A DNA stretch of 64,000 nucleotides from Isoetes taiwanensis (lineage: Eukaryota; Streptophyta; Lycopodiopsida; Isoetales; Isoetaceae): NCBI GenBank assembly GCA_021234155.1, contig JAJEKV010000101.1, positions 1,157,140 to 1,221,139 on the forward strand, read 5' to 3'. Under the pieces are notes generated by a model. That model was not told the origin of the DNA and did not search any database. It worked only from the letters and a program-made list of their open reading frames with translations. Of this stretch, positions 1-64,000 are shown in pieces (positions within the stretch are counted from its first letter, which is position 1; each line of letters starts with the position of its first letter). The translations under genes and the position numbers were made by a program.

Positions 1-56
1 TCGTTTGATTATCTAAAGCACTCGACGGTAGGAATTCAACAATATCTACCTTCTGC

Positions 57-290
57 CTGACCCTCTCTCACTGTAAGTTACTACGCTTGGTCAAGTACTT
101 AAAAGCCGGGGAAGTCGCCTAGAAAGTGCATTTGCAAAAATGCTTGCCACCCATTACTTTTTATATTTATATGCTGCACTCACCTCCTTTAATATAAAAA
201 TTCAATTTAATTAAAAATAATGGTTAGCGATTTTTTCCTTCCTTGGCTCAACGCATCAAAGATTAGGCAACACCAAATCCAATCTCTATG
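57..290 (+). repeat. Left flanking direct repeat of the AGATTC tract
   Basis: This stretch is a diverged direct copy of 2,697-2,905. Shared blocks occur in the same order: a CTGACC/CGGACC-CTCTC start, a TTAAAA block, a GTGCAT...AATGCTT block, a CCACCTC/CACCTCC-TTTAA block, a TCAATTTAAT block, and finally ACCAAATCCAAT just before the AGATTC tract. The two copies enclose the tract like terminal repeats, although the second copy ends inside a short AGATTC-containing segment. No coding signal is visible. The identity is modest and I judged it by eye. Confidence 0.5.
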
Positions 291-2615
291 AAAACATCAG
301 AACAGACCTCAAAAAGAAAAAATGTGATACCAAAGGTGAAAGATTCCCCAGATTTTAAGATTCTGCTTAGATTTACCAAAACGAAGGCCAGAAGATTCGC
401 ATACATTCTCAAGATTCTATGCAGATTCCCTGTATCCATTCATGCCAATTCCCCAATAACATCTCCCTATATTCCCTCCATGTCAAGATTTTGTAAAAAG
501 ATTCCCTTGGATTCTGCAGTAAATTTCAAAGAATTTTCTTAGATTCCCATAGATTCTATTGACAGTTCTAGATTCCCCATAGATGAAACCAAATATTCAC
601 CTAGACTCTGCATCTCTAATGAGATCTCTTCTGGAGATCTCCTTTGTGATTCTTTTTCTTATGAAGATTCCTTTAAGCTCCGATTTCATCATCAAGATTC
701 CCCTGCATTCTTAAAGATTCCTTTAGATCATATAAAGACTTACCTCCATCAAGATTCCCCTTGCATTCTTCTAGATTCTCCTAGATTCCTCATGATCTTC
801 CAAGATTCATATATGGACTTCTAAAGATTCTATGCATTCTCTTAGATTCTAAGGTTCTATCAATATTCCCGATTCTAAATAAATATTCTAAGAAGATTCT
901 AGATTCCCATAAATTCCTCTCGAGATTTCCAAAAAGATGCCTCAAGATTCCTTCTGCACTATTCTATGTAGATTCTCTCTTGACTTTGGCTTATATAGTC
1001 CTTAGGGCTTCCATGATTTCATCAAGATTCTCCTAGATTCCTAAAGATTTTATGAGGATTCCTTAGATCATAGAAAGATTTAGGTTCTCCAAGATTCCAC
1101 ATGAAGATTCTCTCAGATTCTCAAGATTCACATAGTTTTCTCAAGAATCTAAGTATATTTTTTCAGATTCTCTAAGATTCCATCAAGATTCCCTAAATTA
1201 TCAAATATTTCTATGAAGATCTCCTCGCCTCCCATAAATTCTCGAGATTCCCCACATCTCCCTAAAGATGCCTCAAGATTCACCTGCATTCCCCATGGTT
1301 TTATGTAGATTATCTTGATTCCTCATACAAAGATTCTAGACTCTCTCCTCGTATAATTTCATCAACACTCTTCTACAAGATTTCCAAAAGATGCAAAGTG
1401 AAGATTCTTTAGATTCCCTTAGATTCTCGTATCAAGATTCCTTTAGGTTCTCCAAGATTTCATCAAGATTCCCATACAGGATTCCTCGACATTGGAAGAT
1501 TTACAGGTGATTCCTTAGATCATATGTGTAGATTCCCTTTTATGGTCTCCAAGATCTCCATCAAGATTCCCTGCACTTCAAAGATCCCATCAAGATTCCT
1601 AAATATTCTCTCAAGATTCACAAAGCCAAGATTAACTCCGTACATCCCCGCACCCACATCCTCGTCAACTTAACCCAGAAGATTCCTCGAGACCTCCACT
1701 TCTAGATTCCTGTAGAGATTGCCCTAGAGATTCACCTAGCCTATGATTTCTTGTGTAGTCTCTTTGGATTCCTTCGGGATTCTAAGAAGATTCTATGCAG
1801 TCTTCTCAGATTCTTCATCAAGATTCCCTAGACTTTAAAGATATTATTGAGATTTCTTTAGACACTAGCGAAGATTGAGAATTCCCATCAAGACTCCTAT
1901 ATAGAGTTCCAGAGATTCCATCACATCTCCCTAGATTTTTATTCAGTAGCCCTAGATTCTCTAAGATCCTATCAAGATTTATCTAGATTTCAAATATTCT
2001 ATGAAGATTCCCTAGGTTTCAGTTTAAATTTCTCGAGATTCCTATATGATCCTCAAAATTTGTCCCAAGATTCACCTAGATTCTCCACACCTTCTAAGTG
2101 TAGATCCCTGATCCTATAAAGACTTCCTGGGTTCTCCAATCTCATCAAGATTCCCCCTCTAGATTCTGGGGTAAAGATTCCATCGAGATTCCCTACATTC
2201 TCAACTATTCTTCAGATTCATAGATCTCCCAAGATTTCTATCTAGATTTTCCTAGATTTCTAAGAAGATGCTATAAGATTCCCTCTAGATCCCTATATAG
2301 ATCCTCGAGGATCCCATAGTCCCTAAGATTCTCTTGAGATTCCCAAATTCCCAAAGACTATTCCAAGCTTCCTCTACATTCCCCCAATATTCATGTAGAT
2401 TCTCTTAGCTTCCTCTCGAGATATTATGAGGATACCCTCGCAGATTCAAAGATTCTTCCAAGAATCCTGTAAAGATTCTCTTTGAGATTCTTCCATTCCT
2501 GCCCCGCCACATTACTCTGCATTCATACAAAAGATCCTGGGCGAAGATTCCCCTCTAGATTCCTTAAATTACCATATTCTCAGAGATTCTAAGAAGATTC
2601 TTAGAATTGGGATCA
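290..2615 (+). repeat. AGATTC-rich degenerate satellite-like tract
   Basis: About 2.3 kb are built from short variants of AGATTC followed by CC, CT or TC, usually preceded by A or C (typical: AAGATTCCCTAGATTCTC). I estimate about two exact AGATTC hexamers per 60 bases, spaced irregularly at roughly 8-40 bases, so this is not a clean fixed-length tandem array. The strand is strongly biased: the reverse complement GAATCT is nearly absent here. The 84-codon open frame at 288-542 is a by-product of this composition. Nothing else is visible inside. Confidence 0.85.
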
Positions 2616-2696
2616 TAGCTCCAATCGCACGCATCAAAGGCTAAAGACAAATTGCTGAAGTGCTTCCTCAGATGAGAGAACTAACGCAGGTCCCAC

Positions 2697-2905
2697 CTTC
2701 ATCCGGACCTCTCCCAGTTTACGCGTCTTTTCAATGATTAAAAAGTGCTTCTTCAGGAAGGTGCATCACAATGCTTAACTTTTTTATTAATGAAAGCTGC
2801 CACCACCTCTTTTTAAAAAATATCAATTTAATATAAAACGCATGGATTTATCCTTCACCAGATTCTAATCCGCCACAATCCGTCAGACCAAATCCAATTT
2901 CGCAG
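2697..2905 (+). repeat. Right flanking direct repeat of the AGATTC tract
   Basis: Diverged partner of 57-290, in the same orientation. It contains the GTGCATCACAATGCTTAAC block, a CACCACCTC block, a TCAATTTAATATAAAA block and the ACCAAATCCAAT block in the same order as the left copy. Confidence 0.5.
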
Positions 2906-3139
2906 ACCTTCCTCAGACATTCCTCACAAAATTGCATGCTGTGATTTCTTCTCCCCCCTCTCCTTGATCCAATGTATCGTGATGTGGTGCATACCCCTAC
3001 GCGACCACAAAGTAATTTCCCACGAAAGATCCACAACGCTATATGCTCACCACCTCCTCACGCATTTCTTCTTTCAAAACTTAACGGTTTGGGGACGATT
3101 TCAATATATGTATATTTATTCCATGTAGCATCTAAAGTA

Positions 3140-3225
3140 ATTTTATATATATGGCTATATATATATATGGTCATATATTGTTATATTATATTATATATAT
3201 ATATAATAACCATATATTACCAGGT
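3140..3225. repeat. AT-only low-complexity segment
   Basis: Nearly pure A/T with ATATAT runs and short ATATGG / CCATAT inverted elements that could form a hairpin. It separates the AGATTC element from the possible transcription unit on the right. Confidence 0.7.
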
Positions 3226-6200
3226 GTTCGCCTTGCTGTGAACCTCGGCGCCCTGACCCGCCAGATTGAGATCCACCTGCCGATGTAGTTTCACGTCATC
3301 ATCGTCTCCAAGCAACCCACTCCTAAATCGGCTTTGATTGTGCGCGCTGCTGGATTACATTGAATGTAGATCTTAAATCCTGGCCGTCCATTCCCAGATC
3401 TGGACGGCCCACGCAAAACCTCCCAATAAGTCTTCCTCCCCTCATTTTCGTCCATAGGTCTGAGATCCGTCCCTGCCTCCCCCAATTTGATTTCTCCATT
3501 GAATCTCATCTCATGGTCAGACTGTTGTGTTGTGGCTTCTGCGGGGGTTTGATCGGCTAAGGTTGTATGATTGTGTGGCTTTCTAGGTGGGCTTGGGCGT
3601 GATTGATTCAAAAATGCCGATTTTAGATTCCAGGTCTGGGCTTGGACGATGCTTTTGGAGCCTTGCAGCTCATAAGTATAATTTTTCTTTTTGGACGACG
3701 TTTTATGCTTTTCGTTTTGTTTGGTTTTGTTGGTGCCCTGTTCAATTTTGCTCTGAAACCAAAGGTGCGGCGGTGATTGGAAGGAGCGGGACGAGAGATG
3801 CTGTTCCCATGTAGCACCGGAGGAAAGGTCAGTCCAATTGGAGTAACGGAGCATCAGAGAAAAGCCCTAGGTTTAAGCAAAGTTCATCTTTTTTCTTTTC
3901 TCCCAATTGTGGTTTTTTTTCCTGATTGTCTTTCTTTTTGCAGGTGGGGTTTTGACTAGTTGGGTTTGCTGGTGTGGGGGCAATGTAAGGGTTTTCCAGG
4001 TGTGGCTATGGTGGGTTTGACGGATTGGTTTAATTTTTTCTGCGGTGGTTTATGGGATGCCAAGAATACCGGTATTCAATAGTTGGTTCTTTTTATGCTA
4101 AGATTTCATTGTATTTATTCTTTTGTTCTCTGAGGATAAGTGGTAGACAAGCAATAACTGTGAACAGGTGGTGTTTTTGCAGTACAGACAGTCGATAATG
4201 GTAGATGAAATTCTTTTTTTTCTTCTGTTCGGCATGCAATCTAGAGGCTTCCCAATTCCTGTCATGGAATGTGGGGGAACTTGTCTGCTTAAATGTTGGT
4301 GAATCTAATTTCTTTGTTTTGTACCTGTGCTGGTTTTGTTCAATCTTAACCTCCCATTGAGTGAAGGCCAGGTGTCTGCTTTACATCTGCCGATTTGAGG
4401 TAGGCTTCCATACTATTAGCCATGATTGTAAACCCAAGTGTGTAATGAGTGTATGGGGAGAAAGGTTATGCTAGGCGATTTGGCATTATTTGTTGTAGAC
4501 ATGTAGGATGTTAGGGACTCACACAAACAAACGGAGTTGGCTCTATGCTGTGGAGTAAGACTGCATTATGTTTATCTATTTGTGATTTGACGACCACCCT
4601 TTCTCTCATTAGGACAGATATGACCATCGGATATGTGCTTTTCTTTTTTTGTTAGTTGTCGAGCTGTTTGCTGTAGCTTTCAACTTTCTGCAAGTCGTGG
4701 ACATTCTTTTGGTCCTTCTGTGTTAATTTCCTCTTTTCCTCATTTTGTCATTTTTTTCTTTCATCATCTCATTGTTGGATATAGGTTCAAACCATGCAAA
4801 TCATGGTTTTGTATATATTCAACAAGTTGTATCATGTATTGTGTCATAATCTGTTGTAGAACTTGCTGCCTCTGCCGCTATAGCTGTCATTCCCGACATT
4901 TTTGAGGCTCCGCTCTCTGTGGCACCATTCTTTTGATTTTTCTTAGCTTTTGCGCAATCTTTCTTTACAGATAGGAAGCCCACTGCCGTCTTGGGGGTTC
5001 TTTTGTGGGGTGGCATAATTTTTGATGGGATGATGACTTGAAAACCTCACTTCTTGGTCTGAGAGTTCCTTCAAGCTATCAAAGCAAATTGTAAACAACA
5101 GTGGTTCTATGGTAATGGTATTTCGTAAAGCGGGCCAGTATCATAAAGAGGAATGGTATCAGCTATGGCAGTGGCCACTCCTGGAATGTGCAGAGGAAGA
5201 TTGATAGACAAAACGGACTATGTGCGTTGTTATTAATTCGACATGGGGTTATGATTGCCAAGAGTTTTTGTGAGCGGTCGTTTATTTGAGTCTGCAATCT
5301 GAATGGGATAGTTTGGACTTCTTATTCAGCCATCTCTCTGATAATTTCCAGGTTCAAACAGAAGATGGTTTTATGCTACACATTTTCTATTTAATTGGTC
5401 TCTACCAAGTTATCTTTTCATTTTATCTTGGTATAAAGTAGGTGGATATGTGGATTTAAAACCTTCCAATCAGTCTATATTCTAGCAGATAGTTGTAGTT
5501 ATAATGTCTGGGATTGAAGTACATCCTTTTGCTACCCCTCCATTGCCCAACGTTTCTCCATATTTTAAACTGTGCATAGTTTCCAATTCAAAAATCAGTT
5601 GCCTTTTTTTCATCGGAGCATCTAGGTGAAAGTTTTTCTCCCCTTCATTTGTAAATATTATTGAGTACCTTTAACCAGACATTAAATAACATCGGCAGGC
5701 ATTCATGTTGCCAAGCGCAAAGAATGATGGATCCGCAATGCTGCTCAGCTGACACACAGACACGGATATGTGGTGCTGAATTGCTTGGCAGATCCGAGTA
5801 TTTGTTCCAAAGCCCAGCAGCCCAAAAAGGCTTGATCTGCTCAGAATCAGCATCCTCAAGGGGTTCTGGGTAAAACTAAAAGGCAACCTTGGGCAGATTA
5901 TCAGGTATTTCTGGTTTTCGCTGAAATAGCCTTGTTTCCATTCGCTTTTGAAAAAGATTGATCAGGATCTGGAGCAGGAAAATGACCGGAGTCAATTTAA
6001 TTTGTGGATAATAATCGTGATCACATGCCTGACAGTTTGCCCCTTTCTGCAAGATTGCAGAGGATAGAAATAATTGCAGAGAGAATGTGGGCTTATAATT
6101 TTCATTGCCCTGCATCCAAAACTCACATATAGCCAAATCAAGAATTTTCACATCGAACCTAAATGGACATGCAAAATTGAGTACAATGATACTATTGTTT

Positions 6201-8845
6201 GTTGCATATGAAAATGTGCAGTTGCGCTGCGCACCATGCATTTAAACAGCCAAATAAGAATGACTATTACATAAGACTATAAGAAGGTAAATGTGAGCCT
6301 TGCCGGCTGATAGGAAATTTTAGATTTCATTACAGGGTTCTTCAAAGGCTTTCGACCTCAAGTTTGATACGGTATGATGGAGCCATAGTCGACTGAACTT
6401 GCAAATAAATACGAAACGGTTTGGATGGTGCTTATTTGAGCAGTAGAAATCGAAATTATATCTCTGGCATGCTTTGGAAGCGGAATCAGAGATTTGATTC
6501 AGGGCTCCGGAGGATTTTCTAGCTTATAATCTGTTAAATGATTTTAAGGTAAAGCTTAGCAGCAGTCTGAAGGCTTAATCTTACTGATTTGTCTGGAATG
6601 CTGCCCAAATATATGATTGGGTTTCAGTTTCTTTAAATATAGTATGTGGAACAAGCTTTATGGGACAAGATACTGTGCTTGTCTAAATACTCCATCAGCA
6701 TAGCCTAAGCACCGATTGCATATCCAGCTATTAAGAAGGTAATTTTTCTGGAGAACAAAATTTGCAAAACAGAGTAGTTTACCCTAGATTCTATCTATTG
6801 TTCTATAGTTTTCAAGCACTATCGTATGGTTTTTCCGGAAGATCCACTGGTATAAATTTTGATGAGCAAAATAAGTAGAAAGATTCTGCATTTGTGAGCA
6901 AAACCGTTGATACTGTTAATGGGTTGGAATAAAGCATTTTTAGAATGGGTCGGCTGGTATGTAAGGCAGCGACCACATATGGTCTGTTTAAATATTGAGG
7001 CTGCTGTTGGGCGGCAAAAGTATCAAAGCTGAGATTCGTTTTGCTACATTTGAACCCATTTGTACGGACTTGGAAAGATGTACCTAACATCTTTTAGTAG
7101 GCTACTTTGTAGCCTAAATTTACGCTTATGTTTTTAGAAATGGAGCCTTTGTTTAGAAGCTAGCCCCTGGTTATTACTCTGCTGTAAAATTAGAGCAGCA
7201 AAAGCCCCTGCATTTTGTCATATTCGACATATTTAGATTAGGAATTTGAAAATTGTGTGCCTGTAAGCAAGTACTTTTAGGTCTTTCCTTGCTTTCAAAT
7301 GAATGCTCCTGCAGAAACAGAGCTTGCACTTGCAAGGTATGGCAATCCTACCATAGGCATTGTCTTGTTTGGGATGGACAGAGAGCTGTTGTTGATATTA
7401 TAAAGGAGGTAGTTAACCCATTTACATGCTTTTAGCTCTGTGTTTTGGGAATGTTAATGGAGCGAAACGCAGGCATTTGGAAATTAAATCATCCATGTTT
7501 ATATGGTTGCCTGGCGTTAGAACTTTGGCAAGAGGTTTTATCTATGAAAAGCCTCACGGAATATGGATCTAATTCGTCCCTGGCTTGCCATGTCAGTCAG
7601 TGTTCTAGATTCTGTTGGGCCTCTTTTATACTTGAACATGCTAGATGGCTTGCAGATCATTTGTGCAGTTGGCATTGTACTGCCATATGTATCGCCCTAG
7701 TTTATGGTTTCTCCAGGTTGCCTTGCTGGGATTTCAAGGATTTGTGAGTACGCATTTTGGGTTTTTCTCTGTTTTACCTGGCTCCAGTGAGCTTGGTCAG
7801 AAGGCCACGCAGCACTCAACCTAAGCCAACTAACAGATTTGGCTTAATAGCGGATAATTGAATTAAGGAGTTATAAATTTGGTCCAATGTCAATTATAGA
7901 TTTTGAAGGTGAAATGACCCAGCTTATAGGATCAGTTTTTCTTGGCCGGAGAGCTATATTCATTCTGTTTGCTAGGGAATTGATGTTGGGATTTCGTGGG
8001 TATGGATTGTCATTCATCTGTAAAGTAAATATGGTCGATGGTGGAAGGTATTGTAAACCTTTTGAATTTTTCATATATGGGTTAAAAATACCGCAGATCA
8101 TGAATCTACAATTCGCTTTTTACTTGCATCGCAATTATGCTGTCTATTGTTTCTAGATTGCCTTCATATTTGGCATTTGGAGAAATATGCAAAGCTTCCT
8201 CGAACAACCTTAACAGTTGGAAGTTTTGGAAGCTTTGTTATGATGTGTGTTTATCCGGTCAATCATATTGTTCTAGTATTGCTAGTTTCCTACATCTTTT
8301 ATGTGTGTAAGTCTCAGTACATCAAGTGCAAGTTTCAAAAATTCTATTGAAATGCGCTTAGGTGGCATGCTAAAACAAACAGAAGAGCATTACATGTTAG
8401 CACAGGCTTCCTTCTGTGTGTTTCAGTCACAATCTTAACCTCGTGGATGCTAAGTTAATCATGGCTTCCATCTTTTTATATAGTAAAGATACTATATTAA
8501 TCTATTTACACCCACATTTTGATTCAGTGCAGTCTACATTGCGGCAATTGTGAAGTTCATTGATCTTTTTTTCATGAGATTCTCTGGGTTTGTTTCATTG
8601 AAAACCATGATTGCATCATGACTGTGTTTGATGGCCGGCTCTTTGTGATGCCTACAAGGTTTATCTTCTTCATCTTTTATCTTGGTATGCAGGTGGAGAT
8701 ATGTGGAGAGTGCATTGTATGTAGAGGGTGGATAGAGGTTTCCTAGGTTCAATGCATAGCTGAAGATAGAGTTCTTTGGAACTTATTGAAATAATCCGAG
8801 CTTTATGAGAAGTCAAGCATCAAAGCAAAAGTAACGTATTTGTTC

Positions 8846-9000
8846 CCTTTTGCAGGTGGAAAAGTGGTGAAAGTTTGTTGGACATTTTACAGTCTTGAAA
8901 TAAAGAAAATGGGTGTGCTCTGCATCTATGTATCTTGTGCAGACTCCCATTTACAACCTTGCACCATAATAGCAGATATGTTTTAGTGGGCGTACTGCCT
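8846..9000 (+). repeat. Local tandem duplication, copy 1
   Basis: This stretch reads TTTGCAG-GTGGAAAAGTGG, then GACATTTACAGTC, ATGGGTGTGCTC, TATGTATCT, ACCTTGCACCATAATA and AGATATGTTT. The same blocks recur in the same order about 320 bases further on (9,163-9,310). Both copies begin just after a polypyrimidine-CAG acceptor-like site, so the duplicated segment could include an exon start. Confidence 0.65.
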
Positions 9001-9162
9001 GTGTTGAACCTAAAATGGATTTCTAAATAACCTGGGACAAAGTTTTGCATTTCTAATGTAAGTAGTAAAGAATTTGCAGAGTTTAGAGCATGTGCTTACA
9101 CTTGAGGGTCCCGGCAGAGTTACAGCCTGCTGCTGATGCCTCATATAAAAAGTAAGGTATTT

Positions 9163-9310
9163 GATTCTTGCAGAAAAAGTTTATTGACATTTACGGTCCT
9201 GGTCCAGAGTATATGGGTGTGCTCGCACTCTATGTATCTCGTCAAGACTTCTATTTACAAACCTTGCACCATAATATCAAAATATGTTTAGAGTACGTGC
9301 ACTGTCCTAT
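9163..9310 (+). repeat. Local tandem duplication, copy 2
   Basis: Partner of 8,846-9,000. Shared blocks are TTGCAG, GACATTTACGGTC, ATGGGTGTGCTC, CTATGTATCTC, ACCTTGCACCATAATA and ATATGTTTAGAG. Divergence is substitutions plus small indels. Confidence 0.65.
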
Positions 9311-9950
9311 CGGCTTCCTGTCCAGCTTGATAGACTTGTTGGGAGATCCTGGTAGTTACACTTATGACTTCTACTCAAGAAGTTTCAACCATAATATCCA
9401 AAAGGAGCAAAGCACGTAATGAGCAGCCAGCCACGGCCAGCAATTATAAAGGTTTCTACCTCATCGACATATTGCTCTGGGTCCACGACTTGCCACATTT
9501 CCCCGCGATGAGAACAAACTTCCCTCGTGAGTATTGTGTCGTTGTTGAATGTGTACCTTGACATGCAGATTTTGAAATACTGTATCTGCCAAATTGACCA
9601 ATGAGCCGGGTTCCAATAATTCGACTTTTTCCTAAATTTTGAATATCATGATTCACATTGCACCTCTATTTCTTATCATTACAATAAGAGTCCTGCCTAA
9701 TAAGCATCTCACCTCGCAGAAAAGAAATCAAGCCTTGGATATTATGGTTCTCAAACTTCCCCGTAAAACTCAAAGATCAAGGTTTTTCAGAACTAGTGGC
9801 TCTTGGCAGGCCGCATGGTACATTAAAGTAGAGGTCTTGCTCTGATACAAGGCTGCCGCTACCGCCAACTTCTATATTTCGCAGGCATCCAAGCGTGTGT
9901 GGGATATGCCTGGTATGAATATGAGAAATGTGATCTCATGACTTCTGCGG

Positions 9951-12900
9951 CAAAGATAATTATAACCTCCAATGCATCCACAATGCTGCAAAACCACAAG
10001 TATGAAATGGCACTTTATCCTTCTAAGTGCTAACAACATGTCTTTTCAGGCGTTATATCAACTTTGCGTTATGCAAGTATGTCCAGCTTCTTTATAGAAC
10101 AAATAACCGCCGTGCACGCCTTTTCCTCGATTTTCAACGCAGGTAAGAGCTATCGATGCTATATGCAAGATTGCATGTGAAGGTGAATCTTTGCGATAGC
10201 AATATCTTAATAATTTTATGTTGATTTGGTCTAGTACCGACATTTGCCACCATGGACGTTGCAGCTTCAAAAATGAAATGTTATTTACCGCATCATAGAA
10301 GCAACCAAGTTCAGCTTGGTGGCAAGCATTGGAACCACCGGACCGCCAACATTGAGTTTAATTCCCAATTTGATTTACTTCAATATCTTGTGATAGATGT
10401 GTTGCTTTTACATCTTTAAATACACTTCATGCACTAAAGCATAATGAATTTCATTTGTCATTCTATTATCACACTATTAGGTTATAAATGAATACAATAA
10501 TCATATAGCCTTTGCAAAAGTAGATGCCCCGATATTATGTTGAGATTGCAAAAGGAAGTCAGACACAAAACCTAGGATGGGTGTTCACAAGACTTAATTT
10601 GACATCCAAGAGTTGATTTGAACTTGCTAGAGCATCATTATATGGAAACAAAAGCCATTCCAAGCTCCTCGATACTACATTGCAAAGGTGGCTTTATTGA
10701 CTACAGATGCCGACATCAAGCTTTCGTTGTAAATGCCTTGCAAGATTGTCAATGCAAAGTATTGAATTAGAAACAGTATAATCCGTGTAGAGAGCTACAT
10801 TTAAAGTGCTCCTTAATAGTCTCCAAATGCCATGTCTACATTATCAAGTTGTTTGTGAAGCTTGCAAAGTATTTTGGAATCCTATCATTACCGGATTCCA
10901 ATTAGAATTTTGTGTTCGTGGAAACAAGCAAGCCTAACTAGCAAAAATAACCATATCAATATGAACTCTTCCATGCTAACAAATTATAGTTAATAATACT
11001 ACTAGGGCTACCAAAGCTTTTTGAAAGACCATTGCAGCGTATAAAGCACAAATAGATATTAGCACAAGGAGTGGTATTGGAAAAATATTGAGAATAAGCT
11101 ATCTGCTGTGTTGACTTCCATGCGATCTCAACTTAGCAAATAAGCAACCATTTTACATTGCACTAACTTTGTAAGACATAACTGTCATTACTTTAAGACA
11201 ATTACGTCATTACTTTTAATGAGGGCATGTCACAATACTAGGCCTCTTTTTGGAATTGAGTTTGGACTATCAAGGGTTAACTTTGGACTTATGGTGCTAA
11301 CTTTGGCCTTTGAGGTATTTAGGTTAACAATCATGTTAGCACCTATGAGACAATGTTCTAGAAGAAATATTTAAATAAATTAACAGAAGAACTCTAAGTA
11401 TATCATGCACCATCAACTCTTATTAAAGAATTACTAACAGAATCCTGTATGGGATTTGTGGATTTCTAAAAACAATGGTTTGCTAAAATTCATCATGTGA
11501 AATCATATTCTTTGCTCCTCTTACGTAAAACAAATTCAACTCGCACCAAAACAGACGTGTATAAAAATACCACAATGAATAGAATAGACAATTTAAACGA
11601 ATATATAACTATATTATTTTTTTATTTTGTTTATAAAACAAACTATCAGATCAACTTATCAATCAAACACATCTAATATCAGGAGTAAGAGACCAAAGCA
11701 GGTCTCTCACATAAGATTAAGTCACTATAGAGAAATTGACATGTCGGTCAATAACTTGATATTGATCTTAAACTTGAATTTTACTCCCAGATGTTCATAA
11801 ACCATAGCCGAGTAGACCTACAGTTGATAATACAAAAGACTTGTATAGTATATACACGATAGATGTGTGTTTTGTCATCCCATGCCCATGTTCATGAGAG
11901 ATTCATCCCAAATTGGCCCCAATCACGGTAAATGAAAGGCCAGATAATGCCACCATTGAGGTGCATGGATGGCTATGATGGTATGGCGGCATGTATGGGG
12001 CATGCACCACATCCCCAACCTGCTGGACGCGGGAGAATAAATCCTAGCCCTTGATTTTTTGTGAAGAAGGTGCAAGGAAGGTGCAAAAAAAAAAGTTAAG
12101 GCAAGTAGACCGCCAACCGCTAGGGATTAAAAGCGCGAGTATAAATCCTAGCCATTAACTTTTAATATTAAATCGATTTTTTTCTTTTGTGCGGATATAT
12201 GGGCACCCTCATTACAAAAGCGCACCCCACACAGTGCTGCGTTGAGCAAGAAAGATTTACTTAATGGACTTTGAAGCTTCCTCTCCGCTTAATCGCCTTC
12301 GGCGGCCCGTAGCCTTGGCAGATGCCTGATGGCGCGGGCCTATGCCATCGATTCCTCTCACGCAGACCTTTCATTGAGCGGTGTTGCACTATTTTCACGT
12401 GATTTGACAAAATGGATCGATAAAGGATACATCCCACGTCATGCTCATAGAGATTGATCCTAAATTACCAAAACGACAAAATCAAGGAGTCATGAGTAAT
12501 TCCACCCCTACGTGATGCATGGATGGGCACGATGTGCATGTATGCATACATATATACATGCATGGGCCAGCAATTGCTACCATGGGCCGTTAGATGGGGA
12601 AGGAAATTGATCGCTCAAACTATAAGAGAGAGGAAGGACAAGAAGTTCCTATGCATGTGGTTAGGTGGCATACATAGTACGTACATTTATTGTAATCATG
12701 AGGTGTTAGTTGAGGTGGTATGTGATTTATTTCATACCATATCTTTTTATCTATATATTTAATATATAGATTTTTGAGGTGGTATTGTAATTAATTTATG
12801 CATTTTTTGCCTTTTAATATAGAATATAAAAATCTAATGTGAAATAATGCGCTTCATATCTTGCTTTTCAAGTTTCTTTTCAAACTTAACCATATGACAG

Positions 12901-13079
12901 ACACATGCAACTATGGCAAATATTTTTGCCTTTTATTATGAAAAACCTTAATGCAACGCAAAGCCATATTTTTGTCTTTTCTATGTTTTCTTTTCGATCT
13001 TTAAATCCATGAGGACGCAGCTTGATACGGAACTACGTGGCACCTATTTGGTTTTCCTTCCAACACCTTTTTTCTAAAA
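9951..13079. other. AT-rich stretch with no recognised gene
   Basis: I see no coding frame with a recognisable family. Around 11,255-11,335 there are repeats of TTTGGACT / AACTTTGG separated by GTTAAC. Around 12,060-12,190 there is an A-run and a TTAATATTAAAT block of the type found beside the AGATTC tract, which may be a remnant of its flank. The 79-codon frame at 12,523-12,762 has low complexity. Confidence 0.6.
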
Positions 13080-13420
13080 CTAAGAGTCAGAATCTTGGAA
13101 AATTATTCCTCTCCTTCTTCTCTCTACTTAAGTTCTAGTCATACTCCATGAGCACTGCCAAAATTTCCCCAGACTAGGGAAATCTTCATATTCTAAGCCG
13201 AATCTTAAGGAACCCGGGAGAATCTTTTAAAACATAAATCTTATGAACTCGCATTCTTAAGGAACCTTAGGAATCTAAGGGATATAGGGGAATTTAAGGG
13301 AATCTAGGGTCTTAAACAAATTCATGTGAATCCCCTTGAGAATAATGTGGAATTTTGTAGATCTTAGGAAATCCAAGAGAGACTTTGTAGAATTTTAGGA
13401 ATCTACGAGAAATGCAATGT
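13080..13420 (-). repeat. Second AGATTC tract, opposite orientation
   Basis: The plus strand here is rich in GAATCT, the reverse complement of AGATTC (GAATCTTAAGGAA, GAATCTAGGG, GAATCTTTT, GGAATCTACG), with spacing and irregularity like those of the tract at 290-2,615. It is therefore a shorter, inverted member of the same repeat family, about 10.5 kb away. Confidence 0.7.
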
Positions 13421-13538
13421 GATCGGCCATGTTTGTGAATACGTACTCTTAATAGAATGTTGGCAAAACTTAAGTTATACTTTCTAAGGTGTATACATAT
13501 TCACTTCATATTACACCCCTTATGGTAATAAATACTTG

Positions 13539-13703
<165 letters not shown>

Positions 13704-14206
13704 GTTTCTTTTTAGAAAAATAAAATAATGCATTATTTCGAGGTTATTATTAGTATATCCTACTAAATCATTACGACAAGATACTAACAAGTACTTAAAT
13801 CCTGTAAAATCGTGAGTTCATTTAATTAATTTCTACGCCGCTGTTCTAGGCAGGCGTGCAATGGAAGAGAAGCATTATCCACCTTCCAGGCACGTTGAAG
13901 CGCCGCTTCCCTCCGTTTCTCCTCTCGCTATTCCCCGCCTCTAAGGCGCTGTAAATCACATCAATCCTTTTGGCTTGCGGGTCCTTGCTACGGCATAGGA
14001 TCTTGCCAATTTTTCATTTGGTAGAGCCCGGATCCTAAGAGCCTACTACCTCGAGAGCCCCGAGCTCAGCTTGATTTCAGATGCCCACTTTCCGAAGCTC
14101 AAGATCTTTCGAGCTTTAAAGAGGTGAAATCCTCCTCTAATTTCGAATTCTTCATGAAGCTTCTTCTCGATGATCCCCAAGATTCCCAAGATTCTTCATA
14201 AATTTA

Positions 14207-14294
14207 ATGGAGCTAAGACCAGACCGAAGAAGAAGAAGAGGTAGAAGACTAAGAAGAATATATGAATTTTTGGAACTCCAAAATTTTCTACAGA
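14207..14294 (+). CDS. Candidate short basic first exon (unrecognised)
   Basis: An ATG at 14,207 opens a 29-codon stretch that is strongly basic (MELRPDRRRRRGRRLRRI at its start). It ends at a GTAAGT splice-donor match at 14,295-14,300. Upstream, 13,880-14,200 is more GC-rich with C/T-rich blocks, as in plant leader regions. I cannot find the matching downstream exon: the next 100 bases hold an 18-T run. The arginine run comes from a GAAGAAGAAGAAGAG tract and may be meaningless, so this is a weak call. Confidence 0.2.
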
Positions 14295-14402
14295 GTAAGT
14301 AGCATGCATGCATTAAATTTTTGCTTTCTTTTATGTATTCTAAACTAATTTTCTCTCACTTTTTTCTTAAGGTGATGAAGCTTAGTCCTGGGTCAGGCCA
14401 CC

Positions 14403-14880
14403 TTTTTTTTTTTTTTTTCTTTTTGATCGTTAGTCTGGCTGTGCCTTTTGTGCCTTGTATTTTTTGAAAACGATGGTATATAGGCCCAGTGCCTTCATTT
14501 GATCTCACCCCTTGCTGATCTCACCCCTTGTGAACTCACTCCCTGTGATACAGCCTTAGTGCCTCTTTTTATAATATATGATGCCTTTTAGTGCCTTTTT
14601 GAATATAAGGAGCTGGCCTCGTGCCTTGAACCTTGTGTAAACTTCAATTTCGGTATTCTCGGTATTTTCGCTTTTAAATATATGATGGCCTTGTGCCGCA
14701 CCGTAATCCGTGCGTGCCTTTTGTTTAATCCAAAAATAGTTTGTACGGCTTTGTGTCTTGTGTAAATTTGTGCCTTGTGTAAATTTCTTCTAATTGCTTT
14801 TACTAGTTTCTAAAAAAATGCATACCATTGCATCTTTAGTGCCTTTCTTTGATCCTCACCCATGTCTAATGTGCCTCAGG
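14403..14880 (+). repeat. Poly-T run followed by a TGCCTT-rich degenerate tract
   Basis: A run of about 18 T (14,403-14,420) is followed by roughly 450 bases in which (G)TGCCTT, often as TTAGTGCCTTT or TTGTGCCTTGTGTAAA, recurs about a dozen times at irregular spacing. GATCTCACCCCTTG is directly repeated near 14,500-14,530. The architecture resembles the AGATTC tract: a short core scattered in diverged spacer. Confidence 0.65.
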
Positions 14881-14996
14881 CAAGCTTAATTCAGCTAATT
14901 CAAATATATACCTTGGAATTAGTCCAACATTCAAGTACAAAATTTCAGAATCAAGCATATAAAATGAAATAAATAGGCCTCAATCGATCCTCCGCA

Positions 14997-15352
14997 TCAG
15001 GAGATCTCGAATCCTTCTTCTTCCAAGTAGCCCAAGATTTCATCAAGTGTTTCGGGCCAATATATTGGTGTAATCCAGCAACACTCAAAAACATGAGCTT
15101 CAAGCCAAGCCCCCACTATGATACGTATTCATGTTATTGTCTCGTGCTGTTGTGCTCCCGCATCCGCCTCGTTGGAGCAATTTTTTAATGGCTGAAGCAT
15201 GGATCATTTTCTGCTTTAGTTGGATGAACATATCCTCTTCGCTAAGCATGGAGAGTCAAACTCATCCTCGGGACCATATGCCACCCCAGAGTCTCCGCTT
15301 CTACCGACCTCAAATTAAGTAGTCTCCCGAACAGACTGTAAACAACATCATC
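14997..15352 (-). pseudogene. Minus-strand coding remnant, family not recognised
   Basis: Three minus-strand open stretches follow one another with frame changes: 15,352 leftwards (DDVVYSLFGRLLN...), 15,249 leftwards (MLSEEDMFIQLKQKMIHAS...) and 15,116-14,997 (AWLEAHVFECCW..., then WPETLDEILGYLEEEGFEIS and a stop). The second and third differ by one frame at a run of five G, an obvious place for an indel. Composition is protein-like: mixed helix-formers, Trp and Cys, no simple repeats. I do not recognise the family and can give no function. A 75-codon minus-strand frame (15,483-15,710) lies upstream and could be an earlier exon, since a TTTGTAG acceptor-like site falls between them. Confidence 0.4.
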
Positions 15353-16048
15353 CGTGTAAAACAACATCTACTACAAAGAAAGGCAACCGCTTATCACCGC
15401 CTTTGGGCTTCTAATTCTTTTAAGCCCATCGTGAATTAACCTATGTTTTAAAGCCTAGAATAATTTCTAATTCATGGGTCCTCTAATATCCTACCGTGAT
15501 GCATCGCATTTGAACCGCCAAATTGTTTATGCTTGTGTTCTCCTTCTCGCTTCCTCGCCATAGCCGATTAGGTGGGATAAGCCAATGTCCGCATGCAAAA
15601 CCAGATTTAGGTTTCAATGCTTCCCTCGCACGCCCAGCCTTTTGAATGATTGACCTTGCATTTGATGTGACAACATTTCCAATGATTCTCAATTCCATTC
15701 TCGGTTTCATCCTTAATGTAATTTTTCTGTAAGGGTCACTTGTCTCACAATTAAACAGTTGAGAGATTGAAGAGTGAAGATTTATATTAAAACATATAAA
15801 TGATTAAGCATATAGTTACATTTCGCATTAAGGCCGTGATTTCTATTAAACATTTCGCATTACATGAGCAACAAAATTTTTATATACACTTGCTTTCATT
15901 CCCTGGGCCTATCAAAAAAAAAAAGAGATCCGTCCAGCTCCTCCCTCTACATCTTCTATGACCACTGATCAAGGGCTGACCTACCTTTCTAAGCCAAATT
16001 CTATATCATCCTATCGAGAGGGAAAGGAAAACCATAATGGTGCAAAGG

Positions 16049-16345
16049 TTACCAAACGTAATACAGCCTATGCATCCTGGGTAAGCCCTTGTGATGATAG
16101 AAACATATCCTGAAGTGAAGGAATTGTCTTCCAGAACACCTATCATAATAAAATGCCAGAACCTCACTTGTAAAGGCTTGTAGCCATAAGGTAAAAGGTT
16201 TCAAATCCTTGCAGATCCCGGCCAATAGTAGGGAGGAATAGGCCAAAGATGCCGGGTGGTAAAAAATTTCAAAAGGGAATGAAAAGTTGAGAGATCTGGG
16301 AGGTTTGGTGTACAATTCATCCTCCTGTGTGAGAGTTTTCAACAT
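16049..16345 (-). CDS. 98-codon minus-strand open frame, function unknown
   Basis: The open frame begins MLKTLTQEDELYTKPPRSL and ends in a His/Arg-rich tail. It is not low-complexity, and it lies on the same strand as the remnants at 15.0-15.7 kb. There is no recognisable motif, no clear promoter and no splice structure. It may be part of the same decayed gene or a chance frame. Confidence 0.2.
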   Translation of the reverse strand: MLKTLTQEDELYTKPPRSLNFSFPFEIFYHPASLAYSSLLLAGICKDLKPFTLWLQAFTSEVLAFYYDRCSGRQFLHFRICFYHHKGLPRMHRLYYVW

Positions 16346-19300
16346 TTCGCGGCCATCATATTCTCATCCTAAGTGAATAGAGAAATTGCCGGCAGTCCAC
16401 CCCATTCTCGTGCATGGGTGAAAATTCCGACAGCACGCTTCTAGGTATCATGGGCTCTTCTCTCTCGTATACGTCCGGCCTCCGAGTGCCATCATGCAGA
16501 TCCAAGAGGTGAAGTTGGGCTGCGTCTCGCTGAAGTAGCCGCCGAAACCCGTGAAATCAGAACCGTGAAACTATAAATCAGAACTGTGAAATCAGAACTG
16601 CATCAAACTCAGAACGAACTCTATTTGAGCAAGAAGAATAAGCACCGAGCCTTGCCAGTTCGAGTATTACAATTTTGCCATCCTATAATGTGATTTTTTG
16701 CTCCTAGTACTACGTACCAGTTCTAGCGATGAGAGGAATTGATGGGACCGGAGAGAATTTAAGGAAAGGAAAGCATTTGCATGGCAAGCTGCTCAGAAGG
16801 ATCTCTGCCTCTGGGAAGAGACAGAACGCGGAAACAGGGTGAGACATGTGGTACACATGTGTGAATTTTCCCAAAAATAAACTTTACATGGCCCACAAAT
16901 TCTAAATTCAAATTCCCTTCGCCTCTTCACAATTTATGCCCTTCCACGCTTCAAAGGGACGCTTCTACTCTCATGCTTATGCATTCCATCTCATCCCAAA
17001 GATCCTCTCACAAAAGATATGAACTACTTTCTGGGCCTACTTTGCTCCAAACTGAGATATACACTCTCTCTCGATCAAAGAGGACTTCGTTCCTCGCTTA
17101 AGATTGGCTAATGGCGGGCCAGCCTTCATTTCAGACCAGCCGGGCCGCATCTCTGGACGAGTAATTTGCCTCTAGATTTGGTAATACCTAAACAACCCGA
17201 GTCCCCATAAACATACGTACCTATTCCAGATTACATGAGGAACCTTGTAGTGCAGACATTGGAAACTTGAACCTCAGTAATATAGATTCGCTCCTGTGCG
17301 TAGATTGGTACACTATATTCAATACACTCATGACATGGACAAATAAAGTAATAATAATTAGAGGCATCACGTATAGATATAATTGATATCCCCGACAGAT
17401 GAACTAGAAATGGGCTGAGAATTCTCAAGTGTGAGGCACATATCTTATGCATCAAATATGGTGGTTCATGGAAAGCAAATAAATTAAGAATGACGTGATC
17501 GCCAGCTTGAGCAATTACAGTGAATGCTATTGATTATCATTAGTGTGCCCGCGTATTTATTATGGCACTTTGATAATTTTTGATGTCCACTACCAATGCG
17601 CATGTGTCAGATTAATGAGTTTAAACCGGGGAAATGGCAATACTTCATACTTCTAATTTCCGAAGCTCACCATGAATTCCTAAACACCTACCATTTCCAC
17701 ACAAATCATTGACTTGCACCTCTCCTTTTTGACAAGAAACAGACCGCATATAACTTTGTAAATCTTATTAACATCTACATCTTTTCTCAGAATTGGTCCG
17801 CTTCACTACAGTAAAAGATAAATACATATCACAACTATCATCAAGTTATAAAACATTGCTATGTGCTTTCAATAAAGACCTACTTCATTTGTATGTATTT
17901 GCATGCTTATCATGAGTAGCTCATCTATAAAGGCTCACTCACTATTTTGTACCTTTTTCTATAATTAATGAAAACCCCATTCACTAAAAAAAAAAAAAAA
18001 ATACAATTGAGCATGGAATTGAGTTTCTTATATTATTCCAAAACAAGGCAAGACACAAATAAATATATATATCCAAAATTTCTGAATCATTTCCTAACCT
18101 CGTAAGAATGTGTGTTCAACTATTCTTCATACTCCACATGCTATCTCTTAATCGATAAAACCTCGCAAGTTTTCTAGAATCTTTTCCTATCCGGCCTCGT
18201 CTAGCCCAAATGTTTCCGAGCACCTTCTTGATCCACAGATGGGGAACTCAATAGCACAAATTTGAGTAGAGAATACAAGTGACTTTGGCTTCCATGGTCA
18301 ACAACTCATACATGACCTTTGACCGAGGCTTTTTCTATAGTAAAATTTTCCTCCACAACGTTTCACTTCATAAACAAGTTTCCGCTTCCGCTTTGAGCTC
18401 ATTTTAACTTCAAATTTTGGCTTGGTATAGCAACATCCAAAATACAGAATCCCTCCTCATTCCCTTTAGGTGCAAAAGAATCGCAAAGCCGCTCTTCTAA
18501 GTGCTTCGTAAGTACATTTGCTAAGGTTGAGAGAAGGGCTCGTAAACTTGTGGGTCTCTTCTACATCCGCGAGACATGAACATTGGAGGATGGTTCAACA
18601 CTACAAGGTTCCACCATCTTACATACAATTTGTTCTCACATGTCCCATTTTTCCATCCAAAAAGGCTGCAAAATATGATAGCTTCGTATAGAAATGTTGA
18701 TTTCAAGGGTTTAACTTATGGACTCAATGAATTTGGTCGGTTTCTCTGAATTTGTCTCTGACCCCTGCTTCCTTTTTTTCCCCGCTATATCCTCGTGTTT
18801 TAGCCTCTCAGTATCTCCAATCCTTTTCCTATTTTTCTACCCACCTGAGCAAAAATTAATATTGAAATTTGTTTCTCTCGCAATTTTCTGCTCACTGTTT
18901 GGCATTATCTCCAGTTTAATGTCGTGGATGTTTAAGTCAGAGACCTCGATTCATCTTTTCACCTTCCCATCATGTTCACCTTAAGTGGTTTGATCTGCAG
19001 GTTCCATATCATGTTGACTCTTCAGACTACAAACTGCATCTTTCCAAATAAAAATAAAATGATTCAGCCGCTTGACCTGTGGGATGCAGCACTATCCTAA
19101 AATATATAGCCGCTTTTGGGGACTTTGCCTTTTCGCTAAGTACTCAAATGTTTCTATAAAATAAAGAAATAAAAGTGTGGGCTGCGTTCCCCACCATTCA
19201 TTACATAGAGTGTGTTTCTTTCTCAATGGTAAGTTCTGTCAGGATCAACCTATGTAGGTTATTTGAACAAATATAGTTATCTGTTGTTGGACTCCAAAGC

Positions 19301-20020
19301 TGCATGGACTGAATCTCCCACTCTGCCCAGTTATAATTCTTCAAGTCAAACCACGGATAGGCATCTCCAAGTAAGTATCATGGTTTCAGCACCGCCTCAC
19401 CAACATCTCAAGTTGTGTGAAGCAGCTCTCAAAGCCCAAGATTTTGCCCTACTCAGAAGACTTGCGCTTCATTTATAGGTTATAACCTACTAGACTTTAC
19501 GCCATCTCCCGAAGTTTAGTCTAGGTATTCCTACTTCACCATGCTTACTTATCACTAGATTGTTCATGTGCGCATAGGAACTTCTATCCCCACACTCTTA
19601 CACTCACCTGTAATGCATTCCCTCTATGTAAGGCTTGAAGCTAGTTTTCTCAAGACAAGATTCCCCTGCCACAGACTTCTCAGAAGTACTTATTTTAGTA
19701 TTCATTTCATTCACCATATGTTCCGACCGGTGTCATAAGTGCAAAATTTTAAATTTTGGATGCTTAGTTCCTTGCTACCATGAAGCCATTCACTAGCATC
19801 CTAGATTCCTAACATGGTGTATATAGTGTTAAATTATTGGAAGTCCTTTTAATTTGGCAACAAACCATGGTTTCTGTTTCTTTTCAAATATCCTCTGCTT
19901 TGAATTATAATATCTTTCCATGTTCCGTCTTGAATTTCTCAATAATTGTAAATCAGAAGGAAGAGATAAATAAGGTGATCGTGATATTTATTGCACACTA
20001 CATTTTCCACTACAATTTTA
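16346..20020. other. No recognised gene; contains a poly-A run
   Basis: AT-rich sequence with scattered short frames, none domain-like. A 16-A run at 17,986-18,001 follows an A/T-rich stretch and could be the tail of an old retroposon, but no recognisable body precedes it. Confidence 0.6.
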
Positions 20021-20029
20021 GGCAAATTG

Positions 20030-20640
20030 TTATGATTTTATTACGCATATTCATCTTACACCTCGCTATTCAAATTCTCATGAATATGACATCACAAAGC
20101 ATATAATAAATATAATTTATTGTACACCATATTTTTCTACTACACTAGGCAACTACATGCATATATTACGTACATTCATTCTACACCTCGCTATTCACTA
20201 CACTAGGCACCCAAAAGCATATAATACATACTTATCAGACACCATATTTTTCTACCACACTAGGCACCACATAGCATATATTACAAATATTTATTTCCAT
20301 AATTCATATTTTTCTACCACACTAGTACCACATAGAATATTTTACACCATGTTATTCACTGCACGAGGCAACTACATAGCATATATTACAAAGATTTATT
20401 TTATACCATGTTATTCAAATTACACTGTGTTCGTGCCGAGTATTTATAGCATTTATTTTTCACTATATTTTTCACCACACTAGGCACCATATAGCATATA
20501 TTGCCAAAGATGTATTTTGCTAATTCATGTTATTCACCACACTGTAAAGTAATCTACAAAGTGCTATATTTACAAAGATCTATTTTACACCACGCAACTC
20601 ACCACACTAGGCAAGACATATCATATATCACAAGATTAAT
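20030..20640 (+). repeat. Minisatellite, about 57-63-bp unit
   Basis: A unit containing CACTAGGCA, a CACATAGCATATATTACAAA-like block, TATTT, then ACACCATATTTTTCTACCA or ACACCATGTTATTCACCA recurs about nine times. Clear starts of the CACTAGGCA block lie near 20,143, 20,200, 20,258, 20,321 (CACTAGTACC) and 20,362 (CACGAGGCA), with later ones near 20,478 and 20,605. Units are diverged and some lack the CACTAGG block. Frames running through the array are by-products. Confidence 0.85.
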
Positions 20641-22541
20641 AGGTACCCACACCACGAAAAGCAATCACTTCAACTACATTCAACCACATATCACAAGCAA
20701 TCACTAACTACATACAAATATACCACATTAACAATAAAAATGTGGTGAAGATGAAGAAATGAAATAACTCAGATTCTTCCAAAGTAGTGAGTGGCATGAT
20801 CCTCTACATTTCGCTCCAATCTTCTCGAACTTAACATCTCTTTGCATTTGAGAGACCCTACTGTTTCGGGTCCAAAATTGTCAAGACAAGTTCTAAGGAT
20901 GTAAGTGGGAATTGCATCCGCTTCTTTCTAACCTTTTGTGCAAAACCCATTTCCCTTTGCAATCTATCTCTTCCCCTCTTCAATTTTGCTTTGCAGTATT
21001 CTCAGGATGAACACCTAGCAGCTTATCAAAACCAGCAATCGGCTGTGATTAGCACTCTTATATTATAATGTTAGTTGTAAGTGTTGGACCCAAAATTTCT
21101 AATTTGGGCGCCCAGATTTGATGAAACCAATGGAAGAGATGATGCCACGAAGATTCTTGGTTTTTTTTCTAGGGTTACGAGGCTTTCATCGTGACCTCTC
21201 GAGCTGAGATTTGCCCTATTTTGCAAAGCTCTGGATCTTGCCTCCGCTTGCCTCGATTGATCCTGAACCATTTTGTCTTCGCTTACGTTCAGATATGGCT
21301 GGTAAGACCGCAGCGACTGGGTAGAGTGTTTTGCAAAGTAAAATTACTGGCCAGGCCATCGATCTTTTTCCTTCCATCAAATCCATGGTAAGCAAGGGGC
21401 TTATAATTACCTGCCAACAACACCTGCCAAGCTTGCATGAACATGCACTCCCATTCTCGGCACCTCTAATTATGGCTCGTAGCCGCATTTAGGGAGCTTT
21501 GTGAGCTATGGAGCCTACGCCCAAGCCCCAAAGAAATAAACTGTGGTCTTGCAATTGCTCGTGACAAGCCACAAGCAGACAACAAAACTCTCCGTGTATA
21601 TGCTCTACATTTCGCTGTGCTTCAATTTCTTTAGGAAAAACTAAGCTCTAGGAAACTTTCTCTGCAAAACACAAATTTCTCGTATATTTAAGCTGCCAAA
21701 GCAAAATGGCATTGCAAGCTATTTCTAAGCCAATAAGCAAATGGTTATGTGTCTTGCGGTAGCTTAGAGCACACTTACAAGCCTTTTGCAATGCTGAAAG
21801 AGAAAGCAAGCAAAAGGTTTAGAGATTCAATTGTTATTTAAAAAGAAAGAAATAGAGTTACAAACAGGTTGATGAATCAAGAGAGAGATATCGCTTCTCA
21901 AAATGACGCGGTAAATATATGGGTTTTGCTGCAAAGTTAAAAGCATAACCCTATAAACAACTTTGCAAAGCAGACGTATGATATTTATCCTACTTCAAAC
22001 GTATTCCCCGATAGTCTTAAAGATTTAAGTTTTCGCTGTGATGATAACTTAAGACCGAATTTCGTTTTAAGAGGAAAAGCTGCAAATTGGGTAGAGTTGG
22101 ATCATATTTCTCGCTAAAGGTAAGGATTTCCATGAATAATGAAACAATGATTAATGAAAATAAGTTTACCGAGAACTTCTAATATAGGGCTAAGAATTAG
22201 ATGATTTTGATATTGATGCACTTGAGGACCTTCAAAACCTTCAATGGAGGCACTTACAAAGCTATGTCGGGTTTAAGGTAAGCTATATCCACTCTTTTGC
22301 TTACTTGGAATTCTGAGAAGAAGAAAAATTCAAAAAGTTATAGGCTAAAGAAGGAATTAATTATTGTGTAGACAAAGATACAAGATAGATAAGAGAACAG
22401 AGCGAGAGCGTGATTCTCGCTACTCTGTGAGAAAGACCAACAGGATAGAGGAGAGAACCTCCACGCTTCCCGCAGAAAGTATGCTTTGAAGCTCCTAATC
22501 AAGGCAGCAAATTCAGATTTTAGAGAAGGATTCGTGATAAG

Positions 22542-22700
22542 CACCACGCCATCTTCTCAGATAAGCGTAACAAAGGACATTCTGTAGAAGGACTCTTACG
22601 TAATTGGGTTAAAGGGCAATGCCAGCTTTTTGAATGGTGTGATGCTCCAACATCACCACAAAGTTGCCGTGAACTCAAAGTATGTACCACAGAAATGTGA
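22542..22700 (+). CDS. Open stretch upstream of the gag-like knuckle (unassigned)
   Basis: A 53-codon plus-strand frame (HHAIFSDKRNKGHSVEGLLR..., then WVKGQCQLFEWCDAPTS...) has a protein-like composition. It lies about 350 bases upstream of the CCHC knuckle at 23.0-23.15 kb. It may be part of the same decayed element or unrelated. No motif is recognised. Confidence 0.2.
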   Translation, partial: HHAIFSDKRNKGHSVEGLLRNWVKGQCQLFEWCDAPTSPQSCRELKVCTTEM

Positions 22701-23022
22701 ACTGCCATTTATGGCACCTCCCAACCGAGCTGCAATGCCATTGTGGTGCTGGACCCCGCGGTTGTCTTGATCACGGAATGCCCAAAGATTCAGGGACGTG
22801 CCGCTTGCCAAATGTCCAAAGAGTCACAGTATGCAAGGTTTATATATTACCATGATAATAGTTAGAAAGGCTTCTCCATATGAGCAATGTATGTTGAAGC
22901 TAGGTGCCTTGCTTGCAAAGATTTCTAGAGTCGAACTCCTTTATCTACATGGCAAATTTTCATTTGCAAGAGGGTAGTCAGGATTTTCAAATGGTGCTAA
23001 GGAAGCACATTGGGATGCACCT

Positions 23023-23151
23023 GACCTAAGGTGGATGGTAAGATGTATGCTTCGAGGGAATATTCCAGCCCTCCACCATCCGGCCGCTAAATGCTATAAA
23101 TGTGGAGGTGAAGGACATTGGCCAAAGATTGCACATTTAAAGCGACCGTGA
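23023..23151 (+). pseudogene. Retroelement gag remnant with CCHC zinc knuckle
   Basis: A 43-codon frame ends in a TGA and contains CYKCGGEGHWPK, the start of a CX2CX4HX4C zinc knuckle, at about 23,092-23,130. This knuckle is typical of the nucleocapsid part of Ty1-copia and Ty3-gypsy gag proteins, where it binds RNA. The last cysteine is lost: the sequence AAGATTGCA reads Lys-Ile-Ala, where families usually have Lys-Asp-Cys, consistent with loss of one G. The preceding HPAAK and the basic residues after it fit a gag context. I found no protease, integrase or reverse transcriptase motif and no LTR pair nearby, so this is a fragment. Confidence 0.65.
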
Positions 23152-23199
23152 GTCACTCATCTTTTGGTACGCTTAGCTCGATCCGGATCTCAGTGCTGT

Positions 23200-24745
23200 A
23201 AAATGCAAAGCTGGGGTCAGGCTACACCGGGTCAAAAGATTGCCCCTAACGCCTTGCTGCTATGGATCAAGAAGCTCACAATGCATTTTGGCCGCTAAGA
23301 TACAGCAAAGGCTACTTAGGTATCTCCGCGTAAGTTCCGAGCCGCTTAAGTGGGAATTTAGCTCATTGGGCAAACACCGTGCCTAATCTTTGGTGCCTAA
23401 TTCTCAAGATGGTGGATCATATGAATCCTCGTGATGCATAGATGTTTTGCCGCAGTTAAGATTTCCCCATGTCGGCTTTTGTGCTTCTATCACTTTCTAG
23501 AACTCCCCTATATGCATTTACAAGATATGGATATAGAATTTATTCTAAGAATTCAAAATGACTATTTAACAAGTTTACGAAGCCGACCGACTCATGAGTA
23601 GCCCCCTGCTCGTGATGTGAGCTTACATAATGCAGTGCATTATTTTTAGAAGATGCAAATCTAGATCGGGATCTAATGATAATGCAGTCATGTATTTTCA
23701 TGAAGGTGGAGGGTGACGCATAAGCGGCTGAGCTCCTTATAGGTTTAGGTTGAACTTTCCTCCAAGATGCACAAACACATGGACTATCCTTTTCTCAATT
23801 CCCATCATAAACTTTTAGTAAATGGTTTGTTTCTGCCCATTTTCTACATGTAGAATTAATTTAAAGTTCTTCTTTGTGCACTTGGTCTGCTCTAAATCGT
23901 AAGTCTAATACTTCATGCAAAAGAGAACAAGAAGGGAACACCGATGGACACATATTGACACATATTGGCCATCCTACTTTTATACACAATAATGGAAGCT
24001 ATAAAATTATGGTGTTTTGACAAACCTTAAAAACATTATGTGCACTCTCAAATTTCTGCATCCTCTAACAAAGCTATCTCATTATAATACTATGTATGTT
24101 CTTCTCAACACCTTAAACTAATGCAATCCCAATACCGCTTTTTTTCTACTACAAGGCCATTTCCATTAATGTTATTCTATTGACCTCTATAATGCAACTT
24201 TATTGCAATATATTACATAAAGAATGCTTATCATAGTAGCATTTCCAACCTATATCGAACTATGTAAACATTCTTTATGCTAATCAAAATGAGCAATACT
24301 ATAAACTCATGCAAGCTTAGTCTTACGCGGTTCCCAAACAAACATTACAACCAATTTTGACCTCTCGCCACTTTTCTCAATGATGCTACTGATGTTTTTC
24401 AGCCGCTTACCCGACCCGCGTACTTGCCTTGCTACCATCGTATTCCCATGTACCAATTGTTTTATATATCAAAGAACGCCAAAGTACCCACATTAGGTTC
24501 GGTATTAATAAGCCTCTTACTCGGCCATAGTAACTACTCTTGGCCGCTAACCAACCGCTATTGTCAAGTAGACTTCTTCATAAGTTGAATGGAAATTCCC
24601 CGAGGTTGCCTTCTAATTACAATGTTCTTTGGTTTGCAAATCTTTCTCAAATTCTCTTCACCAAGTACTGGCCCATTGTGTCATCATCCCCGCAGAAAAT
24701 CTCGTGAACCTCTTTCTTATCATCACATGTACCAGCCTTTAGTGA
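23200..24745. other. No recognised gene
   Basis: Between the gag remnant and the first X module I see only short unrelated frames, none convincing. The 80-codon frame at 24,589-24,831 runs into the X module edge. Confidence 0.6.
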
Positions 24746-24749
24746 AAGC

Positions 24750-26325
24750 GCGAAATGAAGATAACAATTTTAATACCATCCGACGCTGCAGTAGAGGCCG
24801 CTCGTGGATCCTCCTCACGATGCAATTTTAAGTAATTCTTCTTTAGCTTCCCTTTTCTTTCCTTTGGCGCTCTTTTATGATCCCATCTTGTTCTCGGGTG
24901 GTGCCCCTTTCACCAGGTTCTAAAGTTTGGATTTTAGGCAGATTTGCCTAAATATTCAAAGTATGAACCGGATTGATCCACAACCGGATTAAGTGCTATA
25001 GCCGTAAAGCCAGAGCATGTGGGTCGGGTTTAGGAAATCAGGCTCTGGAGATTGGAATGACTCCGTGTATGAGGGAATTGAATGGGACGCAGGGTATAGA
25101 ATCGGGTTGTTGCGCTCAAGAAATGATTGAACTGCAAGCGTATATGCACAGGTCAAACAACATTTAAAACGACCAAATTTGATATCTCCCACATTTTAGG
25201 GGGGTAGGGGGGACAACGCGTGGTGTTCCACTACAAATACATGCTTTCACCTCTCAATCTCAATTTCTAGCTATGCTATCGCGGCAAAAGATCCAAAAAG
25301 CCCGCTTTAAAACAATCTTCGCATGAAATCCACAACATGCATCTCACCTAGTCACATATGCCGACAGACTATGGTCTCAAATTTTGTCGATGTATAGAAC
25401 ATCCTGAATGGATATCTATATGCACCTCTTCTCCTTGATGAAGTCCGTTCCAAGCTTACTCTAAAAAATGTCATCGCGGTTAGCCGGCATTTTTGCAACC
25501 AACAACTCTATGCACCAGATCCTCTCAAGTTCCCATATATCAATCTCATGTATGGGATCGGCATTCTACCCTTCTCCTGTGACAAGCTCGGGTAAATGTA
25601 CTGTCTCCATGCTTGCTGGAGCAATTCCGAAGACGATGTATTATTCCAGAAGACATAAATAAACTCTTTGTTTTGCTCCTCTACGGCTACCATCGCGCCA
25701 TAATGCAAATCTGGGCAGTAATAAGTCCAATGCTGGATTTGCATGTTCAAAATTTCTCGATAAGTCCTCTATCTAACACTGCGCATGATCATCCGCTTGC
25801 TGTGCCGCCATTGTTGCATATGAACTTAACAATGCAGGACCTGATTCCTAAGAAAGTTGGATCCAGGATTTACACTATAAACTTTCCATATGCACCCTCC
25901 CAACATCCCTATTCAATCAAATTCATCGTGGTTGACCCGCCAAGCCGTGTGGTCTTGTGCATCCGGGCAAGTCAGGTGCAAAAGCACGTCCTGACGCGAT
26001 GCTTTGTGCACCTCACTGAAAGTGCCGGAAAACCGGAGCGCGTCAGGCCGCGCCAGCTTATTTGTAACCCAATTTATATTTCGCCCATCTCAAGCATCTT
26101 TACACCGCCTTCACACGCCATCTCACTTCTCCTAAATGCTGTCACCCCTTATTTTAGAGGCCTCTTGAATGTACCATGGGGGTAGGCTCCCCTTTCTTGG
26201 CCTATCTCAAACTCTCTACAAAATTCTCCTCCAAACATTTAGGCCTTCCTTCAACTACCTGGCCCACCACATGTTTTCTAAATTTGCCACTCTTATTTTA
26301 CTGTTCTCTATGGCTCATGGATGTT
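24750..26325 (-). repeat. Module X, copy 1 (3' part of the minus-strand family)
   Basis: Diverged duplicate of 30,118-31,750. Both begin at GAAATGAAGATAACAATTTTAATAC and share GGCCGCTCGTGGATCCTCCTC, TTGATCCACAACCGGATTAAGTGC, TAGCTATGC-ATCGCGGCAAA and AACAACATGCATCTCA. The minus-strand coding remnant at 25,508-25,750 (MNMQIQHW..., MVAVEEQNKEFIYVFWN) corresponds to the better-kept frame in copy 2. A GC-rich stretch near 25,930-26,060 (AAGTGCCGGAAAACCGG, GCGTCAGGCCGCGCC) is also present in copy 2 in altered form. It meets module Y at about 26,325. Confidence 0.8.
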
Positions 26326-29300
26326 CCTGTCCACCCATTCATCCGCTCATCCCGAGCTGTTAGGGCGCACTGCCCTACCACAGAATAGCCTCCTTGGCAT
26401 CATGGGACACGTTCCCAAAGAATTTATCCATAGGTCCTCCTTACCTAATTTCTAGCGCACGTAAGCTTCCCCAATTATAGAGACAGCTGTAGATTTTGTG
26501 CAAAAGCTCTTTGATCGGAAGATGCGGCTTAGTGCAGTACTTCACAGTCAGGTTAGTTAAGCCATTGTGTGAAGCACTAAAGATAGCCTTTTGGAGGTGG
26601 ATCCAGCTTGAGTGGTTCAAAGATTGCATCAAGCAGCAATTTTGTCCGAATAAAGATCCAACTTGTTATGAAAGTTTTAGAATTTTCTTGTATGATCAGA
26701 ATTTAAGTTAGCCAAATGAACCGAAATTCCTCCAAATTGTATCAAAGTATTTGTCCTAAGTCCGTAATACATTTTGTTCAAAAACTGATGTTTTGTTAAA
26801 TTAGTTTAATAGAAGTGTTTCACATCGCTATTATGTTAGATTTAAATGTTGAAATTTGATCAATTTGTCAAGTGTTTGAATTTAAAATTTGAAACCCAAA
26901 AATATGAATTGTTAATGCTTTGGAAATTCGGGACTATTTTGTTTCTTTTGATAAGAAATGAAAACATGGTACAAGAAATGTGGTATTAAGAAATGGGGAA
27001 AAGGTAGAATCACGCATTAAGAGACAGTATAAGTGATGGATATCCCTCATGGATTCAAACTACATTTAATACAGATATGCTACTTGCTTTAACAGGTAGT
27101 AAATCAAGGCATTAAGAGACATGGTATACAGGTGATGTCCTCGATGGATTCTAACTATATTTAATACAGGGGAAGGAGCCATTTGCTTTAACAGTAGGTA
27201 AAACCCTCTTAGTGGTTAAGGACCCTCAAAAGTGAACTACTCAATAAATGTATAGGAATGAGCGAAAGGAAGTCCAAAACTCCACTCAAGCTTCTCAGAC
27301 ATTCAAGGCCGAGAAGATAAAAAGAAATATAACTCCGTAGATGGGTTTCTTTAGATCTCAAGGTGAACCCCTTTGGAAATAACAAGGTATGAATAACAGC
27401 TTTTAAATGAGGGATTATACCAATATAACAAGTTACATTCCTAGCAAATAAGGAAACAGGGGATTATACCAAATAAGGATATTAAGAGATTGTAGTAAAG
27501 TGAAACAACAGAGGATAACAAGGGTTAAATTACAAATTTTTTAAAATGATTGTCAAATACCCAATTCAAAAGTCCCCATTTTATCCCCTTTCTTGTTCTA
27601 CAAAAACAAGGGAGATTTTATAGGTATTTTTTGGGGGTATTTTCCAGGGTAGTGGAGCATCTTTTTCATAGCAAAGAGCTACACCTAAAAATAAAACCCT
27701 CAAAGCACGCACAAGTATCAAATTCTGCATTGTATTTTACAGAGAGGGCATGGTTGTAAGTTAGATTTATTTATTATTTGATCATAAAGTGGATTACTAT
27801 GTATAAATGCCTTGTACATTACATAGGTAGATGGATAGTATTTTGACGTCATGCCACATTGGCAGATCCACGGTATTACAAGAGATAGGACCATCAGCCA
27901 TTAAGATGCCACAATTTATCATGCGAAATGTTGTAGTATGTGATGAACTTGTAGCTCCCTGTTGTGTGTAGCAATGGTGCCCCCCAAATTATTGAGCTTT
28001 ACGAGATTTGCTATCTTAGTAGCTTCCATTGCATCTTTCTTCTATTACTACAAGATGTTTTATCACGAAATCTTGAAGATGGAATAATTCGCTCTAAACC
28101 TTTGGCACTCTTATAGGAATTCAGGACCCAAATTTGATCAAAACAAGGAATACCCACCTTCTTCTTTGAACGACGCCTAATGAATGGTTGCCCAAAGCGA
28201 AAGCAATGACAAAACCAGGCAGTGCTTTTTGGAGCTGCTCCAAGGCAGGAATAACATCTTCGATTTTATGACAAAATGTCTCAAGGTAAACACCATTAAA
28301 GATTGGATGTCGATTTAGAATATCCATTAACCTATCAATGTTAGACTCCAACCTAACTGTTGCTGTTATTTTTATGCCGAGCGTTAGATTGAACTTTTCC
28401 TTCCCGCACTGCAAGAGCCTTCAAACATGTTCACTTCTCCGGGCAAGAAAAGCACCCCTCATTATCGCTTAAATTTAGCATAAACGAACCAAGTCAAGGC
28501 CCAAACCTTGCGTGGAGAATCCTTTGTCCTCAAGATAATCACGATAACCATGCGGAAGCACATGAACAATAGAATAGTATGGAGCAGAAATTCGAGGCAG
28601 CTGTGAGCAACACGCTTATTTAATCCACTTAGGAATCCATTTGGGATTTAACTCGATGTTTCATGCATTGAAATCAGACTTAACGCCGATTTCCAAATCA
28701 AAAGCTCTTCCTTGATAATCCACGCTTGTTCTAAATGTTTTCTGGGGGTTGTGGGACGCCTCTTCCTCCTCTTCCCAACAGCCTAAATTTAACAAATCTT
28801 TGTTACGCCGTGAATGCCCTTTTTTGCACCCAAATAATTTGATTTTAGCTCACCTTGTATCTCGCCTACTTTTCACATTGAGTGTCATCCATTTCATGAC
28901 TATGTTATCCCAAGATTCTCCAAAGGAGGATTTTGAGAGCACACTATTGTAAAACTATGTATTATCTACACTTCAGAGTCAGTATATGTTCTTCCATTCT
29001 CGAGGCTCTTCTTGTAACATTTGAAGAGGTCTCTATTAGCATTTCGAGCCATGTATCGTAATGTGCCCCTGCATTTAAGTGCTGGTGGTATGTAAACCAG
29101 TCCAAAATTTGATTTTGAAATACCAAAGTCACCTAGTTTATAAGGAGCTCCTCATCATCTCTTTGCTTGATTAGAATATTACCGCTTTCATCTCAGAAAT
29201 TAGCATTGTTAATGGAAGATGCTTCCATGCCTTTGGCGCATTTGGGTAAAATGATATCTACCAAGTCCAAAGAGGCCTTTCTTCTCGTAAGAAATCCTTT

Positions 29301-29716
29301 TGCTGTATTCCTGAGAAACTTTTCCAAGTCTCAGGCCTCATGAGCTCTAAAACAAGGCGCTTGTTTCATTTGTTGTGGTACTCAAGGTTGCTAACGCTTC
29401 TACAAGACACATACCCTCCCCACAAATGGGCCTAGTAATTCGAACAATGTGAGACGGTAATTTGTTTCACTATTTTTCTCTAAATATACCAACTTCACGC
29501 CCATAGCCCTCGAGTGACATCTCTTCATGTACCACAGGATTCCATACACTCAAGAGCCTTTGGTCATCCAAAGCCGCTCCCTCCCAACTTATCCCCAATG
29601 GATAGATCCTCATCACAATGCAAAAACCCTCGTTTCTATTTGAAATTAAGCCGTTGTTAACGAAATCAGTGGAAAGGTTGAAATCTCGGGAAGACTCCTG
29701 CTTCCTTCAGCATTAA
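26326..29716 (-). repeat. Module Y, copy 1
   Basis: This 3.4-kb module recurs at 31,750-35,157 and 35,158-38,530, and its first 0.39 kb recurs at 29,716-30,105. Shared landmarks on the plus strand are TTTTAGAATTTTCTTGTAT (near 26,670; 30,050; 32,090; 35,466), GGCATTAAGAGACA, GTTGTAAGTTAGATTTATTT (near 27,753; 33,205; 36,534) and TTATCCCAAGATTCTC. The coding remnants inside it are on the minus strand. Copies differ by many small indels. Confidence 0.88.
28121..28414 (-). pseudogene. Y-module coding remnant, copy 1 (family unknown)
   Basis: Minus-strand frame of 97 codons containing ESNIDRLMDILNRHPIFNG, YLETFCHKIEDVIPALEQL and FVIAFALGNHSLG, then a frame break. The corresponding frames in the other Y copies (33,408-33,650; 36,936-37,118) keep LMDILNRHPIFNG or GNHSL and extend to PSSKIFIDKTYRNEEDAMEA. 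The same peptide in several independently damaged copies argues that this was a real exon. It is helix-rich with alternating Leu/Ile. I do not recognise the family. It lies downstream (minus sense) of the head exons at 38.5-39.8 kb and is probably part of the same ancestral gene. Confidence 0.5.
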
Positions 29717-30105
29717 GACCACCCACCATCCGCTTCATCCTGGAGCTTGTTAGGCGCACCTGCCCTGACTGCTGGCATGAATAGCTTCTTACATTAAGGA
29801 TACGTTCCCAAGAATTCCTATCCAGGTCCTCCCAAGCAAGTTTCCAAATTGCTAGACAGCCAGATTTTGTGGCAAAAAGCCTTTGATCAAGATGCGCTTA
29901 GCAAAGTGGGTGAACAATAGTCGTGGGTTAGTTAAGCTTACTGTGTAGCTCTTGCCAAAGATAGCTTCCCTTTTGGAGGTGGATCCTTGAGCTGCCCAAC
30001 ATTGTATCATGTGCAATTTGTCCAACAAAGATCTAACTTGTTAAGAGTTTTAGAATTTTCTTGTATAATCTGAATTAAAATTCCTTCAATTGCACTAATT
30101 AAAAT
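29716..30105 (-). repeat. Truncated Y module (y)
   Basis: This is the first 0.39 kb of module Y (CACCCACCATCCGCTTCATC..., GAATAGCTTC, TTTTAGAATTTTCTTGTATAAT), cut off where module X copy 2 begins at 30,118. The junction shows that an X-Y segment was joined into, or recombined with, an existing Y copy. Confidence 0.75.
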
Positions 30106-30117
30106 CTTCAAATTCTA

Positions 30118-31750
30118 TGGAAATGAAGATAACAATTTTAATACTATCCACGCTGTAGGCAGAGGCCGCTCGTGGATCCTCCTCTCCGCTGGGATGATGC
30201 AATTTTTATAATTTTTAGCTTCCTTTTTCTTCCTTTCTTTCGGCGTTTTTTATGATCCCATTCTTTGCTTCCGGGAGTTCTCTTCTCTTACCCGTGGCTC
30301 CTAGCTTTGGAGATTTGAAAGTGATGGCCTAAATTAAATGATTCAAAGTATGTCCTGATTGATCCACAACCGGATTAAGTGCCATAGACGCGGTGTCATG
30401 GTGCTACGTAGTCGTGTTTAGGAAATCGGTTCCTATGGAGATTTGGAATGGGATGGGTGGGCGAGGAAATTGGAATGGGATCGTGGTATAGAATCGGGCT
30501 GTTGGCAGCTCAAGAAATGATTGAATCCTGTGCAAAGACATGCAATAGGCTTTCAAACAAAACATTTAAATCGCACTACAAATTTGATATCTCCCACCAC
30601 ATTTTTAGGGATAGGGGACACCTGCAGGCCCCACTACAACATGCTTTCACCCTCCTTAATCTCACTTCTAGCTATGCCATCGCGGCAAAGATCCAAAAGG
30701 CTCGCTTTTAAAACACCCGCATGAACTTACCAACAACATGCATCTCACTTCCATCACATATGCCGATGTAGACCATGGTCTCAGCCTTGTCGACATGGAG
30801 TAGAACATTCCAGAATGGATATCTATATGCACCCTCTTCTCCTGATGAAGTCTGTTCAAGCCACTTAAAAATGTCATCGTTAAGTTGCCGACATTTTTTG
30901 CAACCAACAACTCTATGCACCCGTGATCCTCTCTCGTCTCTATATATCAATCCGTATGGGATCTATATTCTTATCTTCCTAAGAATGTACTGTTCCATGC
31001 TTGTTGAGCACCGTAGACGATATGCCATTATTCCAAAGAAGACATAAATAAAACCTTGCTTTTGCTCCTCCGTTGCCACCATCGCTACCAATGCAACGGT
31101 AGCCAGAGTCCAATGCTTGATTTGCATGTTCAGCTCTCGCATGTTCTTATCTAATTGCTTGGCATGATCATCTGCTTTCAAGGTGCCGTCATTGTTGCAC
31201 ATGAACTTAACAATGTAGACCTGATTCTAAGAAAGTTGGATCCTAGGATTTATGTAATTTATGTGCAAACTTTTCCATATGCAATCCTCCTACCGATCCC
31301 CCCTATTCCACCAAATCTATCGTGCTGGACTCCAAGCAAGCCAGGTGGTCTTAAAGACTGGCAAAAAGTATGTTTGGTGGGTAAAAAGACGCTGGCCCCA
31401 CGTATGCTTTTAGCACCCCTCACTGAAAGTGCTGAAAACCGCCGGAAAGTGCTGGTGCCGGGTGCTGCGTCATGCTTATTTGTAACCCACCAGCATACTT
31501 TGCCCATCTCAAGCACTTTACACCGCCACACGCTTATACCCTACTTTCCTCCACGTTGTCACCTTATTTTAGAGGCTACTCTTTTAACAACATGGGGGTT
31601 AGGGTTCTCTTTCTTGGCCTATCTCAAATTTCACAGCTCCCTCCAAACATTTAGGCCTTCCTTCAACTACTCATTCACCACATGTTTTCTTAAATTTGCC
31701 ACTTCTATTTTAATGTTCTCTATGGCTCGATGGATGTTCCCAACCACCCA
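30118..31750 (-). repeat. Module X, copy 2
   Basis: Partner of 24,750-26,325, offset about 5.37 kb. It carries the best-preserved X coding stretch (30,708-31,202). It meets module Y at about 31,750 with the same junction sequence as copy 1 (CACCCATTCATC next to GTTAG), so X-Y is the native order. Confidence 0.8.
30708..31202 (-). pseudogene. X-module coding stretch with one in-frame stop (family unknown)
   Basis: From 31,202 leftwards to 30,708 one minus-strand frame of 165 codons is interrupted by a single TAG near 30,965. The first part has an amphipathic segment (KQLDKNMRELNMQIKHW), a short hydrophobic stretch (TLATVALVAMVA) and EEQKQGFIYVFFG. After the stop come RDERGSRVHRVVGCKKC, NDDIFKWLEQTSSGEEG and MVYIGICDGSEMHVVGKF. 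Copy 1 (25,508-25,750) repeats the MNMQI-HW and EEQ-FIYVF parts. Conservation in two copies and a single stop suggest a genuine exon that decayed recently or contains one sequencing error. The hydrophobic segment is short for a membrane helix. No family is recognised. Confidence 0.5.
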
Positions 31751-34700
31751 TTCATCTCGCTTTCCATCCCGAGTTTGTTAGCGACTCATCCTCGATCACG
31801 TAATGAATAGCCTCTTGGCATCGTTGACAATGCTCCCAAGAATTCTATCCATAGGTCCTCCCTACCCAATTTCCCATAGCGGCACGAAGTTTCCAATTGC
31901 TAGAGACAGTTGTAGATTTTTGTGCAAAGTTTCTTTGACTTGGCAAGATGCGCTTAGCAAGTAAGATCAATAGTCAAGGTTTAAGCCATTGTGTAGCTTT
32001 ACCAGTATAGCCTTTTGGAGGTGGATCCAGTTGAGTGGTTCAGCATTGTATCATAGCAATTTGTCCGAATAAAGATCCAACTTGTTAAGAGTTTTAGAAT
32101 TTTCTTGTATGATCAGTAATTCTAAGTTACACAATGAACTCAAATTCCTTCAATTGTATCAAAGTATTTGTCCTTGGGTCCAGAATATCACATTTTGTTC
32201 AAACGGATGTACTTGTTGAATTAGTTGTTAGGAAGCAGGTTGATCAAGCAGAATTATGTATATTAGATTTGTTTGTTGAAATTTGATCAATTTGTTACTG
32301 TTGCTTCTTGAATTTGAAATTTGAAACTCAAAATATGGAATTGCTATCATTGCTTTTTGAAATTGACCTTATTCTCAGTTTCTTTGAGGTTATAAATACG
32401 AAAAACACATGGTATTAAGAAATGTGATATTAAGAAATGGGGTATGTAGAATCAAGGCATTAAGAGACAGGGTATGGGCAGTAGAGGATATCCTCGATGG
32501 ATTCAACTATATTTAATACAGATATGCTATTTGCTTTAACAGGGTAGAATCAAGGCATTAAGAGACATGGTATGGGCAGCAGAGGATATCCTCGATGGAT
32601 TCAACTATATTTAATACAGATATGCCATTTGCTTTAACAGGGTAGGCAAAAAACCCTTAGTGTACGTGTTAAGGACCCCTGAAAATGTATCCATTTCAAT
32701 AATGTACAGGAAATGGAGCGAGCGTAGTCCAAAACCTATCCCTTTCTGTACATATTCATACGGAGAAGATAAAAAAGAAATATAACTCAGATGGTTTCTT
32801 TAGGATCTCAAGGTGAACCCTTTGGAAATAACAAGGTATGAATAACAGCTTTTAAATGAGGGATTATACCAATATAAATAAGCATTATCTTTACAAATGA
32901 GGAATGGGGATTACGGCCGTTAAGGATATTAGCAGGGTTTCGGGTAATAGAAAACAACAGAGGATAACAAGGTATGAATTACAATTTTTGGATGGGGATT
33001 GTCAAAATACCCTAATTCTAAAACTCTATTTTATCCCTGTTGTTTCACAAAAACAAGGGAGATTTTATAGGTATTTTTTTGGGATATTTTCCGTGCAGTA
33101 GTGGATACCTTTTCATTGTACCTGCCAGCCCACTACCCCAAAATAAACCTCAAAGGCTTCACGTCAAATTCTTGTGTACTTGCATTTTGCCAGAGGGCAT
33201 GGTTGTAAGTTAGATTTATTTATTATTTGATCATAAAGTGGATTACTATGTATAAATGTCTTTGTACATTACAAAGGTAGATGGATAGTATTTTGACGTC
33301 ATGCCACTTTGGTAGCATCCACGAGGACATAAGAGATAGGACCATCGGGCATTGCAGCATAAAGTGCTACTACCCCATCAAGTGAATGTTGTAGGCTGTG
33401 ATGAACTTTAGAGTCTCAAGTAGGTAGCAATGGTGCCCCCCAAATTATTGAGCTTTACGAGATTTGCTATCTTAGTAGCTTCCATTGCATCTTCTTCATT
33501 ACGGTATGTTTTATCAATGAAAATCTTGGAAGATGGAATAGCTGCTTCCAAACCTTTGGCACTTATATAGGAATTGAAAGGGACCCAAATTTGATCAAAC
33601 AAGGAATGACTCACCTTCTTTTGAACGACGTCTAATGAATGGTTGCCCAAAGCTTAAAGCAATACAAACCAAAGGCTTTTTGGAGTCGCCCAAGGCAGAA
33701 TAATGATTTCGATGTATGACAAACGCCTGGCGTAAACAATTCATTAAAGATTGACAGTCGATTTAGAATATCCATTGCTAACCTATCAATGTTAGGACTC
33801 CAACTCAATCAAGTATTTATTTTATGCCAAGCTTAGATTGAACTCTTTCCTTCTTCCTGCATTCAAAGTAGCCTTCAAACATGTTCTACCTTCTCCGGCA
33901 AGAAAAGCAATTGGCCATCGCTTAAATTTATACAAACGAACCAAAGAAACTCATGGAGAATCCTTTGTCTTCAAGATAATCACGAGCACCGCGCGGCTAT
34001 GAACAATAGAATAGAAGGAGCGTAAATTCGAGGCATGCCAGAGCAACACGCTGGCTTAATCCATCTAGGGAATCCATTTGATTTTAACTCATAAGCCTAT
34101 GCATTGAAATATGCACTGGCAAATTGGGTCAGCTTCCAAATCAAAGCCTTCCTTGATAATCCACAAATTGCTCGCAAAATGTTTTCAAAGGTGGACGCTT
34201 TCCTCCTTTCTTCCCAATGTAAAATTTTAACTAACAAATCTTTAGCATGCCAGAATGCCCTTTTTGCACCAACAATTTGCTTTTTAGCTCACCTTGTATC
34301 TCAGTTTACTTCTTTCCAATATAAGGTTAATGATTTCTATGACTCACGTTTATCCCAAGATTCTCCCAAGAGGATTTGAGAGCACACTATTGCAAAACTA
34401 TGTGACATCTTACACTAGAGTCAGCATATGTTCTCTTTCCATTCTCGAGGCTCTTGTAACATTTGAAGAGGTCTTCTTATTAGTATTTCTCTGAGCTATG
34501 TATCAGACACAGTCAGCTTAAGTGTTGGTATGCAAACCAGTCCAAAATTTGATTTTGGAAATTAAAAGCCAGCTAGCTTTATAAGGAGTCTCTCATCATC
34601 TCTTTGTTGATTAGAATATTACCTGGGCTTCATATCTCAGAATTACCTTGTTAATGGAAGATGCTTCATGCTCGGTGATTTGCAAATGATATCTACCGAA

Positions 34701-35157
34701 GTCCAAAAGAGGCATTTCTTTCCGTGAAAAAATCCTTTTTATTTGATTCAGAAACTTTTCCAGTCTCAGGTCCATGAGCCTAAACACATGCTTGTTTCTA
34801 CCATAGGGTACCTGCTACAACGCTTACAATATACTCCTCCCTACAGTTTGGCCTAGTAATTGAACATCAATGTGAGACAATGAGCCATCATTTTTCTCTC
34901 TCTAAATATACCCAACTTCAACGCCCATAGCTCCTGGGAGTTCTTCTTCATTCTTTCACAGCCATTGTGGATTCCACACCAAGAGCCTTGGCTGACATAC
35001 AACCAAAGTCAGCCTCCCAATCCATATCCCCAATGGATAGATCCCTACCAATGTAAAACCCCGCTTTCTATCTTTTTGAATTAAGTCATGTTGTTAACGG
35101 AAATCGGGAAAGGCTTTGAAATCTCTGGAAGACTTTAAGCCTTTCAAAGATAAGACC
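31750..35157 (-). repeat. Module Y, copy 3
   Basis: Full-length Y following X copy 2. The plus-strand landmarks listed for copy 1 are present in order. Its minus-strand coding remnant is at 33,408-33,650. Offset to copy 4 is about 3.37 kb. Confidence 0.88.
33408..33650 (-). pseudogene. Y-module coding remnant, copy 3
   Basis: 80-codon minus-strand frame that overlaps the end of the copy-1 frame (GNHSLDVVQKK) and extends it: SHSLFDQIWVPFNSYIS, GLEAAIPSSKIFIDKTYRNE and DAMEATKIANLVKLNNLGG. Further upstream the frame is broken, although LMDILN-equivalent DNA is present near 33,765-33,780. Unrecognised family. Confidence 0.5.
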
Positions 35158-37143
35158 ACCCCGGAAGCTTCTGTTAGGTGCACCCTTCGATCAAGTCGCA
35201 TGAATAGCTCTGGCATTGTTGACAATGCTCCCAAGAATTCTATCCATAGGTCCTCCCTACAAGTTTCCAATTGCTAGAGACAGTTGTAGATTTTTGTGTA
35301 AAAGCCTTTGATCAGAAGATGCGGCTTAGCAGTGGTGATCAATAGTCAGAAGTTAGTTAAGCCATTGTGTAGCTTTTGCCAAAGATAGCTTTTTGGTGGA
35401 TCCATTGAGCTTGCCTGAATATTGTATCATAGCAATTTGTCCAAATAAAGATCCAACTTGTTAAGAGTTTTAGAATTTTCTTGTATGATCAGTAATTCAA
35501 ATTCCTTCAATTGTATCCAAGTGTTTGTCCTTGGGTCCAGGTTATCACATTTTGTTCAAACGGATGTACTTGTTGAATTAGTTGTTAGGAAGCAGTTGAC
35601 TGCTGCACTATGTATATTGATTCGCTTTGTTGAAATTTGATCAATTTGTTACTGTTGCTTCTTGAATTTGAAATTTGAAACTCAAAATATGGAATTGTTA
35701 CTGCTGTTTCTTGAAATTCGATCTATTTGTTTCTTGAGGTTATAATGAAAAACATGGTATTAAGAAATGTGATATTAAGAAATGGGGTATGTAGAATCAA
35801 GGCATTAAGAGACATGGTATGGGCAAAGAGAGGATAGATCCTCATGGATCTAAACTATATTTTAATAATGTATATGCTATTTGCTTTGGCCAGGTAGAAT
35901 CAAAAGCATTAAGAGACATGGTAAGGGGCAGCAGAGGATATCCTCGGCGGATCTAAACTATATTTAATATGATATACATTTGCTTTAATTGTGGTAGGCA
36001 AAACCCTGTAAGTGTTAAGGACCCCTGAAAATGTATCCATTTCACAATGTATGAAATGGAGTTTATGAAGTCCAAACTCATCCCTTTCGTATATATTCAT
36101 ACTCTGAGAAGATAAAAAGAAATATAACTCGATGACTTTTTAGGATCTCCCATGAACTGCAGCCACAAATGTTAAGAACAAAATTTTTAAATGAGGGATT
36201 ATACCAATATAACAAGTTATTATCTTACAAATGAGGAATGGGGGATTATGGCCAAATAAGGATATTAAGAGACTTGGGTATGAAATAAATGTGAGGATAA
36301 ATAAAGGTATGAATTACAATTTTGATAGATTGTCAAAATACCCTAATTCTAAACTCTATTTATCCTCGTTGTTTTCACAAAACAAGGGAGATTTTTATAG
36401 GTATTTTTGGGGTATTTTCCGTAGTAGTGGAGCATCTTTTCTATCAGACTTCAGTACCACATCTAAAATAAGTCCTCCGCCTACATTATCAAAATTTCTC
36501 GTGCATTGTATTTCTTACAGAGAGGTATGTTGGTTGTAAGTTAGATTTATTTATTATTTGATCATAAAGTGATTACTATATAAAATGTCTTTTAGTACAT
36601 TACAAAGGTAGATGGATAGTATGACGCCAAGCTACTTTTGCAGTGATCCACGCAGGACATAAGAGATAGGACCATCAAGTCATTAAAAGATGCTGCCAAT
36701 TTATCATGACAATGTTGTAGGCGCATGAACTTAGAAGCTCTGTGTAGCAATGGTGCCCCTGCAAAATTATTGAGCTTTACTTAGATTTTATATCTAGGTA
36801 GCTTTCCATTGCATCTTCTTCATTACCAGATGTTTTATCAATGAAATCTTGGAAGATGGAATAGCCGCTTCCAAACCTTTGGCACTCCTGTATAGGAATT
36901 GAAAGGACCCAAAATTTGATCAAACAAGGAATGGATCACCTTCTTTTGAACGGACGCTCTAATGAATTTGGTTGCCCAAAGCCGTAAAGCAAATGACAAA
37001 ACTGTGCAAAGGTTTTCTTTCTGAAGCCGCCCAAGTGAAATAACATCTTCATTTTATGACAAAACGTCTCAAGGTAAAAACACCCATTAAAGATTGGATG
37101 TCGATTTAGAATATCCATTAACCTAACACGTTAGACACCCAAC

Positions 37144-37398
37144 CTAACTGGCTGCTATTTTTATGCTGCCGTTGATTGAACTCTTTTCTTCGGCACTAAA
37201 GAGCCTTTCAAACATGTTCCGGCCAGGCAAAGAAAAAGCAATTTCGCCATCGCTTAAATTTAGTACAAATTCGAACCGTGTCAAGGCCCAAACCTTGGGC
37301 GTGGAGAATCCTTTGTCTCTGGCAAGATAACGACGATAATCATGCGGAAGCACATGAACAATAATAGTATGAGCAGAAATTGAGGCATGCCAGAGCAA
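37144..37398 (-). pseudogene. Y-module coding remnant, copy 4 (middle part)
   Basis: 84-codon minus-strand frame with IVHVLPHDYRRYLARDKGF, ALTRFEFVLNLSDGEIAFS and GRNMFERLFSAEEKSS, running into the IDRLMDILNRHPIFNG block through a frame break. Equivalent DNA is present in copies 1 and 3 (for example CGCTTAAATTT plus GGATTCTCCA complements near 28,460-28,520 and 33,915-33,965). No family recognised. Confidence 0.45.
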
Positions 37399-38038
37399 AT
37401 ACGCTTAATGAATCCATCTTAGGAATCCATTTGGGATTTTAAACTCGATGTTTCATGCATTGAAATATGCACTTGGTACCGTCGATTTCCAAATCCTAAA
37501 AGCTCTTCCTTGATAATCCACAAATGCTCAAGAAATGTTTCGTGCTGTGGACGCTTTTTCCTCCCTTCCTAAATACCTAACTAACAAATCTTTTAAAGAT
37601 GCCAGAATGCCCTTTTGCACCAACAATTTGCTTTTAGCTCACCTTGTATCTCGCCTAATTTTTCAATATGTCGTGATTTCATGACTGTTATCCCAAGATT
37701 CTCCAAAGGATAGATTTGAGAGCACACTATTGCAAACTAGCAGATATCTACACTAGAGTCAGTATATGTTCTTCCATTCCGAGGCTCTCTGTAACATTTG
37801 AAGAGGTCTTCTTATTAGCATTTCCTGGAGCCATGTATCGAATGCGCCCGCCATGTTTGTATGTAAACCAAATCAAAATTTGATTTTGAAATACTCAAAG
37901 TCAGCCTAGCTATAAGGAGTCTCTCATCAATCTCTTTGCTTGATTAGGAATATTGGCTTCTACTTGTATCTCAGAATTACATTTCACATCGTAGAAGATG
38001 CTTCATGCCTTCAAAGTGCATTTGGTAAAATGTGATAT

Positions 38039-38353
38039 CTACCAAGTCCAAAAGAGGGGGTATCCTTCTAAAAATCCTTTTTGGCCGGATTCGAGAAACC
38101 TTCTCCAAGTCTCAGGTTCATGAGCTCTAAAACAAGGCGAGCCACTTGCTAGGGAAATTAAGGTTGCTAACGCTTCTACAATATACCTCCTACAAATATC
38201 GCAGTAATTGAACAATGTGACGAATGAGCCAGAATGCAATTTTTTCTCTAAATATACCAACTCAACGCCCATAGCGTGGTTATCTTCCGATTCTTCTTGG
38301 CTGTCAATGTGGATTCCGTTAATAATTAAGAGTCTTTTCGACTTCTGGCCCAA
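38039..38353 (-). pseudogene. Y-module coding remnant, copy 4 (N-terminal side)
   Basis: 104-codon minus-strand frame: LLIINGIHIDSQEESEDNHA, MGVELVYLEKKLHSGSFVTL, CDICRRYIVEALATL, FRAHEPETWRRFLESG and FLEGYPLFWTW followed by a stop. It directly continues the head exons at 38,520-39,810 on the minus strand. Homologous DNA is seen in Y copies 1 (29,240-29,640) and 3 (34,680-35,110), both frameshifted. Unrecognised family. Confidence 0.45.
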
Positions 38354-38519
38354 AGTCAGCCTCCCAACTTATCCCCAATGCATAGATCCCCACTCACAAT
38401 GCAAAAACCTTGCTTCTATCTTTGAAATCCAGTTTCTCATGAGAATTCAAACTGTAGAAAGGCTTTGAAATCTCTCGTAGGCACTTAAGCTCTTCAGTAA
38501 AGAGAAGCTTAATCCCGCT

Positions 38520-38831
38520 TCACAGTTTATATTCCAAATAGTCAAGAAACTGCGAAAGTTCGCTACCAAATTCTACCTTATAATTTAATCTGCCAATAAG
38601 CCGGAGTACTAACGTGAGTAGCTCTTCTTAAAACATCTCCGTGCTCTGATTGATCTTGATCGCAACAATCTCCAATTCTAAATCGGCATCTTGGCAGCAG
38701 AGGTTATCTCTGATAATCCATTGCCCTGAGTGATTATCAAGTCCATGGTTGAGATTGGAGAGATTATCAAATCGATGGTGATAATCCTCCACCAGATGTT
38801 TAAGGGAGGCCGCAAATTCCTCCTTCTTCGA
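38520..38831 (-). pseudogene. Head exon, 104 codons with one stop (helical, unknown family)
   Basis: One minus-strand frame runs from 38,831 to a TGA at 38,520-38,522 with a single internal TAA after 61 codons. Parts: KKEEFAASLKHLVEDYHHRF, NLSNLNHGLDNHSGQWIIRD, DADLELEIVAIKINQSTEMF, stop, EELLTLVLRLIGRLNYKVEF and ELSQFLDYLEYKL. Charge and Leu/Ile spacing suggest a helical bundle or coiled coil. It follows the 38,886-39,098 frame and precedes the Y-module frames on the same strand, so it belongs to the same ancestral gene. This region is unique in the window. Confidence 0.5.
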
Positions 38832-38885
38832 TGATTATGGTGATAACCGCCTCGGCCTGCCGGCCTCGAGGGCTATTTGCTATAA

Positions 38886-39098
38886 TCATCTCAAGAGGAG
38901 GGTTATCCTCCTCTTCGTCCGGATGCGTTGCGAGATTAATCGGTTAATCATCTGACAGTATCTTCTGGTATCATCTATAATTTCACGAAATTGACCAAAG
39001 CTGCTGAGAATCATGAAAAGCTCACCTGGAGAGGGCTGATCTGCTGCACAGAGATGGACGAGCTTCATGCCCTCCGTTAATACTTTAAGCAGCTCCAT
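38886..39098 (-). pseudogene. Head exon (helical, unknown family)
   Basis: 70-codon minus-strand frame: MELLKVLTEGMKLVHLCAAD, PSPGELFMILSSFGQFREII and DDTRRYCQMINRLISQ. Periodic Leu/Ile and charged residues suggest amphipathic helices. The pattern loosely resembles N-terminal helical domains of some plant immune receptors, but this is an impression and not a motif match. It lies between the first exon (39,511-39,810) and the exon at 38,520-38,831. Confidence 0.45.
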
Positions 39099-39297
39099 GC
39101 CTGCTGAAGAAGCGCTTACAACCCTTTAACCGGCAGGCCTTTTGATCCGGTTGATCATGGCCGTCTGTTTCAACCTGGTGATAGCGCAGAATGGGCTGAG
39201 TCCTCCGGATTGAGGTGAGAAACAAGCTGAGATGCCTTGGATTCATCTCAGAAACAAGTAGCTCTGCCTTGAAGCCAGCTTCGGGTCGTGATAAGTT

Positions 39298-39368
39298 CAG
39301 GCTAGGGATGATAAACCAGGCTCGACGCTGATGCTAAAACCAGGCTAGGGATGATAAACGAGGCTAGG
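39298..39368 (+). repeat. Short tandem repeat AGGCTAGGGATGATAAA
   Basis: The block (C)AGGCTAGGGATGATAAAC is present near 39,299 and 39,341, and a diverged version (CAGGCTCGACGCTGATGCTAAAAC) sits between them. It lies in the presumed intron or tail after the first exon of the minus-strand gene. Confidence 0.7.
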
Positions 39369-39510
39369 TGCAGGTATGGTGCAGGCTTGCGTTCTTGATC
39401 GGCCAGCTCGTGCTGAAATATAGACCACTTGCTTGTTGCTTGTCAAATGGCTCGCCCCCGCTCGCTCCATTACTTCGCTGTAACAGCCCCGCAGGGGTGG
39501 CTGCAACCCT

Positions 39511-39810
39511 TCATCCTGACCGATGCGTGTTAAGAAACAGAACGGACCAGCCAGGATCGTGCAAGGCCTCTGCCAACTGACCGTGGTAGTCCTCCCAAAG
39601 ACCCATCCATAACTCAACATACTGGGCCTGACCGTGGTAGTCCGCCAAAGGACCCATCCATAGCTCAACATATTGGGCCACTGAATAAAACAGAGACTTG
39701 AGCACAACACACTGATTTTTATGAATCAAGTCGTCCTTGCTTAGAGCACTGTCAATCTTGGATGGCAGGGCCTTTAAATTGCCGAGCCATTCGTGAGATC
39801 CAGCCGCCAT
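39511..39810 (-). pseudogene. First exon of the minus-strand family, with 17-residue in-frame duplication
   Basis: An ATG at 39,810 opens MAAGSHEWLGNLKALPSKID, then SALSKDDLIHKNQCVVLKSL, QYVELWMGPLADYHGQA, QYVELWMGLWEDYHGQL and AEALHDPGWSVLFLNT, after which the frame breaks and appears to continue in another frame (EGLQPPLRGCYSEVMERAG). I chose this ATG because the block just upstream (AGTCAAGCGCTCTCAATTATC in minus sense) looks like leader sequence and is shared by the partial copies. The longer frame from 40,002 would add a stretch with no protein-like features. Three other copies of this exon start exist (about 41,356; 52,432; 53,990), all disrupted. Helix-rich; function unknown. Confidence 0.55.
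39577..39678 (-). repeat. 51-bp tandem duplication inside the first exon
   Basis: CTGACCGTGGTAGTCC begins at 39,577 and again at 39,628, exactly 51 bases apart, so the reading frame is kept. The two units differ at several positions. The same pair is present in the 12.6-kb second copy (about 52,193-52,285), so the duplication is older than the large one. Confidence 0.9.
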
Positions 39811-40095
39811 GGAAGGAGGAGAAGAGATAATTGAGAGCGCTTGACTTTCTATCGATCTCCAGTTGTTCCATGTGAAGTATCCTCTGTTTTTGAAGCCTGA
39901 CATTAACAAAATACCAATAATTACCCGACAACTAAACAATGTTGGACGTCTGCTACGTATCCTTGTGCCTAGGTGTGTGAGGGTCTTGCCTGGGAATTTC
40001 ATAAAATGCTTTCAATTAAGCGACACATATGCATAGATGGACAAAGGCGCGAACTCTTCCAACATTTCTTCATGATGTAAATGGCGCCAACAAAA
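39735..40095 (-). repeat. First-exon/leader segment, copy a
   Basis: This roughly 360-bp segment carries the exon start, the leader and TTTCATAAAATGC plus CATATGCATAGATGGACA. It occurs four times: here, 41,272-41,635 (b), 52,345-52,700 (c) and 53,925-54,250 (d). Copies a/b and c/d are each about 1.5 kb apart, so a tandem duplication within the unit preceded the 12.6-kb duplication. Confidence 0.85.
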
Positions 40096-40610
40096 GGAAG
40101 GAAGGGCTAGCTGAAGGATCTGTGGTCTATCAGTTGTGCTCCGTGATTAGAATTTACTTAACTAAATTTCCCTTTTTATAAAATTTGCTCACAGATATTG
40201 GGATGCTATCTTGCAGCGGGACGGTAATCCCGCAACCGCATTAGCCCGAACAGGCCACCGCCACTTTAATGGGCGCACTATATCTTATATTATAATGTTT
40301 TATCAGAAGTAATAGACCACGCCTCTAAATCTGAATTACCGAGATCATTATCCAATCAAATTGACTCCATTTAGATACATACAACTTACTTTAGGCTTCT
40401 TCTCGTAAGATGGCCAATTGCTCATCCCTATTCTAGCCGTGGAGGTATGGACTGTCCGTTGTTTATGGCGTGGACGTGCCAGGCGTAGTTTCGCTTCCTG
40501 AGGTAAATCACGCTTTTGCTACTTTGCCGAACCTTATAAGTTTAATAGTGCCCACCTTTGGTCAGCCAATTTTGGTAATTGCTTGAGGCTACTTTAGCTC
40601 GAGTTTGCCA

Positions 40611-40933
40611 TGGTATATAAAATCTTCAGCTCATGCACCGGTAGAATGAAATAGGCTTCAAAAACCACCATGGAGGCTTTACGCATAAACACAGAGCTAC
40701 GCCTCGAGTTACAAAATCAGAAAGTGGGGCACCCCCGGTTCACGCGCAGGAGTAATTCTTTTTTCTTTGGTGTGTGTGCCGCAGCTTCCTTGCTAGGTTT
40801 GCCTAAGCACATGCGCACAACAAGCATGCGTGCTATGTTCACGCTTTTGATTTATGGAAGAGCAAGAGCTTATTTTGAAATAGACACTAAGCAAAAGGCA
40901 TTTCAAATACTAATGTACTTCTATTTTCCTTGA
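40611..40933 (+). CDS. Plus-strand start with TATA box, 87 codons, function unknown (copy 1)
   Basis: A TATATAAAA box at 40,613-40,622 lies about 50 bases upstream of an ATG at 40,670 in excellent context (CCACCATGG). The frame starts MEALRINTELRLELQNQK and ends near 40,933. In copy 2 the TATAAA (53,250-53,255) and CCACCATGGAGGCTT are retained, but the frame soon diverges (MEASNLTISHTGPRGLQNQ), with LQNQ still recognisable. Kept promoter geometry in both copies suggests a real start site, divergent from the minus-strand first exons on either side. The body is not recognised and the real exon boundary is unclear. Confidence 0.35.
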
Positions 40934-41271
40934 AGGGGCTGGGATTAATCAAGCAAAGATCTTGCCTCCATTTCAATAAATCAAATTGAGGCCGAAGAAA
41001 GTCGTGAACGCTTTTAAGGCCTTTGGCCTACTATTTTGCATATGGGAAATATGCAATGGACTACCTGTAACTCTCTTGGTATCTGTGTAACGGTAATGTT
41101 GCTCTAAGCCGCAACTTCTTAAAAATGCATATATTGATTAACTTATGATTCCTATAGGTTACCAAGTTAAAGTCATTCTAGCTAATGGGAAATGACTGGA
41201 ACGAATTTTTAAGTTTCCCATGGGAATTTAATGTGCTTCGCTCAGATAGATCCAAGATTTACTGTCTTGCG

Positions 41272-41635
41272 ATGGGCCATGCGAGCACCCGCCAATCTTT
41301 GGATGGCAGGCCTTTAGATTGTTGGGCGCCATTCGCAAGATCCAAACTCGGGCCATGGAAGGAGGGAGAAGAGATAATTGAGAGCGCTTTGACTTTCTAT
41401 CGATTTGCAAATTGTTCCCATGAAGTATCCTCTCGCTTTTGAAGGCCTGCATATTAACAAAAATACCAATAATTACCCTAATAACTAAATAATGCTCAAG
41501 TCCTAACGCATCCTTCGTACCTAGGTAGGGGTCTTGCCCTGAAATTTCATAAAATGCCTTTAGCGACATATGCATCATAGATGGACAAGGGCGCCAACTT
41601 TCCAAATATTTCTTCCCCGGCGTAAATGGCTAATA
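41272..41635 (-). repeat. First-exon/leader segment, copy b
   Basis: Diverged copy of 39,735-40,095. The exon start reads MARVWILRMAPNNLKACHPK, where copy a has MAAGSHEWLGNLKALPSK, so it is frameshifted. Homology stops just after the CCAATCTTTGG block, so the rest of the exon, including the 51-bp repeat, is absent. Confidence 0.8.
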
Positions 41636-41923
41636 ACAAAAGGATCTCGTGCCATTTTACACCCCATCTAGGTTAAACTTAGCAAATTTGACTTATCTCT
41701 AACTTCAATCGCAATTGGGCCCAGCTAATATCTCCGTTAATGCATTTGCCACGGCTGTTATAATTTTAAAACGGAAAACTCTACACCAGTATATCATTTC
41801 GCATAAGACACCGTGAGTTAACATCCGCTTGACGCGTAAATTAACCGGCGGAAAGTGGATTAGTGTAACGTTAAGAAGAAATAAATCACCAACAATGTCC
41901 TTTTATCGCCAGCTTAACCTTAT

Positions 41924-42039
41924 ATGTCGATGCAACCCGACTCCACCGCCGCCGAGGTATCATTAATCGTGGCCAAGATGCACGCGTATCGGGTGGTCAT
42001 GGAAGAGGGGCGAGAGATGGCGCCGTCGCCGCCTAAGAG
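41924..42039 (+). CDS. Candidate exon with conserved donor, function unknown (copy 1)
   Basis: An ATG at 41,924 starts MSMQPDSTAAEVSLIVAKMH, then VVMEEGREMAPSPPK, and ends at AAGAG|GTAATC (donor GT at 42,040-42,041). In copy 2 (54,547-54,677) the frame is also open: MSVCNSDSTAAEVIINV, then VVMEESAAEM and IKR|GTAACT. The start, DSTAAEV, VVMEE and the splice donor are all kept, which is strong internal evidence for an exon. A likely next exon ends at 42,286 with DEFDESDGINYDLKK before GGTTAG (copy 2: 54,870-54,926), and a third open piece lies near 42,383-42,450 (TKHQLEDARFFMHRWIPKK). Family unknown. Confidence 0.5.
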
Positions 42040-42214
42040 GTAATCTCGCTTTTTACATTGAAATTTTGATATCAAGTAAGAATGCATTTAGACAGAGTAG
42101 ATAATTTTTATTCTTTTTCTATCTTCATTGCTTAAAAAAATTAATTAAAGATAGGACAGGAATAGGAACAAGATCATAAATTTCTTGTTGTTTTCTCTTC
42201 CTTTTGAATGCTTG

Positions 42215-42286
42215 AAAGATCCAAGAAAAGTTTTAAGCGGGATGAATTCGATGAATCTGATGGTATAAATTATGACTTGAAGAAAG
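42215..42286 (+). CDS. Candidate acidic second exon (copy 1)
   Basis: Short open piece encoding KSFKRDEFDESDGINYDLKK, ending at a GT donor (42,287-42,288) and preceded by T-rich intron-like DNA. Copy 2 keeps ESDG-INYD with small indels. It is probably the continuation of the exon at 41,924-42,039. Function unknown. Confidence 0.4.
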
Positions 42287-43960
42287 GTTAGTGGCCTATG
42301 GCACTTTATTTTTAAATCCTTTGCCATCTCCCCTCAGATAAACTAATATTCACAACCAGTACTCCGCTTCTAGCCACCAAGCACCAACTTGAGGATGCAC
42401 GATTCTTCATGCACCGATGGATCCCAAAAAAGAAGAGATCATGAATTGGGTCTAAGGAAGAGACAAGGGATGTTAGTGGAGTTCAAAAGTGCATCGGCTA
42501 GTTTAGAGGGAAGCCTGCCCAGTATAAGATGAAATCTAGTATCAAGGTGGAGGAAGATTTCAAAATGGCGTGTAAGTAGATTAGAGATGCCTATGGTTGT
42601 GTTAAAGTATAGAATCTAATTGGGAATATAAGACTATACACCATTTTGCAAGAAAAACCGGGTATAGTCGGAGTATTTTTTCTAATTCCTAAATTTGAGG
42701 TGAAAAGAGTCTATAATCCTTTTTTTTTTTGAGAGAGATAAAAAGGATCTTATTTACTTTAAAGGATGGTACAAAGCCACATGGCAGGGTGTACTCATCC
42801 GCAACTGAGATGAGATATCTACATGGCTCCTTCTTGTATTTATTCCCTTTGTAATTTCCTAGTAGTGTGTAAGCTTAGGTAGGTTCCCATATTTCAATCT
42901 TTTACTTCTTCTTTTCACCTCCTCGGCTACCGAATTTTTTCAAATTCTTTCAAGACTATATGTAGAAGCCCATGTGGGTGATATGTCATCTTGATTTTCA
43001 CCAAGACCAAGAAGCCCTTTCCCCCATATTGACTGTGATTTTGTCCTGCCCTAGCTATATGAAAGCGCCACCTTCTTCATGGTGCACCATTCTAGGAAGG
43101 ATTCCAACAACAGCCTTGGTACCTAACGGTATTCAAAGTTATCCGCACTCCAGCGCCCACTATGCTAGGCCATGGTGAGACAGATGTGCCGGGCTCATAG
43201 GGTATTTGCACACCACCGCTCTTACTTAAGTAACACCTAATTGACTATACTGAACAGGCACTTATTATACACCAAAAACATGACATAGTCCTCACATGGC
43301 GCTTCAAAGGAGAAGGTCCCACTTTGACCTCCCCGCTCGGGGAACCTTTGGGACCATTAGGATCCGGCGTTGTATCGAGAATGATTACACTCTACGCCCA
43401 TCTAGCATCCCCCCTGAGTAGCTTTGTCCCCGTTTGGTCTAGAGTCCGAAGCTTTGGCTCCAGATTTCTTAGGGTTGTGATGGATCCATTTTATTGAGTG
43501 CGTGGCTTCATGATGACATCCCGCAACCCTCTCCCGAGCTCTGCCTCTCTCCCACTCCCCCCGCTTGCGCTTTCTGTACTTGGTGTGTCGATGGATGCCT
43601 CGTGGTCTCACGCTCTTCTATGTCCTTGTGCTTGCATTTCTTGGTCTCAGGTGCCTGTGTCGAAAGTGTGTTATGATTAGCTCCCTGGCTCCTGACATTC
43701 TTTCCCTTGACCTGCTTGGTAGTGCCTTCCTTTGGCCTTGTTTTGGAGTGTGTGCTCTATGGTTGCTTCCATGTATAGTCTTCGGGCTCACCTGTAAGCA
43801 CATGCTAGTTGTTTTGGGTTCATGCATGACTCCACCCACCACATCAAAACATGACCATTTTCTAATGCTAAAATAACCAATACAATGGTACACAATGATT
43901 ATTTAATTTTCAACGGTCTCTATGCAAATAGAAGTTCATAAGGCATCGAATCATTTACAG
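42287..43960. other. No recognised gene; poly-A/T run and Lys/Ser-rich minus frames
   Basis: A 10-base T run near 42,721-42,730 (19-20 T in copy 2, about 55,376-55,394) would be a poly-A tract on the minus strand. Minus-strand frames at 43,402-43,611 and 43,618-43,893, and their copy-2 counterparts near 56,145-56,360, are hydrophilic (KVAGCHHEA is shared: RVAGCHHEA in copy 1), but plus-strand frames in the same place are equally long. I cannot decide whether either is coding. Confidence 0.5.
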
Positions 43961-44037
43961 TTCGTTTCCTGATCAAGCATTCACTTCACAACTTTAGGTA
44001 TCTCTTGTTTGCTTGGCCAACCCAAGCATGATCTTCC

Positions 44038-44305
44038 TCAATCGGCCCTGTGTACAATCTCCCAATGCTTTATGATCAAATCGATGTCTTCTTATGACAT
44101 CTCAGCACCGATCCACCGAGAATCAAAATTTCTAAAAACCTCGATGTTTTCTGTTGTTTTTCTATTGGTCCATATAACATTTTTAATTAATAGAATCTCA
44201 TTGTTTTCAACATAACATGATAGGCCATGTATGGAGATTCACGTTTCCCGATTTAATTTCAATCATAACTTCAGGGAAGATAAAATCCCCTTTAGCATGC
44301 ATCAC
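44038..44305 (-). pseudogene. Minus-strand coding remnant next to RPA1 (identity unknown)
   Basis: Immediately downstream of the RPA1 exons on the minus strand, two open stretches follow with a one-base shift. The first runs 44,302-44,216 (MHAKGDFIFPEVMIEIKSGN, then VNLHTWPIM). The second runs 44,214-44,038 (YVENNEILLIKNVIWTNRKT, TENIEVFRNFDSRWIGAEMS, stop, EDIDLIIKHWEIVHRAD, stop). The composition is clearly protein-like. The peptide does not match the part of RPA1 that normally follows domain A, so it may be an unrelated exon, a fused gene or a rearranged fragment. Copy 2 (about 56,700-56,980) keeps HAKGDFIFHEV and parts of the rest. Confidence 0.5.
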
Positions 44306-44795
44306 GATCCTGTAATTCCTTAAAACAGGCAGCATGGTCTGTCATTATAGCATGATAACTTTGTACATCAAGTGTAATCTGGTAGTCATTCTGTACAGTT
44401 GAGTATCGTTTATTAGCAGGATGAACAGTTCCTTTCGATATATAATAGACATGCATGCATAGCAAGAAGCTGCAAAAAAGAAACTTCAACTCGACTCATT
44501 AAAATGCATGCATACAGGATAAACTTGCCTTCATAAATTCGAATTTCTCGTAAAACTTATCTACTACCTCATCGAACATCGTTGTTTGAATTTCTGTGCC
44601 CTGTACATATGCAAATGCAACACTCTCAACATGCATAAACTGCAAAAAGTACCATCAATTTGAGACAATTACTACTCACAGCCTCATCTGTTAGCTCAAC
44701 ATTGAACACTTTGCCTTTACCTTGTATACGTTTATTATCAAACTCTGCCCTTTCCAACTTACCCTCACCTTAATTGTCCAATTTGTCTGATAAGA
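44292..44795 (-). pseudogene. RPA1: RPA1 (RPA70) DNA-binding domain A fragment, copy 1
   Basis: RPA1 is the large subunit of the heterotrimer that coats single-stranded DNA in replication and repair in the nucleus. Minus-strand exons: 44,795-44,680 holds YQTNWTIKVRVSWKG and, in a shifted frame, IQGKGKVFNVELTDEA before a GTGAGT donor. 44,600-44,529 holds GTEIQTTMFDEVVDKFYEKF after a TGTACAG acceptor. From 44,469 follows MHVYYISKGTVHPANKRYST then VQNDYQITLDVQS. FNVELTDE, the ATMF-like core, YYISKG and NDY-TL are hallmarks of the first central OB fold of RPA1. The second exon ends at GCAAGT, a GC-type donor or a mutated GT. Only this domain is present; the N-terminal OB fold, domains B and C and the zinc ribbon were not found. 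At least one frameshift makes this a pseudogene or a damaged sequence. Copy 2 is at 57,030-57,480. Confidence 0.85.
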
Positions 44796-44892
44796 ATTTA
44801 ACTATGACAGCGGACCTGTTGGAATGTTGGAGCATGTGTAATGGGCACACATGAAGAATGACTTAGTGGAGGAGTGTTGAAAGTCCATCAAA

Positions 44893-44964
44893 GGGCTGGT
44901 AGCTCAGTGGTAGAGTACTTGGCTTGCAAGCAAGAGATCTTGGGTTCGATCCCTAGCCTGTCCA
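44893..44964 (+). tRNA. tRNA-Ala(UGC)-like sequence, possibly the head of a tRNA-derived SINE
   Basis: 72 nt fold as a tRNA: acceptor GGGCTGG/CCTGTCC (one T-T mismatch), TA at 8-9, D arm GCTC-AGTGGTA-GAGT, anticodon arm CTTGG-CTTGCAA-GCAAG with anticodon TGC (Ala) and one G-G mismatch, T arm TTGGG-TTCGATC-CCTAG, discriminator A. Internal promoter A box (TAGCTCAGTGG) and B box (GGTTCGATCC) are intact. The two stem mismatches and the repeated 3' half that follows suggest a tRNA pseudogene or SINE head rather than an ordinary gene. It sits about 100 bp upstream of the RPA1 exons, on the opposite strand. Confidence 0.6.
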
Positions 44965-44992
44965 TCCAATCATAGAAGGCTCATTTCTCAAC

Positions 44993-45070
44993 ATGGTATT
45001 TTGCAAGCAAGAGGTCCTGGGTTCGATCCCCAGCCTGTCCACCCAACCATAGAAGGCTCATTTCTCAATA
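44993..45070 (+). repeat. Repeated 3' half of the tRNA-like sequence
   Basis: TTGCAAGCAAGAGGTCCTGGG-TTCGATCCCCAGCCTGTCCA plus ACCATAGAAGGCTCATTTCTCAA repeats the anticodon-to-3'-end part and downstream tail of 44,893-44,985, about 84 bases later. There is no D arm. The T arm is in better condition than in the first unit (perfect CTGGG/CCCAG stem). Confidence 0.85.
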
Positions 45071-45700
45071 CGGACAAATTGTTTTCCTAATGTTTATACT
45101 CTCTTCTCCATTGGTGCAGTTGTCCATCCCTCCATCCCTCTAGTTTGATTTGCACTGTGCCATGAGCAACAATCAAACATTTTGCATTTAGCTTGGGGAT
45201 CATCTCACTATGCAAGGCAAGCCATCCGGCCGCTGCCTGCGCTGAACAGAAACAAGGGAAGTCATGAACACAAATAATTCAGCAATAATAAGTCAAACTA
45301 GGCTAGATCTAACAGTAAACAGAGGTACAAGGATTATGAAAGATTTAGGTGAAGTTCTTCCCTTCAAACAGAAGCAACAATTGTATTAATAAGAAAGGAT
45401 CGGCCTTTTCCAGAATCGCTTTTTCTATTTGCAAATAGCAGATAATAACAATGGATAATGATAGATCGACTAAGTTAGTGAAGATCCGGCCTTTTTCCCA
45501 CGTCGAAATGGCCTTTTTCTTGATAGATATGGAGATCCGGCCAAACTTTGTTTATCCTGACACGAATCGATCAGAATATCGCACGGTTCGCTATCATCCA
45601 ATTCAACTTTTTAAAATAATGTTGTTCCTTAGCTTAACTAATTAAATTGTCTATCCAAATAAAGACCATATATAAATATTCCCTAGATTCACAAGGCAAA
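45071..45700. other. No recognised gene between the tRNA-like repeat and the PPR remnant
   Basis: AT-rich, collinear with 57,740-58,380 in copy 2. The short frames are not conserved between the two copies. Confidence 0.6.
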
Positions 45701-45706
45701 CTAAGC

Positions 45707-47440
45707 CTAAATACGTTGAGCTCGAGTCATTCCCCAAGCCAACTCAAGGCCTAGTTTCTTCGCCCGCATATTATAATTATGTGAATGCCCTGACGCTATA
45801 TGTCCAAGGTTAGGTATTAATTGTTCAGAATCAAAAGAAAAAATATATGTCAATCCGCTCAAGCTGGCGAATATCCTCTTTATAATGTATAGCAACACCC
45901 ATTCTAGAGTGTAACCTTTAGGCATTAATAAGGTCGCTTTAATAATGGATCCCAACAAATGTAGTTGGATACACGCTCATAAATAGTCTTTCTCGAAGAA
46001 GGCATATCCATAGAAAAATATCGAAATCCATGTTGCTGGGGCCTTCAGATTGCACTTTTGGTCCTTCACAACTCTCCTCGGGAGAAAACCGAGGCCAATG
46101 CAGTGTTACACCAACACCAGTGAGTGCAATCGGCGAAGCTATCCATGTGGTCATGTCGAAGCTGCTTCCGTGAAGGTTTTCCCTCGAAGCTAGAGACCCT
46201 AGCTTCTGTGAGACCGCAGTTATTGGGGCCATTTGGGTTTGGGGATGACTTATAGATTCTGACTGTGGAATCTTGAGCTGGGTGAAGTAATTTAGTAACG
46301 ACAGGGCTTCCGCAAAGGGCCGCTCAAATTTGCATTTGCCATAAGGTTGTAATCTGCCAAGTGTTCCCCAAATAACATTACATAATCAGCATTAGAAGCA
46401 AGTGATAGCTGGGCATGAATTAACTTTTCTCTCGCTTTGATGTACTATCACATGCATGTAAATACTTACATAAGTAACTTCATTAGGGTATTTGTCCTAT
46501 GCAAATACATCCGCTCGTGGAGTTTGAGTGCATCTTTCCCATGCCCATTTTATGGTACGCTGCGTACAATAATGCTTGTCCATGATATTACACTACTTTC
46601 CCGCAGATGTTGTTTCAACACTGGGCCTTTATGTGTTCAGGTGGTTATTACACTTACTATATATATTAAAAATAGCATTGCTTACAGATGTTGTCCGAAT
46701 CCAAGCTTCCACTTACAGCCATGTTGTATACTTTTCCCATCATATAATGTTCTTGTACAATAAAGATACCTCTAAAATGGTTATAAAAGTCATCTTGTTC
46801 GTGATAACTCCATGTGGAGCTATGTTCCAAAATAATCGCCTAAATATTGAATTGCCCATTAAGGTGCAGTCGCAATAATGGCGTTCTCAAGAAATAATCC
46901 CCGGTTGTTCTACGTGATTCAAAGATGGTCACGTAACCCTCGGCGCCATTTTCTTACATGCCCATAAGAGCATTCTGAACCGGACGTTAAGTCATGATCA
47001 TTCAACTAAATGAGGCATGGATAAACATACCTTTGGAAGACTTTGTTGGTCGTAACAAGAACTAAGAAGGAAGTAAAGTGAATCTTATCCCGAACATGTT
47101 CCATCATCTTCCATTTAAGCTTAAATGCCGATATTTATATGGCCTCTGAGCATATATGCCATGACAAGATTTCCAAGATATTGCATCAGGCTTGAAACCA
47201 TCTTGACGATTTTTTGAAGTCACTTGGCAAAGCCTCCTGCTCATACCCTTTAGCATATGCCAGAGATCAAAAATATTCCAAGTAAAAACATTCCCCGAAA
47301 TGTAATCGAAATAAAACACTAGCCTTGCACTTCCACACATTTCCACACTTTCCACATACATATCAATTATTATATCATCTCTTAGAAATGATTATGGACT
47401 CGCTTCGCTTTTAGACAATGCTCCGCGCTTCGCTGTAATG
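45707..47440 (-). pseudogene. PPR protein pseudogene (PLS type), copy 1
   Basis: PPR proteins bind organelle RNA, each 31-36-residue helical repeat reading about one base. Minus-strand signatures in order: an AKRVHNH-like block near 47,380-47,400; MYVESVEMCGSARLVF and NVFTWN (from 47,361), matching the MYxKCGxxxxARxVF and NVxTWN pattern; GFKPDAISW near 47,170-47,195; VSNAIFNIYSKCNN at 46,685-46,643; and GKDALKLHERM near 46,510-46,545. Further left are long but unassigned frames (45,939-46,232 and 45,707-45,958), which may be the C-terminal part. Frame changes between motifs rule out an intact protein as the sequence stands. It would need more repeats plus an organelle targeting peptide, which I did not find. 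Copy 2 is at 58,390-60,110. Confidence 0.82.
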
Positions 47441-47944
47441 GCTTAAATAAAACATGTGTTGGGGTGAAGGATTTGTATGAAATTCATGCATTTTTCAAAA
47501 GTAATCCGTAACCTCATCCAACTGGCCGAAATGTGCAATTGAATGTTGTCCGCCAAAACCTTTAAGTATGGATCTTCTTAGCCATGGTTTGAGGTTTCTA
47601 ATGCAACGTATGAATCTATTCAAGCTTGTTGTTTATAAAAGAGATCTGAGACAAAGTTTTATGAATAGGTGAGTGGACTCCATTTGTTAGAGGCAAGCTT
47701 TTCCACATTATACTTGTAGTGTGCCGCAAGCATATTTTAACTATATTAAAGGTGTGCCCGATATGTTGCCGGGCTAATGTCCGCTATGCCTGCTCTACTT
47801 TTAACGCTCTATATATATGTGCAACTTTTTGACAACAACAGAGAAGCAGCTGACCGCAGTTGAGTCGCCTCGCCTGGCACACTCTCAGAGGCAAATGTGA
47901 TGCAAGGCAAGAGCTCACTAAATTGCAAGTCTAACTGACTCTCG

Positions 47945-48215
47945 TCCACCACCATGGAAGTTTACAAGATAGGACAAAATGTATAGTAAAAGACAATGGC
48001 AACCACATCTCGTCGGAATCGGGAGGGTGGAGAAGGAGGGTGTGTTGAGAGGACGGCGAAACCGAGCAGACTCTCCATCACCATAGAAGCCTGTGGTTAC
48101 AAGACAGCAAAGTGGTGGTGAGCAGGACAATGGTAACCATCTCTCACTTCTAATCGGGTTGAGGAGGCCGAACACACCTATATGAAGCATCCATGCCAGC
48201 ACTTTGTAAAGCAAG
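47945..48215 (-). repeat. About 130-bp imperfect direct repeat
   Basis: CCACCATGGAAGTTTACAAG-ATAGGACAAAATG...GACAATGGCAACCACATCTC..ATCGGGAGGGTGGAGAAGG (from about 47,950) recurs as CACCATAGAAGCCTGTGGTTACAAG-ACAGCAAAGTGG...GACAATGGTAACCATCTCTC..ATCGGGTTGAGGAGG (from about 48,079). It lies inside a 148-codon minus-strand frame (47,918-48,364) that I do not recognise and whose length partly reflects the repeat. Confidence 0.7.
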
Positions 48216-48489
48216 CCAGCAGAGTTGAGAACCCTCGGAGCAGTAGGTCTTGACACGACCAAGAGGCAAGAGCCGTCAGTCGGCCCATACCATATGCTTG
48301 CCTCCACCTTCCGCCACCCCTTATGCCGCCACCACCTGACGGTAATGGCAACCCTCGCTAGCAACAGGGATTGTGCCTACATGGTCCTCTGGTTGTCGTG
48401 GCTTCCTAAGTAAGGTATGTGTAAGTGACACAAGGCCTCCAAAAATGAACTTGCATTAAAAAATCATCATAAGAACCAAGATGTATGTG

Positions 48490-48860
48490 ATTTTTTCTAC
48501 AACAATTCACAATGTCAGGTCGAAAAACCATATGTCCTTTATGGTTTTGCAAAACCATTAGCAGTTCGTATCATATATTTTGTACCAACTATAAAATTTA
48601 CACTAGTTTTAAAAAATCATCAGTAGTTCGTAAGATGGTTTTAAAGCCTATATTAAATTTGTAAAATCATTGCTAGTTCATATCATGTTTAATTACCTGA
48701 ATTTTACATCGTACAATGGTTTTTTAAAATCATTACTAGTTTGGGGCAAGCGTTTTAAACATATGTTAGTTTTGTATAACCATTGCTAGTTCACCCATAT
48801 TTAACAATATGCATTTTAAACTTTGCAGTGGTTCTTTGAAGTCGTCATAGATTTATGGGA
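48490..48860 (+). repeat. Minisatellite, about 57-bp unit (copy 1)
   Basis: A unit with AAA(A)CCATTGCTAGTTC-(ATATCATAT), a T-rich part and TTTTAAA recurs with starts near 48,559, 48,619, 48,670, 48,731 and 48,782. The copy-2 partner is 61,230-61,530. The fragments AAAACCAT and AAAATCAT mark each unit on the plus strand. Confidence 0.75.
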
Positions 48861-49069
48861 TGGTTTTACACATATATTTTCAGTATTACAATTTTGGATG
48901 CCTTCACATGCTAGTTGTCATTATCATATATAGTTTTTCAACGCAGTTTTTATACTACCAAGCACCCATGTACCCTATTATCATCTCTATCATGTTATCA
49001 ACTCAACCTTTAATGTATGAGGATATACCAATGCATCAAAAATTAAACAACAACCATCATCTAATAGTA

Positions 49070-51340
49070 TAATCATAAAGGACAACAAAATCTACTGATT
49101 CTACTGATTTTATCATGCACAAGCATAAAAGATAAGCAGACCTATTGGCTCGATTTGAAATGCCAATCCCTTGAATCATTGCGCTGGTGTCCTTGACTAG
49201 TGACTTGCATGTACTGCTCATCTCCATATTGCTATTGTCCTACTTAGACGCAGGTTTTGGTAACATCGCTTAGAGTAAATTACAGTATTGGATTTGTTGT
49301 TTGTGCACTGACAGAGCAATCGCGATTTATCAAAGCAGAATTTGCTCCATTTCTACCATTTCCCCGCTCTCGCCGCGGTTTCACCATATATGGAAAATGG
49401 CAATGTCTTAGTACCGCTTTGTCTCTTAATTTCTTTTTATGTTTCTATAACACTTGCTACCGTCTGTACAATCTTGTAGGTTTTAGATTCATCTTTAAGA
49501 GCCTAAGTTACGCCTTTAGGTCAGCAGACCGCCTTACACCTACAGTACTTTTTTTGGGGAGGGAGTGGAGGGGCTTGATAATTCCATAGTACTTTGGTGG
49601 TGGGATCTGCTTCCTGATACCCAATCAGGTGGAAGGATTTGTGGAAATTGAAACGCAGAGTAAATGGCGCCGATCGGGCTATATGCATCATTCCGCTTCG
49701 TAGCCATTGAGATGGGATGAAGTTCTGCCGTATATCGATCGAAGTTTCTTCCACATTTTTACTTCTTGTCTATATTAAGGTTCAACATCTACTATCTACC
49801 GACGCATGTAAAAACAAAATATCGTGGTTGTGGATGCTCAATAATCGGGGCCAGGGGCAAGGCAAGCTTTAATGAGGAAAACCCAGAAAGTACTTGTCTC
49901 TCAGTACAAAATGATAAAAGGACGAAGAGGATTTTGCTTTTTTTCTATGGTGACCAAAAAATGAAGTGTAGTTTGTTGTTGCCGCTTGTTAATCTTGATT
50001 TGGACCTTAATCCGCCTTTGCTTTGTGAGTTTTGTTTAAACATCAACACAAAGTTTTCTCTCATGAGTAGTATATGACACTCTGCTTTTTTAGGCTTTTG
50101 GTTTGCACTATATGTAGGGGAGGATAGTAAGCTTCAAGGCAGATAAGGCTCCTTCGATTCTATTTGTTTAAGTGCACCATTTGCTTCCTAAGCTAACATT
50201 TTCTTTCCGTGTGTCTCCCTACCGCCTAAGTAGAGTAATTGTCAAGAGCGGATCTTCAACCCAGATCTTTCCTTGGAATGCCATTAGCAGAAAGCTCTCT
50301 TGTAGTTGCACAAAATTTTTTCCAAAGATATAGTTCTATTTGGCCAGACCAATACTTAACATGTAATGTAAACATGTAAAGATCTTTCCTATGGTTCAAA
50401 CTCCATAGTTCTCCAATTGGGAAATTCACCTTCAAAGACTCTAGAGTGGCTTTTCTAAAGATTCCAAAGATTCGGTTTGCTTTCTTTCCCAATGTAAGAG
50501 TATGACCATTGAGTTTTTAGTTTTTAGGCATCACATGAAAATGCCAGCGACATCAAGACGGTTTTTATTGATACCGATTGGGAAGGCCGTTTTATAGTAG
50601 GCATAAGTACACCGTTTCAAAATCATAATGATTAGCATATTAGTCTAGGGATTAATCATAGAAAAAAGATCATATTAACAAATATAAACCATGTCAATTT
50701 GTCATCAGGATACTAGTGCCACTTCGCAACAATGAATGTGAAGGAAAGCCGGACATCTGAGGAGTCGGCCGCTATCATTGAACAAATTCTTGCGGCTAAC
50801 CGCTTTCCCCAGTATAAAGACTACGATAGGCACAACAGATAATTGGGTGTATGTGCGAATCAAGCGTGGTTTCCTCTCTTTGTGGTGGCCTCACATTTCA
50901 CATGCCGAGCAACTTCTACCACGTTCACTTGGATCGGACAGCCGGAGCCCTGTCGTGACCTATATTTTGACATACAAAGAGCCAACCAATTGGGCAATGT
51001 CATGATCTTGGAGACTTTAATGCATACAAAGGCCGAGCAGATCCGAATTTAGATCCCTCAAGCAGAGGATGCCGCAACTACACCCCAGCAGAGGTGGCTC
51101 CTGCCTAAGGATCACGGATGATAGCCAGTGACACTATGCCGCATGCTTTTGCTGCTAGGTAGTACCTTTTGACTTGCTCATTTGCAATGGGCTAGTGACG
51201 CTGGGTCGCTCTTCAGTTGCACTCATGCATAGGAGGACTAGGGGGGCAAGGCTACTCAGTATTACTAAGCGATTATATATCAGCAGAGCAGCACAAGGTG
51301 GGACCTGACACCATTTCAGTTGGAACAAAGCCGGGGCTGG
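49070..51340. other. Right part of unit 1 with no recognised gene
   Basis: Collinear with about 61,750-64,000. Open frames here (49,257-49,589 plus; 50,256-50,492 minus) are not clearly conserved in copy 2, although a minus-strand block ending in RKDLG, stop, RS near 50,260 has a counterpart ending RKNLG, stop, RS near 62,930. Nothing is identifiable. Confidence 0.55.
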
Positions 51341-52170
51341 GACGCAGGAAGTAGACTCGTAATTAGCCCCCTGCTCTGCATATAGATCGGCAGCCACCCA
51401 GACGCACCGACAGCATCAGCGTGTCCTATGTGCCCCCACTGCACTGGATTATAATTGGCAGCGTAGACATATGTCCGAACAAGCTTGAGTATGACTTGGA
51501 GGGAATGAGTTTCACACTATGCACATTGGCCCAGAACCCGACTCTGGGCCCTCTTCCTGGCTAACCAAAGGATATATGCCGGGAGAGGCCACTGAGGCCC
51601 CCGAGAGCTTACTCACCTTCCCACGCATCGCTAGTTTAATGACGAATATAGAGAAGAACACCCACCCTGCAAGTATTGACCCCACCACATTCGCATTAAT
51701 AAAATATCAGACAATACACGCCCTTCCTCGCTAAGAAAGCCGATACCTTCGCCAGCTGAGCATGATCAATACGTTCTACGGCCTGATCACGCCACTCCGT
51801 AGATGATTCCGAGAAAGTGTTACAAACCAGCATACTCACGTAAAAACATCATCACCTCGGAAAGTAATGGGTACAATACTTGCAATGTACTTTAGCATCC
51901 ATCAAGTCGGGGCAAAGAAATTCCTCCGCCAGATGGGGCCTAGCACCGGCCAATACAAGAGGGATGCCGCGTAATGGGCCTACAACGCCTCTAATGCACC
52001 GATCCGATGTCAACTTCCGCGGGTCGGCTCAATGGTACCGGCCCCTCATGGCACTATTCACAAGGCATTGCAAGAAGGCTTCAGTAACTACTAGTGAGTT
52101 GTGAGTTGTGCCCATATAAGGCGTGTGACCTCATGTTCGTGCCGGCAACTATGGTACTACATTATGGTCA
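51341..52170. other. End of unit 1, more GC-rich, no recognised gene
   Basis: About 0.8 kb with no partner in the window. It is richer in G and C than its surroundings (for example 51,530-51,610 and 51,900-52,040). The open frames are 71-74 codons and match no family. The junction with copy 2 is within the last 50 bases, where CTTTGCCGATCACCTGCGGGTAG parallels the first-exon sequence at 39,565-39,590. Confidence 0.55.
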
Positions 52171-52344
52171 GCTTCCTTTGCCGATCACCTGCGGGTAGTC
52201 CTCCCAAAGACCCATCCATAACTCAACATATCAGCCTGACCGTAGTCCGCCAAAGGACCCATCCATAGCCTGGGGTCATGTTGGGCCATCAATAAAATGT
52301 AGACTTGAGCACAACACACCGATTTTTATGAATCAAGTCGTTCC

Positions 52345-52700
52345 TTGCTTAGGAGCAGAATCGCCAATCTTTGGATGCAGGTGGCCTTTAAAATTGCCGA
52401 GCCATTCGTGGAGATCCAGCCAGCCGCATGGGTGCCATAAAGCAGGCACCATATTTGACTTTCTATCGATCTCCAGCTTGTTCCATGTGAAGTATCCTCT
52501 GTTTTTAAAGCCCGACACAACAAAATACCAATAATTACCCGACAACTAAACAATGTTGGACGCTCGCCACGCATCCTTGTGCCTAGGTGTGTGAGTGGTC
52601 TTGCCTGAATTTCATAAAATGCTTTCTCACCATGGCCACATATGCATAGATGGATGTTGCCAACTCTTCCAACATTTCTTCCAAGTGATGTAAATGGCGC
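52345..52700 (-). repeat. First-exon/leader segment, copy c (disrupted)
   Basis: Copy-2 equivalent of 39,735-40,095. The exon start region keeps the GAATGGCTCGGCAA complement and the AAGCAAGGA-CGACTTGATTCATAAAAATC complement, but extra bases break the frame early. The 51-bp repeat pair follows at 52,193-52,285. Confidence 0.85.
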
Positions 52701-52733
52701 AAAAAGGAAGGAAGGAAGGAAGGAAGGAAGGAT
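52701..52733. repeat. GAAG microsatellite expanded in copy 2
   Basis: AAGG repeated about six times (GGAAGGAAGGAAGGAAGG...). The matching place in copy 1 (about 40,096-40,106) has only AAAAGGAAGGAAGG, so the run changed length after the large duplication. Confidence 0.95.
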
Positions 52734-53246
52734 TCAGGTCTATCATGTGCCTGGGATAGGAATTTTACTTTAACTATAATTTCCTTTTTTATGTAAAAAT
52801 TGCTTTACAGAGTAGATGCTATTCTGCAGTGGACCTAGTCCCGTGAATCGCATAGCCCGAGCAGTCACTGCCAATACCGTGAATGGCAGACCATATCTTA
52901 TATTATAATGTTTCATCGCAGTATTGTGACTACTCTAAATCGACGGCCTTGCATCATTCAATCAAAATCTGGACGATTTAGATGTTACGCTTAACTTACT
53001 TTAGGCTCTTCTTCTCGGAAGAGCAAATAAGGTGGGCCACCCGCTCTGGATCCCCCTATTCTAGCCGGAGTGGATCAACTGTTGTTTATGGCGTGGACGT
53101 AAGCAGGCGTAAGCTAAGCTCTGAGGTAAAACCGCTGCCATACTTTGTTGAATCCTAAGTGAGGCAAGTCAGTAATAGTGCAGCCATTCCTTTGGTCGCC
53201 TACTTTGGTAATCATTGAGGCTATCTCTTAGCCTGAAATGCCACAT

Positions 53247-53330
53247 GGCATATAAATTGCCTATGCAGTGCTGGTAGAATGAAATAGGTCAAAACCACCA
53301 TGGAGGCTTCTAATTTAACAATATCGCACA
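53247..53330 (+). promoter_or_regulatory. TATA box and ATG context conserved with copy 1
   Basis: CATATAAATT at 53,248-53,257 and CCACCATGGAGGCTT with its ATG at 53,300 reproduce the arrangement at 40,613-40,670. Spacing from TATA to ATG is about 50 bases in both copies. Downstream coding is disrupted after about 19 codons of divergent sequence. Confidence 0.45.
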
Positions 53331-53924
53331 CGGGCCCTCGAGGCTTACAAAATCAGAGCAAGCACTCGGTTCAAGCACGCTAGTGAGGATTCTTTTTTTC
53401 TTGGTGTGTGTGTCGCAAGAAGCTCCTTTGCTAGAGTCAGTTTCCAAGTACACAGGACAATACACGCAGCTATAAGTTCCACGTTTCTTTGATTTGAAGA
53501 TAAGGGAGCTTATTTTGAAATAGACACCCAAGGTGCTGTATTTCAACACCAATGGGCACTCTTTATTCTCCTTTGAAGGGTAATGGGATTAATCAAGAAG
53601 ATCTCGCCTCATTTCAATAAATCAAATTGAGGCCGAAGAAAGTCAGAATGCTTTGCTTCTTGGCCTACTATTTTGCATGGGAAATATGGGTGTAAATGGA
53701 CTATCAGAACTTTTGTAGTCATAGTAATGGTAATGTTGCTCCCGTTTAACTTTTTAAAATGCATGCCATTGATTAACTTATGATTCCTATAGTTGGCCAA
53801 GCAAGTCGCCTCTAGCTAATGGGAATGACCGGGAACGACTCTTAAAGTTTCATGGGAATTTAATGTAAAGCCGCTCATGGGATCCAGCCGATTTTACTGT
53901 TCCCGGTGATGGGCCATGCGAAAG

Positions 53925-54250
53925 ACCGGGCTAATCTTGGATGGCGTGGCTTTTAGATTGTTGGGCGCCGCCCAGAAGATCCAGCCGCCATGGAAGGAGG
54001 AGAAGAGATAAGGTCTGAGAGCGCTGACTTTCTATCATTTGCGCTGTTCCATGAAGTATCCTCCGCTTTTGAAGGCCCAGAGCATTAACAAAATACTCAC
54101 ACCACTCCGGCGTCCAGCCACCGCCTAAGTCCGCAACGTGATCCTGTTCTAGGTAGGGTCTTGGCTCGAAATTTCATAAAATGCTTTAGCGACACATATG
54201 CATCATAGATGGACAGCTTAACTCTTCCAATATTTCTTCCCTTGGCGTAA
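53925..54250 (-). repeat. First-exon/leader segment, copy d
   Basis: Copy-2 equivalent of 41,272-41,635. The start reads MAAGSSGRRPT then a stop. MAAGS agrees with copy a and supports the chosen ATG. The rest of the exon is absent. Confidence 0.8.
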
Positions 54251-54546
54251 AATGGCGCATAAATAAAAGGATTCAGGCTATTTACAATCTACCTGCTAGG
54301 TTAAATTAGCAAATTTGACTTATTCTAACTTCACACCGCAATTGCTGCTATATACCTTGCTAATGTATTTGCTAATGGCTGTTAAGTAATTTTAAAACGG
54401 AAAACTCTAACTAGCATATCATTTCGTGACAAGACAATCAGAGTTAACATCCAGCTTAATGCGAATTAATCGCTGAAAAAAGATTAGTGTAAATGTTAAG
54501 AAGAAATAAATCACCAATAATGTCCTTTACTCGCCAGCTTAACCTT

Positions 54547-54677
54547 ATGTCGGTATGCAACTCCGACTCCACCGCCGCCGAGGTAATTATTAACGTGGGC
54601 CAAGTGATGGTCGTGGTCGGCGTGGTCATGGAAGAGAGTGCTGCAGAGATGACAAGTGCCAAATGCCGCATCAAGAG
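54547..54677 (+). CDS. Candidate exon with conserved donor, function unknown (copy 2)
   Basis: Partner of 41,924-42,039. It is open throughout: MSVCNSDSTAAEVIINVGQV, then MVVVGVVMEESAAEMTSAK and CRIKR, ending at AGAG|GTAACT (GT at 54,678-54,679). The copy-1 exon is about 15 bases shorter, a multiple of three, so both frames stay open. This is the only coding segment in the duplicated unit that is undamaged in both copies. Confidence 0.5.
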
Positions 54678-57029
54678 GTAACTGCTTACATTGAAATTTT
54701 GATAATGCAAGAATGTACATTTAGACGTAGAAAGTAGATAATTTTTGTTCTTTTTTCATCTTTCATTGCTTAAAAATTAATTTAAGATAGACAGGGAATA
54801 GGAATGCTAGATCATAAATTTCTTGTTGTTTTCTTCCTTTCTTTTAATGCTTGAAAGATTCAAGAAAGTTTTAAGTGGATGAATCTGTGACGAATCAGAT
54901 GGCATAAATTATGACGCGGAAGAAAGTTAGTGGTCATGGGCACTTATTTTTTAATCCTTTACCATCTCTCTCCCTCAGACAAACTAATATCTACAAACTA
55001 GTAATTCGCTTCTAGCCACCGTTGCATCAACTTGAGTGATGAATGCATTCTTCTCATGCAACCGGAGCGGATCCCAGTAAAGAAGAGATCAAGGAATTGG
55101 TCTTAAGTGAAGAGACAAGGATAGTGGAGTTCAAAAAAGGTAATGGCTAGCTTAGAGGGGTGTGCTTCAGCCAGGATAAGATATAGAATCACATAATACT
55201 GCTGTGGAGGAAGATTTCCTCAAAAATGGCGTAAGTAGATTAGAGATGCCGGCGAATAAGTCAAGTATGAGAATCTAATTGGGAAATATACACTATACAC
55301 TCCATTTTGTGCAAGAAAACCTGCATAGCCGGAGTATTTTTCACTCCCTAAATTTGAGTGAAAAGAGTCTATAACTTTTTTTTTTTTTTTTTTGGAGAGA
55401 GAGTGTAGACTTTTATTTCACTTAAAGGATGGCATAAAGCCACATGGCAGGGTGTACTATCCCAAGAATCTGAGAGATGAGATATCTGCCATGGCTCCTC
55501 TTGCATTATTCCCTTGTAATTTCCTAGTGTAAGCTTTAGGGTAGGTTCCCCATATTTCACTTTACTTCTTCTTCACCCTCGGCTAGCCTCAATTTTTTCT
55601 GTAGCCTTCAAGACTATATGTAGGCTTTCGATGTGGTGATATGTCAATCTTGATTTTCATCAAGACCAAGGCCTCTTTCCATATTGACCAGATTTTGTCC
55701 TAGCCCTAGCTATATGAAGGCCATTTCTTCAGTGGTGCACCATCTAGGAAGGATTCCTAAATAAATGGGCCCTTTGGTACCTAACGGGTATTCAAAGCTA
55801 TCATCCGCATCTATGCCCATACTATGCCAGACATGGTGATATTAGATGCCGCTCAAGTAGGCATTTGCACAATCACCGCTCTTACTTGCAGGCCAATTTA
55901 ACTGACTACCACTCAGGGCACTTATTATGTCACCAAAATATTATACATAGTCTCAAGCATATGCTTCAAAGGAGAAGGTCCCACTTCCTTTGACCCTCCC
56001 GCCTCTAGTGGGGAACCTTTGGGACCATTAGATCCGGCGTTGTATCGTGAATGATTAAGCAAATCTTTAATGCTCTTGAATTCTAGCATCCCGAGCAGCT
56101 TGTCCTTTTGCCGGTCTAGAGTCCGAGCTTCTTTGGCCTAGATTTTAGGTTGTGATGATCCATTTATTGTATGCGGCTTCATGATGACATCCCGCAACCT
56201 TCTCCCGACGGTTCCTCCTAATTCCCCGCTTGGTGCTTTTGTAATTTGGTGTGTCGTGATGGATGCCCGGGGTGTCCGACGTTTTTCTATGTCCTTGTGC
56301 TTGCATTTCTTGGTCCGTGGGTGCTTCCAGGTCGAAAGTGTGTTGCAGATTAGCCCTCAAGGCTCCACATTCTTCCCCTTTGACTGCTTGGTAGTGGCCT
56401 TCTTTTGGCTTCTTGTTTTGAGTTGGTGTGCTTCTATATTGTTTCCATGTATGTCTCTCTGCCTACCTCAGGGGTACATGCTAGTTGTTTTAGTCTGCTT
56501 TTTACGACTCCACCCACCACATCTCCAAAACATGACCATTTTCTAATGCTAAAATAACCAATACAAATGGTACACAATGATTATTTAATTTCAAATCTCG
56601 CCCAGGCCCATGCCCACCACCATTCCGCTTCCCTGATCAAGCATTCACTTCACAACTTAGGTATCTCTTTGTTTGCTTGGCCAACCCAAGTAGAGGATCT
56701 TCCTCAATCTACCTCGTGGCAATAAATCTCCTAATGCTTTATGATCAAATCATGTCTCTTTATGACATCTCATGACCCCATCCAAATTTGTAACCGCAAA
56801 TTTCAAAACTCGATAGTTTTCTCGTTGTTTTTCTATTATCCATATAATACTTTTTAAATTAATAGAATCTCATTGTTTTCAATATAACATGATAGGCCAT
56901 GTATGGAGATTCACGCTCTCATTTAATTTCTTTAAATCTAACTTCGTGGAAGATAAAATCCCCTTTAGCATGCATCACGCATCCTCAGACTCTTAAAACA
57001 GCAAAGATGGTCTCATTGAAAGATGACAA

Positions 57030-57480
57030 CTTGTACATCAAGTGTAACTGTAGCCATTCTCAGCATGTGCTTGAGTACTCAGTTTATTAAAGGTGATTGA
57101 AATAGCTCCTTTCGAGAGCAAGAGATATGCATGTATAGCAAGAAGTCAGAAAAGAAACTTCAACTCCTGACCTTATTAAATGGTATGAACAGCGATAAAC
57201 TTGCCTTCATAAAATTCAATTTCTCAGAAATTTATCTACTAATTTCATCTAACATCGCTACTGAATTCTCTCGCGGCTCGTATATATGCAAATGCTAACA
57301 CTCTCAACATGGCTACAACCGCAAAAAGTACCCATCAATTTGAGACAATTACTACTTCAGCCAAATTTCATCTCATAGCTCAACATTGAACACTTTTGCC
57401 TTTGTATCTTTGTATACATATCAAACTCGCCTCTTTCCAACTTACCTCACCTTAATTGGTTCAATTTGTCCGAGCAAGGA
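57030..57480 (-). pseudogene. RPA1: RPA1 DNA-binding domain A fragment, copy 2
   Basis: Collinear with 44,342-44,795. Minus-strand remnants include IKVR and KGKSVQC/KVFNVEL-type sequence (near 57,377-57,440), an exon-B remnant with RNS-AMLDE and KFYEKF degraded to KFLRN, a YISL/CSRKGA remnant of YYISKG and the terminal VTLDVQ near 57,040. Almost every exon has indels, including changes at the intron borders, so this copy cannot encode the domain. Confidence 0.8.
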
Positions 57481-57576
57481 ATTTAACTAAGTGACAGCTG
57501 ACCTGCTGAATGTTGGAGCATGTAATGGGTACACATGAAGAATGACTTAGTGGAGGAGTGTTGAAAGTCCATCAAA

Positions 57577-57725
57577 GGGCCGTAGCTCAGTTGTAGAGTA
57601 CTTCAGTTTGCAAGCAAGAGATCTGTCTGATCCCCACCATTCATCCAATCATAGAAGGTTCATTTCAACATGGTATTTGCAAGTAAGAGGTCCCGGGTTC
57701 GATCCCCACCTCATCTCCCACCTCC
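57577..57725 (+). repeat. tRNA-like repeat pair, copy 2 (degraded)
   Basis: GGGCCGTAGCTCAGTTGTAGAGTAC keeps the A box, TTTGCAAGCAAGAG keeps the TGC anticodon loop, but the B box is lost (GTCTGATCCCC). The repeated 3' half at about 57,680-57,720 keeps GGGTTCGATCCCC. Copy 2 therefore has A and B boxes in different half-units. Confidence 0.85.
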
Positions 57726-58389
57726 TAACCATAGAAGGCTCATTTCAATACTTCCGCCAAATTGTTCTTCCTAATGCTTATACTCTCTTCCATTGGTGCA
57801 AATGGTCCATCCCTCTCCATCCTCCTCTAGTTTGATTTGCACTGTATGCGAGCAACAATCAAACATTTTGCATTTACTGGGATCATCTCCCCACTATGCA
57901 AGGCAAGCCATCCTACCATACAATAACAAAATCACAAGCCATGAACACAAATAATTCAGCAATAATAAGTCAAACTAGGCTAGATCAATAAAGAAACAGA
58001 GGTACAAGGATTATGAAAAGATTTAGGTGAAGTTCTTCCCTTCAAAACAGAAGCAACAATTGTATTAATAAGAAAGATCTACTTTTCCGGGACCGCTTTC
58101 TATTTGGTAAATAGCAGATAATAACAATGGATAAATGATAGATCACTGCTAGTGAAGATCCGCCTTCTACTGAAATGCATTCTTTTCTTGATAGATATGG
58201 AGATCCTACCAAACTTTGTTTATCCGATACGAATCGACCGTAATTTGTGTCGACCTAATCTAAGTATCATCCAAATTAATAACTTTTAAAAATAATAAGT
58301 GTTCCTAGCTTAACTAATTAAATTGTCTATCCAACAAAAGACCATATATAAAATATTCCCTAGATTCACAAGGCAAACTAAGCCTAATA

Positions 58390-60110
58390 CGCTGAGCCCG
58401 AAATGCCTCCCCAAGCCAACTCTCATACCTAGTTTTCTGCCTCGTATATTATAATTATAGGAATGCCCTGACGCTATATGAACTAAGGTTAGGTATTAAT
58501 TGTTCGTGAAATCTGGGGTGAAAAAATATATGTCAATCCGTCTAAGGCATGAATATCTCGATAATGGATAGAGTAACACCTATTCTAGAGGTAACCTTAG
58601 GCATTAACAAGGTCAGTTAATGGACCTACCAAATGTAGTTGGATACACGCTCATAAATAGTCTTTCTCGAGTTAGCATATCCATAGAAAAATGACCGAAA
58701 TCAGCCATGTTGCTAGCCTCGATTGCACTTTGGTCTCACCACAAATCCTCTGGAGAAAATCGAGGCCACGAAAGTTAAGCACTCAACACTAGTGAGTGGG
58801 CACCGATGAAGCTATCCATGTGGTCATGTCGAAAGTTGCTTCTGTAGTGAAGGTTTTCCCCGAGCTTAGAGACCAGAGTTTGGGAGACTGCAACATATTA
58901 CTTGGGTTTGGGGATGACTTATAGATTCCGTGACTTGTGAATCTTTCAGCTTTGGGTGAAGTAATTTAGTATGACAGGCTCTGCAAAGGGCCAAGCCTTT
59001 CCAAATTTGCATTTGCTATGTTGTAATCATTATAAAATTCCTAAATAACATTACAATCAAAGATTGGTAGTTAGTGATGAAGGCATGAATTAACTTTCCT
59101 CGCTGATGTATCATATCACATGCATGCAAAATACTTACATAAGTAACTTCCAATAGTGTATTTGTCCCATGCAAATAATATCCGCCTGTGAGTTTGAGTG
59201 CATCTTTCCCATGCCCATTTATGCAAATGTGCCGCAATAATGCTTGTCCAAGGATATTACACTACTTTCCTCAGATGTTGTCAAATAATTCGCCATGCAG
59301 GTTCGTGGTTATTAGCACTTTCTTACTATATATATTAAAAAATAGTATCATGAGGGATATGTCCAATAACGCAAGCTTTTAATTGATAATACAGTATACT
59401 TTTCTCCCCCACTATATAATGTTCTTGTACAATAGCATACCTCTTAAAATGGTTATATAAAAGTCATCTTGTTCACAACCCGTGAGGCCATGTTCCAGCC
59501 AATCATCATAACATTAAATTGCCCATATAAAAGTAAAGGCAGTCAATGGCAACAAGCAAATAAATCCCCTGGTTCTAGTTTATCTCAAAGATGGTCATTA
59601 AACTCCTCAGGCCATACTTCTTTACATACGATAAGAGCATTCCAACCGGACGCCAAAGTATGATCATTATTCAATCTAAAATAAGTGGGTATGAAAATAT
59701 AATTCTTTTAAAGACTTTATGGTCGTGAATAAGAACTAAGAAGGAAGTAAAGTGAACTTATCTCAAGAACACGTTCATCATCTTCCATTTAAGCTTAAAA
59801 TAGCCGATGATATGGTCTTCCTTTCTTGAGTATATACGCATGATTTCAAAGATATTGCATCGTGCTTGAAACCATCTCAATGATTTTTTGAATAGCTTTA
59901 AAAGCTCGCCATACCTTTGAAGTATATATTAGACTTCTAAAATATCTCCAAGTAAAAATATTCCCCTGAAAGGTAATCGAGTCAAACACTAGCTTGCACT
60001 TCAAATAAAATATCCTACACTTTCCATACATACCAATTATATCATCTTGAAATGAGGATTATGGACTCGCTTCGCTTTAGACAATGCCCCAGCTCTGCTG
60101 CAATGTATAA
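58390..60110 (-). pseudogene. PPR protein pseudogene (PLS type), copy 2
   Basis: Collinear with copy 1 and complementary in what it keeps. Minus-strand signatures: HCSRAGALSKAKRVHN (60,105-60,058), the classic ACSxxxAL..GKxVH segment; MYGKC, KLVFDSI and NIFTW (from 60,031); GHGKDALKL, YVSILHACD and GKLIHAF (59,210-59,050). Together with copy 1 this fixes the family as plant PLS-class PPR (organelle RNA processing). Stops and shifts separate every motif, so no functional product is expected from the sequence as given. Further left (58,390-58,950) is the counterpart of the unassigned copy-1 frames. Confidence 0.85.
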
Positions 60111-61229
60111 CAAAACATAAAACAGCTGTGCTAATTTTGTATGAAATCTATGCATTTCAAGTAATCCAACTCTAATTCCAACTTCTAAATGTGCAATTTG
60201 AATAGCTTGTTCAAACCTTTTGCTTGATCTTCTTGGCTGTTGGCCATGTTTATGGTTTTAATGCAACGCTAATGCAGTTCAAGCTTGTTGCTTTAAAAGA
60301 GACTGAGACAAAGTTTTAATAGGTGAAGTAATTCCATTATAGGAGGCTTCTTCACATTATAATGCCATAGTGTGTCGCTAAGTATTATTTATTAATCATA
60401 AGTATTAAAGGTAAAAGTTCATGTTGTCGTGCCACTGTCCTCATGTCTTGCCCCTACTTTAAATGTTTATATGTGCAACTTTTGACAACAATGTGAGAAG
60501 CAAATGACCTAAAGTTTCGAGGCCGCCTCCTGCCAAAGGCACTCCTGAGGTGCTGACAAAAGTAAGTACAAGAGAGCTCTCTACTAAATTGCAAGCTCCA
60601 CCTGACCTCACCCACCACCCATGGAAGCCACAATGATACACAAAGCCACTAAAGCATAAACAAACCCCATGGCCCCAGCCTCACCAGGTGTGGAGAAGGA
60701 GGTGGCGGAGGACGTTACAGCCTGATAGACTTCCATCACCTCATAGAAGCCTAGATATAGCATTGTGCAAGCGGTGGTGAGTGTGAGACAATGGTGCCAT
60801 CTCTACTTAATCAGAAAGTTATGAGGCCGAGCACTACTGAGCAGTGAAGTTTATCCACTGCACTTTAAAGCAAGCTGTGCAGAGCTAGAACCTTTTGGCA
60901 GGGTCTTGACACGGCACTCAAGAGGTGCAAGAGCCTTCTTGGCCAGCTGCCACCTAAGGCCTATATGCCGTTTCCACTCCTTCCGCTTAATTCTTACAGG
61001 CCGCCTTACTCATCGATTTAAATGCAACTCCTTAAGAAAATAGGGATTGCAGCCCTTCACATGGTCTCTGAATCTAGTTGCATTCCTATGGCAAGTGTAT
61101 AGGGTGACACAAGGCCTCCAAAAAATGAATAAACTTGTATTAAAATCATCATAAGAACCCAAGATGTATGTGATTTTTTCTACAAATAATCTGCTAGCCA
61201 GTCAAATAAAACTATGTCCTTTATGGTTT

Positions 61230-61530
61230 TGGCAAAACCATTTAGCAGTCAGATTATATATTTTGCACTAACGCATAAAATTTACACTAGTTTTAAAAAT
61301 CATCGTGAGTTCCGTAAGATGGTTTTAAAGTTTATATACCTCTAGAAACGCTTGCTAGTTCAGCAATGCTAGTTTAATTAATTAATTTTACATCGTATTA
61401 CAATGGTTTTTTAAAATCATTTAGGCTTTAAAGTGCGTTTAAACATATGTTAGTTTTGTATAACCATTGCTAGTTCAAATCTTATATTTTAACAATATGT
61501 ACTTTTAAACTTTGTAAGTGTAGTTCTCAA
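61230..61530 (+). repeat. Minisatellite, about 57-bp unit (copy 2)
   Basis: Partner of 48,490-48,860. TTTTAAAAATCATCGTGAGTTC, CTTGCTAGTTC and CCATTGCTAGTTC mark three units. One unit is shortened relative to copy 1. Confidence 0.7.
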
Positions 61531-61749
61531 GCCGCCATAGATGTATGGGATGGCTTTTATATATATTTTTAGATAATTTTACGCCTTCACATGCTAGTTA
61601 TTACATCATATATAGCTCTTTTCAACGCAGCTTTTATACTACCAAGACCTTTTGCCATAAAATCTATTAATGGCCCTATCAATGTTATCAACTCAACCTT
61701 TACTGTATGAGTATATACTCATCGGACTTAAAAAATTAAATAAATAAAT

Positions 61750-64000
61750 CCATCATCTAATAGTATAATCATTATAAAGGGACAAACAAATCACCCATTC
61801 TACTTCTGATTTATCATGCATTAAGATAAAAGATAAAGTGTAATTTATTGGCTCATTTGAAATGCCAATCCTTTGAATCCAATGCGTTTCGGGTGGGTCC
61901 TTGATTTGAAGTGATTTGTATGTACCATCTCCATATTATATATCCTACTGAATCTAGGCTTTGTAAATATCATAGAGTAGCCAAGTGATTTGGATTTGTT
62001 GTTTGCACTCATTGCATACTCATTTATCATTTTAATTGCCCATTTCTACTTATTTCCGCTCTGAGCCCACCATATGAAACGCGTCTTAGCAATCCCTTAT
62101 TCCACTTCTTTTATAAGCCGCATAACTGTGACTGCTACCGTCTGTATTAAATCTTGTAGGTTTTAGATTCATCTTGTTTCTGCCATTTTTAGGTTTGGGG
62201 ATCCGCCTCTTTTGTAATACCTAATAGTACTTTTTTGGGGGGGGAGGAGGAGGGCTTCGGATACCCACAGTACTTTGGTGGGGTAAAGTGTGGATCTATG
62301 GCTTGGATAATTTTAATCGTGGGTGTGAAGGATTTGTGGAAATTGAAGTTCTTGAAAGAGTACGGCTACTGATCAGCTATGGGCGATCATCCATTTTTGC
62401 AAGCTATTGAGATGGGATGGAAGCCCTCTACAGACACGAATTCCAGTTTTTCCACATTTTTTACTTTGGTCTATATTGGCGTTCAACATCTACTAGTCTA
62501 CCTGACTATACAAAAAATGGACAAAGGTTGTGGATGCCTACCAATCAAATAGGGCAAGCTTTAATGAGGAAACCGTGAGCACTTGTCTTTACAAAATGAT
62601 AAAAAGGATCTAAGAGATTTGTTTTTCTACAGACCAAAAATGAAGTGGCTTGGTTACGCTAAAGAAAGCACCTGGATTTGGACCTTGACCGCCTTTGCTT
62701 TTGTGGAGTTTTTGTTTGCAACATCAACATGTGCTTTTCCTTCTCGCTTATAGTATATGACACTCTCTCTCGCTTAGGCTTTTTTGGTTTGCATTTATAT
62801 GTAGGTGAAGGGACAGCCTGGGGTTGCGTATAAGGTTCTGATTTCTATTTGTTTAAGTGCACCATTTGCTCCTAAGCTAACATTTTCATTTCCAGTGCCT
62901 CTACCAAGTAGAGTAATTGCCGCAGCTGATCTTCAACCCAGATTCTTCCGTGCCATTGCAGAGGCTCTCTGTGAAGTTGCACAAATTTTTTCTATATGTT
63001 CTACTTCTTGGCCAGACACTAACATGTAAATGTAAACATGACTTTTATGGGTTCAAACTCCAGTTCCCAATTGGGAATTAATTTCAGACTGTAGAGTGGC
63101 TTTCTTTCTAAAAGATTCTGTGATTTCAGTTTGCTTCTTTCCTTACCGCAGTATGACCATTGAGTTTTTAGTTTTTAGGCATCTAGTTTGAAAATGCCAG
63201 CGTATATCATTTGGCTTTTTATTGATAAATTCACTGGGAAGGCCAAGGCTATAGTAGGCATAAGTACACCGCTTCAAAACGTAATGATTTGTGTTATTAT
63301 ATTAGTCTAGGATTAACCATAGAAAAAGATCATATTGAATAAATATAAATCATGTCAATTTGTCGGATATTTGTGCCACTTCGCAACAATGAATGCAGCT
63401 GGAAGTGTGACAATTTATAGAGTCAGCATCATTGTATCAAAATTTCGCGTAATAATCCGCCTCATGCAGCATCTGGAGAGGTACAACAGAGCACCTTGTG
63501 GTGTGCGGCAGAATCAAGGTGGCGTTCTCTCTTTGTAGCCCGCCATTTCCTACATGCCAGGAGTAACTTTACCACACCCACTTGACGCGGGACAGGCCAA
63601 GCCTTGTACAAGGTCATCTATATTTTGAGCATAAAGAAAGAATGTCCAATTGGGTAAAGGCCGGGTGATCTTGAGACTTAATGCATGCAAAGGGCCGAAA
63701 GCAGATCTTGGAAATTTAGGATCCCAGGATGTTGTAAACTACACCTCATAGAGGTGGCTCGCCAAGGACGTCAGTGTGATGATAGCCGTGACAACGTTGT
63801 TTTACGCTTTTTATGGTTATAGTAGTACTTTGACTTGTCTATTTGCAATAAGAAGTAGATGTTGTTGCTCTTTTCAAAGCTTTGCACTTGCATGTGAGGA
63901 CTAGGGGGCAATACTGTCACTGATATATATATTGCGAGCAGCAAGGTGTGTGGACCTGATTACCCATTTCAGTATTGGAACAAACAAATGGGACGAGGGG
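61750..64000. other. Right part of unit 2 with no recognised gene
   Basis: Collinear with 49,070-51,340. It includes the GGGGGGG-GAGGAGG stretch near 62,237 (49,556 in copy 1) and the AGAGGTGGCTC block at 63,752. The short frames differ from those of copy 1, which argues against coding. Confidence 0.6.

Follow-up and report, generated by a model that had tools for sequence, protein, structure and literature searches.

Layout of the array

The window (64,000 nucleotides of Isoetes taiwanensis DNA) carries a tandem minus-strand array of modules designated X, Y, y and head and, beginning at the head, a separate 12-kb duplication. The following features were distinguished:

24752-30092, tandem unit 1 (X-y-Y-y), 75.6% identical to unit 2 by blastn
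24752-26470, minus strand, X1, the unit 1 copy of X; blastn to X2, and to L055-L057 at 67-73%
27815-29697, minus strand, Y1, kinase domain and tail, headless (tblastn; blastn to C656 82.0%)
29838-30092, y closing unit 1; counterpart at 35267-35513 in unit 2, within the unit 1/unit 2 alignment
30120-35513, tandem unit 2 (X-y-Y-y), from self-blastn against unit 1
30115-30652, 540-nt interspersed repeat in X2; unit 1 copy at 24752-25262
30705-31869, minus strand, X2, kinase-like; residues 90-430 of the relative L058 (tblastn of the L058 ORF, E 1.3e-18 and 3.0e-15)
32597-32820, stretch between X and Y belonging to an interspersed repeat; other loci match at 72-78% over most of the stretch, with one 65-nt match at 94%
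33265-35147, minus strand, Y2, kinase domain and tail, headless (tblastn; blastn to C656 79.8%)
36596-38430, minus strand, Y3, a kinase domain followed by a degenerate GH18-like tail, with numerous stops and frame shifts (tblastn; blastn to C656 79.6%)
38889-39125, minus strand, second piece of the N-terminal domain (tblastn of P0002 residues 147-225, 81% identity, E 4.3e-32)
39580-39909, minus strand, head, start of the N-terminal domain (tblastn of P0002, the ORF of locus L028, residues 24-133, 59%, E 1.4e-32)
39585-51329, first copy of the separate 12-kb duplication, the head lying at one edge; 52194-63984 is the second copy (blastn 74.8%, 12,557 columns)
52198-52348, minus strand, second, fragmentary head copy within the 12-kb duplication (tblastn E 1.4e-4 to 2.5e-4)

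The module order of the original prediction (X-Y, y, X-Y, Y, head) was borne out by self-blastn of the window. The two units, of about 5.4 kb each, aligned far beyond chance (E 0). The stretch 31792-35146 aligned with 35187-38496, the third Y, at 77.0%; 26471-29646 aligned with 35267-38428 at 75.8%, and the y at 29838-30070 with 31887-32114 at 76.2%. Thus, X and Y do recur as proposed, but the duplicated unit is X-y-Y-y, which makes the y at 29838-30092 the last part of unit 1 rather than a separate element. Proteins encoded at other loci, used as tblastn queries, likewise confirmed minus-strand coding for the head, Y1, Y2, Y3 and X2; X1 was unreported by tblastn of L058 and was recognised from DNA only.

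Two kinase gene families

Stop-free relatives of head and Y occur in the same genome (Isoetes taiwanensis), for instance at C1057:9160268 and C1018:19315402, and tblastn matches of their proteins are colinear along the head and Y1-3. The head peptide of the C656 copy matches the window head at 83.6% over 39628-39810 (tblastn), and the second N-terminal piece matches that copy at 90.7% over 38901-39125. Pfam reported Pkinase (PF00069) in the L028 ORF (E 5.5e-43) and in L037 (2.1e-44), and E values ranged from 1.4e-46 to 5.1e-42 in the nine whole-kinase relatives (L037, L038, L040, L046, L047, L048-L051). The motifs GxGSFG, VAVK, YRDMKP (HRD as YRD), DFG and APE were recognised by eye in the intact relatives (alignment A1). 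Judged by these sequence comparisons, head and Y are parts of a single gene with an N-terminal domain, a protein kinase and a degenerate GH18 (chitinase-like) tail, and the kinase domain is likely TKL-like.

A single gene had been proposed from X, Y and head. This holds for head and Y together, while X, by the same kind of comparison, is a second kinase-like gene belonging to another large family. Its relative L058 contains Pkinase with E 5.1e-10 (Pfam), weaker than for the head+Y relatives, and the X-family search gave at least 150 matches, X2 among them (C910:1188698-1188988). The peptides were therefore not of an unrecognised family, nor the protein an undescribed one, as had been suggested: the strong known-family profile match that the original prediction itself had named as counter-evidence was obtained, and the family is protein kinase. 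Of the domains proposed there as a check on an immune-receptor idea, the kinase was found, while neither NB-ARC nor LRR was reported in the Pfam-scanned relatives or in the six frames of 24001-40500.

Six-frame Pfam of this region (stops read as X) gave nothing above the cut-off, only 6TM_PilS with E 0.063; we ascribe the missing direct match to the frame breaks. Rfam gave no match at the gathering threshold on 24000-41000. A short plus-strand peptide near 32544, which we took to resemble the EDVID motif, was the one point in favour of a plus-strand NLR immune receptor. Its stretch is a 98-nt tandem repeat, and Pfam reported Rx_N, NB-ARC and LRR on neither strand of 24001-40500; this candidate was dropped after the six-frame search, and its probability is negligible. 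It is also very improbable that X-Y-head is a transposon-encoded protein family. The interspersed repeats within X and beside Y and the abundance of X matches would suit such an origin, but the relatives are kinases and no transposon domain was reported in the six frames of 24001-40500.

The GH18 assignment of the tail comes from L051, in which Pfam reported PF00704 with E 2.6e-34 and the chitinase 5gzu matched with E 2.8e-42. Among the relatives scanned by Pfam, PF00704 was reported in L051 only and not in the tails of L037, L047-L050, L028 and L024; the L024 and L037 tails alone gave no GH18 match by Pfam or by phmmer against PDB. The tails of L037, L024 and L044 aligned with that of L051 by hhalign (probability 97.8, E 8.3e-13, 127 columns). 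Profile A2 against PDB sequences found chitinases first (3.9e-7), a match that lends the window-type tails no independent support because A2 includes L051. The GH18 catalytic motif is DxxDxDxE. By eye (alignments A1 and A2), L051 has FNGLVIDWLYV in its place, and window-type members are more degenerate; the tail is probably non-catalytic.

The fusion is recurrent. Besides L051, nine rows containing the N-terminal domain, kinase and GH18 span L051 from residue 92 or before to residue 896 or beyond, eight of them without internal stop (63 rows, the best 50 of 1713 candidates being scored). The window itself is ordinary, but the architecture, in which an N-terminal domain without Pfam family precedes a kinase and then a GH18-like tail, is unusual, and novelty therefore remains at the level of this combination. 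A literature search found nothing on kinase plus chitinase/GH18 architecture in lycophytes or Selaginella.

Origin of the stops and frame shifts

The original prediction took the recurrence of peptides in independently damaged copies as a sign of real coding sequence. Real coding stood up, but independent damage alone is no proof of pseudogenes, because the damage bears several marks of sequencing error. Between the copies of the 12-kb duplication there are 834 gaps and between the 5.4-kb units 354, none of either set longer than 11 nt and most of them indels of 1-2 nt (275 of the 354). The three Y copies differ from C656 by 87 gaps in 1958 columns, 98 in 1958 and 103 in 1910; the pair C656/C1026 has 28 in 2394. 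The 540-nt repeat has a star-like pattern: identity is 72% between the two window copies, 77-80% between these and four outside copies, and 89-94% among the outside four (four of seven outside copies were counted, L005-L007 being left out). When the best 40 of 483 candidates for this repeat were scored, all 40 matched, one being the window itself and the other 39 having 77-79% identity.

The damage also depends on context. In Y1-3, CAG/CTG trimers were touched in 82% of cases versus a mean of 38.6%, and CCG and CG trimers also showed an excess; the CAG excess was absent in C1026. It was found again in the 5.4-kb pair (81 of 98, mean 0.46) and in the 12-kb pair (171 of 225, mean 0.48). The I. 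taiwanensis assembly is reported to have used v9.4.1 flow cells and LR_Gapcloser gap filling. A K. pneumoniae benchmark of then-current default nanopore callers placed about 70% of consensus errors in methylated CCAGG/CCTGG. A literature search on nanopore errors and plant CHG gave, by title, no paper about assembly errors.

The breaks in the window copies are thus probably in the main sequencing errors. They would be nanopore errors that went uncorrected, enriched at plant methylation contexts, in a stretch that was gap-filled or received poor correction; real decay may underlie them. Taken as a whole, it is likely that the array consists of the head+Y kinase gene with its GH18-like tail and of X as a second kinase-like gene, in tandem on the minus strand, with breaks that are mainly uncorrected nanopore errors.

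True pseudogenes, that is, a silenced and methylated kinase array in which each copy decays independently, seem an unlikely alternative, although several observations point that way. The CHG/CG excess suits methylated DNA and counts against an error origin, because methylation-driven mutation would give the same excess. When outside copies of the 540-nt repeat are compared among themselves, 44 of 72 CAG cases differ versus 0.18 overall, and the clean C1026 copy has an ACG excess (0.50 versus 0.313) and CCG at 0.54 (13 sites). In the indel-rich C972 the damage had no link to CG/CHG sites, which also counts against the error origin. Isolated substitutions are rich in transitions (72 of 95 in five partly overlapping pairs, 13 of 20 in the three Y pairs), as expected of real evolution, which again counts against error. 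Breaks are found in gene copies outside the window too: C656 is spread across two reading frames, and a single in-frame stop interrupts C1026 ahead of the tail's end. Against decay stand the limit of 11 nt on all gaps across 12.6 kb and 5.7 kb of about 75% alignment, the alternation of scrambled patches with exact blocks of up to 72 nt, and the identity of C972 to C656 along a run of 426 nt, after which it becomes patchy. At CAG, deamination was rejected as sole cause: of the 51 listed single-base outcomes, only 19 are its two products (149 of 159 outcomes were among those listed).

It should be mentioned that CAG depletion was dropped as a marker that could by itself identify noisy stretches, since the loci overlap too much (observed/expected 0.71 in the window, inside the 0.33-0.97 of other loci). 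In the clean columns, Y1-3 have two shared and no private differences from C656, which with just 45 usable columns decides nothing. The dN/dS ratio was computed between clean relatives, the frames of the window copies being too broken for it.

Compatible with the preferred reading of uncorrected errors, the 5.4-kb and 12-kb duplications may in part be false, produced by noisy overlapping read ends left unmerged in assembly or gap filling; we give this somewhat less than an even chance. The two duplications adjoin in one 40-kb stretch and both have about 75% identity, the three Y copies are nearly equidistant (74.7-77.6%) with no deeper split visible, and long-read gap filling was part of the published pipeline. 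However, the sequence continues to Y3 and the head from unit 2 only, which takes more than a single jump to explain, and genuine tandem arrays of genes of this kind are common in plants.

If errors are the main source of the breaks, tandem 'pseudogene families' in plant genomes assembled from nanopore reads can reflect basecalling errors, in part at methylated positions. It is then unsafe to count decayed genes in stretches like these, since the errors can imprint apparent decay.

Fold likeness and comparison with known systems

In the AF2 model of the relative L037 (moderate pLDDT of 69, tail weak), helices at 4-184 are followed by the kinase. The top Foldseek match of this model was Arabidopsis MLKL3 (PDB 6ka4; E 3.5e-16, rmsd 9.2); its 562 columns exceed the kinase domain alone, the aligned range being absent from the listing. 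The matches from VIA-align were confined to the kinase domain (about residues 198-505 of the model) and were uninformative on other parts. The N-terminal domain profile gave nothing significant against PDB sequences and Pfam. For the tail model alone (pLDDT 54), Foldseek found nothing at E <= 0.001; its hits, to GMP reductase and to chitinases of family GH18, had E values of 5e-3 to 1e-2 and were below significance.

By analogy with the proposal for MLKL, the predicted N-terminal helical bundle would be the effector, the kinase the switch and the GH18-like tail, probably non-catalytic, a binding domain. The family would then act as an intracellular signalling or cell-death protein. The recurrent fusion, with plant MLKL as best fold match, could represent an early-diverging design of plant receptor for immunity or cell death. 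Far more tentatively, the lineage might have expanded an MLKL-like family in which a non-catalytic sensor with a chitinase fold is coupled to a kinase and to a helical domain that acts on membranes; such single-protein chitin/glycan detectors triggering cell death would form a class of immune receptor separate from both NLRs and receptor-like kinases, which we consider a doubtful proposition. Among the papers listed for MLKL and Selaginella, all were off topic by title.

With family 18 glycoside hydrolases the L051 tail shares the PF00704 profile, but here the motif is degenerate and the domain is fused behind a kinase. Tobacco CHRK1, a chitinase-related receptor-like kinase, also joins a chitinase-like domain to a kinase; it sits in the membrane as a receptor whose N-terminal, chitinase-like part faces outward, whereas in this family GH18 is C-terminal and a different domain is N-terminal. 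From RAF-like TKL kinases the head+Y family differs in its flanking domains. Plant MLKLs are described in a review as conserved across seed plants. MLKL3 is the best fold match of the predicted L037 model; here, in a lycophyte, a GH18-like tail follows the kinase, and the relatives keep the Lys, the HRD-like YRD and the DFG.

Structure and coding content of the tandem array

The layout of X and Y modules with a single head, as originally predicted, was borne out by self-comparison of the window (blastn and exact-seed families). Three pairs of segments were found to be similar: 24752-30092 and 30120-35513 (75.6% identity), 31792-35146 and 35187-38496 (77.0%), and 26471-29646 and 35267-38428 (75.8%). 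Judging from these alignments, the array is best described as X-y-Y-y repeated twice in two 5.4-kb tandem units, then Y3, then the head. The head occupies one edge of a separate duplication (39585-51329 and 52194-63984, 74.8% identity). The minor elements are as follows.

29838-30092: small y, end of unit 1
35267-35513: counterpart of y 29838-30092, end of unit 2
52198-52348: second head fragment, inside the 12-kb duplication

It should be mentioned that this second tandem duplication of 12 kb (39585-51329/52194-63984), which is possibly a false one, resembles the kinase array in its pattern of small indels.

A Pfam search of the six frames of 24001-40500, with stops read as X, gave no match above the cut-off. 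We therefore searched the same genome with part of Y and fetched the related loci. Contig C1026 (locus L028) contains one open frame of 728 aa; on contig C656 (locus L024) there are two, of 310 and 467 aa, which overlap. Residues 303-584 of the L028 protein match the Pkinase profile (E 5.5e-43), which identifies it as a protein kinase. In tblastn its N-terminus matched the head at 39909-39580 and 39125-38889 (minus strand), while its kinase and tail matched Y3, Y2 and Y1; all of these matches are colinear and lie on the minus strand. Head and Y are therefore one gene.

A search of the same kind shows that X is a member of another family. With a protein of its relative L057 as query, all 150 places scored (398 candidates) gave a match, including X2 of the window. 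Another relative, L058, is kinase-like (Pkinase, E 5.1e-10, residues 228-426), has DWG in place of DFG as judged by eye, and is colinear with X2 at 31869-30705 (minus strand); X1 was recognised at the DNA level only. Genome-wide, at least 150 matches belong to this kinase-like family, mostly at less than 45% identity and with frames reaching about 620 aa; such abundance suggests that the family is mobile or has expanded greatly. Overall, the array is an ordinary kinase gene cluster that probably sits in a noisy stretch of the assembly.

Sequence damage in the window copies

Aligned with C656, the three window Y copies show 87 gaps (1958 columns), 98 gaps (1958 columns) and 103 gaps (1910 columns), most of them 1-2 nt long; C656 against C1026 has 28 gaps in 2394 columns. 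In the window alignments exact blocks of up to 72 nt alternate with scrambled patches, and run lengths are far off the geometric expectation. Gaps of 1-2 nt make up 653 of 834 in the 12-kb duplication and 275 of 354 in the 5.4-kb duplication, and none in either exceeds 11 nt. A true DNA divergence of 25% is expected to bring long indels and insertions. For a 540-nt repeat, the two copies in the window share 72% identity with each other and 77-80% with four outside copies, which are 89-94% identical among themselves; the damage is thus private and star-like.

In Y1-3, damage touches 82% of the CAG/CTG trimers, 74% of those reading CCG and 64% of those reading ACG (mean 38.6%). The CAG excess recurs in the 5.4-kb pair (81/98, mean 0.46) and the 12-kb pair (171/225, mean 0.48) and is absent from the cleaner copy, C1026. 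CHG and CG are the methylation contexts of plants. Deamination is not the main outcome at CAG (19 of 51 single-base outcomes among the 149 of 159 outcomes listed). In another locus, L026 (C522:70001-80000), CAG/CTG is strongly depleted (o/e 0.41) and the damage of the kinase copy is centred on CG/CHG sites; C522 is likely another noisy contig. The kinase copy of L027 (C972:125001-135000) matches C656 exactly along one run of 426 nt, and the rest of it is patchy.

According to the sections of the Isoetes taiwanensis genome paper on sequencing and assembly, reads came from nanopore v9.4.1 flow cells (Guppy 3.1), and the assembly (1658.30 Mb, 204 scaffolds and 909 contigs) was made with miniasm, racon and pilon, with gaps filled by two LR_Gapcloser rounds; filling with nanopore reads is implied there rather than stated (PMC8566536). 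In K. pneumoniae, nanopore callers are described as erring at methylated CCAGG/CCTGG motifs (PMC6591954); we found no paper on nanopore error at plant CHG in the open-access literature. Several results, however, speak against an origin by error: the outside 540-nt copies also differ preferentially at CAG (44/72, mean 0.18), C1026 has an ACG excess (0.50 vs 0.313), C972 is indel-rich without any CG/CHG link, isolated substitutions are transition-rich (72/95 in five partly overlapping pairs; 13/20 transitions over three Y pairs), and stops or frame breaks also occur in some copies outside the window. Thus decay and error are likely mixed, and in our own weighing error probably dominates in the window.

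Relatives of the head+Y gene and the kinase-GH18 fusion

The part worth following is the architecture of the relatives rather than the window cluster. At least 68 matches to the L028 protein came from its own genome (1116 candidates, 61 of them scored), and many lie in frames of 400-1030 aa that are free of stops. An N-terminal domain, a kinase and a tail are common to L037, L047, L049, L050 and L051, and also occur in L048, inside which the fetched stretch ends. Some other relatives stop near the kinase or have different parts. On C1093 (L040 82-3171 and L041 563-1519, both plus strand), a 1030-aa open frame combines the same N-terminal domain and kinase with an N-terminus resembling HSP70 (PF00012, E 2.9e-4; its 19.6 bits fall slightly short of the cut-off of 20.6). 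Near the C1026 relatives, a 1375-aa open frame (L030 5166-9290, plus strand) looks by eye like a retroelement polyprotein.

The L051 tail is a family 18 glycoside hydrolase domain (GH18; PF00704, E 2.6e-34) resembling PDB chitinases (5gzu, E 2.8e-42). The tails of L037, L024 and L044 align with it (hhalign probability 97.8, 127 columns); searched alone, those of L024 and L037 gave no GH18 by Pfam or phmmer. The GH18 catalytic motif is DxxDxDxE. It is degenerate in all members read, and the tail is therefore probably not an active chitinase. A search with L051 gave at least 63 matches (50 scored of 1713 candidates). Nine besides L051 itself span all three parts (residue <=92 to >=896), eight of them without an internal stop; the fusion is therefore recurrent and no artefact of a single locus. 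A search of the open-access literature for kinases combined with GH18 in lycophytes or Selaginella gave no paper.

Among relatives, dN/dS was 0.28-0.53 in four of six pairs (L037/L038 0.42, L047/L051 0.28), and 0.56-0.77 for tails alone; the two parts of C656, compared with C1026, gave 0.63 and 0.81. By these ratios the wider family is under constraint, and the branch nearest the window is either relaxed or affected by errors.

Predicted structure and similarity to MLKL

L037 was modelled by AlphaFold2 from 14 sequences (pLDDT 69, pTM 0.63), giving helices at 4-184, a kinase at about 217-500 and a low-confidence alpha/beta tail. Modelled alone, the tail was poor (pLDDT 54), and Foldseek with it gave no match at E <= 0.001, GH18 chitinases being among the first rows. 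The N-terminal domain profile had no significant match among PDB sequences (best E 0.31); the best Pfam match, Baculo_LEF5 (E 0.0064, 2/11 members), was under its cut-off and not convincing. The matches listed by VIA-align for the L037 model were all to the kinase domain. The model's best Foldseek PDB match was Arabidopsis MLKL3, a plant cell-death protein (6ka4; E 3.5e-16, 562 columns, TM 0.69 by target and 0.49 by query, rmsd 9.2), with other kinases ranking below. On these results MLKL-like action of the head+Y family is a fair lead, and membership in plant MLKL is not established. The helical domain might then act on membranes or oligomerise, as in MLKL, under control of the kinase, and the GH18-like tail could bind a glycan or a partner. 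Plant MLKLs are described in a review as having a role in immunity and being conserved across seed plants (PMC9950082).
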